From Aquilaria yunnanensis (lineage: Eukaryota; Streptophyta; Magnoliopsida; Malvales; Thymelaeaceae), in contig CM077593.1 in assembly GCA_039654915.1 (NCBI GenBank), forward strand, positions 79,898,501 through 79,962,500: 64,000 bases of DNA, given 5' to 3'. This document shows, one piece after another, positions 1 to 64,000 of the stretch. The notes under the pieces are model-generated. The model was not told the origin of the DNA. It did no database searches and saw only the letters and a list, made by a program, of their open reading frames with translations. The translations under genes and the position numbers were made by a program. The first letter of the stretch is position 1; each line of letters begins with the position of its first letter.

Positions 1-882
1 CCACTGCAATCCAAGCAAGAATCTCTATCAAATCAGCCTCCTAGCCCCTTAATCCATGAAAACCCTAAGCAAACTAGCAAAAAACTGAGTCTGAAGGGTT
101 TGGGGTCAAAAGGGATCCTCTCTAGCAACTTTTTGTCGATGATTTTTTTAAACAGAGTAGTCGGTGACTCGAAGCAAGAGACTCGATAGCACGGATACTT
201 TTCAGTATTTTGAACATAACTTTACGAATAGGTGTTTGATTGAGGCGATTCAATAGCCCACTCGAAGCTAAAAAGAAGGGCTACAACTTTTATGCTTTAC
301 CAAGGCCTAAATCTGCCAAGGAAGGATCCAAAAATTTCTTGCAAATTACCCCTCTTTTGCTCCAATCACCTTCAGCTACAAAAACATAAGAATAACAATA
401 GAAGAACACTAAATTCTGACAATTATTGCTATGAAGTACACAAGTAAAGGTTAAATGAGAAACATGCCATGCACTTAACACACACCATCCCCTATAGCCC
501 TTCAAAAATAGCTTTAAAGCCTGTAAGGGACTACCATTGCAGTAAGGGAGAGTATGTAATTTCATAGTTGCAAGTCCATAACCTATCTAGTCAAAACATT
601 CATAATTCTTATTATGAAGTGTAAATTCTCAAATCAACAAATTAAACTTAACAAATTCTAAATTTTCAAGTTTCTACATTTTTTTTAAATACACAATAGC
701 TTAAATACTTAATGTTGCAACAAAATGTCAAGATATAAGAAAAGTCAAAATTGAGTTTGACTGATAGCTTAAACCACAGTGCAACAGGTTTTTGGTTATT
801 AAAAGGTATTAAAATGGAGTTTTCAAAGTTCTCACAAGATTCGATTTCATTTTTAAGCATATCTATAAAATTTGGGAGCAAA
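1..882. other. Unannotated sequence left of the hAT element
   Basis: No convincing coding region is seen here. Short open frames on both strands have no recognisable domain. Together with the sequence right of 14877 this is the original host of the hAT insertion. The sequence is moderately AT-rich with no long repeats, so an intergenic region or an intron are both possible. Confidence 0.4.
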
Positions 883-890
883 ACTCCAAG
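883..890. repeat. hAT target-site duplication, left copy
   Basis: The sequence ACTCCAAG is repeated exactly at 14870-14877 and defines the hAT borders to the base. Confidence 0.9.
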
Positions 891-1027
891 TAATGGTGTT
901 CGTTGGGCTAACCTGGCTCGGCTACGCCTGGGTTTGGGTCTGGAAGGCCCGGGCACGACTTGGGCAAAGCCATGTCGGGCGTATGCTGGGATTTGCCTGA
1001 GCTAGGCCTGGCCAAGCTTAGACTGGC

Positions 1028-1029
<2 letters not shown>

Positions 1030-1073
<44 letters not shown>
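1030..1073. repeat. (TA)n microsatellite
   Basis: About 20 uninterrupted TA units lie just inside the GC-rich subterminal zone of the hAT element. Confidence 0.95.
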
Positions 1074-1077
<4 letters not shown>

Positions 1078-1373
1078 TTGATTTTGACACAATTTTTTTG
1101 AAGATTACTTATTTTAAGAGAAATACCAACATCGGTGTGAATTTTTTTAAATTTTAAAGCGAAATGGCACTTACATAAGTTGGAACGGGCCTTACATAAG
1201 TTAATGGCAAAATGTTCCATAAAACTAAACTTAAAAGAAAACCTAGGGTCCATGCTCAACATCATAATCAAATTGAATACAAACTAGGAAGATAATGAGA
1301 TCTAAGCATCAACCTCATCAAGGTTTTCATCGTCAAAACTCTTGTGATCTTTCATTCGTAATACTGCAAGACC

Positions 1374-3009
1374 CTAATCATGGTTGTAGATACAAACTTC
1401 AACTTCATCCAGTGATAACCTTGCTCGTGTCTCTGAAATTACACGTTTTCTGGCATTGAAAACAGACTCATATGCAACAGTTGAAACGTGAACAGCTAGA
1501 ACTTTTTTGGCAATGATGGTGAGTATTGGAAATTTGTTGCTTCTTGCTTTCCACCACTCTAGAATGTTAGTTTCACTATTCTCCCAAACCAAGTTGAGGT
1601 ATGCGTCCACTTCATTAAGACCAGCAGCTGCAGCCTGGGCCTATTTGAGAAGTTGTTCGACCAAATTGAATGCTGATGAGGCTGATGATGATGAACACTC
1701 AACGGTAAAGGAAGTAGTGTTCCCTACTTTATCCTTATACCCATCGGCATAAATATTAAATAACTCCCGCAAATGCTCCTCAACAATGATAGTTATAACG
1801 TGAACAAAAATATGCGACATTTTTAATAAACTATAATAACCCTCAAGTAGCTACTGTGTGCCCGTGATTTTGATAGTTGGGTCTAATGCAGATGCAAGTA
1901 AATGGATTGGGGGTATATCACTAAACTATAAAATTCATTTGTCTTTCATGGTCTTGATCGTGTCTTTTAAGATTTCATCATCCTTGTATTGGTTCAAAAC
2001 CCATGCAATATTGACCAAATGTATTAAAACCTTGTGAAAGGTGGGATAGTATATATCGAGGCAAAAAAATAGTAGCCTCATAAAAATATCATAGCATAGC
2101 GGATACTTTTGACAGTTTTTCCCACATCTCTTGTTTTAAAATCATTTTCTTTTCTTCAACATTTATAAAAAATGTCATGTGTGCAGCAAATGCCATCGCA
2201 TCAATCAACATCTCGTAAGTTGAGTTCCATTGGGTGGGGCAATCAAGTTTAAAACATTTCCAACTAAACTTAAGGCCATTTTCAAGACAATATACCTTAA
2301 ACTCTTTGAAAACTTTGTTCCTTGACTTTCAATAATGAATTGCCTACTGAATGGGAGTAATTTTAGTGCTCAAAACTTTAAGACCTTTTTGGATAAATAA
2401 GTTTAAAATAGGGTAAATATCGCTAGTTGTCCCTAAACTATACCCATGTTGCTTAATCATCCCGAAACTATCAGGTGTTCCACCAACTGTCCTGAAACTA
2501 TTTAATTGTTGCTATTTCATCTCACCATCAACTAAACCGTTAAATATGAATGGAAAAATAACATGGCTACTGATGTGGCATGGAAAATTGATGTGGTTGT
2601 TGATGTGGCACCACTTTTCCATCCATATTTAATGGTTTAGTTGATGGCAAGACGAAATAACAACAATTAAATAGTTTCGCAATGATTGGTGCAACACCTG
2701 ATAGTTTCGGGATGATTAAGCAACATGAGTATTGTTTAGGGATAACTTGCGATATTTACCCTTTAAAATATGACATACACATCTAATGTGAAAAAATACG
2801 ACATCTTGAACAGGTTCTATTGATTTCTTCAATGTCTCAGCCGTGACATCGTTGTTGGATGTATTATCAAATGTTATGTTAAAAACCTTGTCATGAAAAA
2901 AAAACTCTTTAACAATTTCTAAAATAACTTGTAATATGTTCCAACCATTATGATTGACCTCCATCCACTTAATTGCAATGATATGCTTTTGAACGACCCA
3001 ACTCTCATC
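1374..3009 (-). pseudogene. hAT transposase, central and C-terminal part (broken)
   Basis: This is the downstream part of a hAT transposase, which cuts and pastes the element in the nucleus. The segment at 3009-2771 reads like the catalytic core: an IDESWVVQKHIIAIKW stretch, then FNITFDNTSNND and FFHIRCVCHILK, the usual order around the second catalytic Asp. A 351-bp MITE interrupts it at 2411-2761. The last 79 codons (1610-1374) carry the C-terminal dimerisation domain, with WWKARSNKFPILTIIAKKVL, VSTVAYESVFNARKRVIS and a final SLDEVEVCI. Between 2400 and 1700 the frame is broken by stops and shifts. The 5' part of the gene lies beyond the Tat insertion at 13510-14098. Confidence 0.8.
2411..2761. 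mobile_element. Mutator-like MITE with long terminal inverted repeats
   Basis: The element starts GGGTAAATATCGCTAGTTG, and its other end is the near-perfect reverse complement over about 70 bases. It is flanked by the exact 9-bp duplication TTTAAAATA (2402-2410 and 2762-2770), which is diagnostic of Mutator-like elements. It has no coding capacity and sits inside the hAT transposase gene. Inner bases such as TTAATGG/CCATATTTAA extend the symmetry, so the whole element could fold into a hairpin. Confidence 0.9.
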
Positions 3010-3014
3010 AATGC
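3010..3014. repeat. Tat target-site duplication, left
   Basis: AATGC is found exactly again at 13505-13509. The target is the hAT transposase gene. Confidence 0.9.
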
Positions 3015-3873
3015 TGATGCCCGGCGGCATCTTTGTCGGAAGACATTGTGACTCCGGGAGGGACTTCCTGAGGGGGAGAACGTATAGAGCTCAAATTTCC
3101 CAGGGGAGTGTGCCTGAAAATACTAAAAAAAAAGGGTTATGAGGTCCCCGGGGTGTTTTTCCGGGGAGGAGCCTCCGACGCCCTAGTCAATGTCCTGAGA
3201 GGTGAAAGAGGGGGAGCACTAGGAAGTTTAGTGGCCTTGCCTGTTTGTGTTTTCTCAAGGAGGAGGAGTCGAATGGTTTGCCAGGGTTTGTTCCCTGGTA
3301 TTTATAGGAGTGCCCAGCCCATTCAGATGACGACACGTGTTCGGTCGGATGTTTTCTGAGTTTCTGGGCGTTGGGGACAAGTAGCCGGTGGCAGGCTTCT
3401 TGAGCCTTGAACCGAGACAGGTCGTGACAAGACCTGGACGGTGTTGGCGTGTCAGACCGCCGTTTGGGGCGGCATGTAACGTCTGTGGGCGACATGTCAG
3501 AGGCTCCTTAAATGCTCATGCCATACTCCCGAAGTCCTCTGGGCGGGGTCGTCCTTTGGTATGGATGCCCTTCTTCAGGAGTTATGCTCGTAGTTCGGGG
3601 AGTCCTTTAGTTCGGTGGTTCTGCCTTCAGAGGATTCTCTCCTGCTTGTAAGGGCTAGGCCTCTGTCTCGAAGATGATCCGTTTAGTCCCCTAAAGGAGC
3701 CGGAAATACCTTTGGATTTCCTGGCGTATTAGCCGAAGTCCTGACTTCGTGGTGCTCGACTTCGCTCCTGCCGAGGTCAATGACAGTGCTTCTTTTCGGG
3801 CTACGCCAGGCTTCCCGAACACAACTTCGGCGGGAAGTACGTACTGGGAGAGGCGAAAGCCCTTCGGCTATCA
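3015..3873 (-). repeat. Tat element 3' LTR
   Basis: This 859-bp LTR matches 12646-13504 almost base for base. It is the 3' LTR because gag and pol read on the minus strand. Confidence 0.93.
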
Positions 3874-3890
3874 CAGGCCCCCCTCGAAAA
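3874..3890 (-). promoter_or_regulatory. Polypurine tract of the Tat element
   Basis: On the minus strand a purine run containing GAGGGGGGCC directly precedes the 3' LTR. It would prime plus-strand DNA synthesis. Confidence 0.7.
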
Positions 3891-4278
3891 AGCCGAAGTG
3901 GAAACTTCGGTTTGTCAGCTTTCGGAGGGCGCCTCTTTGGGCCTTGGGTGTCGTACCTGTGCCGAAGATGGACCTTTCGTCCGAAGACGTAGGCTGTTCA
4001 ACCATAGCCTGTCCTTTGGTGTCTTCGAGGTAACCATACCTGTGTAACGTCGCGTCTCGTAACCAGGCGTGTTAGTCTAGAGCGGTGCGCCCAGGATTTA
4101 GGGGTGTCAGAAAGCGTGTCCCTCTTTTGGCGCGATTGCTGACACGTGGCACATTTGTCATTGGTGAGGGCTGCATCGGATACAACAGGCGCATCTTTTA
4201 ACGCGTAGTAATCAGTTACGGCGACTGTTCACCTTCGTGGGGTACTTATGACGCCGGTTCGCCTACCCCCCTCGGCCT

Positions 4279-4287
4279 ATATATACT
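4279..4287 (+). promoter_or_regulatory. TATA-like box upstream of the antisense gene
   Basis: The sequence TATATATAC lies about 260 bases before the first plausible ATG of the plus-strand gene. It points away from the retrotransposon's own transcription. Its spacing to a start site cannot be verified. Confidence 0.4.
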
Positions 4288-4537
4288 CTTGTTCCTTCAT
4301 AACCCCCTTTTGCTTCTGCTTTTGCTCTCTTCTGCCTTTCAACTATTTTTGTGTTTTCTCCTGCTTTTCGTGGCAGTGCTGTTGACAGAGTTTTTTCCGG
4401 CCACCTTTCACGACGGCGTCTTCAAACCCAGATTTTGGCAAAGCATTTGGTGGGTTTTAACCTCCCGAGTCTTCTATTTTTCAAGCTTTTTTCCCGAAGT
4501 CATTTTTTCCTTTTTCCGAACTCATTTTTCAGCCGAC

Positions 4538-6844
4538 ATGCCTATTCCCGAGAGCTGGTAACCTCTTCTGTCTCACCCTTACTGCACCACTCCTAAAAAA
4601 CTAAAAAAATGGAAGAAAAAATTCTTCCTTCCCTCGTATGCCATTACAAGGTTGCCACGTTCTGACCAATTTAGCTTTTCGAACCGTAGTAACGAGGTTA
4701 CCATTTTTCGAGCCCAACTGAAGGCCGGACTTCGGTACCCTCCTCCGAAGATGATTTGCGACTTTTGCCAATTCCATGGCATTGCCGTAAATCAACTTCC
4801 GCCGAACTCGTACTGCTATTTTAACGCCTTCCTCTGTATGTGTGGCGTCTTCAAAATAGAACCCCACTTCATTATCTTTATGCAGTACTATAAGCTCTTC
4901 GTGGTCCCGAAGGATGGCTTTTACTTTATGCTACCTCGGGGATCAGGGAGCAAAAAGTATATGTTCACTTTTGCCACTAAGGACAGCTCGCGAGGGTGGC
5001 AACAAAAGTTTTTCTTTCTGAAGATGAAGGAGGCTTGGTCGCATGTTCCGACCAAGTGGGTCGGGGAAGGCTGGAGATGGACGTCGTAGATCCGAGGATA
5101 ATGCTGACTCCCGAGTTGGCTCCCGTATTCACGGACTTCGATAGACGTATCCGAGCAGTCTCCGACTGGGATTCCGAGGTCCCTTCGCACTCTCTCTACC
5201 CCTTCCCCATCAATTGGAAGCTGATGACCAAGGAGGTTCTTCGGGAGCTAGGGGTAGTGAAGGAGCACAAGACAGACCTTGGGATGCCGGCTTTTATGAG
5301 CGCAAGTTATCATCGAGTCCCTTTGTTATAATTTCATCTTGGACTCACACTGATGTCTTCTTTCTTTTCCAGAGATGGGCGACGACACTGCTGCCTTCTA
5401 CAAATCCCTTTTCCTCGGTCAATCCGAGAAAGGTGAGCAGACGAAGAAGGCCGTCACCCGAAGGCGGAAAGCGACTGGGGCTGGGCCTTCTTCTAAACGG
5501 GCGAAGAAGACTGTTCCACCTCCTCAGCCGGAAGTTCTTAAGGAGGTAAGCGGAGAGCCCAAAGCTGTCGCCGCTCCGCCGCCCGAGGTTGCTGCCGACG
5601 TCCCTCCTCGGAGTCCTACCTCGTCGCAGGCTCTTTTGGATACCTTGGTAGAGGCCCCTTCTGCCGAGGAGCAGCGCAAGAGCAAAGGCAAGGGGATTTC
5701 TACCGAGGAGGTTTTGGATTCTGATGAGAACGTGGCCGAAGTGCCACCAGGTTCATTTTCTAGCGAACTATGATGCCTTCACTTTTTTTGAATTTTGAGA
5801 TTTACTTGCCTTGACCAGCTTTTTGTTTTGCCGTGCAGAGAAGTTATTTACTCCGGGTTGGGCAGCTGAGCATGCCCGGAAGCAAGCCCTTCGGGATGCC
5901 CGTATCCCGAAGGGGAAGATCCCGAAGGAGCCTTTCTGGTCATTTACGGAGGACATGAATTTGTACTCCGGAGACTGCCAGCAAATGGCCAAAGAGATCT
6001 CGAAAGGGATCCTTACTAAGGCCTCCTTCAGGGCCATTGCGAAGGATCACCCGGGTGACGATTCCCTCGCTGCGAAAGTTTCCGAGCACGCTGCCCAGGC
6101 ATGCTTCACGCCTTTCTTTTTCCTTTTGATTTCTTCTAAGTATTTGGCTCTCCTTTTTGCTTTACTGACTTTGCCTTTATTTCTTTGCAGCTGCTGGAGT
6201 ACGCTGGTTTCCTCATAATTCAGGTGGCGAGGCAGGCGGCGTTCTGAGTCTCGGCCTTATAAGTCATAGAAAAAACTAAGGCCACGTGCTCGGAATTGGC
6301 TGCCAAGAACACGCAGCTAGCTCAAGCTGCAGAGAAGGAAGTTGCTGCCGTTCGGGAGGAGTTCCTAAAAGAAAAAGAGGAACTTTTGAAGGACTCATCC
6401 CAGAAAATTTCTGACCTCAGCTCCCAGGTGGCGGAGCTGATCTTGGCGAACGAGGCGCATCAAAAGGAGAAGTCAGAGGCTGAGGTTCTCCTGGCGAAGG
6501 CGCTTGCTGAGAAGGCTGCGCTCCAAGCCGAGGTTGATTCTTTGAAGAAGGAGCCGAAGAAGAAGAAGATGAAGGCATTGAAGAGGGAAGTCGTAGATCT
6601 GAAGAAGGACCTTGAGGACCTTGGGGTCGAGAAGGATAAATCCGACCAGATGACCAAGGTTGGTTTCCAGGATGGGTTTTGCCTCGCTCGGCACCAAGTT
6701 CTTCAGAGGTTCCCAGATCTGGACCTCTCTTTCTTGGAGGCCCTAAACATTCCCGAGGGGCCTCAGTGGTCTTGGTCCAAGATTGAGCACCTGAACTTGC
6801 CTTCTTCTTTCTCGGCACCAAAGGTGATGGAAAAGGACGCATGA
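4538..6844 (+). CDS. Antisense extra gene of the Tat element (Transposase_28-like, multi-exon)
   Basis: This plus-strand gene lies between integrase and the 3' LTR of the minus-strand Tat element. A conserved globular part around 4622-5089 (GLRYPPPKMICDFCQFHGIA, QLPPNSYCYFNAFLCMCGVF) continues in another frame at about 5086-5331. This looks like the plant family annotated as gypsy-type putative transposase, whose function is unknown. Later exons follow probable 3' splice sites: CTTTTCCAG before 5373, a Lys/Pro/Ala-rich part (5375-5773); TGCCGTGCAG before 5839 (5839-6110); TTTCTTTGCAG before 6191. The last exon (about 6240-6844) encodes a Lys/Glu/Ala-rich coiled coil and ends GPQWSWSKIEHLNLPSS. 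The frame change near 5085 is either an intron or a mutation. Exact exon borders and the first ATG are uncertain. Confidence 0.7.
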
Positions 6845-7199
6845 GCTGGTGGCTCCCGGGACGCCGAGATTCCTTAGTTTGTTCTAGGGTCCTTTGCCTT
6901 CTTTTCCTTCTTTTTTGTACTTTTTCCTTTGGCACTCCTTCTTCTCTGTAAGCAAATTCATTTCAAGAAAGACTTTTCTTTTTAGAAAATTTGGCTAAGT
7001 CTTTTTTCGAGATTTTTCATTTCCCATTGTCCCGAACACGTTCGCTCAAGAGACTTCGGAAAATCATATCTGCGCTCGTTTCGGCGATCACCTTCGCGGA
7101 ATTCTGACTTGTACAATTTATGCTTAAGAACTTTTCTGAGAAACTTTTGTACTTAGAATATTTTTTCTAATTTTTACAATACCATTTTCCCATCGAAAT

Positions 7200-8487
7200 C
7201 CTAAGCATAGAACTTTTTCAAGGCGTCTGAATGCCAAGTATTTTTCAATTCTACGCCTTCGAGATCACCAAGCTTTTACACCCCTTTTCGCACTTCGGCA
7301 AGTACCAGGTAAGGTCCTTCCCAATTTGTGCGAAGTACCCCGTGGGATGGCCTTCGGGGTGCAAATTCAGCCTTTTGGAGAACGAGGTCTCTTTTCTTGA
7401 TTCCTTTTGGCCTGGCCCGTAAGTTTATGGCCGCGGCCACTCTTTGCTAAAAAGCTTTTCTCAGCTCAGCTATTTCTTTGTGTTCGCCGACGAGGTCGAG
7501 CTTGGTCCTCATGCCGAGGTCATTTCCCCTTTCATCAAACACTTGCACTCGTACTGATGGTCGTACTACCTCGATTGGGATGATAGCCTCTGTACTGAAA
7601 ACAAGTGAAAAAGGTGTCTCCCCTATGGCTCTTCGGGGTGTTGTTCGGTAACCCCATAACACGCTTTGGAGCTCTCCTGGCCATTTCCCTTTTGCTTCCC
7701 CCAGTCTCTTTTTCAGAGCATCTTTTATGGTCCTATTAGATACTTCTACCTACCCATTGCTTTGGGGGTGAGCTACTGGGGCAAAGTGCATTTTTGTTCC
7801 GAGGTCACTGATAAATTCCTGGAATCCCTTGTCTATAAACTGGGACCCATTATCAGCTCCTAGTACCCTTGGTATGCTGAATCTGCATACAATGTTCTTC
7901 CATACGAACTTCTGCACCTCTTTTGCCGAGATAGTCGCCAGGGGTTCTGCCTCGACCCATTTGGAGAAATAGTCTACTGCTACCATGCAGAACTTTACGC
8001 CTCCAGGCGCTGTTGGGAGCGGCCCAATGAGGTCTATGCCCTAGACTGCGAAGGGCCAGGGATAGTCAGCCGAAGTTACCAATTCCGAGGGTGTCCTCTG
8101 GATATTCGCATGCCTTTGGCAATTACCGCATTTCTGGACGAATTGCCTAGCGTCCTTTCTCAAGGTAGGCCAAAAGTATCCTTGGCGAAGTATTACTGCT
8201 GCCAGGGCGTCGGTTCCAATGTGCGAACCACAAGCGCCTTCGTGTACTTCTTCGAGGATCATTTCAGTATCCTCTTCGCCAACACACCTCTGTAGTGGAT
8301 TTGCATATCCCTGCCGATATAATTCTTCACCAATTAGGAAGAATCGACAGGAGCGTCTTCGCACTTTTGCAGCTTCACTGGGGTCTTCGGGGAGCGTATT
8401 GTCTGCGAGATATCTTTTTATCGGGTCTTTCCAGCCTTTTCCTGAAGTTGCTATGCTCAGCACTGTGATGCTCGGGTGGTTTAGCAC
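7200..8487 (-). pseudogene. Tat integrase (H2C2 finger, DDE core, C-terminal part; broken)
   Basis: Integrase inserts the cDNA copy into the genome. From the N-terminus on the minus strand: an H2C2 zinc-binding region (8487-8041, HEGACGSHIG and KCGNCQRH), then the DDE core (7986-7750) with the first Asp in VAVDYFSKW, the second in GADNGSQF, and the approach to the catalytic Glu at HPQSNG, where a stop follows. The frame resumes at 7662-7447 with LWGYRTTPRRAIGETPFSLV. The stop near the catalytic Glu and the breaks at 8041 and 7740 show that this copy is not functional as it stands. Confidence 0.85.
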
Positions 8488-8502
8488 CTCGGTGCATGTT
8501 TT

Positions 8503-9028
8503 TTATTTTGCCAAGCAATCTGCCTCGGCATTATCTCGTCGAGGTACATTTTTGATTCGTACGGTGTCGAACTCCCGGATGAGTTTTGCTACTAATTCAT
8601 GGTATTTTGCCAAGGTTAGGTCCTTTGCCCCGTAGTCTCCTGCCGTTTGCCGAACTACCAGCTGGGAATCGCTGTGGGCTTTCAAGTTTCTTATGCCAAT
8701 TTTTCTGGCTAGGCTCAATCCTGCTATGAGGGCTTCATACTCAGCCATATTGTTGGTGACGTTAAAGCCGAACTTGATAGCCTTCGGGACCTCTAATAAT
8801 TACCCCAGCTCCCTGGTGTTCGGACCCTGAGGCTCCGTCAACATACAAAGTCCATTCGGGCTCACCTTCACCAGGATCCGGATGGCTATCCTCGGTGGTG
8901 GGTACTTCGGCGATGAAGTCTGCCAGTGCTTGAGCTTTTATGGCTTTCCGAGGTTCATAAGTGATGTCGTGTTCGCCAACCTCTATACACCACTTGGAAA
9001 GCCTTCCCGAATGATCAACTTTCCTCAT
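8503..9028 (-). pseudogene. Second (additional) RNase H of the Tat element
   Basis: After the tail of the usual RNase H (IEVGEHDITYEPRKAIKAQA) comes a fresh RNase H start, WTLYVDGASGSEHQGAGVI (about 8880-8800). It continues after a break as AEYEALIAGLSLARKIG, HSDSQLVVRQ and PRRDNAEADCLAK (8748-8503). The first catalytic Asp lies in YVDGA, the Glu in AEYEAL, the next Asp in HSDSQL and the last in NAEAD. A second RNase H of this kind behind the retroviral one is a hallmark of Tat elements. The two halves are in different frames. Confidence 0.75.
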
Positions 9029-9085
9029 GACATCCCGTAGTGGTAGACTACTTCGGATGATGATAGGGTGAGCCTGAAAGTATGG

Positions 9086-10021
9086 TCATAGCCTTCTTCC
9101 TGCTAGTACCAGAGCAAATATAGCTTTCTGCAGCAAGGGATACCTGACTTCGGCACCGTGTAGGGACTTGCTTACATAATAGACCGGCCATTGCTTCGGC
9201 CCCTCTTCTTTCACAAGGACCGAGCTCACAGCTTTTTCTGTGACGGCGAGGTATAACACGAGGGGCTCTCCCTCACGAGGTTGTCGCAGAATGGGCATAC
9301 TGGCTAAGTAGATTTTGAGTTCTTCCCAGGCCTTTTGGCAGTCTTCATTCCAAGGATGATCATCATTTCCAAGGTTGTTCTCCTTTTTTGTTGCCTTAGT
9401 GAGGACTTTGAAGATCGCTTGACACCGGTCTCCATATCTGGAAATAAACCTACTAAGAGAGGTTATCCTTCCAGTGAGCCTCTGCACATCTTTTATTGTG
9501 GCGGGAGTTCGAAATTCGAGCAGAGCCTTAAGTTTTTTTGGGTTAGCATCAATGCCTCTTTCTAATACCATGTACCCAAGAAACTTTCCCGAGGTCACTC
9601 CGAAGATACACTTTTCAGGATTAAGGCGGATCCCGAAGGTTCTGAGCTGGTGGAAAGTTTCCTTTAGATCCGCGACGTGGTCACTAGGCAGCTTGCTCTT
9701 AACTATCATGTCGTCGATATAGACTTCCATATTTCTCCCTATTTGATCACTAAAGACCTTGCTCATCAACCTCTGGTAGGTGGCTCCTGCATTTTTTAGG
9801 CCGAAGGGCATCCTGACGTAATAGTACGTTCCCCCCTCGGTGATGAAGGAGGTTTTCTCCTCATCTTCGGGGTCCATCCTTATTTGATGATACCCACTGA
9901 AGGCGTCTAGGAAACTTAGGAGCTCGTATTCGGCAGTTAAGTCTACCAATTGGTCTATCGGTGGGAGAGGGTATGAGTCTTTAGGGCAAGCATCGTTCAA
10001 GTTCCTAAAGTCGATGCACAT
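9086..10021 (-). pseudogene. Tat reverse transcriptase and first RNase H
   Basis: The RT copies element RNA into DNA. The 311-codon frame starts within the palm (CIDFRNLNDACPKDSYPLPP), continues with SFLDAFSGYHQIRM and YYYVRMPFGLKNAGATYQRL, and keeps the catalytic box VYIDDMIVKS. Further on are thumb and connection (KCIFGVTSGKFLGYMV, LTGRITSLSRFISR) and the RNase H start (PILRQPREGEPLVLYLAVTE, PVYYVSKSLHGAEVRYP). The finger region upstream (10219-10021) lies in another frame, so at least one shift separates protease from RT. Confidence 0.88.
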
Positions 10022-10218
10022 TCAGAGTTTACTACTTTATTCTTTTGTGGCAATTACCACATTGCTTAACCATTCAGGGTATTTGACCTCCTTGACGACA
10101 CCAGCGTCTAACAAGCGCTGGACTTCGGTTTTGACAAAGTTACTTTTATGGACCGAGATGCTCCGTTTCTTTTGCCGGACAGGTTTTGCCTCCGGACTTA
10201 CTTTAAGGCTATGCTGTA

Positions 10219-11571
10219 TTAAATATCTTTCGGCGAGTAGGCAAATAGATCTTTATTTGTCAGCAGAAAAGATACAAGTTTTTTCTTGTCACATTCGGCC
10301 AAGTTTCTCCCTATTCGGGTATTTTGGCCTGGGACAAGTTCCACTTCTTCTATTTCCGCCTTCGCGGGATCTTCTACCTCGCCCTTCTTTGGTGCATTTG
10401 CCTCCATCGTTTGTGCAAAGTTGTTTGCTGGAGCTTTTCGTGCCTTGACGAACACCTTCCTTACTTCGCTCTGATCGATGAAGATTTCCACGTCTCCATC
10501 CTTGGTGGCGAAAGTGACAGTTAAGTATTTCACATCACGGCGAATGTGCAGATTTCCCTGTGTCTGTCTTCCAAGGATGGCGTTGTATGATGAAAGGACA
10601 TCGATGACGATGAACCTTGTCATTGTGGAGGCAAATAACTCAACAGTCCCATCTACCGAAGTCCCTTTCATCATTAGGGGAAGATCGATCCATCCGAGGA
10701 CGGGTAGCTCGGATGGTCCTACCCTGAAAGTAGGCGAGGTGACAGGCTTGAGGTCGCTGCTGGATATGCCCAAGCTCGGCAGCAAATGCGAAAACAGGAC
10801 GTCGGCATTTGATCCATCGTCAAGTAACACTCTCTTTACGTCCCAATTTCCTATCCTTGCCATGACCAACAATGGGTCGTCATGGGGAAATATGACGGCG
10901 GAACCATCCTTTCGGGCCAGCTTCTTCATTGGACTCTGATATTCCATGACTGCTATTTCGCTGGCCTTCCTCTTTCTTTCCGAGGATGAAAGTCCCGTCG
11001 TGATTGTTTGTATTATCCCTGCCGGAGGTGGAGGACGCCTCTTTGGACTTCGGTTCCTCCTTCTGTCAGAGTCGTAATCCTCATCATCTGCCTTTCCTTC
11101 CTCATCTTTTCTCCTTTTCGGGGAAGGCATTCGCAGATAACGCCGAAGTTGACCCAATTTGATCAGTGACTCTATGTACTTCTTCAGTTGGAAGCAGTCT
11201 TCGGTGTCGTGGCCGTGGTCGCGGTGAAACTGGCAGAACTTCTTTATGTTCTTTTTGTTATTAGTGGTCATGGCCTTGGCAGCTGAATTTGGGTCCCCTG
11301 TCTTTCCATTGTCATGAGGATGTTGGTCCTTGTGGTGTTCAGGGGTGTGAAGGTTGGGAGTTTCCTTCCCCGCATTCTCCAAGGTCATCCTGCCTGTTCG
11401 GCTGGATATCGGCTTTGCTGGGTGGATCCTTCGGCCCGGTTGTGATCGGACTTCGGTCCACCCATTCTCAGCTCTTCGGCCGTCATGTGCTATTCGGCCC
11501 TTCGGTAGAACTCGCCAAGTGTGTCCGGAGGGTCTTTGGAGAATTCGTAAAATAGCTGTGAATCCCTCCAA
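10219..11571 (-). pseudogene. Tat gag C-terminus and aspartic protease
   Basis: This is the longest open frame of the Tat element (450 codons). It begins in what is probably a shifted N-terminal frame. It then has a nucleocapsid-like finger, FCQFHRDHGHDTEDCFQLKK (C-x2-H-x4-H-x4-C order), a basic stretch with RRRNRSPKRR, and the protease with the active-site segment VLLDDGSNADVLF, a DDG in place of the usual D-S/T-G. The flap-side segment SSYNAILGRQTQGN matches retroviral proteases. It ends KDLFAYSPKDI, the usual entry into RT. Confidence 0.85.
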
Positions 11572-11630
11572 AGGCCCCGTGTCATCGCGAGGATGCGTAT
11601 TTCGGGCCGAAAGTCTGGGACACTCAAAGC

Positions 11631-12476
11631 TTATCTGTTAAACCTTTCGACATAGTCGCGGATGGTTTCTCCACTTCTTTGCGCTATGTCGAACATCTGG
11701 ACGGGCATCTTCGCCGTCGGCCGACTTCCAATGAATTGTTGTGTGAAGGCCGTAGATAACTCCTGAAACTCTGTGATGGTTCCTAGAGCTAATGAGTTGT
11801 ACCAGGCTATTGCTGGTCCTGTGAGGGTGACCTCAAAACATTTGAACAAGGTGGCGTCGTCGGCACCGTGCATCATCATGCTATGTCTATACTTGGTCAG
11901 ATGAGCCTGTGGATCAGTTCGGCCATCGTACGTTTCCAGCCGAGGTACTCGGAAGTCACCTGGCATGGCCGCTTCAACTACAGCTCGGGTGAATGGGGAC
12001 TCATCCCCACAAAAGGTCCCAGATAGCCTGGCCCAGACGGGCTTACGGGCTACCTGTTTTTCCACCCTGTCCAACCTCGCCAATATCTTCTCCAAAAGGA
12101 GCGTGGCGCTAGGCTATTCCTCCTGGTGCTTGTAGGCTTCATTGCAAGGAGATTGCCTGTGCCTCTTCGGGGAGTGACTTTGACACTGAGGGGATGGAGA
12201 CTTCGCCTCGAGTGATGAGTTCCTTTGGTATGGGACTTTAGGTCGCTTAGACCCCGCTTGTCTTGCAAGTCGTGCCCCGAGGGGCATGTTTTCTGTCAAA
12301 GACTCTTCACGGGGGTCCCCACTTCCCGAACTGTGGTAGGTTGGCTTGGGGCTTTTCTCCCGAGGGCGTACTGGTGAGGGAGGCCTTTAGGCCTGAGTTG
12401 GTTACGGCCACCTTCGGTCTATCTGTTGTGTCATTTCAGCCACAACAGACCGTTGAAAGTCGCGCAGAAAACTCAT
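11631..12476 (-). pseudogene. Tat gag, N-terminal and capsid part
   Basis: The probable start is the ATG at 12476 (MSFLRDFQRSVVAEMTQQID). The frame soon meets a stop and picks up again at 12095-11631. There the capsid-type (Retrotrans_gag) fold is seen: YDGRTDPQAHLTKYRHSM, FEVTLTGPAIAWYNSLA, FTQQFIGSRPTAKMPVQMF and GETIRDYVERFNR. The part upstream of 12476 runs into the LTR and is not coding. Confidence 0.8.
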
Positions 12477-12624
12477 GGTGATGACAAAAGGACGCTCCTC
12501 CTCCGGCAAAGAAGTCCCTGGAATGGTTTGCTCAATAGCCAGTTGAACTTCAGGCGCGGACGGGGACCTCGGGAGTCCCTTGTCCTTGGAACGCCGAGTC
12601 TCAACGACGGCGACCTGAGGGTGG

Positions 12625-12645
12625 GTTCCCACAGACGGCGCCAAA
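12625..12645 (-). promoter_or_regulatory. tRNA primer-binding site of the Tat element
   Basis: Read on the minus strand, TTTGGCGCCGTCTGTGGGAA follows the 5' LTR. Its first ten bases after TT (TGGCGCCGT) fit the 3' end of tRNA-Asp and the rest diverges, so the primer assignment is tentative. Confidence 0.6.
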
Positions 12646-13504
12646 TGATGCCCGACGGCATCTTCGTCGGAAGACATTGTGACTCCGGGAGGGACTTCCT
12701 GAGGGGGAGAACGTCTGGAGCTCAAATTTCCCAGGGGAGTGTGCCTGAAAATACTAAAAAAATAGGGTTATGAGGTCCCCGGGGTGTTTTTCCGGGGAGG
12801 AGCCTCCGACGCCCTAGTCAATGTCCTGAGAGGTGAAAGAGGGGGAGCACTAGGAAGTTTAGTGACCTTGCCTGTTTGTGTTTTCTCAAGGAGGAGGAGT
12901 CGAACCGTTTGCCAGGGTCTGTTCCCTGGTATTTATAGGAGTGCCCAGCCCATTCAGATGACGACACGTGTTCGGTCGGATGTTTTCTGAGTTTCTGGGC
13001 GTGAGGGACAAGTAGCCGGTGGCAGGCTCCTTGAGCCTTGAACCGAGACAGGTCGTGACAAGACCTGGACAGTGTCGGCTTGTCAGACCGCCGTTTGGGG
13101 TAGCATGTAATGTCTGTGGGCGACATGTCAGAGGCTCCTTAAATGCTCATGCCGTACTCCCGAAGTCCTCTGGGCAAGGTCGTCCTTTGGTATGGATGCC
13201 CTTCTTCAGGAGTTATGCTCGTAGTTCGGGGAGTCCTTTAGTTCAGTGGTTCTGCCTTTGGAGGATTCTCTCCTGCTTGTAAGGGCTAGGCCTCTGTCCC
13301 AAAGACGATCCGTTTGGTCCCCCAAAGGAGCCAGCAATACCTTTGGATTTCCTGGCGTATTAGCCGAAGTCCTGACTTCGTGGTGCTCGACTTCGCTCCT
13401 GTCGAGGTCAATGACAGTGCTTCTTTTCGGGATACGCCAGGCTTCCCGAACACAACTTCGGCGGGAAGTACGTACTGGGAGAGGCGAAAGCCCTTCGACT
13501 ATCA
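12646..13504 (-). repeat. Tat element 5' LTR
   Basis: This 859-bp LTR carries the TATA-like sequence TATAAATA on the minus strand (12930-12937), preceded by the primer-site border at 12645. It is the promoter LTR of the element. Confidence 0.93.
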
Positions 13505-13509
13505 AATGC
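13505..13509. repeat. Tat target-site duplication, right
   Basis: AATGC matches 3010-3014. Confidence 0.9.
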
Positions 13510-14098
13510 AATATGCAGTGATACAATAATAATCTTGCCCTAAAAGTGAAGTCTACATGTCACTAGTAAATAAGACAGAATGATCAAGATTAGAGAAGTA
13601 TGCTTGTAGTTTTCATTCACCAGCTTCATAAATTTTAAATGTCTCCCTCTTAGTAGTACTCCTAGATGTTCTTTTTAAAACGGCATTTAATTGTGATTTA
13701 ATCCAATTTTCCGTGTGCCTATCTTTAACTTGTCTAAATGGATTTTCAATCAATATCATTCATTCTACCATGCCTTTTCTACAATTTTTTTGATTAAATC
13801 TAAAAATACCTAATCTGCCAGTAATACTCCCAAGCTATCTTTGACTACTGGTACTAGGAGCTACCTATGGATAGAGATTCAAATGCTTATGTTTCATGTG
13901 CCGTTTGAGTGTTCCCGTGCTGTAGTTCTTCTTGTGTACAAGCTTTGTCTTGCAATGTTTGCAATTTGTAAAATTTGCAAACCTCACATCGTTGCCATGA
14001 CCATCCTTCTCAAAAACTTGGTCAAAATGCTCCCAAACCCTTATGGTGAGTCTTGACGTCTTAACTTGTCTCCCAACTTCTAGTTGATGGCTTGTCAT
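13510..14098 (-). pseudogene. hAT transposase N-terminus with BED zinc finger
   Basis: This is the 5' part of the hAT transposase, cut from the rest by the Tat insertion. The frame 14098-13865 encodes a BED-type DNA-binding finger: WEHFDQVFEKDG, then CKHC and a paired-His segment LKRHMKHKH. Such a finger binds the element's subterminal repeats. The frame fails after 13865, and 13510-13860 holds only degenerate coding sequence. Confidence 0.8.
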
Positions 14099-14869
14099 GG
14101 TGGGTTAAAGGCCATCTCCTCAAACAACATTCTCCACTAGCATGGCCTCTACCTCCTCAACATCATCATCAAAAAGTTGATCGTCAAGGCCAAAGTTGAT
14201 CACCGCTTTATTGGATGTGGGCCCCACGTGTTACTGGTTAGGAAACCACATGGAAAAATGATCTTAAATCGGTGTGAGCTAGAGGCCTTTTCTTTTCCCT
14301 TTAATGCCATTTGTGTGAGAATAAATTAAGAAGATGAAGAAATTTGGAAGTAATTAAGGAATGATTAAGAAAAAATAAAGGAAATAAGCTTGAGAGCTTG
14401 AAGAAAATTAGAGAATGTATTAGAAGAAGGGGAGAGATTGTTAAGATTGGTGTGAAGAAATGCTGGAAATGGCCACCCTATTTATAGAGGAAGGCCTATA
14501 TTTTTTTTTTACCCAAAAGCCCTCACAATATAGTTGTAGGCCGTAGAAAAAAACATTGGAGGGAGTTGAATGGACTAAAAGTGCAATTTTCCCAAAATTT
14601 GAAAATTTGAACGTTGCTAACTGTTAGGACCGAACCAGCCCAGCCCGGGACCGCCAGTCCTAGTGCAAGTTGTGTTAGGCCTAATCCCGAGTTGGGCTGT
14701 GCCAGTCCCAGGCCTGCTTCCCTCTTCTCCTAGGCCCATACTTGCCCCTCCCTATTGCAAGCCTACCCTGGGCCCGTGTCGAGCCGGGCTTTGACCGATC
14801 TCGAGTTGGGTCTGACTTGGGTCTATCCCGAACTAGGTTGGGCCTAACCTGCCCTTTTGAACACCTCTA
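14099..14869 (-). other. 5' leader and subterminal region of the hAT element
   Basis: This is non-coding. The stretch 14630-14860 is full of GGCCC/GGGCC-type words and ends in the terminal repeat. The transposase promoter should lie here, but no clear TATA box was fixed. Confidence 0.6.
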
Positions 14870-14877
14870 ACTCCAAG
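14870..14877. repeat. hAT target-site duplication, right copy
   Basis: The sequence ACTCCAAG matches 883-890 exactly. Confidence 0.9.
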
Positions 14878-15849
14878 AGAATAAAAAAGTGAAACCTTAG
14901 TTTGACTTGTAGGCTTGTCTTCAATTATTTGACAATAAAACCAAGAAAATTGCTGGCTAATGGAACTTTATTTTATTTTTAACAGGTCTGATGCATTGGT
15001 AGTAGAATTTTTCATGCTTTTGTACAAATAAACATGGTCAACACAATAGGAGATATATCTCTTGTACAAGAATAGGAAATTAAAAAAAAAGTTGTCACTC
15101 AGAGCATGGAGTTTAGCAATAACTAGCAGCTGCTGCTAAACATTTTCTAAGCAGGTTTTTTTGTGGCCAAAGTCACTTTTTATTCAGTGCATAAATGACT
15201 AAAATGGTAATAGCTAGCAAAACAAAACCACTTCAATTCTCTTGCAACAAAAATGGACTGTTACCTATTTACGTATGCAAAACAATCAAACTTATGAGTT
15301 ATAGTTTCAAAATACAAAAGCATGAATTGCAAATCCAATAGCAGACCTGATCAGCTTAGCAAACAAGACAAGACAAAATGCCATATGGCTCAGTATTGAA
15401 CAACACAAAAATCGAACATAATGTTCTTCCATACGTTGCTCCACAAAAATATGGGCTAATGTTGCTTCAGTAAGCTAGACTTAGCCTTACCTTCAATACT
15501 TAATATTTGCACAATTAGCCATAGCATCAGTGTCAACAATTAACTCACATTTATCAAGAACAACATCAAGCATATGGCAGGGTAACTTACTCCTATACCT
15601 GTCCACAAAATACCAAACTCTATATTTTTAAGGGGAACCACGTTTCTCTGTTGCATCCATGTCCAAAAGGTGAAAGAAACCAAAGAGATAAACTATATCT
15701 CAATAAGAACAAACCAAAAATAGTTAAATACAAGAAGATAATATAAAAATTTAATTCATACCAAAATAATATACCCAATAGAGCCATAGGAGACATTGTG
15801 CAAGTGTTGTTATGTGGCTTTTGGCTCACACAACCCTTTAACAGTGCTA
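14878..15849. other. Unannotated AT-rich sequence right of the hAT element
   Basis: I see no domain, no long repeat and no convincing exon. A 78-codon minus-strand frame at 15620-15853 is hydrophobic by composition but has no family signature. With 1-882 it would form the uninterrupted pre-hAT sequence. Confidence 0.4.
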
Positions 15850-16286
15850 GCAAAATTAAATCCTCGTATGTATATTAATTGCTATACTTTAATGGGAACA
15901 GGACCATCAACAATAATCAGGCCAATCCTGGGAGTCCTTGACCTCTCTAGGTTGCAATGGAAAATGTCAAACTGATCCTCAAGGATCGATTCGCCAATCC
16001 CCACCGCCCACAAAAGGTTAAAGATTGCACGACTAAAAGTGTTTGTCCAGCTTCAGCTCATGAGGCGCCTATGAACAACTGGCCTTTTTAGGAACAATCC
16101 ACGTTGAAACCCGAGTGAGGGGAGGAAGCAGTACAGAAGGCACATCCTTCGAGGGCCTAAAGGCAGCCTTCTACTATTGGGACACCACTGAAGCTTCAGT
16201 AGGAGGGTCCTCAAGTGACCTTATGCACTTCTCCAAAGCTATTAGATGGAAACACCCACAAGCAGCACAAAATAACCCATAACCAG

Positions 16287-17477
16287 TTACTCCTCCGGAG
16301 AAGATTTGTGGGCCTTCACCACTTCAAATGGGGGCTTGGATGAAAAGGCCCTTGTAGTATGAGCTACGCTGGTAGGAAGAATGTTTGCCTTACAAGCATC
16401 CGCCAAGGCTTCAGCAATGCCTTTATTCTTTTTCAAAAGCTCCTTAGTGCGACTGCTCATTTCTGTAGAAAGAATGATACAATTAAATATCATAAGCATG
16501 CACAAAGGCAAGGACAAAACAATAAGTGGAATACAACTCCTTGGTGGGGGGCCCTGCTTGGCCCTGGCAGCAATCCTAAAGGCTTCAACCAGCATTCCTT
16601 CTTGGCCCTTTTCCCAATTGTAAGGGTCCCTTATACCCGGATACAACAGGTGGGCCCTGTTGATCCCGGCCCACATGAGGGTTGTCTTATCTATTTCAGT
16701 ATAGTGGATGGGGAACAACTCCAAAAAATTGTTGTTCCTCACCACCTCCTTCAACTAGCAAACCAATCCAAGCAACGGGCGATGGCCTTCAGAGCCCTCG
16801 TATATAGGTAGCTCCCCGACCAAAACGTACTGTAAGGTGTCTGCGAACTCATAAGGGAACCCCTATTCTTACTCCCTCACTATGAAGAAGAAGCGTTCAT
16901 TTTACCTTGACCATGAGTCCTTGCAGGATACAAAGGCAAAGAACTTGTTCCTGACTCTGTTAATGGGGGTGATGTGGGAAAAGCTAGCATCTTTCTTTAG
17001 GTCCAGCATATAAAACTGGAGGAAGACCTCTAGGAGGGGAGACACCCCTACCAGCTTGTAATAGATGGTGAAGTCGTTTGTATGAACAAACGAGTTTGAC
17101 ATCAACTGGGATGGCGAAACCTGATAATGCTCACAAATTTGTTCTACCAACGGATGAAGGGGGAAGTAAAGCCCCGCCTGGAGCTGGTCCATGAAAACGG
17201 AAAGCACGTCTTCCCTTTTGCTTGCTCCTACTAGGCCTCCATCCTCAAGGGCCTGTTCATGGAAGAGGGTAGCAACAACGCCGTTTGGCCAAAGATATTT
17301 GGTGAGATTTTTCGTCAATGTCTCTTCATTGTGCTGAGTCACAACTTTTTTCATTACCCCAACATTAGGGAAGGAGGGCATCTTGGAGGCTTCATCGACA
17401 TCGATGGCAGCCCCAGACAAAGATTTCATAGAAGCCATCTGGAACAACCAGCGAGAACACATTAGGGCTGCTGCCAA
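16287..17477 (-). pseudogene. Broken Transposase_28-like antisense gene
   Basis: The 191-codon frame 17477-16902 has the conserved segment GLYFPLHPLVEQICEHYQVS followed by SQLMSNSFVHTNDFTIYYKL and ends KFFAFVSCKDSWSR. A second part (16754-16287) begins KEVVRNNNFLELFPIHYTEI and contains MWAGINRAHLLYPGIRD. Between them (16755-16901) the sequence is coding-like but has stops. It shares the family architecture of the gene at 4538-6844 (a hydrophobic GLxxP block, then QLxxNS) but is clearly a different subfamily. It is best taken as the extra antisense gene of the second Tat element. Confidence 0.6.
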
Positions 17478-17783
17478 TGCAACAAAGTGATGGAAAGAAA
17501 AAAAACCTCAAAAAACCCAGTGCCCAAAGAAAATAAAAATGAAAAATCATAAAATAAGAAGAAATGACAAAGAACTTACTACCTAAACGCGCTGAAGAAG
17601 AATGAACACTGCAAGAAGGAGAAAAACTTCAGAGGAGAAATCCTAGAGAACTCTGGCACCAGCAAATCAGGAAACAAGAAAGTAGTAGAATAAGTCAAAC
17701 AATGAAAGAGAGCAAAAATCCTCATGACATATATAGGAAAGTCAGCGACTCTTAGGTTTTCCTTCAGAAACCGCCAATACAAA

Positions 17784-18448
17784 TGATGGGCTAATCACTG
17801 GAAGACACATGGCCACTAGCAGCCACCAAGATAACCACTCCAGTCACTTTCCTGAAGAGCATTTAATGGACATCTCTTCACCTTCCTATCAGCCAATGCA
17901 CTTAACACAAGTTACAACTGCATTGGAGGAATGGATAAGACAACCCAAAAACATCCCCAGGAAGCTAACAGAGAAGGGGGGATCACACCTCCACCTTCAA
18001 ACGGCATCACCTAGGCGACCAAGAAACATGGGACCCCCAGCCCATATTCCCTTTTGGATGGGGGACCCATTGGCAGGAAATGGGCCTAGGGGCCCAGATA
18101 CTGATGACTAGAGGATGTGCCGTGCCTGAAGACCCAGAAAGATCCCAAAAGGAAATCTCTTCCAGAAGAAAACTACATCTCACAAATATAGGATAAGTTG
18201 TGGGATTCCTATCCGCAGAATGAACTACTCGGAGCTCAACTTGACTCGACTATATAAAGCTCTTATCAATCCTAAGGTAAAGGAGTTGGGCTTTCCTCTC
18301 TGTCTTTCTACTACTCTTTACCAGAAAAATAATTTAAGCATCGGAGGGTTTCCCTCGGAAGCACATCTCAGGGCTCTAACGCTATCTTTGGATGTAGGAT
18401 TCCTATTTGCTGTTCACCAACCTCTTGGGTCCAGCTTACCTGACCACA
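17784..18448 (+). repeat. Probable LTR of the second Tat-type element
   Basis: The segment starts TGATGGGC, as the complete Tat LTR starts TGATGCCC, and ends GACCACA. It contains the TATA-like box TATATAAAG (18251-18259) and, downstream, CATCGGAGGGTTTCCCTCGG (18340-18359), a word I associate with the R/U5 region of Tat LTRs. No second copy is in the window, so the borders are inferred. Confidence 0.45.
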
Positions 18449-19013
18449 TTCTTTATTAAAAACTAATATAACCTTTTTACATGGTTTCCAACTTATTTTT
18501 CCAGTTATAGTATCAATTTTCCTTTTCCAAATATAAATCTGATTAATCAAACAACTAATACTTGGAGTACATCAAATAATAAGAAAATAATTTTTGTTCA
18601 CCCTCTAAAAGAAGCTTTCACTTTTGAAATTCAAAATACTCCAATTGTAGCAAGTCCTTTCAAATAAACCCCTATAGTTACTTACAACAAACCAATTCCG
18701 AAAAAAGATATAATCAATTTTCAAATCAAAATAATTATACAAATCAATCTTTAATTACAATAACTAAGCAAGTAAATAGAATAGAATCATTCATTAATAG
18801 TATTAAACCTTCCACACCTTCTATATTTTTCAAGAAAAAAAAGAGTACAAGAAGTAAAAATCTCAGGCTAAAGAAAACAATTATTTTAAATTATCTCAAC
18901 CTTTATTTAACCCATTTGAATTGGAAAATGTTATAAAAGTAAGTGATAATAATATACTAAAATACATTCAGGCTTAATTAAAGAATTTAACCCTTAAAGA
19001 TAAACCATCTAGC

Positions 19014-19676
19014 TTGGGGTTAAAGAAAACAATAAACATGATATCAACAAAAGATAATATAAATTTATTACAAGAACAATTTAAAAGAGAAACAAATGTT
19101 ATAAATAAAATCCATGGTATTGATACAAAACGAATTCAAACAACAAAAAATTATTATCCAAGACCAACCCCTCTGGATATACAATATCAAGAACCTTATA
19201 TGATTCAAGTTGCTTATAATAGTGTTGGAATACTAGAATGGAATATTGATGATTGTAGTGAATATCAAATACTCAATATATTATGGGAAATGACTATGGC
19301 TGCTACTGCTTATAAGGAAAAAGACAAAACTAATCCACAAACAGTGAAATTGTTAGTAGAAGGATTTACTGGTCAATTAAAAGGGCGGTGGGATTATGCT
19401 GTAAGTGCTGAAGAAAAAGAAAATTATGGACTACTACAAAAAAGAGAAATTAAAGTAGAAAATGGTCAAAAAGTTCGATATGATATTAGTGATTCTGTTA
19501 ATACATTAATATTCAGAATAACTGACGCTTTTATAAAAGACCACAATCAACTTCAAGCTAAGAGTTCAGAAATATTAATCAATTTAACATGTCCGGAATT
19601 ACATGATTTTAGATGTTATAAAGATATTTTCCAGAATAAAGTATACACAAGAAGTTATTGTGTTTCATCTTTTTAG
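19014..19676 (+). pseudogene. Pararetrovirus coat-protein-like region
   Basis: The 220-codon frame holds the segments ILEWNIDDCSEYQILNILWE and LVEGFTGQLKGRWDYAVSAE, then a region ending CPELHDFRCYKDIFQNK. This arrangement recurs in the capsid part of endogenous plant pararetroviruses. The frame ends early at 19676 and coding-like sequence goes on in other frames to about 20215. The listed start is a non-ATG or internal codon, so the true N-terminus is upstream. Confidence 0.55.
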
Positions 19677-20079
19677 AAGGAGAGATTCATAGTTGGTTTA
19701 CCAAAGTTATTTGCTGAGAAAGTAAGAAACAAGATTAGAAACAAACATAATCAAAATATTCCTTATAATGAATTAGCTTCTCGACAATTAATTAATTACT
19801 TTAACATGGAAGGACTAAGTCTTTACAATGACATAAAATTAAAAAATAAAATAAGAAATGAATATGCACAAGGTAAAAGAGAATTAGGGAGTTTTTGTGC
19901 TCAATATGGATATAAGAAAATAATAGCTCCTCCATCTAGACATAAGAAAAAATTTAGAAAAAAATTCTGAAACTTTTAGAAAATGAAAATATAGAAGAGA
20001 AAAATATTTCAAGAATAAGTCATATAAAACATACAAGAAGAAATCAAATGAACGATTTAATAAGAACAAGGCTCCAATT

Positions 20080-20121
20080 TGTTACGAATGTAAATGAGTC
20101 GGACATTACAAAAATGAGTGT
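20080..20121 (+). pseudogene. CCHC zinc knuckle with an internal stop
   Basis: The codons give a C-x2-C-x4-H-x4-C pattern (CYEC, then GHY, then NEC), the nucleic-acid-binding knuckle of retroelement capsids. One codon between the second Cys and the His is TGA, so it is broken. Confidence 0.75.
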
Positions 20122-20633
20122 AAAATGAAAATTAAGATTAGTAGTCTGGACATATCGGATAAATTAAAAGAACAAATGATTAATCTTCTATTGTTCGATT
20201 GAAATTCTGACTCAAAATAAAAAAATTCTTATAGAGAAGAAGAATTTAATTCTAACTCAAAATTAGAGCTTAATGCAATAATTTCTTCCGATAATGAAGA
20301 TTTGAATTTAGATGACTCTAGATTAGAAGAATGTCAATGTTCAAATATAAATGTGAATGCTTTTAGTAAAGAAAATTTATTTGAAATAATTATGAAAATA
20401 GAAGATCTTCAAATATGAAAATAATCTTTAGAAAGACTTAAAGATCTAATTGTTCAAGGAGAAAAAAATCAGATATAGAACCATATAAGTTTTTAGATAC
20501 TTTAGATAGATTAAAAAAAGAAAGAGTTCTCAGTATTCATGATCTTCATAAAGAAGTAAAAGAGATTAAAAAGGAAATGCAAGAGCTTAAATCATAAAAT
20601 CAAGCTTTTAAACAAAAATTTCTAGAGTTAGAT

Positions 20634-20963
20634 TTGCAAGAAACTCTCAAAAGAGAAGAAAAAACAACTTCTAACAACAAACAGTCTAAAGAAATAGAAC
20701 CTAAAAATAAAGGTATAATAATTCAAAAATCACAAAGTGAAGAATTCATAAATATAATTTCAAAGGTCCAATATCACAAGTGGTATGTTTCAATTGATTT
20801 GGTTGTTAATAATGAATATAATATTAAAACAATAACTTTAGTTGATATTGGAGCAAATCAAAATTGTATTCTAGAAGAAATTAATTCTACAAAATTTTGT
20901 GAAAGACTACTGAAGAGCTTCACTCTGCTAGTAGTTCTAAACTTAATGTCAAGTATAAATTAA
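20634..20963 (+). pseudogene. Pararetrovirus aspartic protease region
   Basis: The frame reads through a Lys/Glu-rich linker into WYVSIDLVVNN and then TLVDIGANQNCILEE. The active-site triplet D-S/T-G appears as D-I-G (20844-20852), so a key hydroxyl residue is missing. The remainder (20964-21350) is frameshifted. The protease would have matured the polyprotein. Confidence 0.6.
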
Positions 20964-21347
20964 GTAATTTTAAAATTTTGTAATTTTGGTGTTTGTTTCA
21001 AAAATGTCTTTTATTTTGATAAAAAAAATTTAATTCTAATATTATTTTACGAAGCCATTTTATTACATCCTTATACGCATTTCAAGTAACTTCATTTGAA
21101 ATAAAATCAAATGGATTGGAAAGAAATTTATCATTTCCTTTTGCTTTTCTTGTTAAAAAAAAAAGTGTTAGATGCCTTCAAGATTCATTTATTCAATCAA
21201 TAAATATAATAAAAAAATGAAAAACATTGTAAATACTTAATTCAAGAAATAAATTGTCTTCATATAGAATCCCAATACAAAGTCCTTCAATTCAAGAAAA
21301 AATAAAATAAATCAAACAAAAATTCACTCAAGATGTTTGTGCTTTAG

Positions 21348-21350
21348 TAT
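21348..21350. repeat. CACTA target-site duplication, left
   Basis: TAT precedes the CACTA terminus and is repeated at 30346-30348. Confidence 0.8.
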
Positions 21351-21364
21351 CACTACAAAAATTT

Positions 21365-21960
21365 GATAGGTTACCAACGCGCAGTTACCAACTGTTGCGC
21401 GTTGGTAAACTGAATTCACCAACGCGAAGCCGTTGGTAAACGCACGTTGGTATTCGATTCGTTGGAAATTTTTTTATCAACACGCAAAAAATAACGCGTT
21501 GGTAAATTCTAACGCGTGCACGTTGGTAAAATGCACGTTGGTAATTATCAACGGTCAAGAACCGGCCTTAGTTTCCAACGCGCACAGCAGTTGGTAGTTA
21601 CCAACGCGCATGGCAGTTGGTAATTCACCAACTGTCATGGCAGTTGGTACTTATCAACGCGCATTGCAGTTGGTAATTACCAACTGTCATGGCAGTACCA
21701 ACTGCCATGCGCGTTGGTAACTACCAACTGCCATGACAATTGGTAGGAGACCGCGTTGGTCATTACCAACTTACAGCAATTGGTAAGGGGGTTGGTAATT
21801 ACCAACGTGCGACAAAGTTGGTAATTACCAACGCGTGCGAGTTGGTAGCAAGCCGTTGGTAACAGTGTTGGTAAGTACCAACGCGGATGACAGTCGGTAA
21901 TTACCAACTTGCGCGAGTTGGTAAACCCCGGTTGCACGTTGGTAATGTACATTAAGCGTT
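21365..21960. repeat. CACTA subterminal repeat zone (left end)
   Basis: More than twenty short units built on GTTGGTAA and its complement TTACCAAC, often followed by CGCG or TGCCATG, lie in both orientations. In En/Spm elements such motifs bind the TNPA protein. Many adjacent copies are inverted and could form hairpins. Confidence 0.85.
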
Positions 21961-22264
21961 CCAGGCTGCGATTGTTTCGTATTTTTCCCAGTTTGAAACA
22001 AGTTCGAAATGGACGTACCAATTCCAAAGTTCCCCCCCAGCCTTGCTCAAAAATAAAGATTACACAGATATGCACACGTAATTTCCATAAAATATTCTCT
22101 AATACACCATAATTAAAACAAGAACATATATGTTTGGAACAAACCATACAACATTCAACGGATTACACATCTCAGTAATTTCAACTGAGTCTTAATTAGG
22201 TCTAACAATTATTATGTAAGTCTAATAACACAAGAAATTTGGAAATGATTTACCTGTTGATGAC

Positions 22265-23960
22265 GACCATCACGGAGTCCCAACTATCTCCTCGTCCTCC
22301 GAGTCCGAGTCATTAGGATACTGTGGAACTAGTTGAGCCGGCGGGCACGGAAGGTTTAGCGAACGACAAATAATCTCCAACTGAGCCCGGTTTGCCTCCA
22401 ATACGGCTCTATTCGCCTCCATCTCTGCTCTCTATCTCCTCCTAATTCTCTCGAGCTTCCTCTCGTACTCGGCATCCCTTCGTGCATTCTCCTCTGCCAT
22501 CATCTTCTGTACTTGCTCGTTGAATTGCGGTGTCTGTGTGATGTCGATAGGTGGGATGACACCTGGCTGTCGGCGGCCCGGTATGACACACTGCTCAGAT
22601 CCTAATCCAAAAACACGCCCTCTCCTTCTATTGCCAGATGCAGTACTAATTATTGCTAGTTCATCAATTGGCTCTAATCCATCCTCTTATTGTGTTTGCT
22701 CCTCAATCTCTGCACTGATACGAGTCTACAGAAACATAATAAAATACATTTGAGCCAGACATTATTGGTAAAACATGGTAAGTATCTTAAGAATAGTTGA
22801 CAACAAAAAGTTATAATACTTACAGCAACTTCTTCACAGCGCTTACTAACATATTTCCCATTCTTCATTTTATGTGTTGCTTGAAGGACTTTAAACAAGC
22901 CAGGGTCTTTCTTTTCTGGATCTCTCTCTCTCTAATTGAATGAAACATAAGATTAATATGTAATTTAAGTTCATTATTTACTTAAATGTAAAATGAAAGA
23001 ACATTTATGAGATATATACCATTTGCTCTCGATGTGCAGACATCGAGATAGATCCCCCTGCATATGTCGCGCTGCAAGAGCCAGACTGTGAATCCTCGTC
23101 AGTCACTGTTGCTCGCATTGCCTTGAATCTAGCGGACTTCTGAATGAACTCCGGACTGGCCCAATATGCCTCCATTTCCGCATATGCAGCATCTGACATA
23201 AAGTTTGCCTTTGCTCGACGTATAACAGGATCCTTCACACGTCGGATTTCTGACATCATGCTTCTGTAATGCTGTGCTCCCAAAATATTCCACACCCGAT
23301 ACACCTCATTATGGTGTATCGGATCCCACTCACAGCTCCTCTGTACAGGTTAATATGTGTAAACTATTAGCATGAAAAAAGCAAGTAATTGTTTTGACAT
23401 TAATCATCATTATCATACTAATATACATGTTATACCTAAAAAACACGCCACCATTGCCAAAGGTCTGATGCAGAGATGGAGGATCAATCAGAATAGGGTT
23501 TGAAATGTATGGTGAAACATGGTGTCACCAACCGTGTCGCTGCAGCTGGAATGAATCTGCAAAGTTCAAATGATTACTTAGTGACTTCTTGATGATTCAC
23601 AGTAATGTAAGTAATATTACTATTTTTATAATGTTTGTAGGATATTCATCACTTACGTGTTACCATGTGGGGATATCCTCATCCGCGCTCAGGCTGGTGT
23701 TTGTGACATCGATGATGGGATGTCATCAATATGTATATCATCATCTGAGGGATGAGTCGTCACTATCGGGTGCCTAACATGGCGCGCACCAGATCCATGT
23801 CCAGATGTCCTCCACCGCCGTCAGATCGGTGCTCATGTGAGTGGACGTGCATCGCTAGCACTGTTGTGTCCTATGTCTCTACACCGACATCGTCTTGTGC
23901 CCGGGATGAAGAACCCATCCTCTGTCGAGCATTAAGTATTGGCTCCATGACCTCTTAAAA
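22265..23960 (-). pseudogene. TNPA-like DNA-binding protein of the CACTA element (multi-exon)
   Basis: This protein would bind the subterminal repeats. The best exon (23304-23018) contains VKDPVIRRAKANFMSDAAYA, a conserved plant transposase (Ptta/En/Spm) segment, and ends at a plausible 5' splice site (ATG then GTATAT). The next exon (about 22914-22832) reads GLFKVLQATHKMKNGKYVSK and ends before GTAAGT. The last exon (about 22735-22267) is coiled-coil-like, rich in Glu/Arg, with RRDAEYERKLERIRRR and an acidic end. Upstream exons at 23670-23960 contain stops. Exon borders are inferred. Confidence 0.6.
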
Positions 23961-24168
23961 CTGCGCAAATGGTCCTTTCCCAGGTCGGCACTTATAGGTG
24001 TTATCCCCTTTACACGGCATCTGCATTTATAATTATCTAAGTAAGAAAATTAAACATAACATATGTTTACTGACATATATTATGGAGTATTAAGGGTACA
24101 CAAATTTACAAAATATGTTCTAAACATTACAAATGACTTGTGATCATTACACATGCTAACCGTTATCT

Positions 24169-27100
24169 TCATTCATTCAACCCAGTGCTCCCATTCTCGT
24201 GAAACTCCTCATTTTCTTCCGTGTCACTATCATCGGATATAAACTCTTCCTCATCATCTATATCGTCATTAGATCCCCTCTCGTCAAGTACATCTTCTTC
24301 AATATCATCACCGACACCTGGGTCAGCTAACTCCTCAACTGGGTCATCTTCAATTCTTTGACAACTCATGGATCCACTGTCTTGATAAACGTCATCCTTG
24401 TCAACAATTGCATACTAGATTATCCATCTAGGTTTTATCTTCATAACAATTGACCACCCATTTTTTTCACGTGACTTTGTCGGATATGGTGTGTAGTAAA
24501 CTTGGTCAGCCTGTGATGCTAGAATGAAAGGATCAAACTTCTGATATCTGCGGCTATCCCGAATCTCAACTAACCCAAACTGTTTATGCATTCGAGTTCC
24601 ACGTTCAGGTGTTGGGTCAAACCAGTTGCACCTAAACAAGACAACATTCTTATGTGGATAGCCAGGATATTCGAGTTGAATGACTTCTTCTAATATACCA
24701 TAAAAATCACCTGCAACTTCGCTTGAACCCATGCTTCATATGCAAACTCCACTATTAAATGTTGATTTGTCCTTGCCCCATTCACTTATGTGAAACTTGT
24801 ACCCATTTGTAAAATAAACCGGCCATGTCTCTACCCGACGTGAGGGTCCACATGCAACATCCCACAAGATGTTATCGACAATATTGTTACCTAGCTCATA
24901 AACCTATGCAAAACATTTTCATTTTAGGACAATATATCTGGAAGTTTATAACTTAACATATTGCAATACATAGTGACTAAAAGCACACGTACATAGTGTC
25001 GAAGCTAGCTTGAGAAATTGTTTTTAATGTGTATGTCCATCTCAGACATGGTTATATCGGGAGCAGTTTCCCTTACCATGTCCATAAACATACTGTGAGC
25101 AAATACAGAAATGATCAAAATATGTTAGTTTTGTCAGATGATTAATCCTGAACTTCAAAATAATCAAAGTACTGGATGATCATGAACGATGACTTACTTT
25201 AGATATGGCCTGATCTCATCACAGTTTAGAAGAACGTATGTGGTTGCAAGTCTGAGTTCATCATCCGTGAGGAATCTATATCTACATGCACCATATGGAT
25301 GTCCCGGACAGGTGAATATGGACCACAACTCACCATTACATGGGACAGGACCACATTCATTATTTCGCGGTACTCAGTTCATCATAGAGGGAACATGGGA
25401 TTCAAAGTAATGAGAGCAAAATATGGAAGTCTCCTCTATAAGGTATGCTCCACATATCGATCCCTCAATATGAGCAGTATTAGAAACCTTCATTTTTAGG
25501 TCATGCATGCACCGCTCAAATTTATACATCCATCGGTACTGAACAGGTCCTCTAACCCTTGCTTCATATGGCAAGTGAACTGGGAGATGCTCCATGACAT
25601 CAAAAAACCCGGGAGGAAAAATTCTTTCAAGCTTACAAATTATAATTGGAATATTGGCCTCCAACGCCAACAAGTGATTATCATGCAGCTCTAGAGAGCA
25701 CAAGTCTCTAAAGAATAGACTTAACTCTGTTAATGGCTTCCATATATTCTCGGGAAGAACTTCAAGGGCAATGGGAGGAAGCCTTTGCATCATAACATGG
25801 CAATCATGACTCTTCATGCCATACATATTGCAACCAGAGGTATCAACACATCTCCCAAGATTCGAGGCATATCCATCAGGGAGTCATAAAGATTTTACCC
25901 AAGCGATCACATCTTGCCTTTGGTTAACATCAAATGTGAACCTCGCCTTTGGTTTGAATGAACGACCATCATCAAGTAGAACCATGTTTAACGCCGGCCG
26001 ATAACAATAAATTTTGAGGTCCTTCCGTGCTTTAACATTATCTTTCGTTTTGTTCTTAACATCTATCACAGTATTCCATATATTCTCAAACACGTTCTTC
26101 TCAATATGCATGACATCAAGATTATGTCGGATTAAGTTCGTGGCCCAATATGGTAACTCCCAAAAAATGCTTCGCTTCGTCCAATTATGTGATTTCCCAT
26201 AATCGCACGGGCGATGTTGTGGACCATCGTTAGCAATTGATGGAATCTAGGAGATTCTTTCAAATATAGCCTCACCTGATAAGCGATCGGGAGGCAATGA
26301 CTTCTCTGATTTCCCCTTCTTGAAACAAGTACAATTTCTTCTATATGGGTGGTTCCGGCCAAGAAATTGCCGGTGACAGTCGAAAAATGAAAATTTTTCG
26401 CCATACTTAAGTTGGAATGCCTTACTTTTTCCCATACAAATGGGGCAAGACAATCGCCCAAGTGTCATCCATCCTGATAGCATGCCATAAACCGGAAAGT
26501 CATTAATGGTCCACATTAATGCTGCTCGCCAAATAAAATTTTCTTTTAATGACACATCCCATATTTCAACGCCATCAAACCACAGATGTCGTAGCTCTTC
26601 TATTAGAGGTTGTAGATAAACATCAATCTTATGATTTGGGCTACGTGGACCTGGAATCAACAACGAAAGGAACATATAGGGTTTTTTCATGCACATCCAA
26701 GGGGGAAAATTATACGGAGTAACGATAACAGGCCAACAAGAGTATTGTTTTCCAAATGGTCCAAAAGGGGTAAATCCATCGGCACACAACCCCAATCTGA
26801 CATTTTGTGCTTCCGAAGCAAACCATGGGTAGGTCCGATCAAAATGTTTCCAAGCTTCACCATCTAATGGATGTTTTATAACACCTGGGAACTGTGTTTG
26901 TTCCTTATGCCACCTCATCTGCTCTGTTGTTGACATTGACGCAAATAAGCGTTGCAGACAAGGGCTTAGTGGTAAATAATGCATGGTTTTTCTCGGTCGA
27001 TCTTTACCACAACCTCCCTTTTTTGGCTTATATCTCTTAGCTCCACAGTACTTACAAATACGCAGACTACTTTCATCTTTCCAGAACAACATACAATCAT

Positions 27101-27779
27101 TCATACAGACGTCAATCTTCTGGTGAGACAGACCCAACTGCGAAACTAATTTCTTCGTTTCAAACCAATTTGATGGCATCTTACTATCTGTAGGTTGAGT
27201 CTCCTTCATCAGTTGGGCAATGCCATTAAAACATGCTCGTGACATATGATACTCAGACTTAAGGTTAAGAAGACGGACAGCAGCAGATAACTCAGAATGA
27301 TTTTCGCACCCATCCCATACAGGAGTTGATGCTGAATTCAATAGATTAAAAAAATTTTATGCACTTTCATTCGGCTGCGCAACATTGTCTTCCGGAAATT
27401 GTGACAAATTAGGCCCAACGGCATCTAATACCATCCTTTCGTATGGATTCGTCGAAGACCCCTATTCAAACTGATCAAAGCCAGACACACCCGGGTCTGT
27501 ATTTGAAGCTACAGTAAATGGCTCTCCATGAGTGGTCCAATTCAAGTAAAAAGGCTTAAACCCCCATTTGTACAGATGAACTCTAACCTCGTCACACTCT
27601 TTAAATCGCAAATTCTTACACTTCCGACAAGGACAGCGAATGCATAACCCGCTTATTGTTTCAGGATGAGAGACAGCAAATGATATAAATTCATCAACCC
27701 CAGACTCCCACTCTTGTGTGTACCCCGTTCGCCTAGGCAAGAAACTGTTACTATACATCCAACTACGGCCCGACTCCAT
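24169..27779 (-). pseudogene. TNP2-type CACTA transposase with in-frame stops
   Basis: This is the catalytic protein for excision and insertion. From the N-terminus: a transposase-associated domain (27779-27462, MESGRSWMYSNSFLPRR, RCPCRKCKN), the TNP2 core (27341 to about 25890; CMLFWKDESSLRICKYCGAK, RTYPWFASEAQNVRLGLCAD, GFTPFGPFGKQYSCWPVIV, LSGWMTLGRLSCPICMGKSK, NLDVMHIEKNVFE), a DUF4218-like domain (25826-25374; DVMEHLPVHLPYEA, WMYKFERCMHDLK) and a DUF4216-like part (24732-24415; VVLFRCNWFDP). An acidic tail lies at 24369-24169. From 27779 to 25374 the frame stays the same but is cut by stops at 27462-27464, 27357-27359, 26247-26249 and 25884-25886. Introns are likely between the DUF4218 and DUF4216 parts. 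Confidence 0.85.
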
Positions 27780-27894
27780 TACAAAAGAAATCTGTTCCTA
27801 ATCATATGAAAGACATATATAGTCATCAAAGAACGCAATAACGAAACTATTAATAATAAGACGTACCCTTCCTAGATATTATAATTGTTATTAT

Positions 27895-28880
27895 TATGTG
27901 CCATGCATATAAACATTATTACTATCAGTATTATTATGGGTATTATTATTACTCAAATTTAAGTACTATGCGTATTATTGTACTTGGTTGTATAATTATT
28001 GTAATTATTGTGTATAATAACAATAAGAATTTTTTTAAGTATTGTCAAAGTTATTCTTATTTATATAATAATAATAAGTATAATTATTATAATTATTATT
28101 ATGACTGTGTCATGCATATAAGTATAATAATTATGATATAATAATTATTATTATATACATTACTAGTATCAGTATTATTATGGGTATTATTATTACTCAA
28201 ATTTAAGTACTAAGGGTATTATTGTACTTGGTTCGATAATTAAGTTAATTATTATGTATTATTACTATTTGTGTTTTTTTAGTAGTATAAATATTATTCT
28301 TATATAATAATAATAATAATAATTATTATTATTATTATTATTATGACTGTCCCATGCATATAAGTATAATTATTATGATGACATAATAATAATTACATAC
28401 ATTATTATTATCATTATTATTATGGGTATTAATATTACTCAAATTTAAGTACTATGGTTATTATTGTACTTGGTTGTATAATTATTTTAATGATTATGTA
28501 TAATTAGTATTTGTATTTTTTTAAGTATTGTAAAAGTTATTCTTATATAATAATAATAATTATGAGTTATTATTATTATTAGAATGACTGTGCCATGCAT
28601 ATAAGTATAATTATTATGATGTAATAATAATAAGTAATTAAATACATTATTTTTATCATTATTATTATGGGTATTAATATTAGTGAACTTTAATTACTAT
28701 GGGTATTATTGTGCATGCTTCTATAATTATTTTACTTACTATGTATAATTAGTATTTGTATTTTTTTTAAGTCTTATTATTATTATTATTTAAGTAATTA
28801 CAATTATTATTATTATTATTATTATTGTTGTTGTTGTTATGACTATGCCATGCTTATAAGTAAAATAATTATGATGTTCC
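27895..28880. repeat. AT-rich tandem array, about 240-bp period
   Basis: The word CATGCATATAAG (or a close variant) recurs near 27901, 28111, 28353, 28595 and 28849. Each is followed by TGGGTATT, TACTTGGTT-type and TTGTATTTTTTTAAGT segments in the same order. The units are padded with (ATT)n runs of variable length. The array lies upstream of the TNP2 gene within the CACTA element. Confidence 0.8.
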
Positions 28881-28928
28881 ATGCATGTAAGTAAAATTAT
28901 TTTTAGTATGATTATTATTATAATCATC

Positions 28929-28971
<43 letters not shown>

Positions 28972-28975
28972 ATAT

Positions 28976-29015
<40 letters not shown>

Positions 29016-29390
29016 CATATATATTGTTATTATTAAACATATTATTACATTATTATTATTCACATTCTTATTTGGTACAAATAATTTTGTTTTTTATTAT
29101 AAATATAATAATCATTATCATTAATATTATTACTATTTTCCTAATATTTTTTCATATTATTCTTATTATTAAGCGTATAATTATATTATTATTATTCTCA
29201 TTCTTATTATTCTTTTGATTAACGTAATTATTATTACTTAGTTTCATTATTATAATAATTTTCTAACTTACTACTACTACTACGAAGTATTCTTAATAGT
29301 AATTATTACTATTATTATGTTTATAATATTGGGTACATCTTACAATAATAATAATAATAATAATTATTTTATTATTATTATTATTACCCA
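28881..29390. repeat. (ATT/AAT)n microsatellite tract
   Basis: Long runs of ATT and AAT switch strand polarity near 28930-29010, forming inverted (AAT)n/(ATT)n blocks. The poly-Asn/poly-Ile open frames here are compositional only. Confidence 0.9.
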
Positions 29391-30345
29391 ACACTAAATC
29401 ACTCAAAGTAAAGCTTAAGTCAACTAATTACGATGTAAAGAATATAGAAAAAATAAATGAAATAAACAATCTATATGGAAATTCAAAATACCTATATATA
29501 TTCAACATAATTAAATACCATAAATAAATTTCTTCTTCACATTCTCCATCACTAAAATTACCCTTAAATAAAAAATAATTAAGACAAAAAAAAATTGGAA
29601 AAACCCAACTAAAATAACCAAAGCAATGTAGAACCACAGTCATAATACATAAATTTTAATCACAACATAAGCAATAAAATACAATTTTTTCCCTCAAAAT
29701 TTTAAAAAAATTTCGGATTTAGGAAAAAAAATTATAAACTTACCTCTACCAACTTCAGAAGCTAAGGAATGTAACAATGACAAGCAATGGAACCTCAAAT
29801 AAGAATTCAAACTGAAACAATCATGCCATCAAAATCAAACCACCATTTTTTGCAACTATATCAGTAAAATCAAAAAATACCTATTAAATAAACACATACC
29901 TGTCAATATAAGGAGCTGATCTACAAAATGGGGGCAAAAACGGTGCTAAACGGCCGGAATCTCAGCTCTGTCGGCGGCGTCGACAACTACCACGCTGTGC
30001 GAGCTTCTCTCTCCCCCTCCCCGCCCGAAAATACGCGATTGGTGCTAAAGCAGGAAGAAGATAAATTTAAAAACCAACTACCAATGGCTAGCCATTGGAA
30101 AATCACAAATTTAAACGCACCGTTTCATTTAAAAATTAACCAACGGCTAGCATTTAATAACAGCCCATTTATTGCACCAACGCACGGCAGTTGGAAAAAA
30201 GAAATTTAAATATAAAAAATTAGTTTACTGTGTTACCAACACGTGCACGTTGCAAATTGGTACCAACGGTCCCATGCGTTGGTAATTACCAACGGAATTA
30301 CCAACGGCTAATACGCCGTTGGAAAAGTAACAAAAGTTAGTAGTG
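29391..30345. other. CACTA 5' flank and right subterminal region
   Basis: This is non-coding. The stretch 29930-30010 is GC-richer and may be the leader or promoter of the transposase genes. TTGGTAA/TTACCAA words reappear from 30060 to the terminus. Confidence 0.5.
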
Positions 30346-30348
30346 TAT
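30346..30348. repeat. CACTA target-site duplication, right
   Basis: TAT follows the inverted CACTA terminus. Confidence 0.8.
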
Positions 30349-30446
30349 TAAATGCATCGTGAAATTAAAAGAAACATATAGTCAATCTATGAAGAATTAG
30401 AAAATTTATGTATTAAAGAAATTTTGGATTTAGAAGCTAAAGGATT
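30349..30446 (+). pseudogene. Pararetrovirus part 2 (sequence just before RT)
   Basis: About 100 bases of the viral polyprotein survive between the CACTA element and the next insertion. They read in one frame, with one stop, to a segment ending IKEILDLEAKG, which joins logically to the RT start at about 35088. Confidence 0.55.
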
Positions 30447-33400
30447 GTAATAATCCTAAAACTTAAGAAAAAGAAAATTACCAAATTACCGTAAATGCAA
30501 AAATTATAATTTTGCCCTCAAGGGTATTTCCATAATTTTACCTATCGATTTAGAAAATTAATGTAAAACTAAGAATGTTGATCCTTAGATAATTCCATTG
30601 GTAGTCATTAAGTCAAATTCTAAGCTGGAAGCTCAAAGTCATCATTTTTTTAGCTAGGGACATTTTTGTCCTTTTCCAATCAAGCATTGAACTAAAAATC
30701 TGATAGTGCCATTGAAATCTTCTTGTGAAAATGAGTTAGAAGAACTTTGTCTCACTCAAGTTTAAATTTATTTGCTTTAGTTCCTAAAATTTAGCCTATG
30801 CAAATCCATGGTTTATATCAGGTTCATGCTTTTGTTGTATGTAATAATTTCCCACCTAACTCTAATCTCTATTTAGAAAAAAAAAATAATATACCTATAG
30901 CCGCAATGCATCCTAGGAAGTTGTTTCTTTTTTTAATTAAAATTCAAATAACTTTACCTATTTAGCTATATTTCCAATCCAATCACATTCACCATTTTCT
31001 TACTAGTATCCTACAATTATTACTACTACTACTACTACTATTTTTATTTACATTTATTTTACTTTTCCTTTTGTTTCCCTGTGATCCTATCTAACTAGGA
31101 CTCCAATTAGTCCATTTGACCGGATTCTAATAGGCTGCTCTTTCTTCCTTTCTTCTCCAACTATTCCCTACCACCAAGACACAAATGGGAAAAGAAATAG
31201 CAACCATGGCCACGGCTCTCCACCTTGCCGTCCTCGTTATCTCCTGTAGTTTCTGTTATATCCCTCTCCCATTCTTTTAGTTCATTCAAACAGCCTCCTA
31301 ATTCATTCATTATTTCTAGTCTTGTTGTTTGGAGTGGAGAAGTCATCACACTAATAGAATCATCATCGCACTTTCCCTACCGTTGCCGTCTTCATCGCGC
31401 TCTTTATCTAACAAGTGTAAGCCTAGACTCTTGGCTTTTATTTTTTTCTCTATTATCTAAGGTACTCTAAATGTTATTTGACTGCCTATTCTTGCCTAGG
31501 TTCACTAGATTGAACAGAAATCACATTGGAACACCAAAAATGATCCAACGTGTACCGACGATCCTAAAATCATTCATGTGAGTCTAAATACTTTAGTATT
31601 ACTCTTTTATTTTTTTTCCAGCACATAAAGAACTTATATTTTTGTTGTAAATCATTGATAGATCATTGTTATTCAAAATTTTAGGCTTGTGCACTCGCTT
31701 CCAGTGTGATCAAACCTCTACTTGTACCCAAGCCCCAGTAAGCCATGATAGTCTCTTTGGAATTCTTTTGACTGCTGATTTTGAATCTTTCAGCCCCTAT
31801 TAAGTCTTTTCTCTTCACTGTCCAATGTTGTTACAGTTGCCTAGGAAATGCTTACTGAAAGGTTTAGCACTTCTTTGACTCCCAGGGCGTTAGAGATCTC
31901 AAAAATACATCAGGAATCAAAATAAAATTTTGTCCTTTCAAGTGTAGTTTTTACAACCATTTAATGAGTATATAACTTAGCGTGTTGGCCATTGTAATTT
32001 TAGGATCAATATCAGGAAAGGCTCTTGATATAATTTCGAGTAAGCATGAGACCACCATAGACTCGCTAAGACCCTTTTTTGCCCACTAGGTAAAATTTTA
32101 GCCTAAATATCAAGAATGTGAACCTTTCAAATGCCATTTACGAACTTTCTAAATTTTAGCATATTTTCTAATTTTCTACCTTCCTAATCTTTTTGTAGAA
32201 CCTGTTCTAAGATGCCACCCTTTTCAACGGGTTATTTCACAAAAGGTAAAGAGGAAGAATGTGTTAGTTCTCGTAGGCCCTCTTAGGCCCAAAATAACCA
32301 TCAACATGAATAACAAATTCCAAGTAAACAATTACATTAAAAAAAATGTTTAAAAGCATGGGCAACACTGGTAGATTAATTAAATTAATTATTCTAGAAT
32401 TTTATTTTATTTTATTTAGTTTTTGTTTTTCGATTCAGATGTAATTTTGATTGGTTGGTTACATAGTTTTAATGATGTAATAGATGATATATGTTTGGTG
32501 CTAGTATCATGCTAGGACAGTTTACAACAAGAATTAAGTTAGAAGTATGTTAGGACCATTTGAATAAACCCTAGTAGCACCATGTTTATGGCTGGTAAAA
32601 CAAACACCGCTAGCACTATATTTAGGGCCGACAAACTCTCTAGCAACATGATTAAGGCAGAAAGCAACCGTTAGTGGTATGCTATGGCCATAATAAACTA
32701 CTATGAGCTTGTAGGTACATGATTAGGTTCATAAATGCTAATTGACAAACTTGAAAAAAATTCACAAGAGAGGAGATGAACATTTATCATAAATATACTT
32801 AAAAAAATATTATTGATGGTCATATGATCATGCAAAACTAAACCAAGATAACATAATAAAAGAAACATGATGCACTAGAATCATGGCACTATACTAAAAA
32901 GGGGTTAAAATAAGATGAGCTATGCTCATGCATCAGTTGGTAGTTGCATATGATTGATATTTATTATACACAAAACTGCATTTAAGTAAAAGATATAAGG
33001 AGTAAACTAAAACACAAGGCATACAAGGTTAGTGGCAGACCATATCTACATGACCTAACGAGCCATAAATTTAGAAGAGAGGTTCAGAATGGACAATTCA
33101 AACCCGAGAAGCATGTTAGGGTGGCCACGAACCATCCCAAGTCATGACCCGATATTGATATAGAGTTTGGAGATATGATTTGCGCACTGCTAGACCATTG
33201 CTGGTAGGGGACCATGATTAAGGCTAGTATCACGAGAGGCTCTACCTTGGCATAGGTATCTCGAGAAGCTATGACTTTGTGACATCCCTAGTGGCATTGC
33301 CTAAGAGTTATCCTGAAAGAAAGTGATGCATACACTCACCACCTTAGGTTCGTCCGATGACATTCAAGTAATCAATTAAATAATTTGATCAATGTGATAT

Positions 33401-35083
33401 GATTTACTCAATAAAAGAAATTATGCACATGCATATTAGTTCAAGATGCTAGTAGGACTTTAGTATTATTGTTATGATGTTGCATGAAATTGTTCTTTGA
33501 TTAAAATTACTAAAACTTAAAGTTTATTATTGGGATAAATATTAGTTAGTCCTAAAACTTTTTGCATTTTGCCAACATAGTCCTAAAACTCATCGACTTG
33601 CCAAAACAGTCCTAAAATTATGAAATCGTTAGTTATGTTAGTCATGATTTGGATGTCTTGCTATGTGGCACACGAGAAAGTTGAGGTGGCACATAACAAT
33701 CGTTAAATGCTAACTTATAACCACCATTTCTATTTTAAGGATGAGTTTGCAGTTATATGTATAGTCTAAGGACCTAACTCACAATTATGAAACCCTACGC
33801 TCTTAGCAAGAAAAAAAAAACTACACATTTGATCCCTGATTCCCCACTCCTTGGCCCCCAAAACACTATACTCTTCCCTCTATCGCTGCCACATTAGAAA
33901 CATTGCCCGAGCTTCCACATCATCATTCCACCTCTGCCAGCCACTTTAGCCTGTCAATAATGTTTTCATTCCTAATTGATTCTCAAATTTTATTTCAAAT
34001 CAGTATTTCCTTTATTCCTCATTGAACCGTCGCTTAGATGTTTCGACGCAAAAATATGTGTTAGCCTTCAATCCTCTTTACAATGTCGGTGGTTGGACGG
34101 TCGGAAGGATGGGCTTAGACGACGATAAATGGTGTGGCCTCCAACAAGACTAGAGGTAGGTGGCGGTGTTGGATTTCGTGGATTCAGCACTCAACTGTAA
34201 CAGGTCTAGGGTCATGAAGCTCCTTTCCTTTAATTCGGTATTGCCAATGGCTAGCGATGCCTGGAATGATGGCTTCTGGAGAGGCAAGAGGTTAGCAATG
34301 GGCCAAAATGGTTAATAGAGGTGGAACAGTGGGTAAGCTCGGGTGGTGTTTCATGGGTAGCAGTGGCAAAAGGAGAAAGTTAGGGTTTTAAGGGGTAAAG
34401 AGCAAAGAATCAGGGACCAGGGGTGTATTTTTCCTTTTTTCTTTGCAAGGAGCTTAAGGTTTCATAGACTGTGGGTTGGATCCTTGAACTATATGCTTAG
34501 TTTCAAACTTACACCCAAAATAGAAAAGGTCGGCATTTAACAGCTATTATGTGCCACCTCAGCTTTTTTGTTTGTCACATAGTAAGACATCTAAATTAGA
34601 ACTAACAAAGCTAAGAATTTCATAATTTTAGGACTACTTTGGAAACTCTATGAGTATTAGGACTATGTTGGTAAAACATGAAAAATTTTAGGACTGACTA
34701 ATATTTTATCTCATTTATTATTCATTTGTTGTTTGTTGAAAGATTATTAGGACCCACGTGATGAGCCTGATACTTCCCGCTTACTGAACAAGTGGTGCTC
34801 ACCCATCCTTCTAACACATTTTCTTAGGTGAGTACCATGAAGAGACAGAGTACACTGAATCGTATGATGAGATTTAGGATGTGAAGCAAATTGAGTGAGG
34901 GCACGTTATAGCCCTCGAAAAACTGGTTAGGATTGAATTTTTATTCTATGTTATTTCATTTCTAAAAGAAACATATGGTTGTTGAAATTGGTTCATTATT
35001 CGTATGTTAGTTTCAATAGGATTGTCATTTAACTACTCTGAGTTAGTTTAACACTTTTATTATTTGAAAAATGCATTAAAAGA
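30447..35083. mobile_element. Non-coding insertion, possibly a solo LTR, hosting a Mutator-like element
   Basis: This block separates two parts of the viral RT region. It begins near TGTAATAATCC. A weak flanking duplication is visible: GGATT (30442-30446) against AGATT (35083-35087). It has no retroelement coding domains and no internal direct repeat. Without the Mutator-like element (33532-34713) it is about 3.4 kb. A TG start and a large non-coding body suit a solo LTR, but a canonical CA end at the right border is not clear. An (ACT)n run lies at 31021-31041. Other short frames look accidental. Confidence 0.45.
33532..34713. mobile_element. Mutator-like element with long inverted repeats
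   Basis: The left end GGGATAAATATTAGTTAG is matched, inverted, at the right end (TGAGATAAAATATTAGTCAG on the other strand), and the inverted repeat runs about 190 bases on each side. The exact 9-bp duplication TTTATTATT flanks it (33523-33531 and 34714-34722). The roughly 800-bp middle (33740-34500) has no transposase. It contains GC-richer, possibly captured sequence (33880-34400). Its ends resemble those of the 351-bp MITE at 2411. Confidence 0.85.
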
Positions 35084-35109
35084 GATTAATTCAAAAATGA
35101 AAATCTTCG

Positions 35110-36280
35110 TGGTCATACTCAGCATTCTATGCTATGGATGCATAAGAAATTGAAAGAGGTGCTCCCAGTTTGGTGATCAATTATAAGCCATTGAATAAAC
35201 TGTTAGAATGGATTAGGTTCTAGTTACTAATAAAAGAGATTTACTAAAAAAACTTCATAGTGTTAAGATATTTTCAAAATTTGATATAAAGTCTAGATTT
35301 TGGCAAGTTCAGATTAATGAAAAGAATATATATAAAACTGGTTTCAATGTTCCTTTTGAGCATTATAAATGGAAAATAATGCATTTTGGATTAAGAAATG
35401 CTCATTCACAATTTCAAATATAATGAATGATATTTTTTCCCCTATTTAGAACTTTACAATAGCTTATAGCACTAATGATTTAATTTATTTGGATTCATTA
35501 AATCAACATTTTTCTCATCTAGAAAAATTTTATAAAATAATGAAGCAAAATGGACTAGTAGTATTATTACCCAAAATGGTATTGTTCCAAACTCAAATAA
35601 GATTCTTAGGACATACTATAAATCAAAGGATGATTATACCTATATCAAGAACATTAGAATTTAGTTCAAAATTTCCTGATGAAATAAAAGATAAAAATCA
35701 ATTACAACAATTTTTAAGATGTCTAAATTACGTTTGAGACTTCTTTAAAGATGTAAAAATAATTTGTAAAACCTTTATATCAATGATTTAAAAAGAATCC
35801 TCCAACTTGGTCAGATGAACATACAAAAGTTGTTAAATTAATAAGAGAAAAGATTACATTTCTCCCATGTTCAAGTCTCTCTCATCTAGAATCTTTTCTA
35901 ATAGTAGAAACAGATGCATCTGATTTAGGCTATGGTGGAATCATAAAACAGCACTTTCCAAACCAATTTAAAGAAACTTTAGTTAGATTTCATTCAGGAT
36001 TTTGGAATGATGCTTAGAATAATTATTCTACTATTAAAAAAGAAATACTTTCAATTGTTTTATGTATTACAAAATTTGAAGATGATTTATATATAAAGAA
36101 ATTTTTACTATGTATTGATTGTAAATCAGCTAAGGAGATTTTAGAGAAAGATGTCAAAATTTTGGTTTCAAAATAGATTTTTGCTAGATAGCAAGCGCTT
36201 TTTAAGCAATTTTGATTTTGAGATATAACATATTAAAGGAATTTCAAATATTTTTTTTGATTTCCTATCATGTGAATTTT
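35110..36280 (+). pseudogene. Pararetrovirus reverse transcriptase and RNase H (broken)
   Basis: RT features in order are LVINYKPLNK (about 35170-35200), a FWQVQINEK-like segment near 35300, and a frame from 35489 with QHFSHLEKFYKIMKQNGLVV and IRFLGHTINQ. The Y-x-D-D box is not intact: near 35465 the codons read Y-S-T-N-D. RNase H is recognisable by TDASDLGYGGI (about 35910-35942). A stop inside the connection region and others throughout rule out activity. Confidence 0.7.
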
Positions 36281-36317
36281 TGCAGGGTAAGACTAAGAAA
36301 CCCTTTCTAACCTAAAA

Positions 36318-37525
36318 ATGAGTTCAAAGCTTTCATCCTCAAATTCTCCTCTTCAAAAGAAAGTTATTATGAATTCTTTTGCAATCCTTTCTTCAAAGAC
36401 TCCATATTCAAAACCTTCTTCTTCTAATTTCTTTAGTGATGTTAAGATTTAATCAAAATATGTATCCTCCTCAAAGGAGAAATCCTCATTTCTTTGGACT
36501 CAAAAGAAGGACAATTCTATATATTATTCTAAAAATTAAAAGTTCCCAATATTATTGCTGGAACTTGAATATAGCAATCCTCAAAACCTCCAAATTAAAA
36601 ATTATGATCACATAATTCAAAATATATTTCCTAAAGAATTTATGTTTGTTCTAGAACATCTACTCAAGAACAAAGAATTTTATGAACAAATTCTTATTGA
36701 TACAGACTCCATATAACTAACTCATACCTATGACTAAAAAATCCCTAACAAAATAGCTTATTCAAAATGTCAAAATTGATAAGGTTCTTAGTCCTTTTGA
36801 CTGGAACTAGCCAATATACAATTTCAAAATTATCCCATTCCTTCAAGACCTCCTTCTTATAATTACTTTGATTACATAAATGCATGGTTCAATACCCTTT
36901 ATGTTCAGAACTATACCCATCCATGGTTTTTCCTTTTCCATAAAAATTTGAATCATAAATTCCCAAATTGGTTTTGGAATTGATGGAACTATTTTGGGTT
37001 CACTAGACAAGCCCTTCTAGGTTCAATCAAACGAGGATTATCTAAATACTTGAAAAAAATACCCTAACTCAACAACTTCCCCTCGATAGACTCTTAAATT
37101 TTTTCATAACCTTTAGTATACCTTGGATTCGTTCTTGGACATTCATTATCAACAAAGAAGATAACGGATTAACAAATCTTTCAAGAGAATTTAAAATCAA
37201 ATGGGGAGACACCCTCCAAGAACCTCAAGCAGATGAAGCTGCAATCATACAACAACTGAAAAATCGTCTAATGATGGCTACTATTAAAAAAAAAACTCTT
37301 CTCAGTGCTGATCATTTAACCTTTTTAACACAGAAATCTCATATTCAAACAGAGCTAGCCACAACAACTTTAAACGAAGACTACAAGAAGATGATTGAGG
37401 ACTTAGTCCCTAAATTTGATTTAAACTCAGATGAAGATATTAAAGACAAGTCTTCCACAACATCAGGTTCAAAAGAAGATTGTTATGGAATGGATTTTGC
37501 TCAAGACCTCTTCGAAGGCTTCTAA
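36318..37525 (+). pseudogene. Second coding region of the pararetrovirus (unknown function)
   Basis: After RNase H a new ATG (36318) opens a Ser/Lys-rich stretch that continues through stops and shifts to a clean 84-codon frame (37271-37525). That frame has HLTFLTQKSHIQTELATT and an acidic end. A separate ORF behind the polyprotein is known in florendovirus-type endogenous pararetroviruses, and I infer the same plan here. No domain is recognised. Confidence 0.45.
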
Positions 37526-37545
37526 TTTGATTAATTTATTAATTT

Positions 37546-38453
37546 TAAATTATTAGATTCAAAATTATACACTCCAAAATGAAGATCAGGACAGACTACT
37601 TCTCCAACACTATTATCCAAGATCTTTAGATGATTTATAGTTCAAGAATATGAAAAAATAATTTATTTTGTGATGAAGTCAAATTTTATGAATGGAAAAG
37701 AAAGCTTTAGGAGAATAACGTCCAACCAGTTCGAGTCTTGAGTAGATAGAGCCTAATGTGACTATCGGATATCAGGAGACATTGAACGAAAAAAAAAAAA
37801 AAAAAACAACTCAAGCTCGGCTAAATTTTTTTTTCTTTTGCACGTGTAAGATGAAATGATATTAGCTCTAAGATGGCATACAAAACCCACCAAATATCAT
37901 AATCAACTATAGCGTGATACCCAAGTATAAAATGGATATGGTGCAAACCAAAATTACTCCCATAAAACAATGCCCTAAGGGGCCAATTGAGTCAAGCACT
38001 TAGGGATTACCTTTAGAAGATTAATCTTCACTTACTATGGAAGAGAATACTCTGAATACACCTTAAAAAAAGGTTAAAAGAAAGGGCGGTTTGGAATGTT
38101 ACCCAAGCAAGGTATTTGAAAGGAATCAGAACAATTTACACAATTAAAGGGATTGGTTTGATTTACGCTTTACCCTATGTGTGCCCTACCCATCCAATCA
38201 CCCTTCTGCCCTCAATCCTATTTATTAATTCCCACCACATCCCTTCCCTCCTAACTAGACCACCATCACATCATCTTCTCCGATACCACTTTCAGCCACT
38301 ACCATAGCACTGTCTTCTCCGCTACCATAGATATCATCTGGCTATATCATCATTTTCAGGCATCGCTAGCCACCAGAAATGGTAATCATCAATTGGGCTA
38401 CGGTGGCAACAGTGGTATTAATGCCAAAAACCACCAGCTCGTATATTTCTAGG
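37546..38453. other. Unannotated sequence between pararetrovirus and copia element
   Basis: I see no coding domain. A poly-A run lies at 37788-37806. The 63-codon plus-strand frame at 38116-38307 has no family features. Confidence 0.4.
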
Positions 38454-39893
38454 TGTAGCAAAATTAGTATTTGGTTTCGGGAGCCAAACAAATGTAGCGG
38501 AATATAACTAAAACCCTTCAGGATCCAAGTGAAAATAGGGTAAATCGGGTGTTCGAAAATTTTATACCTAATTCAATTGAGATCTTTCACCCAATTGGTG
38601 AGTCAAATCACAAAAATTGAACAATTGATGTGTTCAAACTCTCTATGGTATCCACAAAAGCCTCCCGGGAACACCACTCCTCCACCACATCCCGACAGAT
38701 GCGTTCCTCTTGTGCCCGCAGTACTAGCTTGCATCTTCTATGGAATGGCAAGAGAAGAGTGAGACTAGAACCTTTAGAACCCTTTTGATTTCATCCTTAG
38801 GGAGGCTAGGGCAAAACCTATGAAATTCTCACTAAATGGTGTATTTATAGTGAGACTTAACTCTTAAGCCTAATGGGTTTCAAAACCCTAATCCAATTAG
38901 GCTTAATTAATGGCTCAACCTTTGGGCCAATTATTAATCCGAAATTATTATGAAACCAAAACCCAAATAATTTGGCCCACACATTCAAATAACCCAACTG
39001 ACTCTATGTGTGCGACTCAATAGGCTCCTATCATATTGGCAATGATCATAAATCACATTTATGATCATAAACAATAAGTAGTGTCTAGCAATACATCATT
39101 GCTACCTAAGTGACAAGATAATCGATGATTCGACTAAACCTCTATGATCATTATCCGTATATGCCATTGTCCATTTGTTCAAGATATCAAGACCAAGCAC
39201 GAGATATGCAATTTGTCACTCTTGTATAGCTCGATCGATGGTTTCTTGATTACCGAGTAGAGTAACTTAAACTAATGACATTGATATTGTATATCAATTC
39301 ATTCGAGCATGGCCATGCATTTTCTTAGTCTCACTCTATTGATGGGCCCAAAGATATCACTCCCGCTACATAGGATGGACAAATCTCATCTTGATCATGC
39401 AAAACCCTTTGCATGATATGTGACATACCCAATGACCACCTTCATGTTCACTCAATTATGAGCAACAAAAAGAAATATCAAAGTATATGACTCATATGTA
39501 GGGAACCTTGATAATTTTAGGTCAAAGGACTACATATATCATGATCACTATGAGACTCACTAATGACACTCATATAACAATCCATGTAGCGTTCTCACGG
39601 TGGGCCGGTCCAATACACAAGTTCTTTTACTTGTACCCATATGAAGACTACATATCTCATATTAGTCTCCACATATGCTAGTCTTTATGTATTATTGTAA
39701 CCCCACAATAATACTATACCGGGGATGTTTAAGAATACTATTATTTTAGGGTTATAATTATGTTTAATTATGTTACACAGAAACAAATAACAAACACAAT
39801 TATTGGAACGATGCCTCAATAAAATATCATGACTTAATGTGCAAAATACAATTATCTCATAATTGGCTTTTGCTTTTGGGCACAACACGAACA
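38454..39893 (-). repeat. copia 3' LTR
   Basis: On the minus strand it starts TGTTCGTGTTG right after a purine tract and ends TTTTGCTACA. The second LTR is outside the window, so the borders rest on the TG/CA ends and the tract. Confidence 0.65.
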
Positions 39894-39908
39894 ATCTCTC
39901 ACTTGCAC
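39894..39908 (-). promoter_or_regulatory. copia polypurine tract
   Basis: The minus strand reads GTGCAAGTGAGAGAT immediately before the LTR, a very common form in plant copia elements. Confidence 0.7.
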
Positions 39909-39964
39909 TAAAACTAATCATCCATGTATTTGATACCAATGGACCTAGAATGACTATCGTGCTT

Positions 39965-41586
39965 CTACTGCATAAGAGGTTTTGTCAATGGATCAAAAAT
40001 TTTGCTATCTGTCAAAGTTCTACATGTCCTCACATCACCCTTTTTGATGATCTCCCTGATGAAATGATAGCGCCGGAGTATGTGTTTGGATCGTTGGTGA
40101 GATCGAGGTTCCTTAGCCTGTACGATTGCTCCACTGTTGTCACAATAGAGCTCTATCAGGTCGGCAATGTTTGGAACCACTCCAAGTTTTGTAACAAACT
40201 TCTTAATCCAAACAGCCTTTTTTGCAGCATCAGAGGTGTTAATGTACTCAGATTCTATTGTAAAGTTGGCTACTGTCTTTTTCTTTGAACTTTTCCAGCT
40301 TACAGCACCACCACCAATGCAAAACACATAACCAGATTGTGACCTAAAATCATCGTTATCGGATTGCAAGCTTGCATCGGTGTAACCCCTTACAACGAGC
40401 TCATCTTCACCTCCAAAGACCAAAAATGCATCCTTAGTACTTGGCAAGTACTTAGGGATGTTCTTAACAGTTGTCCAGTGACTCTCACCGGGGTTTGATT
40501 GGTACCTGCTTGTCATGCTCAAGACATACCAGACATCGAGACGAGTACATATCATGACATACATGATAGATCTAATTGCTAAGGCATACGGAATCTTACT
40601 TATATGCTTTCTCTCCTCGAGTGTACTCAAACACTAAGATCTAGAAAGTGTTATATCATGTCACATGGGCAAGAATCCTTTCTTGGAGTCATGCATGCTA
40701 AACCTTTTTAGCACATTGTCAATATATGTACTTTGACTTAGGTCAAGCAATTTTATAGATCTATCTCTATAGATCCTAATGCCTAACACATAGGCTGCTT
40801 TACCCAAGTCCTTCATAGAGAAACATTTCCCTAGCCAAGTCTTCACTGATTGTAGCTTCGAAATATCATTCCCAATGAGTAGTATGTCATCTACATATAA
40901 CACTAAGAAGATAATAGGGCAACACTAACCTTATTGTAAACACAAGGTTCATCTTCATTTCTGATGAAACCAAACTCTTTGATTGCCTCATCAAAATGAA
41001 GATTCCATCTTCGAGAAGCTTGCTTCTCTAGAGTGACAAAACCCTCAAACTGTATCATGTACACATCCTCAAGTAGCTTTCCATTAAGAAATGCAGTTTT
41101 GACATCCATTTATCATATCTTATAATCATAGTGTACAACAATAGCCAATAAAATTCAAATGGACTCAAGTATGGAAATTGGTGAAAAGTCTCATCATAAT
41201 CAATACCATGAATTTGCTTAAAACCTTTTGCAACCAATCAATCATCCTTTAAAGGTAATCACATTACCATCCATGTCGCTTTTCTTCTTGAAAACCCCTT
41301 TGCACCCTATAGGTTTTACCCCTTCAGGTGGATCGGCAGATTCTATCTCAGACTTCATGGCCTCTAGCCACTTCTCATAATCTAGTCCTGACATAGCTTT
41401 TTGGTAGGTTGTGGGCTAATCCTGATCCGTGAGCATCGCATCACCAATGTGAGTCATAAGAAATCCATATCTCTCGGGCTCACGCCGAATCGAACCAGAC
41501 CTACGCGTGCTCTGTGCTACAAGAATAGACTTCTGAACCACAATATCTTGTGCTATTTGCTCAAGTTCCATTTTAGATTCGATGTC
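39965..41586 (-). pseudogene. copia reverse transcriptase and RNase H (broken)
   Basis: On the minus strand: VAKGFKQIHGIDYDETF (41237), MDVKTAFLNGKLLEDVYM (41109), the catalytic box MLYVDDILLIGND (40903), CFSMKDLGKAAYVLGIRIYR, then RNase H with RGYTDASLQSDNDDFRSQSG, FTIESEYINTSDAAKKAVW and LYCDNSGAIVQAKEPRSHQR (40630-39965). The YVDD box is intact. At least three breaks (near 41100, 40903 and 40650) separate the frames. Confidence 0.88.
41582..41586. repeat. Athila-like target-site duplication, left
   Basis: ATGTC is repeated at 49263-49267. Confidence 0.85.
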
Positions 41587-43061
41587 TGCTGCACTCTAGC
41601 AGTTGTAACCCAAGTGTAGGTTGTCGCAAGTAATAAAATCTTGAGAGTCCGAGTGTCAAACCACAGGGAAGTAAATTAAGAAATACAAATTATAGATTTT
41701 TTATAAAGAAAGTTTTCATGAAAGGTGTGAACAAGTATTGATTAAAAATTCAAATTTAATTAAAATAGCTAAGGTTAAGGGATCCACTTTTAGTATGTCG
41801 ATTATGATTAATTTTAGCCCATCTTACCACTCAATTGAGATCCACACATAAAGGAGCTCCCAATCAGGGAATTTAGATAGTATTAACTTTCATTGATCTT
41901 AAAAAGTCAATGCTTGCTAATGGGTTCAAGTATCCGTCATGCCAACCTTTGTCAACAATAACTTAAGATTCCAATATAGCCAACAGAGCCATGTTCTATA
42001 GAGGGAATCAAGTAGCTTTTATGCCAATGATTGACTATGATGAATCAAGACTTCTACTTAACAAGGAAAGAAATTAAATAGATTAAGGAAGAAAATACCG
42101 TTAACGTTGTGATCCATTCAAATCAATCATAACCTTTATACCAAAAGCTTCACCCTTTCACCTTAGTAAAAGGAAGATTAGTTAGTCATGATAAAAGTAA
42201 ACATGTAGAAAGATGAAATGAACATGGGTTAAAATATCAAAAGAAGAACAAGAAGAAGAACGAGAAAATATTTTAACAAAGTTTTGGTATTAAAAACTAG
42301 AACAAAACTAAAGAAGAAAAGCTAAAAATGATACAAGAACATAAAGGAGGCCTAAGAAGTGGCATCCCTTCACCCTCCCCCTAAGGTGCTTATTTATAGA
42401 GTTTTGGGGGTGGGTGAAATGGTCAAATAGTAAAATGTAGGTAAATACAAATCAACAAAGGCGGGCTGTAACTTCTTTTAATTTTTTTACTATTGTACAC
42501 ATCGAATCAGCCTTTCCTCAAAGCATGAGATTTGTAGATCTCTTCTTGAGCTTCAAATCTCATGCTCATTCAAATCGGACATCGGTAACTCAAGTTATGA
42601 ATTTTCTACCAAAACTACTCTTCAGCACACGAAAGAATGAATGGTCTCATCTATAATCAGATTTTGGCAATGAAAATGATCAAACTAGCTCGTGGAATGA
42701 AGCAGAGTTGAAGATCTATGTGTTGGCTTTTAAATGAATTTGAAATCACTCAGTTCGTACATCTACAGCTCCAGATATGATTTTTCTCATGAAAGGTCAC
42801 AAAATGATGATTTTACCTACATAAAAAAATAATTATTTAATATTAATGAATAGTGAAAACATGTATGAACAGTAAAATATGCATATAAATAGTGAAACAT
42901 GCATATGAATAGTAAGTTGGTGAATAGTGACTCGGTGTATAGTAAAAAGCATGAATAGTAACCCAATGGAAAAAATACTCAGAATAGATAAATTAATTAT
43001 ACTCAAAATGTATAATGATAATTTAAACCTTTAACAGCAATACACTTATGAATATTCATCA
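41587..43061 (-). repeat. Athila-like 3' LTR
   Basis: The LTR is 1475 bp and clearly homologous to 47766-49262 but diverged by many substitutions and small indels. A TATA-like box reads on the minus strand near 42390-42398. Confidence 0.88.
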
Positions 43062-43072
43062 TACCCCCCCTC
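43062..43072 (-). promoter_or_regulatory. Polypurine tract of the Athila-like element
   Basis: On the minus strand a run of GAGGGGGGG abuts the 3' LTR. Confidence 0.65.
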
Positions 43073-44335
43073 AACCAGGTTGTTGCTAATCCTAAGCAAG
43101 TAAAGTGATGTACTAAATAAATACTCAAGTTTCATCAATTATTTTCTACTATCAATCTCTATACAATAGATCATAAATTATTCAAGTAATGAGCATCAAA
43201 ATTATTGTTCTAAAAAATTGCCCAAATTTCATAACGATTTATGCAATTCTCTACCACTCAAACAAGAAAAAAAGTGCAAAAGATTATGAGTTGCTGAGTG
43301 CAGTAAGTGTGTGACTGACAATTAGAAGTGTCTAAAAGATTTCAGTAAATCATACCAACGCTTGCAGCTTATCATAACAAATCTAATTCAAAACCGTTGC
43401 TTTGGCGGTCTTTCACACTGTTACACTATAAAAGATTCTCTCTTTTTTTTTTACTTTGGCTCAAGCCTTATTTGGAGAACCCTAGTAACAGGCAACCATT
43501 TCCAAGAATGAACATCGCTTGTTGTTTTTTTTTTTTCATTTTCCAAGTCTTTTCAACACTTCTTGGTGTTGTTTTTGTTTTTTATTAAATTTTTTTTTTA
43601 TTCAAATCAAGCTACGATATGGTTCATTAAAAGTCCCAATAGCCACATAGTTGGAGTATTCTCTGAAATCTAAAAGACAATAAAGATTTTTAGCATGTGT
43701 AAAAATATCAGCAATTCATAACTTAAACATCCTAATCCCTTGTCAAAGTGACTAAAATTTGACTAAATCAATATGTCAAATAAGATTTCAAACATGTAAA
43801 ATTTAATGTAGCTCATCACCTCAACAATTTCATCATCAAGCATATAAATTTTTAAGATAGAAAACATATATTACTAGTGAGTGTGTCATTTTTTACTGGT
43901 TTAAAAACCTACTAAAAAAAATGTTATGACTAGAATGTCTAATAAGATGCATCTCAAAAGTAAAATTACTCCTTACTCAACCATCCTAAACTAAGGGCTT
44001 TGTCCAATGGTTTTAATATCAGCATGAGAATAACTACCCTAAAAGAAGAAAAAAAAATTGTGTCAACTATCCCTCCTCCCAACCGGATTAAGACATTGTC
44101 TCCAATGTCAAAATATAGATAAGAAGAGTGCAGAAGAAATTACCTAAAATGATAGTTATTGAATATGAAAATCCTGAAATAACATACACCAAAATAAAAA
44201 AAATGCTGATAATAAAACTAAAAAATAAGATAAATAGATCCACAAGTCTGATTGCTCTCTTCCACAATGCTTCATCACTTATGAAGGATTAAAAACCTGT
44301 AAAGAAAAAAAAATAACAAAAATAAAACGACATTA
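43073..44335 (-). other. Non-coding 3' part of the Athila-like element
   Basis: AT-rich with no domains. A segment around 44066-44105 (CCTCCTCCCAACCGGATTAA, then GACATTGTCTCCAATGTC) is the kind of sequence often seen before the 3' LTR of such elements. Confidence 0.5.
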
Positions 44336-45078
44336 ATGTACAGTAGTTGTGATTGTGGCTCACATCTTCCACTGGTTTTACGTCCAATAACGGCTTCAAC
44401 ACCTACTATGAGTCCGAGATATGCTTCCCATCCAGTTTTCATACATACTGGCAAACAAGGTCGTTTAAAGTCAGATTCCTAAGACTGTAACGCTCTCATT
44501 TTCTATGAAAAATTCTCCATAAACCAAGAAGTCCACGTTGTACTAATCCACAAGAATGCATTTCAAGAGTCAATCGGATATCATCTAAAGAATCCTGATC
44601 ACACAGGCCATCTTAATGAATTTTCTTTTATCTTCTCGATTATCAGACATTGCCCTTAAAGAACGACATTTAGTATCACAATTTTATCTACCACATTTGT
44701 GATAGACACGTAACCTTTTTGCTCTTCGCTTTTTGGCATAAGCGCTTTTGCCTAAGCCAAGCATGCGAGGCACAAATGCATCCAAAATTTCACTAGTCAA
44801 ACGGACCTTAGCTTCAATTAACCAACACACATCTTTAGGAACACCTTTGTGCATCAAAACTCTAAATCTTTCACATCTACCTTGATAAATCCTTTTAAGA
44901 ACATTTATTGGGAGAGAGGGAAAGTAATTTCGCAAAGCAAAAAGAATAGAATCCATTAGTGAGAAAAAAATTGAGAGAAGAGAGAAAGAAATCAGTTATT
45001 ATGGGAAACTGAGATAACCAACTTGAGGGCCACGGAGTACCGTATCCGCCACTTAACCGAAAAGAAATGGATCCTAAT
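44336..45078 (-). pseudogene. Fourth copy (D) of the cysteine-rich gene, inside the Athila-like element
   Basis: This is a full-length but broken copy of the gene repeated at 61.7-64.0 kb, with similarity from the leader motif (minus strand, 45062 downward) to the conserved 3' block ending TGTACAT near 44336. The ORF (44956-44684) covers the first 90 codons: SLPINVLKRIYQGRCERFRV, then KSAYAKKRRAKRLRVYHKCG. The first Cys of the cluster is Tyr and a stop replaces the next Trp codon. Downstream codons still show NCDTKC, so the third and fourth Cys remain. It has the same orientation as gag-pol and starts right where the integrase fragment ends, near the usual env-like position of Athila elements. 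Confidence 0.75.
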
Positions 45079-45704
45079 TTTTGACAATTTTCAAAAGCTT
45101 TGTAAAATGCATGTACGTCTTTAAACAAAGAGGACTAGTAAAATTCAGACTACAAAATCTTTACAGCTGTTTTCTTTAACAAAAAATGTCCTCCGCATGT
45201 TTCAAAATGAAAAAATTCAATGACACTTTTTACCCTATCCTCAGGTATGCATCTCGTAAATATCTGGTTAGGACAGTATTTGAAAAGATAAGAATCATCC
45301 CAATAAAAATTTATCACCTTATGTAAAAATTTCTTCTTATCTTGGATACTCCATTGAGCTGGTATCCGTCCTGCCACCAAAAAGTTGACAATATTAGCAA
45401 ACCAATGTACTATAGTGACAGAGAATAAAAATTTATCAAGAAAATAACCATTTATAGGTGTAGCCTCAATTGATGAATCTATTGTCAGTCTTGACAAATA
45501 ATCAGCGACAACATTTTTCGTGCCCTTCTTATCCTTAATCATAATGTTGAACTCTTGGAGTAATATAACCCAGCGTATCGGCCTTGATTTAGCGTGTTTC
45601 TTTAACATTAGGTATTTCAATTCTTTGGGTAAAAGTTTCAACTCAATTGTGTGAATTTTATTTTGCTCTTCAATTTTTTGTTTCCAACACGTGTTTTCTT
45701 TCAC
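45060..45704 (-). pseudogene. RNase H tail and integrase N-terminal part of the Athila-like element
   Basis: The 184-codon frame begins with a few foreign codons and continues PIRWVILLQEFNIMIKDKKG and NVVADYLSRL, the end of RNase H. Then come WFANIVNFLVAGRIPAQWS, YWDDSYLFKYCPNQIFTRC and the H2C2 start (FHFETCGGHF). After a stop at 45150 the finger continues in another frame to ENCQKLGSIS, where the captured gene copy begins. The DDE core is absent. Confidence 0.8.
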
Positions 45705-46124
45705 CTATGAAGAATCAAGTAATGAACATATGTTAGATTTATCCTGATCCATTTGTATAATCGATTTAAATGAATTAACTAGATAATTTTTTAGAGGATC
45801 AGAGATACTTCTTTCTTCAATGTGGTTTTTCCCAATAGTGTCAATGAGGCAAACTTTTTCACTTTCATCTTCTTTTTCAGGTGGCTGCATAAGCAAGTTG
45901 AAAATATTTAACTCCAATGTCATATTCCCAAATGCCAGCTTCATCAATCCATTCCTGCAATTAATCAAAGCGTTAGAGGTTACTAAAAATGGACGTCCCA
46001 AGATAACAGGTATTGAATTCTTGATTTTCACTGGTGGAGTGTCCAAAATAATAAAATCCACAGGACATATGAATTTATCAACTTGGACTAACACATCTTC
46101 AATGATTCCTCTGAGCACTTTCAC
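45705..46124 (-). pseudogene. Athila-like protease region
   Basis: The frame reads VLRGIIEDVLVQVDKFICPV, VDFIILDTPPVKIKNSIPVI and LGRPFLVTSNALINCRNGL, the C-terminal half of an Athila-type protease. The active site should be just upstream (46125-46250), in a poorly preserved stretch. It is followed directly by the RNase H tail, so the whole RT is deleted. Confidence 0.8.
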
Positions 46125-46429
46125 TTATCCTTCAGCAAGTAAAAGAGTTACTTTGGTTGGTTTTAACTCGCCCAAATTTAGTTTTTGGTAAAATGAATAT
46201 GGAAGTAAATTTACACTAGCCCCAAGATCAAGTAATGCTTGCTCAATTTTATGTTCTCCAATGAAACATGATGGGAAACATATGATGCATATCCTTGAGA
46301 TTGTTGAAAACTTTGTTGGGTGTGCAAAGATGGTTGTGAAGGTTAAGCATGATTATCACTTCTCCAACTAAAATTTGGATGATTCCTCCAACCAAGATTG
46401 TAAGTTTGTGAGTATGAATTTTGGGTTGG

Positions 46430-46801
46430 CTACTTGAAATTGTTCAATGCATTGACTTGTTCATGGAAACATTCTTTAAAAGAGGGCAAGGTTGGGCAAT
46501 TGCCAGTGGAATGGTCAATGGTCTCACAAATGTGACAAACAACTTCTTCAACAGATTTTAATTGACCAATTTTCTTCATTTCTAAAGCCTCATCCTTTTT
46601 AGCTAGAGATGCAAGTTTTGCTTGGAGGTCATTATCTTCCTTGAGATGATATATGCCTCCACTAGATGCAGGAGATTGAGTCTTACCTACAGCCTCGTAG
46701 GTACCAACGGTGTCCCAATTCTGTGCATTCTCTACTAGTAAATCTAGGTAATTCATTGCCTCATCAGGATCTTTATCTTCAAATATTCCATTGCACATCA
46801 T
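46430..46801 (-). pseudogene. Athila-like gag C-terminal part
   Basis: It begins MMCNGIFEDKDPDEAMNYLD and contains a knuckle CHICETIDHSTGNC (C-x2-C-x5-H-x4-C, one residue longer than usual between the second Cys and His) after LKSVEEV. More N-terminal gag sequence (46802-47460) is coding-like but full of stops. Confidence 0.75.
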
Positions 46802-47499
46802 TTACACTATTTTTATTTCCCTAAGTGTCAAACCTACATAAAAATGTCAGACTAATCTCCATGTTTCAAAACCATGGTGTACGCATGTGTTAAGTAAAAC
46901 TTTGTATATATCCCAACATTGGTAAAAAGTTTCTCCTGGTTTTTGTGTGAAAGTGGTGATTTGTCTTTTGAAAGAATTTTTTCTATGGGAAGCAAAAGAT
47001 TTTTTTCAAAAATTGTTGTTACAATTCATCCCATGAATTAACGAAGCCTAGCCTAAGATTCTGTAGCTAAGTTTTAGCTTTATCTTTTAAAGAAAAATGA
47101 TAAAGCTTAAGCCTAATGATTTTCATACCACAGTTTAGGTTGTTATATGTGTGGCAGACTTCTTCAAATTCCCTCAAATGCAAGTAAGGATTTTCGGAAT
47201 CAAAGCTGTGAAAAGTTAGTAAAAGTCGAATATACCAAGCTTGAAGTTGAAGTGAGCTGCATTAGGAGGAAAGATTAAACAAGATGGAGTGTTATTTCTT
47301 ATGGGGTTCATGTGTTCTCTAAGTGTCCTAGGTCAATCTTGGTCATTATGTAGAGAATGGTTATCTTCTTGGTTATTAATTTGTTCAACCATGTTTGAAG
47401 AAGATGAAGATTCTCTAACCAGTCTACCACTTGATGTACGTGACCAAGCTTTCATGCATTAACAAAATAATAAAAAATAAATAAATATGAATAACAAGT

Positions 47500-47670
47500 T
47501 AGGTAGGAGGCTTAGCCTTTCATTTAATAATAATAAGAAAAATAAATAAAAAGAAAACAATATGAACAAAAAATAAACGATAGGAGGCTCAGCCTTCCAT
47601 TCAAAAAAAATATATAAAGAAAAATAAAATTAAAAAAAATTAAGAGGTAGGAGGCTCAACCTTCCATATG
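47500..47670. repeat. Short direct repeats in the Athila-like 5' leader
   Basis: TAGGAGGCTCAGCCTTCCAT or a near copy occurs at 47504, 47581 and 47648, separated by poly-AT spacers. Its function is unknown. Confidence 0.75.
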
Positions 47671-47740
47671 ATGAATAAAAAAAATGAAACAAAATAAAAA
47701 GAACAAAAAGAAAAAAATTGAACTTATAATCTAATTTTAC

Positions 47741-47763
47741 TTCCCTGGCAACAGCGCCAAAAA
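47741..47763 (-). promoter_or_regulatory. Primer-binding site of the Athila-like element
   Basis: The minus strand reads TTGGCGCTGTTGCCAGGGAA next to the 5' LTR, close to the tRNA-Asp type primer site common in Athila elements. Confidence 0.7.
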
Positions 47764-47765
47764 CT

Positions 47766-49262
47766 TGCTGTACTCTAGCAGTTGTAACCCAAGTATAGGT
47801 TGTCGCAAGTAATAAAATCTCGGGAGTCCGAGTGTCGAACCACAGGGAAGTGAATTAAGAAATAAAAATTACAGATTTATGATAAATAAGGTTTTTGTGA
47901 AATGTGTGAACAAGTGTTGATTAAAAATTCAAATTCAATTAAAATAACTAAGGTTAGGGGAATCCACTTTTAGTATATTGGTTATGATTAATTTTAGCCC
48001 ATCTTACCACTTAATTGGGATCCACACATAAAGGAGGTCCCAATCGGGGAATTTAGATAGTATTAACTTTTATTGACCTTAAAACGTCAATGCTTGCTAA
48101 TGGGTTCAAGTATCCATCAAGCCAATCTTTATCTACAATAACTCAAGATTCCAATATAGCCGGCAGAGTCATGTTCTACAGAGGGAATCAAGTAGCTTTT
48201 GTGCCAATGATTGACTATGATGAATCAAGACTTCCATTTAACAAGGAAGGAAGTTAAATAGATTAAGGAAGAAAATACTGTTAACATTGTGATCCATTCA
48301 AATCAATCATAACCTTTATAGCAAAAGCTTCACCCTTTCAACTTAGCAAAAGGAAGATTAGTTAATCATGATAAAAGTAAACAACATGTAGAAAGATGAA
48401 ATGAACATGGATTAAAATATCAAAAGAAGAAGAAAAAGAAGAACGAGAAAACACTTGGACAGAGTTTTGGTATTGAAAACTAGAACAAAACTAAAGAAAA
48501 AAAGCTAAAGATGATACATGAACATAAATGAGGCCTAAGAAATGGCATCCCTTGACTCTCCCCCCAAGGTGCCTATTTATAGAGTTTTTAGGGAGGGTAA
48601 AATGGTAAAAAAGTAAAATGTAGGTAAATATAAATCAACAAAGGCGGGCAGCAACTTCTTTTAGTTTTTTGACTATTGTACACATCAAATTAATCCTTCC
48701 TTAAAGCATGAGATTTTTAGATCTCTTCTTTAGCTTGGAATTGATAGCTTGCTCATTCAAATTGAACATCCGTAGCTTAAGTTATGATTTTTCTACCGAC
48801 ACTGCTCTTCAGCACATAAAAGAACGAATTGTCTCATCTATAATCAGATTTTAGCAATGAAAATGATCAAACTAGCTTGCAGGATAAAGCAAAGTTGAAG
48901 ATCTATATGTCAGCTTCATATGAATTCGGAATCACTCAGTTCTGACATCTGTAGCTCTAGATATAATTTTTCTCATGAAGGGTCGCCAAGTGATGATTTT
49001 ACGAACGTAAAAAAATAATTATTTAATATTAATGAATAATGAAAATGTGTATGAATAGTAAAGTACACATATGAACAGTGAAATATGCGTATGAATAGCA
49101 AGTTGGTGAATAGTGATTGGTGAATAGTAACTCAGTGAATAGTAAAAAGCGTGAATAATAACCCAATGAAAAAAGTGCTCAGAATAGAGACATTAATCAT
49201 ACTACTCAAAGTGTATAATGATGATTTAAACCCTTAACAGCAATACACTTGAGTATTCATCA
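47766..49262 (-). repeat. Athila-like 5' LTR
   Basis: The LTR is 1497 bp. Minus-strand TATAAATA lies at 48574-48582. Both LTRs carry a run of GAATAGTGAAA-type short repeats (49025-49160 here, 42845-42975 in the other). Confidence 0.88.
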
Positions 49263-49267
49263 ATGTC
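49263..49267. repeat. Athila-like target-site duplication, right
   Basis: ATGTC matches 41582-41586. Confidence 0.85.
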
Positions 49268-50500
49268 CCTTTGTTGTTCATGAATTTCTTGAAGCTCTAC
49301 TTTCCTACCACTGGTTCCTTTAGAGATAAACTCTTTCTCTTGAAAGACACCAGTTCGAGCAACAAACACTTTCTGCTCAGATGAATTGTAGAAAAAGTAA
49401 CCCTTTGTTTCTTTAGGGTACCCAATAAAAAGACATTTATGAGATTTTGGGCCTAGTTTGCCAGAGGTTTGACGTTTCATATAAGCCTCACAGCCCCAAA
49501 TCTTTATAAAAGACAGATTGAGACACCTCCCGCTCTATATCTCATATAATGTCTTTTGAACCGATTTAGATAGAACTCAGTTTAGTGTAAAGGTGGTTGT
49601 CTCTAAAGCATGTCCCCAAAAAGAGTTTGGAAGGTCAAATTTACTCATTATAGCTTGAACCATGCCTAACAAAGTTCGATTTCTCCTTTTAGATACACCA
49701 TTCCATTGAGGTGTAACAGGTGGAGTGAGTTGTGATACTATACCACACTTTTTTAGATAGTCAAGGAATTCTCGGTCCAAGTATTCTCCACCTTGATCTG
49801 ATCAAAGTACTTTGATACTCTTCCCAAGTTGATTTTCTACTTCATTCTTGAATTCTTTGAATTTTTCAAAAGATTTTTACTTGTATTTCATAAGATATAC
49901 ATAGCCATATCTACTGAAGTCATCAGTAAAGGTAATGAAGTATTGGAAGCCTCCTCTAACATGCGTAAACATGGAGCCACATACATCACTATGTATGAGT
50001 CCTAGTAAGTCATTAACCCTTTCACTTTGCCTAGTGAAAAGGGTTTTGGTCATCTTGCCCAATAAGCATGACTCACATGTCTCATATGATTCAAAATCAA
50101 ATGAGTTCAACAGTTCATTCTTAAGGAGCTTGGATATATGGGTCTCATTTATATGGCCTAGATGACAGTGCCAGAGATAAGTCAGGTTCGAATCATTCAA
50201 TTTAACCTTCTTGGTATTCACATTATAGATTAGATTTTCAAGTTCTAAAACATACAAACCATTGCTAAGTCGAGCACTACCATAAAATATTTCATTCAAA
50301 TAAATAAAACAACATTTTTCCTTTATTATAAATAAAAAACCTTTCTTGTCCAAGCAAGAAATAGAAATCAAATTTCTACTAATAGTAGGCACAAAGTAGC
50401 AGTTGTCTAATTCTAAAACCAATTCACTAGGCAAAGAGAGAACATAAGTCCCTATAGCTAAGGCAGCAACTCTTGCTCCATTTCCAACACATAGGTCCAC
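49263..50500 (-). pseudogene. copia integrase region (catalytic Glu replaced)
   Basis: The frame 50500-49877 holds the gag-pre-integrase finger region (LWHCHLGHINETHISKLLKN, CESCLLGKMTK) and the first catalytic Asp in LLGLIHSDVCGSM. After a break, 49780-49577 reads LTPPVTPQWNGVSKRRNRTL. The motif normally has Glu where this copy has Lys (NGVSKRRN), so the third catalytic residue is missing. The C-terminal part with GPKSHKCLFIGYPKETKGY lies at 49480-49263, where the Athila-like insertion cuts it. Confidence 0.85.
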
Positions 50501-50506
50501 TTTACC

Positions 50507-51466
50507 TTAGGCCAATCTTCTACTCCTACTTAGATCCTGCACATTTGTAGAAATGTGAGATCCACATCCAGTATCTAATACCCAAGGTGATGAAGTAAAA
50601 AAGTTAGCCTCTATAACAAAAATATCTAAAGTAAAAGTCTTACTTCCTTTCTTCTTAGCAAGTTCTTCAAGATAGATCTTGCAATTGTGCTTCCAGTGCC
50701 CATGTTGCTTACAATGGAAGCACTCCCCTTCCTTAGCCATACCACCAGATAGTTTCAACGTAGCTGAAAAAGAATTAGCAATGGACTTTCCTTTAGCTTT
50801 ATTCTTCTTGTTGTTGGCTTTTCCCTTTCCCTTTCCCTTTTGAACCATCACAATGGGCTTAGCCTTCTTAAGGTTTTGCTCAGCAGTTCTCAATATGTTG
50901 AGCAATTTAGGGAGGGACTTGTCAAGATCATTCATGGTGTAGTTCATGATGAACTGGCTACAGCTTTCCAGCAATGATTGCAGGACTACATCAACAGCCA
51001 ACTCTTTCTGAATGGCAAATCCCAAGCTCTCAAGATTCTCAATGTACCTAATCATCTTGAGCACATGAGGACCCACAAGACTTCCTTCAAACATTTTTCA
51101 CTGAAACAATGCCTTAGAGGTCTTAAACCTCTAATGCCTAGCTTGCTCTTGAAAGAGCATTTTGAAATGTTCAATCATATAACGGCCCCATGTTTTCATG
51201 TTGCTTCTGAAGCTCAGATTCCATGGTAATAAGCATGAGGCAAACAACATCCAAAGCATCATCATAATGCTTTTTGTGAGCATCTCTTTCAGCTCTTGGA
51301 GTGTTGGCAACAGGCTCATTCAGAATGGGCTGCTCTAGAATATAAGCTTTTCTCTTGCTTAAGGACTATACTCAAATTTTTGTACCATTTGAGAAAGTTG
51401 GTCACATTCAGTTTTTCCTTCTCAAGGATCGATCGCAATGAAAGTATTGATGTGTTTTGTGCCATG
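50507..51466 (-). pseudogene. copia gag and protease start
   Basis: The gag starts at the ATG at 51466 and is carried by overlapping frames to 51094. The 51094-50507 frame includes a Lys-rich tract, the CCHC knuckle CFHCKQHGHWKHNC and the protease active site WVLDTGCGSHIS (D-T-G). Shifts near 51319 and 51120 break the N-terminal half. Confidence 0.82.
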
Positions 51467-51610
51467 GTAATCTACAACAATAAATATGTGGTGTAAGAGT
51501 CACACATTTTAATTCATTTAGTAAGGACTTTTATTAAACGATACTCTCACTATTTCACTGAACATAATAACCATCAATATTATTTCGGAACACCTCGATG
51601 CTAAGATATT
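51467..51610 (-). other. copia 5' leader, cut by the Ogre-like element
   Basis: This is non-coding sequence upstream of the copia gag start. It stops abruptly where the Ogre-like LTR begins. Confidence 0.6.
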
Positions 51611-52114
51611 TGTTGACACCCAATTTCGTCCGACCATTAAAAAAAAATTTAAAAAAAAATTATTAAATAAAAAATTAATTAAAAAAAAATTATTATTATT
51701 ACTAAAATTTTTTAATTAGTTTAAAATACATTTTTTTTTGTCTTGTTTTGTGAAGATTTGATTTAAAATGATATATGTGTGTATATGTGTATGTTTGAAA
51801 GAAAAAAGAAAACTCCATAAAAATGACAAAATTAAAAAGTTTGAGGTAAAAATGACAAAATTGAGAAGTTTCGGGAAAAATTGACAAAATCTGAAAGTTC
51901 CAGGAGCATTTGGTAGTTTGTCACATCAATTTGGGGCCAGCATAACCGTTCTGGCCCAAATTAACAGAAAACGACAAAATTGTAAAAATCAGAAGCTTCA
52001 GGAACTTATCCAGAGTCCGAGAAACGTAAAGGACTGAAACTGTCATTTTACCAAATTAAAAGATAAGTTTGAATTTAATTAATTTTTAATTATAAACAGT
52101 CCAGAACCCTCCCC

Positions 52115-52123
52115 CTATAAATA
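52115..52123 (+). promoter_or_regulatory. TATA box of the Ogre-like LTR
   Basis: CTATAAATA stands about 500 bases into the LTR in front of a plausible transcript start. No other TATA-like sequence of this quality is nearby. Confidence 0.6.
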
Positions 52124-52808
52124 GGAGTCCAAATATCTGTGTTAACACAGAAAAGAGAGACAGAAAAAAATAGAAACAAAGCTTAGAGCTCCGTTTTAGA
52201 AAAAAAGGAGAAAATCGCAGCCTTAGTCCCTAGCCTCTCCTCCCTCTGCCCAGAAAATCTCAAAAGTTTGGCCGTTTGACGCTTTAGCCATCTTCCCCCT
52301 TTCGTTTCCTTCACTCCCGTCCCCAAGCCCTGCCGTCGTTACTCGCCATCGCCGTTATCCCCGAGCCCCGTCGTTGCCGTCGTTTTCCCTGCTCCGCCCC
52401 GCTGTCGCCGTTCCTTCTTTTCCTTTTCCTCCCTCCGACGCCGCCGTGTCCTCTCCCGTTCCGTCGCGCCACCTCCCCGCCTCTTCGCCACCGCGTCTCC
52501 GCCGTCTTCGTCTCGTCACGTCGCCGCCGTGCCCTCGCCGTGCTCCGTCGCCCCCCCTTCCTCCCTCGCGTGTGCTCTGTTTCACGTTCCCAGCAAATTC
52601 AAAATTTGATTTCAAAGGTAAAACCTTGATTTACTCCTTCATCTTTTCAATTTCTTTCTCTTTGGTCACTAACCTTTTATTTTGTTCTTGCAGAATTAAT
52701 TACTAACCCTTTTATCTTTACTTGTTTATTTATTATTGTTATTATTATTACTAACCTTTTTTTATTCTTGTTATTAATTAACTTACTTACTAATTCAACT
52801 AACCTCAC

Positions 52809-53035
52809 TAACTTACTAACCTTACTAACCTTTTATTATTGTTATAATTGTTATTAACTTACTAACCTTACTAAGCTTTTATTATTGTTATAATTGTTAC
52901 TAACTTACTAACCTTACTAACCTTTTATTATTGTTATAATTGTTACTAACTTACTAACCTTACTAACCTTTTATTATTGCTATAATTGTTACTAACTTAC
53001 TAACTTACTAACCTTTTATTGTTATTATTGTTATT
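52809..53035. repeat. 46-bp minisatellite in the Ogre-like LTR
   Basis: The word TTTTATTATTGTTATAATTG (third position-variable) recurs at 52831, 52877, 52923 and 52969, exactly 46 bases apart. Each is preceded by ACTTACTAACCTTACTAA. Confidence 0.9.
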
Positions 53036-53529
53036 AACAACTAACTTTACTAACATTGCTAATTTTTATTATTGTTGCTATTATTATTATGTTAGTAAAG
53101 TGGATGGCCAAAAAACCCCACTTTATTATTATTAATTGTCTATTTTTTTGTGATTAAATTTATTTCACTTTTAATTTTTATAAAAAAAAATAATAATAAC
53201 AAATTATTATCAAAACAGAAATAAAAAAAAGAAAGAAGAATTTTATGTGAATAATTATTAAGGCTAATAAAAATCATTTTTTAAAAGCCAATTATCTTTT
53301 GTTATTTTGGAATACATGTTTTTCTTAGTTCTTTAAAGATAACAAAAAGTTAACTTTTTATTCCTTTTGTTAAAAATTAATAAAAATCATAATTAAATAA
53401 TTCTAAAAATACAAAAAAATCAATTCTGTTTTTAAATATATTTTTAAAGTAATAATTAAAAATTTAGAAAAAGAAGAAAAAGAATAAAAAGAATCCAACA
53501 AAAAACAAAAAAAAAACTTAAATTAAATT

Positions 53530-55219
53530 CCATGTCCAAATGATCCGCCAGGATCCCTGGCTTGGAAATTTTTTTTAAAAGTATATAAAATATTTTTTTA
53601 AAATAAAGTATATAAATAAATTTTTATTTATTATTAAAAAATAAAAAAAAATAAAAAATAAAAACTTTGGACTAATATTTTTGCTTATCTCTTTACCCGG
53701 CAATATATTAATTATTTATTAAAATAATAAAATATAACTTTTTAGTTTCTTTATTAATAAAAAGAATAAAAGAGTAAAAATTTTTTTGGGTTAATATTTT
53801 ATTTCTTTATCCAGTAATATTTTACTTATTTCTTTTAAAATAATAAAAAGATATAACTTTTTGTTTCCTTTATTAAACAAAAATAAAAAAAAATCTTAGT
53901 CAAATGATTTCAAAAAAAATAAATAAAAAAGAATTGAATTTCTCTTAAATATTTTAGACTTATTAATTAGATGTATTTTTAGACTTATAAATTAGAAAAC
54001 TATTTGAAAAAATAAATCTTTTATCAAACAAAAAGAACATAAAAAAAATCATATAAATATCAAAACTTTTTCTTTATTTTAAAAACATACATATAAATCT
54101 TTGATTTCTTTATTAAATAATCACTTTTTTGGTTAATCTTTTATATATATATATAATATAAATATCAAAAAATTTTCTTTATTTTTATAATATACATATA
54201 AATCTTTGATTTTTTTTATTATTAAATAATCACTTTTTGGTTAATCTTTTATCAAAATAAATTATATAAATATCAAAACTTTACTTTTATTTTTAAAATA
54301 TACATATAAATTTTCAGTTTCCTTATTAAATAATCATTTTTTCTTAATTCTTTTTTATAAAAAATAAAAAAAAATATTAAGACTTTTCTTTTATTTTTCA
54401 AATATACATATAAATTTTTGGTTTCATCATTAAATAAATAAAGTTTTGATTACTTTTTGATTCACCTTTTAACAAATACATATTAAGACTTTACTTTTAT
54501 TTTTAAAATATACATATAAATACTTAGTTTTTTTTTATTAATTTCTTTTGTTATTCTTTTATCAAATAAATAGAATAAACATAAAATAAATGTTAATTTT
54601 TTTAAACTTTTTAATTTCTTTATCAAATAAAAAAATCTTAATATTAGATAAATAAATTTATTTATTTTATAAATCAAGTAATTATAGATAATCAAAATTT
54701 TTCATTAAACAAGAAATTAAAAGAAAATTAAAAGAAAAGAAAATAAAGAAAAGAAAGAAAAGAAAGTAAAAGAAAAGTAAAAACAAGAAAATAAAAAGAA
54801 AACTAAAAGAAAAGAATAAAGAAAATAAAGAAAGAAAGAAAAGAAGTAAAAATATAAAAAAATATAAAATATTATTTAGTTAATATTAAAGATCATTAAC
54901 AAATCTAAAAATTTCATAAACAAAAAACTTACAAATTAATAATTGAACTAGTAATTAATTCCATAAAAAAATAATAATAATTAAATAATTAATGATAAAT
55001 TAAAATAATTTCCATATCCGGATGATCCCGCAGGATCTACGGTTTGGAAAATATCAACCTTTTTAATTAAATAAAAATTAAATAAAAAAGGTAAAAATCC
55101 ATATTTACGATATGGATTAAAATTTCGTCAAATTCCGTGTCCGGGTGACCCGGCAGAGTCCATGGTTCGGAATTAAAACTTCCGTGTCCGGGTGACTCGG
55201 CAGAGTCCATGGTTCGGAA
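53530..55219. repeat. Dispersed palindromic motif in the Ogre-like LTR (four copies)
   Basis: A block of about 38 bases built on TCCGGGTGACCCGGCAG and ending CATGGTTCGGAA occurs at 53530-53568 and 55011-55049 (decayed) and at 55134-55171 and 55182-55219 (well preserved). CCGGGTGACCCGG at 55141-55153 is a perfect palindrome around a central G. Confidence 0.85.
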
Positions 55220-55492
55220 ATATCAAATTTCATACAAATTAATTACCAAAAATCTACATCTGATTAATTCAGTTAAAATTTCTAATTTTGAAAATAACTG
55301 AAGTTGTTAAAAAGCAAAGTAAAACAAAAATTAAAATCAATTAAAGTGCCAATTTTGGGCTCTATAACAATATTGTTTTAGCGTAACCGTACTCCCAAAC
55401 CCCCGAACTCTCGCAGACCATATTTTAGGTGTCCAATCAACCTAGGTAAACCGATTGGTGGCGACTCCAGAAAACCCGACGTTGCCACAGCT

Positions 55493-55510
55493 TGGCGACT
55501 CCACTGGGGA
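55493..55510 (+). promoter_or_regulatory. tRNA-Arg-type primer-binding site
   Basis: TGGCGACTCCACTGGGGA, three bases after the LTR, is the form described for Ogre elements. Confidence 0.8.
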
Positions 55511-56401
55511 CATGACGTTAGTGAGTCGAGCCTAGAAGTTGATTTATTTTGATTTACTTTGCGTATTATATGTGGATTTATATATTATATTTACTTAGAT
55601 AAACATGCATAATACATTCACAATATGAAGCTCTATACCCGAGCTTCCTCAAATCGAACACATTCTTTCTAAGTGGAATTGGTATTGTTGTCCTTGTGAG
55701 GCCATGGTCTCCAAGCCTTCACCGGTTTCAAAGTAGCAAAGTAGTGTATTGCCTCCTGAGACGGTTAGTCTCTGCATGGGCCCACGAAAAGCTACGACTC
55801 GAATTAATCCTTTCCTTACATAAACCCTAGAGGGTAAGGAATTAGGCTGTCACTATAATTTAGTGATTGGATTCGGGAACTATCCCTTGCCTTTTTGATA
55901 AACCACCCTATGCATATAGAACTCCCCACTTAACCATAGAACTGACCACAGTATTCCTCCCATTTACCAACACCATAAGCATGTCCTTGTTATGCTATGT
56001 TGTTGCTCTACACTTTTATTTTTTCGTGTCTTATATTTATGGTTTTAATTCATTTTTCCATAATAGTTCATGAGTTGTTAATTGCTATTTAACTTGTTAA
56101 TAACCTTATTTTTCTTTTATTATACTTCCGTTCTGTGCAATTATTCTTCATGCATCAAAACCACGCATCAAACTATGCTAACTTTTTGGTCTTTCTAATA
56201 ATAACTAGAAGTCTTAAAGTTCCACAATAGTAGATAATCAAACTCACTCATTGCATGCATACATTACATCAATCACATACATGTAGAGTCTAATAAAATG
56301 AATCTTACTTTAAAAAAGGTAAAATTGGACCTCAACACCGATATTCAACTCTGCTCCAAACAAGATTAATGGCAGAACAAGCCGAATGACGTCTCATAGA
56401 G
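55511..56401 (+). other. Leader of the Ogre-like element
   Basis: Non-coding up to a first ATG at 56369 (MAEQAE), which is in frame with gag but meets a TGA at 56387-56389. Translation would have to restart at 56402. No separate upstream ORF of the kind seen in some Ogre elements is present. Confidence 0.6.
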
Positions 56402-59092
56402 ATGGAGTCCAAGATTGAAAGTATGGCAGAACAGATGAGACAATTGATGGAACTAATCAAGGGGAAAGCAACTCAAGTTCCCATCAAAGAAGCACAAGAT
56501 CCCACTTATCCTCCGGGATTCACTCCGCAACGAGTCTCAGTCCAAGAAAACCTGTTTCAGGAACCAGGACCGCCTGCTAGTGTTCACCTGAAACAAGACA
56601 CTGTATATGAAGAGAAAAAGACACCACCAAAGGAAGAAGGAGAATCTCAAAAACTCGAAACAATAGAGAAGAGACTACGAGCCATTGAAGGAGGTACTAT
56701 ATTCAGATCTCTCTCAGTGGATGACCTCTGCTTAGTGCCAGACGTCGTAATCCCTTCAGACTTTAAGGTGCCAGATTTCATGAAATACGATGGAACGAGT
56801 GATCCCATCACTCACATCACATTGTTTCTAAGGAGACTACAACCACTCACAAAAGATGAAAAGGTGTGGATTGCACTTTTTCAGGAAAGCCTCACAAAAT
56901 CAGCATTACAGTGGTATCTAAGTCAAGGTCCAAGAAACATTAAAACTTGGAATGACCTTGCACAGGCCTTCATCAGCAATTATAAACACATTATGGACTT
57001 GGCTCCGGATCACCAAACTCTCCAAAACATGGAGAAGAAAAAGCCAGAAACTTTCAAGGAATATGCCCAACGGTGGAGGGACTTAGCTGCACAAGTTCAG
57101 CCACCTATGACAGAAAGAGAAATGGTCACTTTGTTTGTCCAAACACTGAAGTACCCATATTATGACAAACTCATTGGCAATTCAGCAACTAATTTCTCTG
57201 ACGTAGTCATGTCTGGAGAAAGGATCGAACATGGGATTAGGACTGGGAAGATTGATGAGTCCTTTAGTGATCCTATGAAAAGAGGAGGACCATTTAGAAG
57301 AAAAGATGAAGAAATACAACAAATAGGACGAGGAAGAGGGATTCCCCTCGTGGGTACTGTGGCCACCGGACCTCGCCTATCCTATTCTGCCAACAGGTCC
57401 AATTATTATCCTACCAACAGGCCCAATGATTATCCTCCGAATAGGCCCAGTGATTATCCTCCCAATAGGCCCAACAATTATCCTCTCAACAGGCCTAATC
57501 AGTTACGGCCACCTGTTCCGACTCCTCCAGTACCTGCACAAAGACCAAGGGAAGTTTTTGCGCCAATTCCCATGACTTACACTGAGTTGTATCCAAAACT
57601 TATTGAAAGTCAACTTATCCGCCCAATTCCTACAAGGCCATTGGAACCCCCATATCCAAGGTGGTATGACCCCAACGTAACTTGCCCATATCATGATGGC
57701 ACAGTGGGTCATGGCCTAGAGAATTGCATAGCTTTGAAACGCATAGTCCAACAATTAATAGAGTCAAAGTGGTTGGACTTTTCTGATGAACCAAACGTCA
57801 CTCATAATCCATTGCCACCTCATCAAGCAAAACCAGTCAATATGATAGAAGAACACCGGCCGATGAAGAAGTCAGTCAACGATATCATAACCCCTATTAA
57901 GCATATATATTCATGCCTTGTGAAAGAAGGGATCATCATGAGCAAGCCTTCTTTTGGACATGAAGAAGTCGAGGATGAGGAATGGTGTGACTTTCATAAC
58001 AGTAAAAGTCATTCTATCCAGGAATGCTCAGAATTCCGTGAGAATCTACAAAAACTCATAGACTCCTCCCAACTCATCGTTTTTATGTCAGATAAAGATG
58101 ATGACGTAAATGTGATCATTAAAGAACAAGAAGTCAAGGCTATGCCAAGACCACTAGTCATACCAATCTCAAAACCTGCTCTTCAGCCTTTAAGAATTCA
58201 AGTCCCAAGGCCATTCCCATACAAATCAGACAAAACCGTTCCATGGAGCTATGATTACACTTCTAATATCACATCAACTCCGTTAGAAGTTGGGAGTATG
58301 ACTAGAAGTGGTAGGTGTTATTCTCCGGAGCAAATGAACAAACTCCAACAAGATAAGAACATTACAGACCCAACAAGTAGACCTCTTGATACAAATACAT
58401 CCAAAGAGCAAGAGATGCCTCGAGCAGTAACAGATGAACAAGCTACTGAGTTTCTCAAACTCATAAAACAAAGTGAGTACAGCATCGTTGAGCAGTTAAA
58501 CCACCTTCCAGCAAAGATTTCTATACTATCATTACTTCTAAGCTCTGATGCTCATCGAGAAGCCTTCCTCAAAGTCTTGAATAAGGCCTATGTTGAGCAA
58601 GATATTTCCGTGAATAATTTAGACCACCTCGTCAACAACATTACAGCGCAGAATCTCATCACATTCACTGACGATGAGATACCAGCAGAAGGAAGGGGTC
58701 ACTCTAAGGCTCTACATATTTCGGTTAAATACAAAGATCGAATTATGGCTAAAGTTCTTATTGATAATGGGTCAGCTCTAAATGTAATGCCACTTGAAAC
58801 CTTACACAAGCTTGGTATCGACCCATCATCCCTCAACAATAGTCATATCATTGTTCGAGCATTTGACGGGACGGATAGAAATATTGCTGGAGAAATAGAG
58901 CTACCAATAGGGATCGGCCCTTGTGTCTTCCACATCACATTCCAAGTTATGGATATTAATCCTTCTTATACTTGTCTGTTGGGCAGACCATCGATTCATA
59001 TGGCCGGAGCAATTCCCTCCTCATTACACCAAAAAAAGAAATTCATTTTTGAAGGAAAGAAGGCATTCTGCTATCACCTATATCAACGGTAG
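56402..59092 (+). CDS. Ogre-like gag-protease polyprotein
   Basis: This 896-codon frame is fully open. The N-terminus is a short coiled coil (MAEQMRQLMELIKG). A capsid-type Retrotrans_gag region follows at about residues 119-280 (KVPDFMKYDGTSDPITHITL, SALQWYLSQGPRNIKTWNDL, FKEYAQRWRDLAAQVQPPM). Residues about 330-360 are repeats of N-x-Y/D-Y-P-x-N-R-P. Two C-x2-H-type fingers lie at about 428-442 and 529-542. The aspartic protease near the C-terminus has the active-site segment VLIDNGSALNVMP (Asp788; D-N-G in place of D-S/T-G, usual in this lineage). The product would package RNA and mature Gag. A stop at codon 7 of an upstream in-frame ATG (56369) suggests the original start was slightly earlier. 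Confidence 0.85.
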   Translation: MESKIESMAEQMRQLMELIKGKATQVPIKEAQDPTYPPGFTPQRVSVQENLFQEPGPPASVHLKQDTVYEEKKTPPKEEGESQKLETIEKRLRAIEGGTIFRSLSVDDLCLVPDVVIPSDFKVPDFMKYDGTSDPITHITLFLRRLQPLTKDEKVWIALFQESLTKSALQWYLSQGPRNIKTWNDLAQAFISNYKHIMDLAPDHQTLQNMEKKKPETFKEYAQRWRDLAAQVQPPMTEREMVTLFVQTLKYPYYDKLIGNSATNFSDVVMSGERIEHGIRTGKIDESFSDPMKRGGPFRRKDEEIQQIGRGRGIPLVGTVATGPRLSYSANRSNYYPTNRPNDYPPNRPSDYPPNRPNNYPLNRPNQLRPPVPTPPVPAQRPREVFAPIPMTYTELYPKLIESQLIRPIPTRPLEPPYPRWYDPNVTCPYHDGTVGHGLENCIALKRIVQQLIESKWLDFSDEPNVTHNPLPPHQAKPVNMIEEHRPMKKSVNDIITPIKHIYSCLVKEGIIMSKPSFGHEEVEDEEWCDFHNSKSHSIQECSEFRENLQKLIDSSQLIVFMSDKDDDVNVIIKEQEVKAMPRPLVIPISKPALQPLRIQVPRPFPYKSDKTVPWSYDYTSNITSTPLEVGSMTRSGRCYSPEQMNKLQQDKNITDPTSRPLDTNTSKEQEMPRAVTDEQATEFLKLIKQSEYSIVEQLNHLPAKISILSLLLSSDAHREAFLKVLNKAYVEQDISVNNLDHLVNNITAQNLITFTDDEIPAEGRGHSKALHISVKYKDRIMAKVLIDNGSALNVMPLETLHKLGIDPSSLNNSHIIVRAFDGTDRNIAGEIELPIGIGPCVFHITFQVMDINPSYTCLLGRPSIHMAGAIPSSLHQKKKFIFEGKKAFCYHLYQR
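57385..57500 (+). repeat. In-frame NRP repeats in the gag-protease ORF
   Basis: About five units of 24-27 bases encode Tyr-Pro-x-Asn-Arg-Pro. They form a flexible Pro/Asn-rich linker between capsid and the finger region. Confidence 0.85.
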
Positions 59093-61690
59093 CAAAGACC
59101 AATTGACCTTCTCTTTTAAGTTGGTGTGACCCAAATGCCAAATATAACTAAAAATTGTGTGGCACTGAAACTCAAGGTCCAACAGTTGGCCGAGTTCAAG
59201 TTGCTAGGCCCGATATGATTGGTAATTGAAAGTGAAGATTTTGAGCTGGAATTACATTGATTTTGGAAGGGCTCCAAGTCAGATCTGACCTAACAGTTCG
59301 CACACACTTTTGAATGATAGGGAATCCTTTGAATAAACTTGTATCTTTGATAGCTTGCCAAAGTAATTTAATAGTAAAAATCTCCTAGATTTAGTCCAGA
59401 ATCTAGGGTGTAGTCTTTGTTAAATGGACACCTGGTATTCTTTTTCTGGTACAACAAAAAGATGTAATGTGTGCATTCTACCACTCTTTACCAAAAATTT
59501 CATTTTTACATCTATCTCTCACTCTTACACTACCCATTATTGCCATCACATTTTACTTTGTAAAAGATACTACTCCTGGGTAAAAATGAAAGTTAAGGGA
59601 GATTTGATAGTAGTGACCTTGAAAGTGCTTCCAAATCTAGTAAGAAGGATTTCAAATGTTGCACCTCAACCCTCAAAAGGAATTCACAGTGGTTATCAAC
59701 ATCCTTGCAAGAAGTCCGGGGTTAGCTTCCAAAGAAGTTAGCTTTCATATTAAATGGCTTCAATGGCCTCCCAATTCTCATAAATGCTCAACACAAGAAA
59801 ATGTTCTCAGTTCTCTGCAACACAAACTCCCAAAAAGAAAGAGAAATTCATCCCTTTCATCAAAAGATGACAAGGGAAAATTCAAATCCAAAATCAAAAG
59901 AGACTGAGAACAAATACGAGCAAGTAAAGCCACTTGAGTCATCTCACTTCAAGAGAGTTATCAAGTATGTCATCACCATAGCTCACACAAAAAAAAAACA
60001 AAAAAAAAAAGGAAAAAGGAAAATAAACGAAGCTCAAGTTAGAGCCAAAGAAAGAAAAAGAAAAAAAGTGAGCTATGGATTCTAGACTGAAAACCTGCAA
60101 ACGCGGTTTAGAAGACAAAAACAACCCTCAAGCCAAGCGTACATAAAGATTACAATAGTTGGGGGGCAACAGATGATGTCAAACTTTCTAGAAAACGTGG
60201 CAAGTTTGAGGTCATCACTATTAAATTTTTTACCATAATCAGATCTGCTCACGAGTAGCATTAAAAGACCCTTCTTTCACACCACTCAAACTTAACTTTA
60301 CTCAGACCTAATATTTACCTCTTAATATCATTCTCATTCAGCTAAAAGACTGCAAAAAACAAAAAAAAACATTCAAACTTAATTTTCCTCGCGCCTAACA
60401 GTTACCTCTCGATATCATCCTCATTCAGCTAAAAGGCTATCCTTGTGAATCATGTTTATACCTTATTGCCTTGCACAGTTTATGTCTTCGAGTTGGAAAG
60501 GGAAGAATGGCAGGATATTTTAATTAAAAACAAAGACCGTAAATTACTTTGTCAAGCTTTGCAAATTGATGAAAGTTTTTCTTTAAGGCCAAACCATTAT
60601 TCATTAATGTGTGTAGACTTAAAAGTGAGGAGATAGCTTGAGACTTTCTTTAAGAAGATGTGGTTCTTGTAAGAGAGATTTACGATCAAGTGCCATCACA
60701 AAGGTCTAGAAATGCTCGACCTTCTGTTAAAGGCGAGGTGATACCTTTTATCCACATAAACACCGTATTCAGGGGGGCAAAGTAGTCCCTACGAAGCATA
60801 AGAAGGGGACTGCCAACAAAGAAGCTCAATAGACAAGGGGGCAAGTTTTATGGATCAAAACTTGAGCTCAAGGAAGAGCAATCATTCAGACTATAACATG
60901 GGAATAAGTAAGTGTCGGCACGGCCACAAGAAAATGGGCAAAGAGACATTAGAAGATAAGCCTTCGATGATATGAAATCCATAACAGGGACAATTGTCCA
61001 GAGAGGCATAAAGTATAAGGCGGGTGAACATTAAAGAAATTGAGGCCAAAATTCAAGAACAAGTCAAGAAAAGGGGATTTTGAAAAAGAGTTGGGCTTTT
61101 GAGACAATGGACAATAGCTGGAAAGCATAAAGAGATTCAATGATAGTCCAAGAAGGCAATTACAAAGACGATCCAGTAAAGCAAAGATATGAAGAAATAG
61201 ATCCAAAACAAAAAAAAAAAGAAACATCAGTTACGCATGCTCTGCATTCATGCATTTCACATCATGCATGCATGGCTTTTACATAACAGGAATCAAATGG
61301 AAAGCATATCCGCAGCATGATTGCAGCAGTATAAGCTGACATCTCAATGACATCAGCTCTTACCAATCTATCACTGGATACACAGCTAATATACTGGACC
61401 CAGCCCCATCAGCAATTCAAGGATAAAGTAGACAATATTGTCAAAAGCCTGGCTACCGATTCAATAATCGAGGCTACACCTGGAAGGATAGGATTGATGC
61501 CAGCTTAACAGTATCCAAGATAAGAGATAGCTATGGTCAAAGATAAGGCAGACATCAAGAAATATTGTCGTTGAAAACTTTGTCAAAAGCGGACAAAAGA
61601 TTCAATAATCAAGGACTGGATCGATGTCAGCCGAATGAAATATCAAAGATAAGAAATATCATTCACATCAAAATAAAGTAGGATCCACTT
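59093..61690 (+). other. Non-coding region after the gag-protease ORF
   Basis: No RT, RNase H or integrase motif was found. Short frames at 59424-60085 and 60445-60636 have no domain. Purine-rich GGGGGGC runs at 60162 and 60774 could be polypurine tracts. Two imperfect tandem duplications lie at about 60288-60440 (unit ending ATTCAGCTAAAAG) and 61425-61680 (unit with GATTCAATAATC). Confidence 0.45.
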
Positions 61691-61691
61691 T

Positions 61692-61724
61692 TCCGGTTAA
61701 GCGGCGGATACGGTACTCCGTGAC
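61692..61724 (+). promoter_or_regulatory. Conserved leader motif, copy A
   Basis: A 33-base block with GGTTAAGCGGCGGATACGGT then ACTCCGT is shared with copy B (62530-62562) and copy D (minus, about 45062-45030). ACGG-TACT-CCGT can form a small hairpin. It lies in the predicted 5' leader. Confidence 0.6.
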
Positions 61725-61799
61725 TCTCAAGTCGGTTCTCTCAGTTGCCCATAATAACTAATTCTTTCCTCTCTTCTTTCTTTTACTTCCCTCTAGAAA

Positions 61800-62330
61800 A
61801 TGGATCCTACTTTTTCTGTCTTATGAAAATATTTTCCTTCTCTCCCAATGAACATTCTCAAAAAGATCTACCAAGTTCGCTGTGAACGATTAAGAGTTCT
61901 GATGCACAAAGGAATCCCTGAAGATGTGCGGTGGTTAATCGAAGCCAAGGTTCGTCTGGCAGGTGAAATCCCAGAGGCATTTGTGTCTCACATGCCTGGT
62001 ATAGGCAAAAGCTCTTATGCCAAAAAGCGAAGAGCGAAAAGGTTACAAGTCTGCCATAAATGTGGACGGTGGACTTGTAATACTAAATCTCGTTCTTTAG
62101 GGATGATCTCTGATAATCGAGAAGATAAAATACGATTCATTAAGAATGGCCTGAGTAAGGACTCGTTGGATGACATCCAATTGACTCTTGAGACGCATTC
62201 TTGTGGATCCGTGCAACGTGAACTTCTCGGTTTATGGACCATTTTTCATGAAGAACGAGACCGTTACAGTCCCGGGAATCTGACTTTAAATGACCCTGTT
62301 TGCCAGCTTGTAAGAAAACTGGATGGGTAG
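61800..62330 (+). pseudogene. Cysteine-rich gene, copy A (stop at codon 9)
   Basis: First of three tandem copies. The family ATG is at 61800, but codon 9 is TGA (61824-61826) where copies B, C and D have CGA. An internal Met at 61848 opens a 160-codon frame. Features: YAKKRRAKR (family positions 73-81), CHKC (85-88), Cys93, Ser at 97 where copies C and D have Cys, FIKNG (113-117), HSCG, EERDRYSPGNLTLNDPVCQ and an end at KLDG. Upstream it lacks the TATA box of B and C. The order of a basic tract, cysteine cluster and FI-x-x-G resembles flexivirus nucleic-acid-binding proteins. It could be a truncated protein or a dead copy. Confidence 0.7.
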
Positions 62331-62509
62331 CAAATCCTCGACTCATAGAAGCCGTTAATGCCGTTACTGGACGTAAATCAGTGGAAGATGTGAGCCACAG
62401 TCACAATTACTGTACATACAATTTATCATATTTGGAAAAATTTGCATTTTCTTTTGACAATAATGTACTTACTCCCATAAGTGTAATCGACACGTTATCC
62501 TTTCATCAC

Positions 62510-62516
62510 TATAAAT
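62510..62516 (+). promoter_or_regulatory. TATA box of copy B
   Basis: TATAAAT in the context CATCACTATAAATGCAT, about 105 bases before the ATG. The same context is found before copy C. Confidence 0.6.
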
Positions 62517-62620
62517 GCATGTTCTTCTTTCCGATTAAGCAGCGAATACGATACTCCGTAACTTCCAAAGTCGGTTGTTTCAGAGTCCTTTCCCTCATCC
62601 ATTAAATTCTTCTTTCATCA

Positions 62621-63169
62621 ATGGATTCTACTCTTTCTACCCTGCGAAAGTACTTTCCTTCTCTTCCAATAAATGTTCTTAAAAAGATCTACCATGCTAG
62701 ATGTGAAAGAATCAGAGTTCTTATACGCAAGGGCGTTCCTGACAATGTGAAGTGGATAATTGAAGCTAAGGTCCGTTTGGCTGGTGAAGTTCCAGATGCA
62801 TTTATGCCCCGCATGCCCGGTTTAGGTAAAAGCCGTTATGCCAAAAGGCGAAGAGCAAAGAGACTAGGCGTGTGTTATAAATGTGGGCGATGGAATTGTA
62901 ATACTAAATATCGCTCTTTAGGATACATCTCCACAAATCGTGAAGATAAAAGAAAATTCATTAAGAATGGCCTGCGTAAGGAATCTTTGGAAGATATCCG
63001 AGAGACTTTTGAAACGCATTCTTGTGGAAAAGTGCAAGGTGAAATTATCGGGTTATGGAGGACTTACCATAAAGAACGAGACCGTTACAGTCTTGGGAAT
63101 GTGACTTTAAACAACCCTGTTTGTCAGTTTGTAAGAAAACTGGATAGGAAGCAAATCCCCGACTTATAG
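62621..63169 (+). CDS. Cysteine-rich gene, copy B (intact; viral NABP-like)
   Basis: This intronless 182-codon ORF starts MDSTLSTLRKYFPSLP and ends KQIPDL. Residues 1-70 are likely alpha-helical and basic (RCERIRVLIRKGVPDNVKWI). Residues 73-81 are YAKRRRAKR, then Cys85, Cys88 and Cys93, with Tyr at 97 in place of the fourth Cys. FIKNG lies at 113-117, HSCG at 133-136 and ERDRYS at 152-157. The basic tract before a Cys-x2-Cys and the following G-x-I-S-x-N then FI-x-x-G match the layout of cysteine-rich nucleic-acid-binding proteins of carlaviruses and relatives, whose roles are RNA binding and silencing suppression. The C-terminal 60 residues have no viral counterpart that I know. No signal peptide or membrane segment is seen. 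Function in the plant is unknown. Confidence 0.65.
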   Translation: MDSTLSTLRKYFPSLPINVLKKIYHARCERIRVLIRKGVPDNVKWIIEAKVRLAGEVPDAFMPRMPGLGKSRYAKRRRAKRLGVCYKCGRWNCNTKYRSLGYISTNREDKRKFIKNGLRKESLEDIRETFETHSCGKVQGEIIGLWRTYHKERDRYSLGNVTLNNPVCQFVRKLDRKQIPDL

Positions 63170-63319
63170 AAGGCATTGAAGCCATTACTGGACATAAATC
63201 AGTGGAAGATGAGAGCCACAGTCATGATTGCTGTACATATAAGCTGTCATTTGTCTTTTCTTTTGACAATAATGTACTTGCTTCTGTAAGTGTAATTAAC
63301 GCATTATCCCTTTCATCAC

Positions 63320-63327
63320 TATAAATA
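63320..63327 (+). promoter_or_regulatory. TATA box of copy C
   Basis: TATAAATA in the same CATCAC context as copy B, 58 bases before the ATG. The leader motif of A, B and D is missing here, so the leader is shorter. Confidence 0.6.
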
Positions 63328-63384
63328 TGTGTTAGTTTCCTACAATCACTAATTTCTTTCTTCTCTTAAATACCTCCTTCATCA

Positions 63385-63942
63385 ATGGAGTCTTCTCTTT
63401 CCGCCCTACGAAAGTATTTTCCTTCCTTCCCAATAAATGTTCTTAAAAAGATTTATCAAGTTAGATGTGAACGATTCAGAGTATTTATGCACAAAGGCAT
63501 TCCTGATAATGTGCGGTGGCTAATCGAAGCTAAGGTTCGTTCAGCTGGTGAAGTTCTAGAAGCGTTCTTTCACCGTATGCCCGGCTTTGGTAAAAGCGCT
63601 TATGCCAAAAAAAGAAGAGCAAAGAGGCTAAGCGTTTGTCATAATTATGGATGGTGGATTTGCGGCAATAAATGTCATTCTCCAGGAGTGATCACCAGAA
63701 ATCGTAATGATAGAATAAGATTCATTAAGAATGGCTTACGTAAGGAATCTCTGGAAGATATCCGAGAGGTTCTTGAAGTGCATTCTTGCGGAATAGTGCA
63801 ATTTGAGATTGTTGGATTATGGATAATTCTCCAAAAAGAACGAGATCGTTATAGTCTTGGGAATCTGACTTTAAACGACCCAGTTTGCCAGTTTGTGAGA
63901 AAACTGGACAAACTGGATGGGATGCAAATCGCCGATTCATAG
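63385..63942 (+). CDS. Cysteine-rich gene, copy C (intact; viral NABP-like)
   Basis: This intronless 185-codon ORF starts MESSLSALRKYFPSFP. It shares the family plan with copy B: SAYAKKRRAKR at 71-81, Cys85, Tyr at 88 where the others have Cys, Cys93, Cys97, then HSPGVITRN and FIKNG. The Pro-Gly-Val-Ile-x-x-Asn segment after the last Cys is the closest of the four copies to the viral pattern. The end (ERDRYSLGNLTLNDPVCQ) is nearly the same as in A and B. The tail KLDKLDGMQIADS contains a small duplication. Loss of one cluster Cys may impair metal binding. Its neighbours are copies A and B on the same strand. Confidence 0.65.
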   Translation: MESSLSALRKYFPSFPINVLKKIYQVRCERFRVFMHKGIPDNVRWLIEAKVRSAGEVLEAFFHRMPGFGKSAYAKKRRAKRLSVCHNYGWWICGNKCHSPGVITRNRNDRIRFIKNGLRKESLEDIREVLEVHSCGIVQFEIVGLWIILQKERDRYSLGNLTLNDPVCQFVRKLDKLDGMQIADS

Positions 63943-64000
63943 AAGGCATTGAAGCCGTTACTGGATGCAAAATCAGTGGAAGACGTGGACCAAAGTCACG
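63943..64000 (+). repeat. Conserved 3' block after copy C, running off the window
   Basis: The sequence after the stop (AAGCCGTTACTGGATG, then ATCAGTGGAAGACG) matches the blocks after copy A (about 62350-62405), copy B (about 63180-63230) and copy D (about 44400-44345, minus). It probably belongs to the transcript's 3' part. Confidence 0.75.

Follow-up and report, generated by a model that had tools for sequence, protein, structure and literature searches.

The tandem array of small genes at the end of the window (here the whole stretch of 64,000 nucleotides of Aquilaria yunnanensis DNA that was analysed) is best explained as the rearranged and probably decaying remains of a Ty3/gypsy element, whose accessory open reading frame (ORF) encodes a homologue of the flexivirus nucleic-acid-binding proteins (NABPs) with a putative anti-silencing or transcriptional role. 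We assign to this reading a probability of roughly 0.7. That the NABP-like gene is an accessory gene of LTR retrotransposons can be held with high confidence, while the anti-silencing or transcriptional role of its product, argued by analogy, is more tentative and falls a little short of an even chance. The carrier elements are probably of the Ty3/gypsy, Athila type; for the family in the window, the Athila assignment is presumed from sequence traits. In other words, a sense ORF of a retrotransposon clearly matches the profile of a viral family of silencing suppressors and host-gene activators, and the two kinds of parasite appear to have an accessory gene in common. Two questions can accordingly now be tested, namely whether retrotransposons bring along silencing suppressors of their own, and what the origin of the flexivirus cysteine-rich proteins is.

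The array consists of three head-to-tail copies, termed A, B and C, all on the forward strand. A 300-nt reference was found three times, at 61799, 62620 and 63384 (identity 78% and 75%), which bears out the start spacing of 821 and 764 bases given in an earlier note on this DNA. Both B and C are 71% identical to copy A. As the same note had it, two copies are fully open, namely B (62621..63169, 182 aa) and C (63385..63942, 185 aa), and the basic tract, CxxC and FIKNG are present as described, with the PG-V/I segment visible in copy C. Copy A (61800..62330) has its ATG at 61800, meets a TGA at codon 9 (61824-61826), is open from 61848 to 62330 (160 aa) and ends with a TAG at 62328-62330, six codons ahead of the stop position of copy B. 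It is preceded by a leader (61689..61799, forward strand) that also lies between pol and the NABP-like ORF both in the contig L002 and in the element at 41587..49262, described below; L002 positions 1665-2435 and window positions 61689-62433 are 74.6% identical in blastn. A further block is common to units B and C only (62440..62517 and 63249..63326, forward strand, 86% identical); it ends in TATAAAT, located at 62510 and 63320, respectively, and no convincing match to it was found in the full window element or in L002. No LTR of the array itself was seen within the window.

The resemblance to carlavirus and other flexivirus NABPs, already proposed for these genes, was confirmed by a Pfam scan, by shuffle controls and by comparison with BFVD. 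In particular, copies A and B exceed the Pfam cut-offs of both Viral_NABP (PF05515, 23 bits) and Carla_C4 (PF01623, 20.9 bits), copy A with 26.7 and 27.3 bits and copy B with 27.6 and 25.6 bits, respectively, the match of copy B being limited to residues 60-91; copy C lies just under both cut-offs, with 22.7 and 19.1 bits. A profile search, whose scoring was confined to the 7,996 candidates with the most shared words, returned 653 relatives with the best 120 listed, and a second one returned 677, again with the best 120 listed. A length of exactly 182 aa recurs in 70 of the best 120 of the 653 relatives. When 122 family rows were scanned singly, 114 matched Viral_NABP and 107 matched Carla_C4 at E<=0.01, and the basic tract was present in 118. 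Ten relatives were considered in detail: nine match Viral_NABP with 23.1-35.0 bits, eight of these over approximately residues 33-40 to 116-127, and the remaining one, P0102, matches neither profile significantly. The alignment to the viral profiles covers residues ~33-127 at most, and some 55 C-terminal residues conserved within the family lie outside it, so that the previous remark on extra conserved C-terminal residues with no viral match stands.

With the structure model of an intact relative as query, named flexivirus proteins account for 12 of the 15 best BFVD rows, the other three being unnamed, and none appears at ranks 16-26; for copy B, chrysanthemum virus B ranks first of ten rows (E 0.34) and is the only flexivirus among those that are named. 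The models are poor (pLDDT 69, pTM 0.34-0.36), the TM-scores for the intact relative are low and none of its rows reaches E<=0.001, hence the BFVD result is mostly a sequence signal. On the strength of profile matches, the NABP-like proteins are very probably homologous to the flexivirus NABPs. The former description of the array as an endogenised RNA-virus gene is thus upheld as far as viral kinship is concerned; it names one of two possible directions of transfer. Domain labels of this kind already exist in databases, as P0014 carries the JGI name 'Viral nucleic acid binding'. Scans of IMG/VR identified no viral relative of the NABP-like proteins, and phage records gave no match to the family; a pattern match on a 93-kb IMG/VR contig was set aside, since this is far too long for a flexivirus genome.

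The genomic context of the gene is provided by a fourth NABP-like copy, which came to light when L002 was used as query against the window (tblastn 61% and 56%, E 9e-51). This copy, interrupted by stops and a frameshift, lies at 44409..44956 on the reverse strand, and its first open part scores 24.3 bits with Carla_C4, over the cut-off of 20.9, and 15.3 bits with Viral_NABP. It belongs to a degraded LTR retrotransposon of 7,676 bases (41587..49262, reverse strand), bounded by an LTR pair with TG..CA ends and by GACAT on both sides as target-site duplication. Following the orientation of the element, the 5' LTR (47766..49262) is succeeded by the primer-site-like TTTTTGGCGCTGTTGCCAGGGA, by gag-like remains with broken frames (46433..47261), in which a CxxC..H..C knuckle-like sequence was recognised by eye, by protease-like remains (45708..46352) with the sequence DLGASVNLLPY, also recognised by eye (Asp_protease_2 E 0.086, under the cut-off), and by pol remains (45057..45704) comprising the RNase H end and the integrase H2C2 region, which match the L002 integrase ORF at 57% over 129 aa (E 2.5e-45). 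The fourth copy comes next, and the 3' LTR (41587..43061) is preceded by the purine-rich GGTTGAGGGGGGGTA. The two LTRs are 87.6% identical over 1500 columns (K2P 0.118). Nothing over the Pfam cut-offs was found for the gag-like, protease-like or pol remains, no reverse transcriptase was seen in the element and most of its integrase is missing. The fourth copy is therefore a sense ORF of a bounded element, placed between pol and the 3' LTR as expected for an accessory ORF; its neighbours are retroelement pol, leader and LTR, and not the coat protein gene beside which a positive-strand RNA virus would carry it. Array and window element have leader and ORF in common (80.8% over 750 columns) and appear to share a pol-deletion junction as well; given these common features, the array most likely derives from the subfamily of the window element.

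The above-mentioned L002, a 3,330-base MAG contig, was the one locus found when bacterial genomes were scanned, and it has a retrotransposon arrangement of the same kind. It contains an integrase ORF (rve, Integrase_H2C2), the leader, an NABP-like ORF that is intact and 186 aa long, and a purine-rich tract. The ORF scores 34.1 bits with Viral_NABP and 20.4 with Carla_C4, the latter just below the cut-off, and the integrase shows 99.7% identity, across 386 aa, with the Melia azedarach 'Transposon Ty3-I Gag-Pol polyprotein'. Pol precedes the ORF; no reverse transcriptase was seen in L002 and no 3' LTR was identified. A 3' splice-site-like sequence at L002 1646-1661, immediately ahead of the leader, suggests that splicing may yield the RNA from which the NABP-like ORF is expressed. 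The contig (DAIEQH010000041.1, 1-3330) is filed as a Candidatus Nomurabacteria MAG and is plant retrotransposon DNA almost identical to that of Melia azedarach, that is, contamination.

Fused gene models can be annotation errors, yet they reveal the neighbours of an ORF. A search for long gene models returned only proteins of ~251-798 aa, with 59 hits, all with a source name; being selected by length, these 59 are fused gene models and are not informative on solitary ORFs. According to the Pfam labels in the database, 15 of them carry retroelement domains only (one by protease alone), 28 carry only domains of the type of LOG, a cytokinin-activating protein (in four of them PF18306 is the sole such label), 4 carry both and 12 neither. 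When Pfam is combined with BLAST to the L002 integrase and to a LOG piece, retroelement sequence is found in 28, LOG in 35, both in 7 and neither in 3, and 56 of the 59 models thus contain retroelement and/or LOG sequence. They come from ten genera (Citrus, Melia, Acer, Xanthoceras, Populus, Rhamnella, Orobanche, Primulina, Henckelia and Diospyros), which belong to the rosids and asterids. The Ty3/gypsy order of reverse transcriptase, RNase H and integrase is found among these relatives in P0148, with RVT_1 at 63-219, H2C2 at 348-405 and rve at 426-490, its NABP part being called by the database. Four scanned models with all three parts (P0195, P0197, P0200 and P0202) have the order integrase, NABP, LOG. 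In a tree of 76 rows, genera cluster, with 11 label changes against a minimum possible of 8 and a shuffled mean of 44.1 (0 of 200 shuffles as low), a clustering that is inflated by near-copies. The deep forks of this tree are weak, its 19 unnamed rows are a hand-picked subset, and rows with few aligned positions had been omitted beforehand, including all those of Primulina, Henckelia and Diospyros, 7 of 25 from Citrus, 1 of 6 from Populus and 1 of 2 from Acer.

As regards the state of the array, all four family cysteines are kept in 102 of 121 scorable family rows, and copies A, B and C are among the other 19, each with one of them missing (C97S in A, C97Y in B and C88Y in C, in copy-B numbering). 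The cysteine pattern pointed out in the earlier note is present, with the correction that every window copy is without one family finger cysteine. P0001 and P0002, the nearest relatives of A and C, keep all four; in P0103, which is close to B and C, one is missing. Values of dN/dS (NG86), which are rough because dS is near 1 in several pairs, amount to 0.33 for A-B, 0.19 for A-C and 0.35 for B-C, and, versus the distant locus L002, to 0.18 for A, 0.24 for B and 0.26 for C, the changes relative to L002 falling mostly on third positions. The frames therefore evolved as protein, under purifying selection. The finger cysteine lost in each copy and the two early stops of copy A suggest that the array is now probably decaying.

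The view that the copies have become a small family of plant genes with promoters of their own is not supported as it was worded, since the ORF sits in an LTR retrotransposon of the window and adjoins pol in other plants. More specifically, a solitary plant gene family that descends from an endogenised flexivirus gene and has no tie to retrotransposons would account for the NABP homology, for the purifying selection and for the TATA-like boxes ahead of B and C, which lie in a block that the element was not seen to contain; it is nonetheless very improbable, as it leaves aside a fourth copy within a bounded LTR element of the same window, the retroelement sequence in 28 of 59 long gene models and the pol that adjoins the ORF in L002. 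Just as improbable is convergence, that is, a chance profile match produced by the basic tract and the cysteines. The shortness of the match in copy B would fit such an origin, and one of four shuffles keeping the basic tract and the four cysteines still scored 16.4 bits with Carla_C4; this is, however, under the cut-off, the Viral_NABP match was lost in all four, none passed any cut-off, and in eight of the nine Viral_NABP-matching relatives the match extends from about residues 33-40 to 116-127. Full shuffles matched neither profile in four out of four cases.

Other explanations accept the retrotransposon and differ in what became of the gene or in what it does. One is that a retrotransposon gene was later co-opted, so that A, B and C are a cluster of host genes with promoters of their own. 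The promoter-like block of units B and C, absent from element and L002, the low dN/dS between copies and the intact close relatives P0001 and P0002 speak in its favour, but the two early stops in copy A and the loss of a finger cysteine from every copy render it quite unlikely. The other takes the protein for a nucleocapsid-like RNA chaperone that serves replication of the element, and not for an anti-silencing factor. Basic finger proteins can act as RNA chaperones, and the location of the ORF within an element would suit this function; on the other hand, a knuckle-like sequence already exists in the gag remains and suppression or activation is what has been described for the viral homologues, and we regard a chaperone as unlikely, less so than co-option.

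Under the preferred reading of the array as the remnant of a Ty3/gypsy element with an accessory gene, a sense gene between pol and the 3' LTR would encode a basic C4-finger protein of ~182 residues, which the basic tract would bring into the nucleus and which would bind nucleic acid. RNA silencing of the element would then be lowered and/or host genes turned on, in the way in which carlavirus p12 serves its virus. The LOG that some lineages have captured downstream might, more speculatively, raise active cytokinin and favour dividing cells, leading to inherited insertions; the LOG partner suggests an element possibly acting on host cytokinin. A broader and doubtful idea is that a single accessory gene has moved between the LTR retrotransposons of plants and positive-strand RNA viruses, the retrotransposon form of which, sometimes joined to LOG, would be an anti-silencing and pro-proliferation cassette from which the flexivirus suppressor gene may descend.

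Like the flexivirus NABPs or cysteine-rich proteins, for example p12 of chrysanthemum virus B, the NABP-like proteins have a basic tract before a C4 finger, with a colinear match of up to ~90 residues, and are encoded by the 3'-most gene. Unlike them, they are ~182 aa long, have conserved N- and C-terminal parts beyond the match and are retrotransposon-borne; their last finger spacing is also shorter than that of the viral proteins. Athila-like elements with LOGL4-like sequence were reportedly described by Steinbauerova et al. in 2011. These elements resemble the NABP and LOG gene models in having LOG sequence in the 3' region, and they are not known to contain an NABP-like ORF. The literature search, which did not extend to that study, found no paper linking a retrotransposon ORF to flexivirus NABPs.

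In published work, p12 of chrysanthemum virus B is described as a transcription activator in the nucleus and a silencing suppressor in the cytoplasm (PMC7588395), the cysteine-rich proteins of mandariviruses as dependent on NLS and finger motifs (PMC12172455), and NABPs as accessory genes in alphaflexiviruses with a patchy distribution in betaflexiviruses (PMC12115993, PMC4472227). Extra ORFs in sense orientation, located between pol and the 3' LTR, are a known kind, which a 2020 review calls env-like and with which the NABP-like ORF agrees in place and orientation; the env-like ORFs are described there with transmembrane segments (PMC7264820), and the NABP-like ORF differs in encoding a basic finger protein that is homologous to viral NABPs. 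According to this review, most extra ORFs of plant LTR retrotransposons are of unknown origin and the antisense ones are without viral similarity (PMC7264820). Orchid Ty3/gypsy elements have an AlkB-type ORF, likewise an accessory domain also encoded by flexiviruses, which differs from the present case in domain, position and lineage (PMC9289625). Other papers consider recombination with an unknown virus as a possible source of an antisense ORF in Retand (a 2025 study, PMC11963269) and, speculatively, a modulation of silencing by another extra ORF in sunflower (PMC11728184). An endogenous flexivirus replicase sequence is known in cucumber (PMC3136472).

A LOG sequence fused or adjacent to the NABP-like ORF was observed in models from Orobanche, Citrus, Acer, Rhamnella, Primulina, Henckelia and Diospyros (P0152, P0183, P0197 and others). 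Judging by its sequence, the partner is a real LOG relative, the Acer copy matching At2g37210 with E 4.8e-58; LOG is absent from the window and from L002 (best E 0.22). About 65 bases past the TAG stop of the NABP-like ORF are conserved, at 62331-62410 and after B, C, the fourth copy and the L002 ORF. This segment is open in frame in L002, and P0054, P0183 and P0199 run through it; stop readthrough towards LOG is possible.

Elsewhere in the window, an open gag-protease frame of ~895 aa lies just upstream of the array (56405-59089, forward strand; Retrotrans_gag E 2e-11), and a further Ty3/gypsy pol region with several open frames, 28% to the L002 integrase, is located at 7264-12113 on the reverse strand. 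Long open frames at 25374-27356, on the reverse strand, may represent a CACTA-type transposase, and an ATT-rich simple repeat of ~1 kb occupies 28248-29253, where GC falls to 0.19 over 2 kb.
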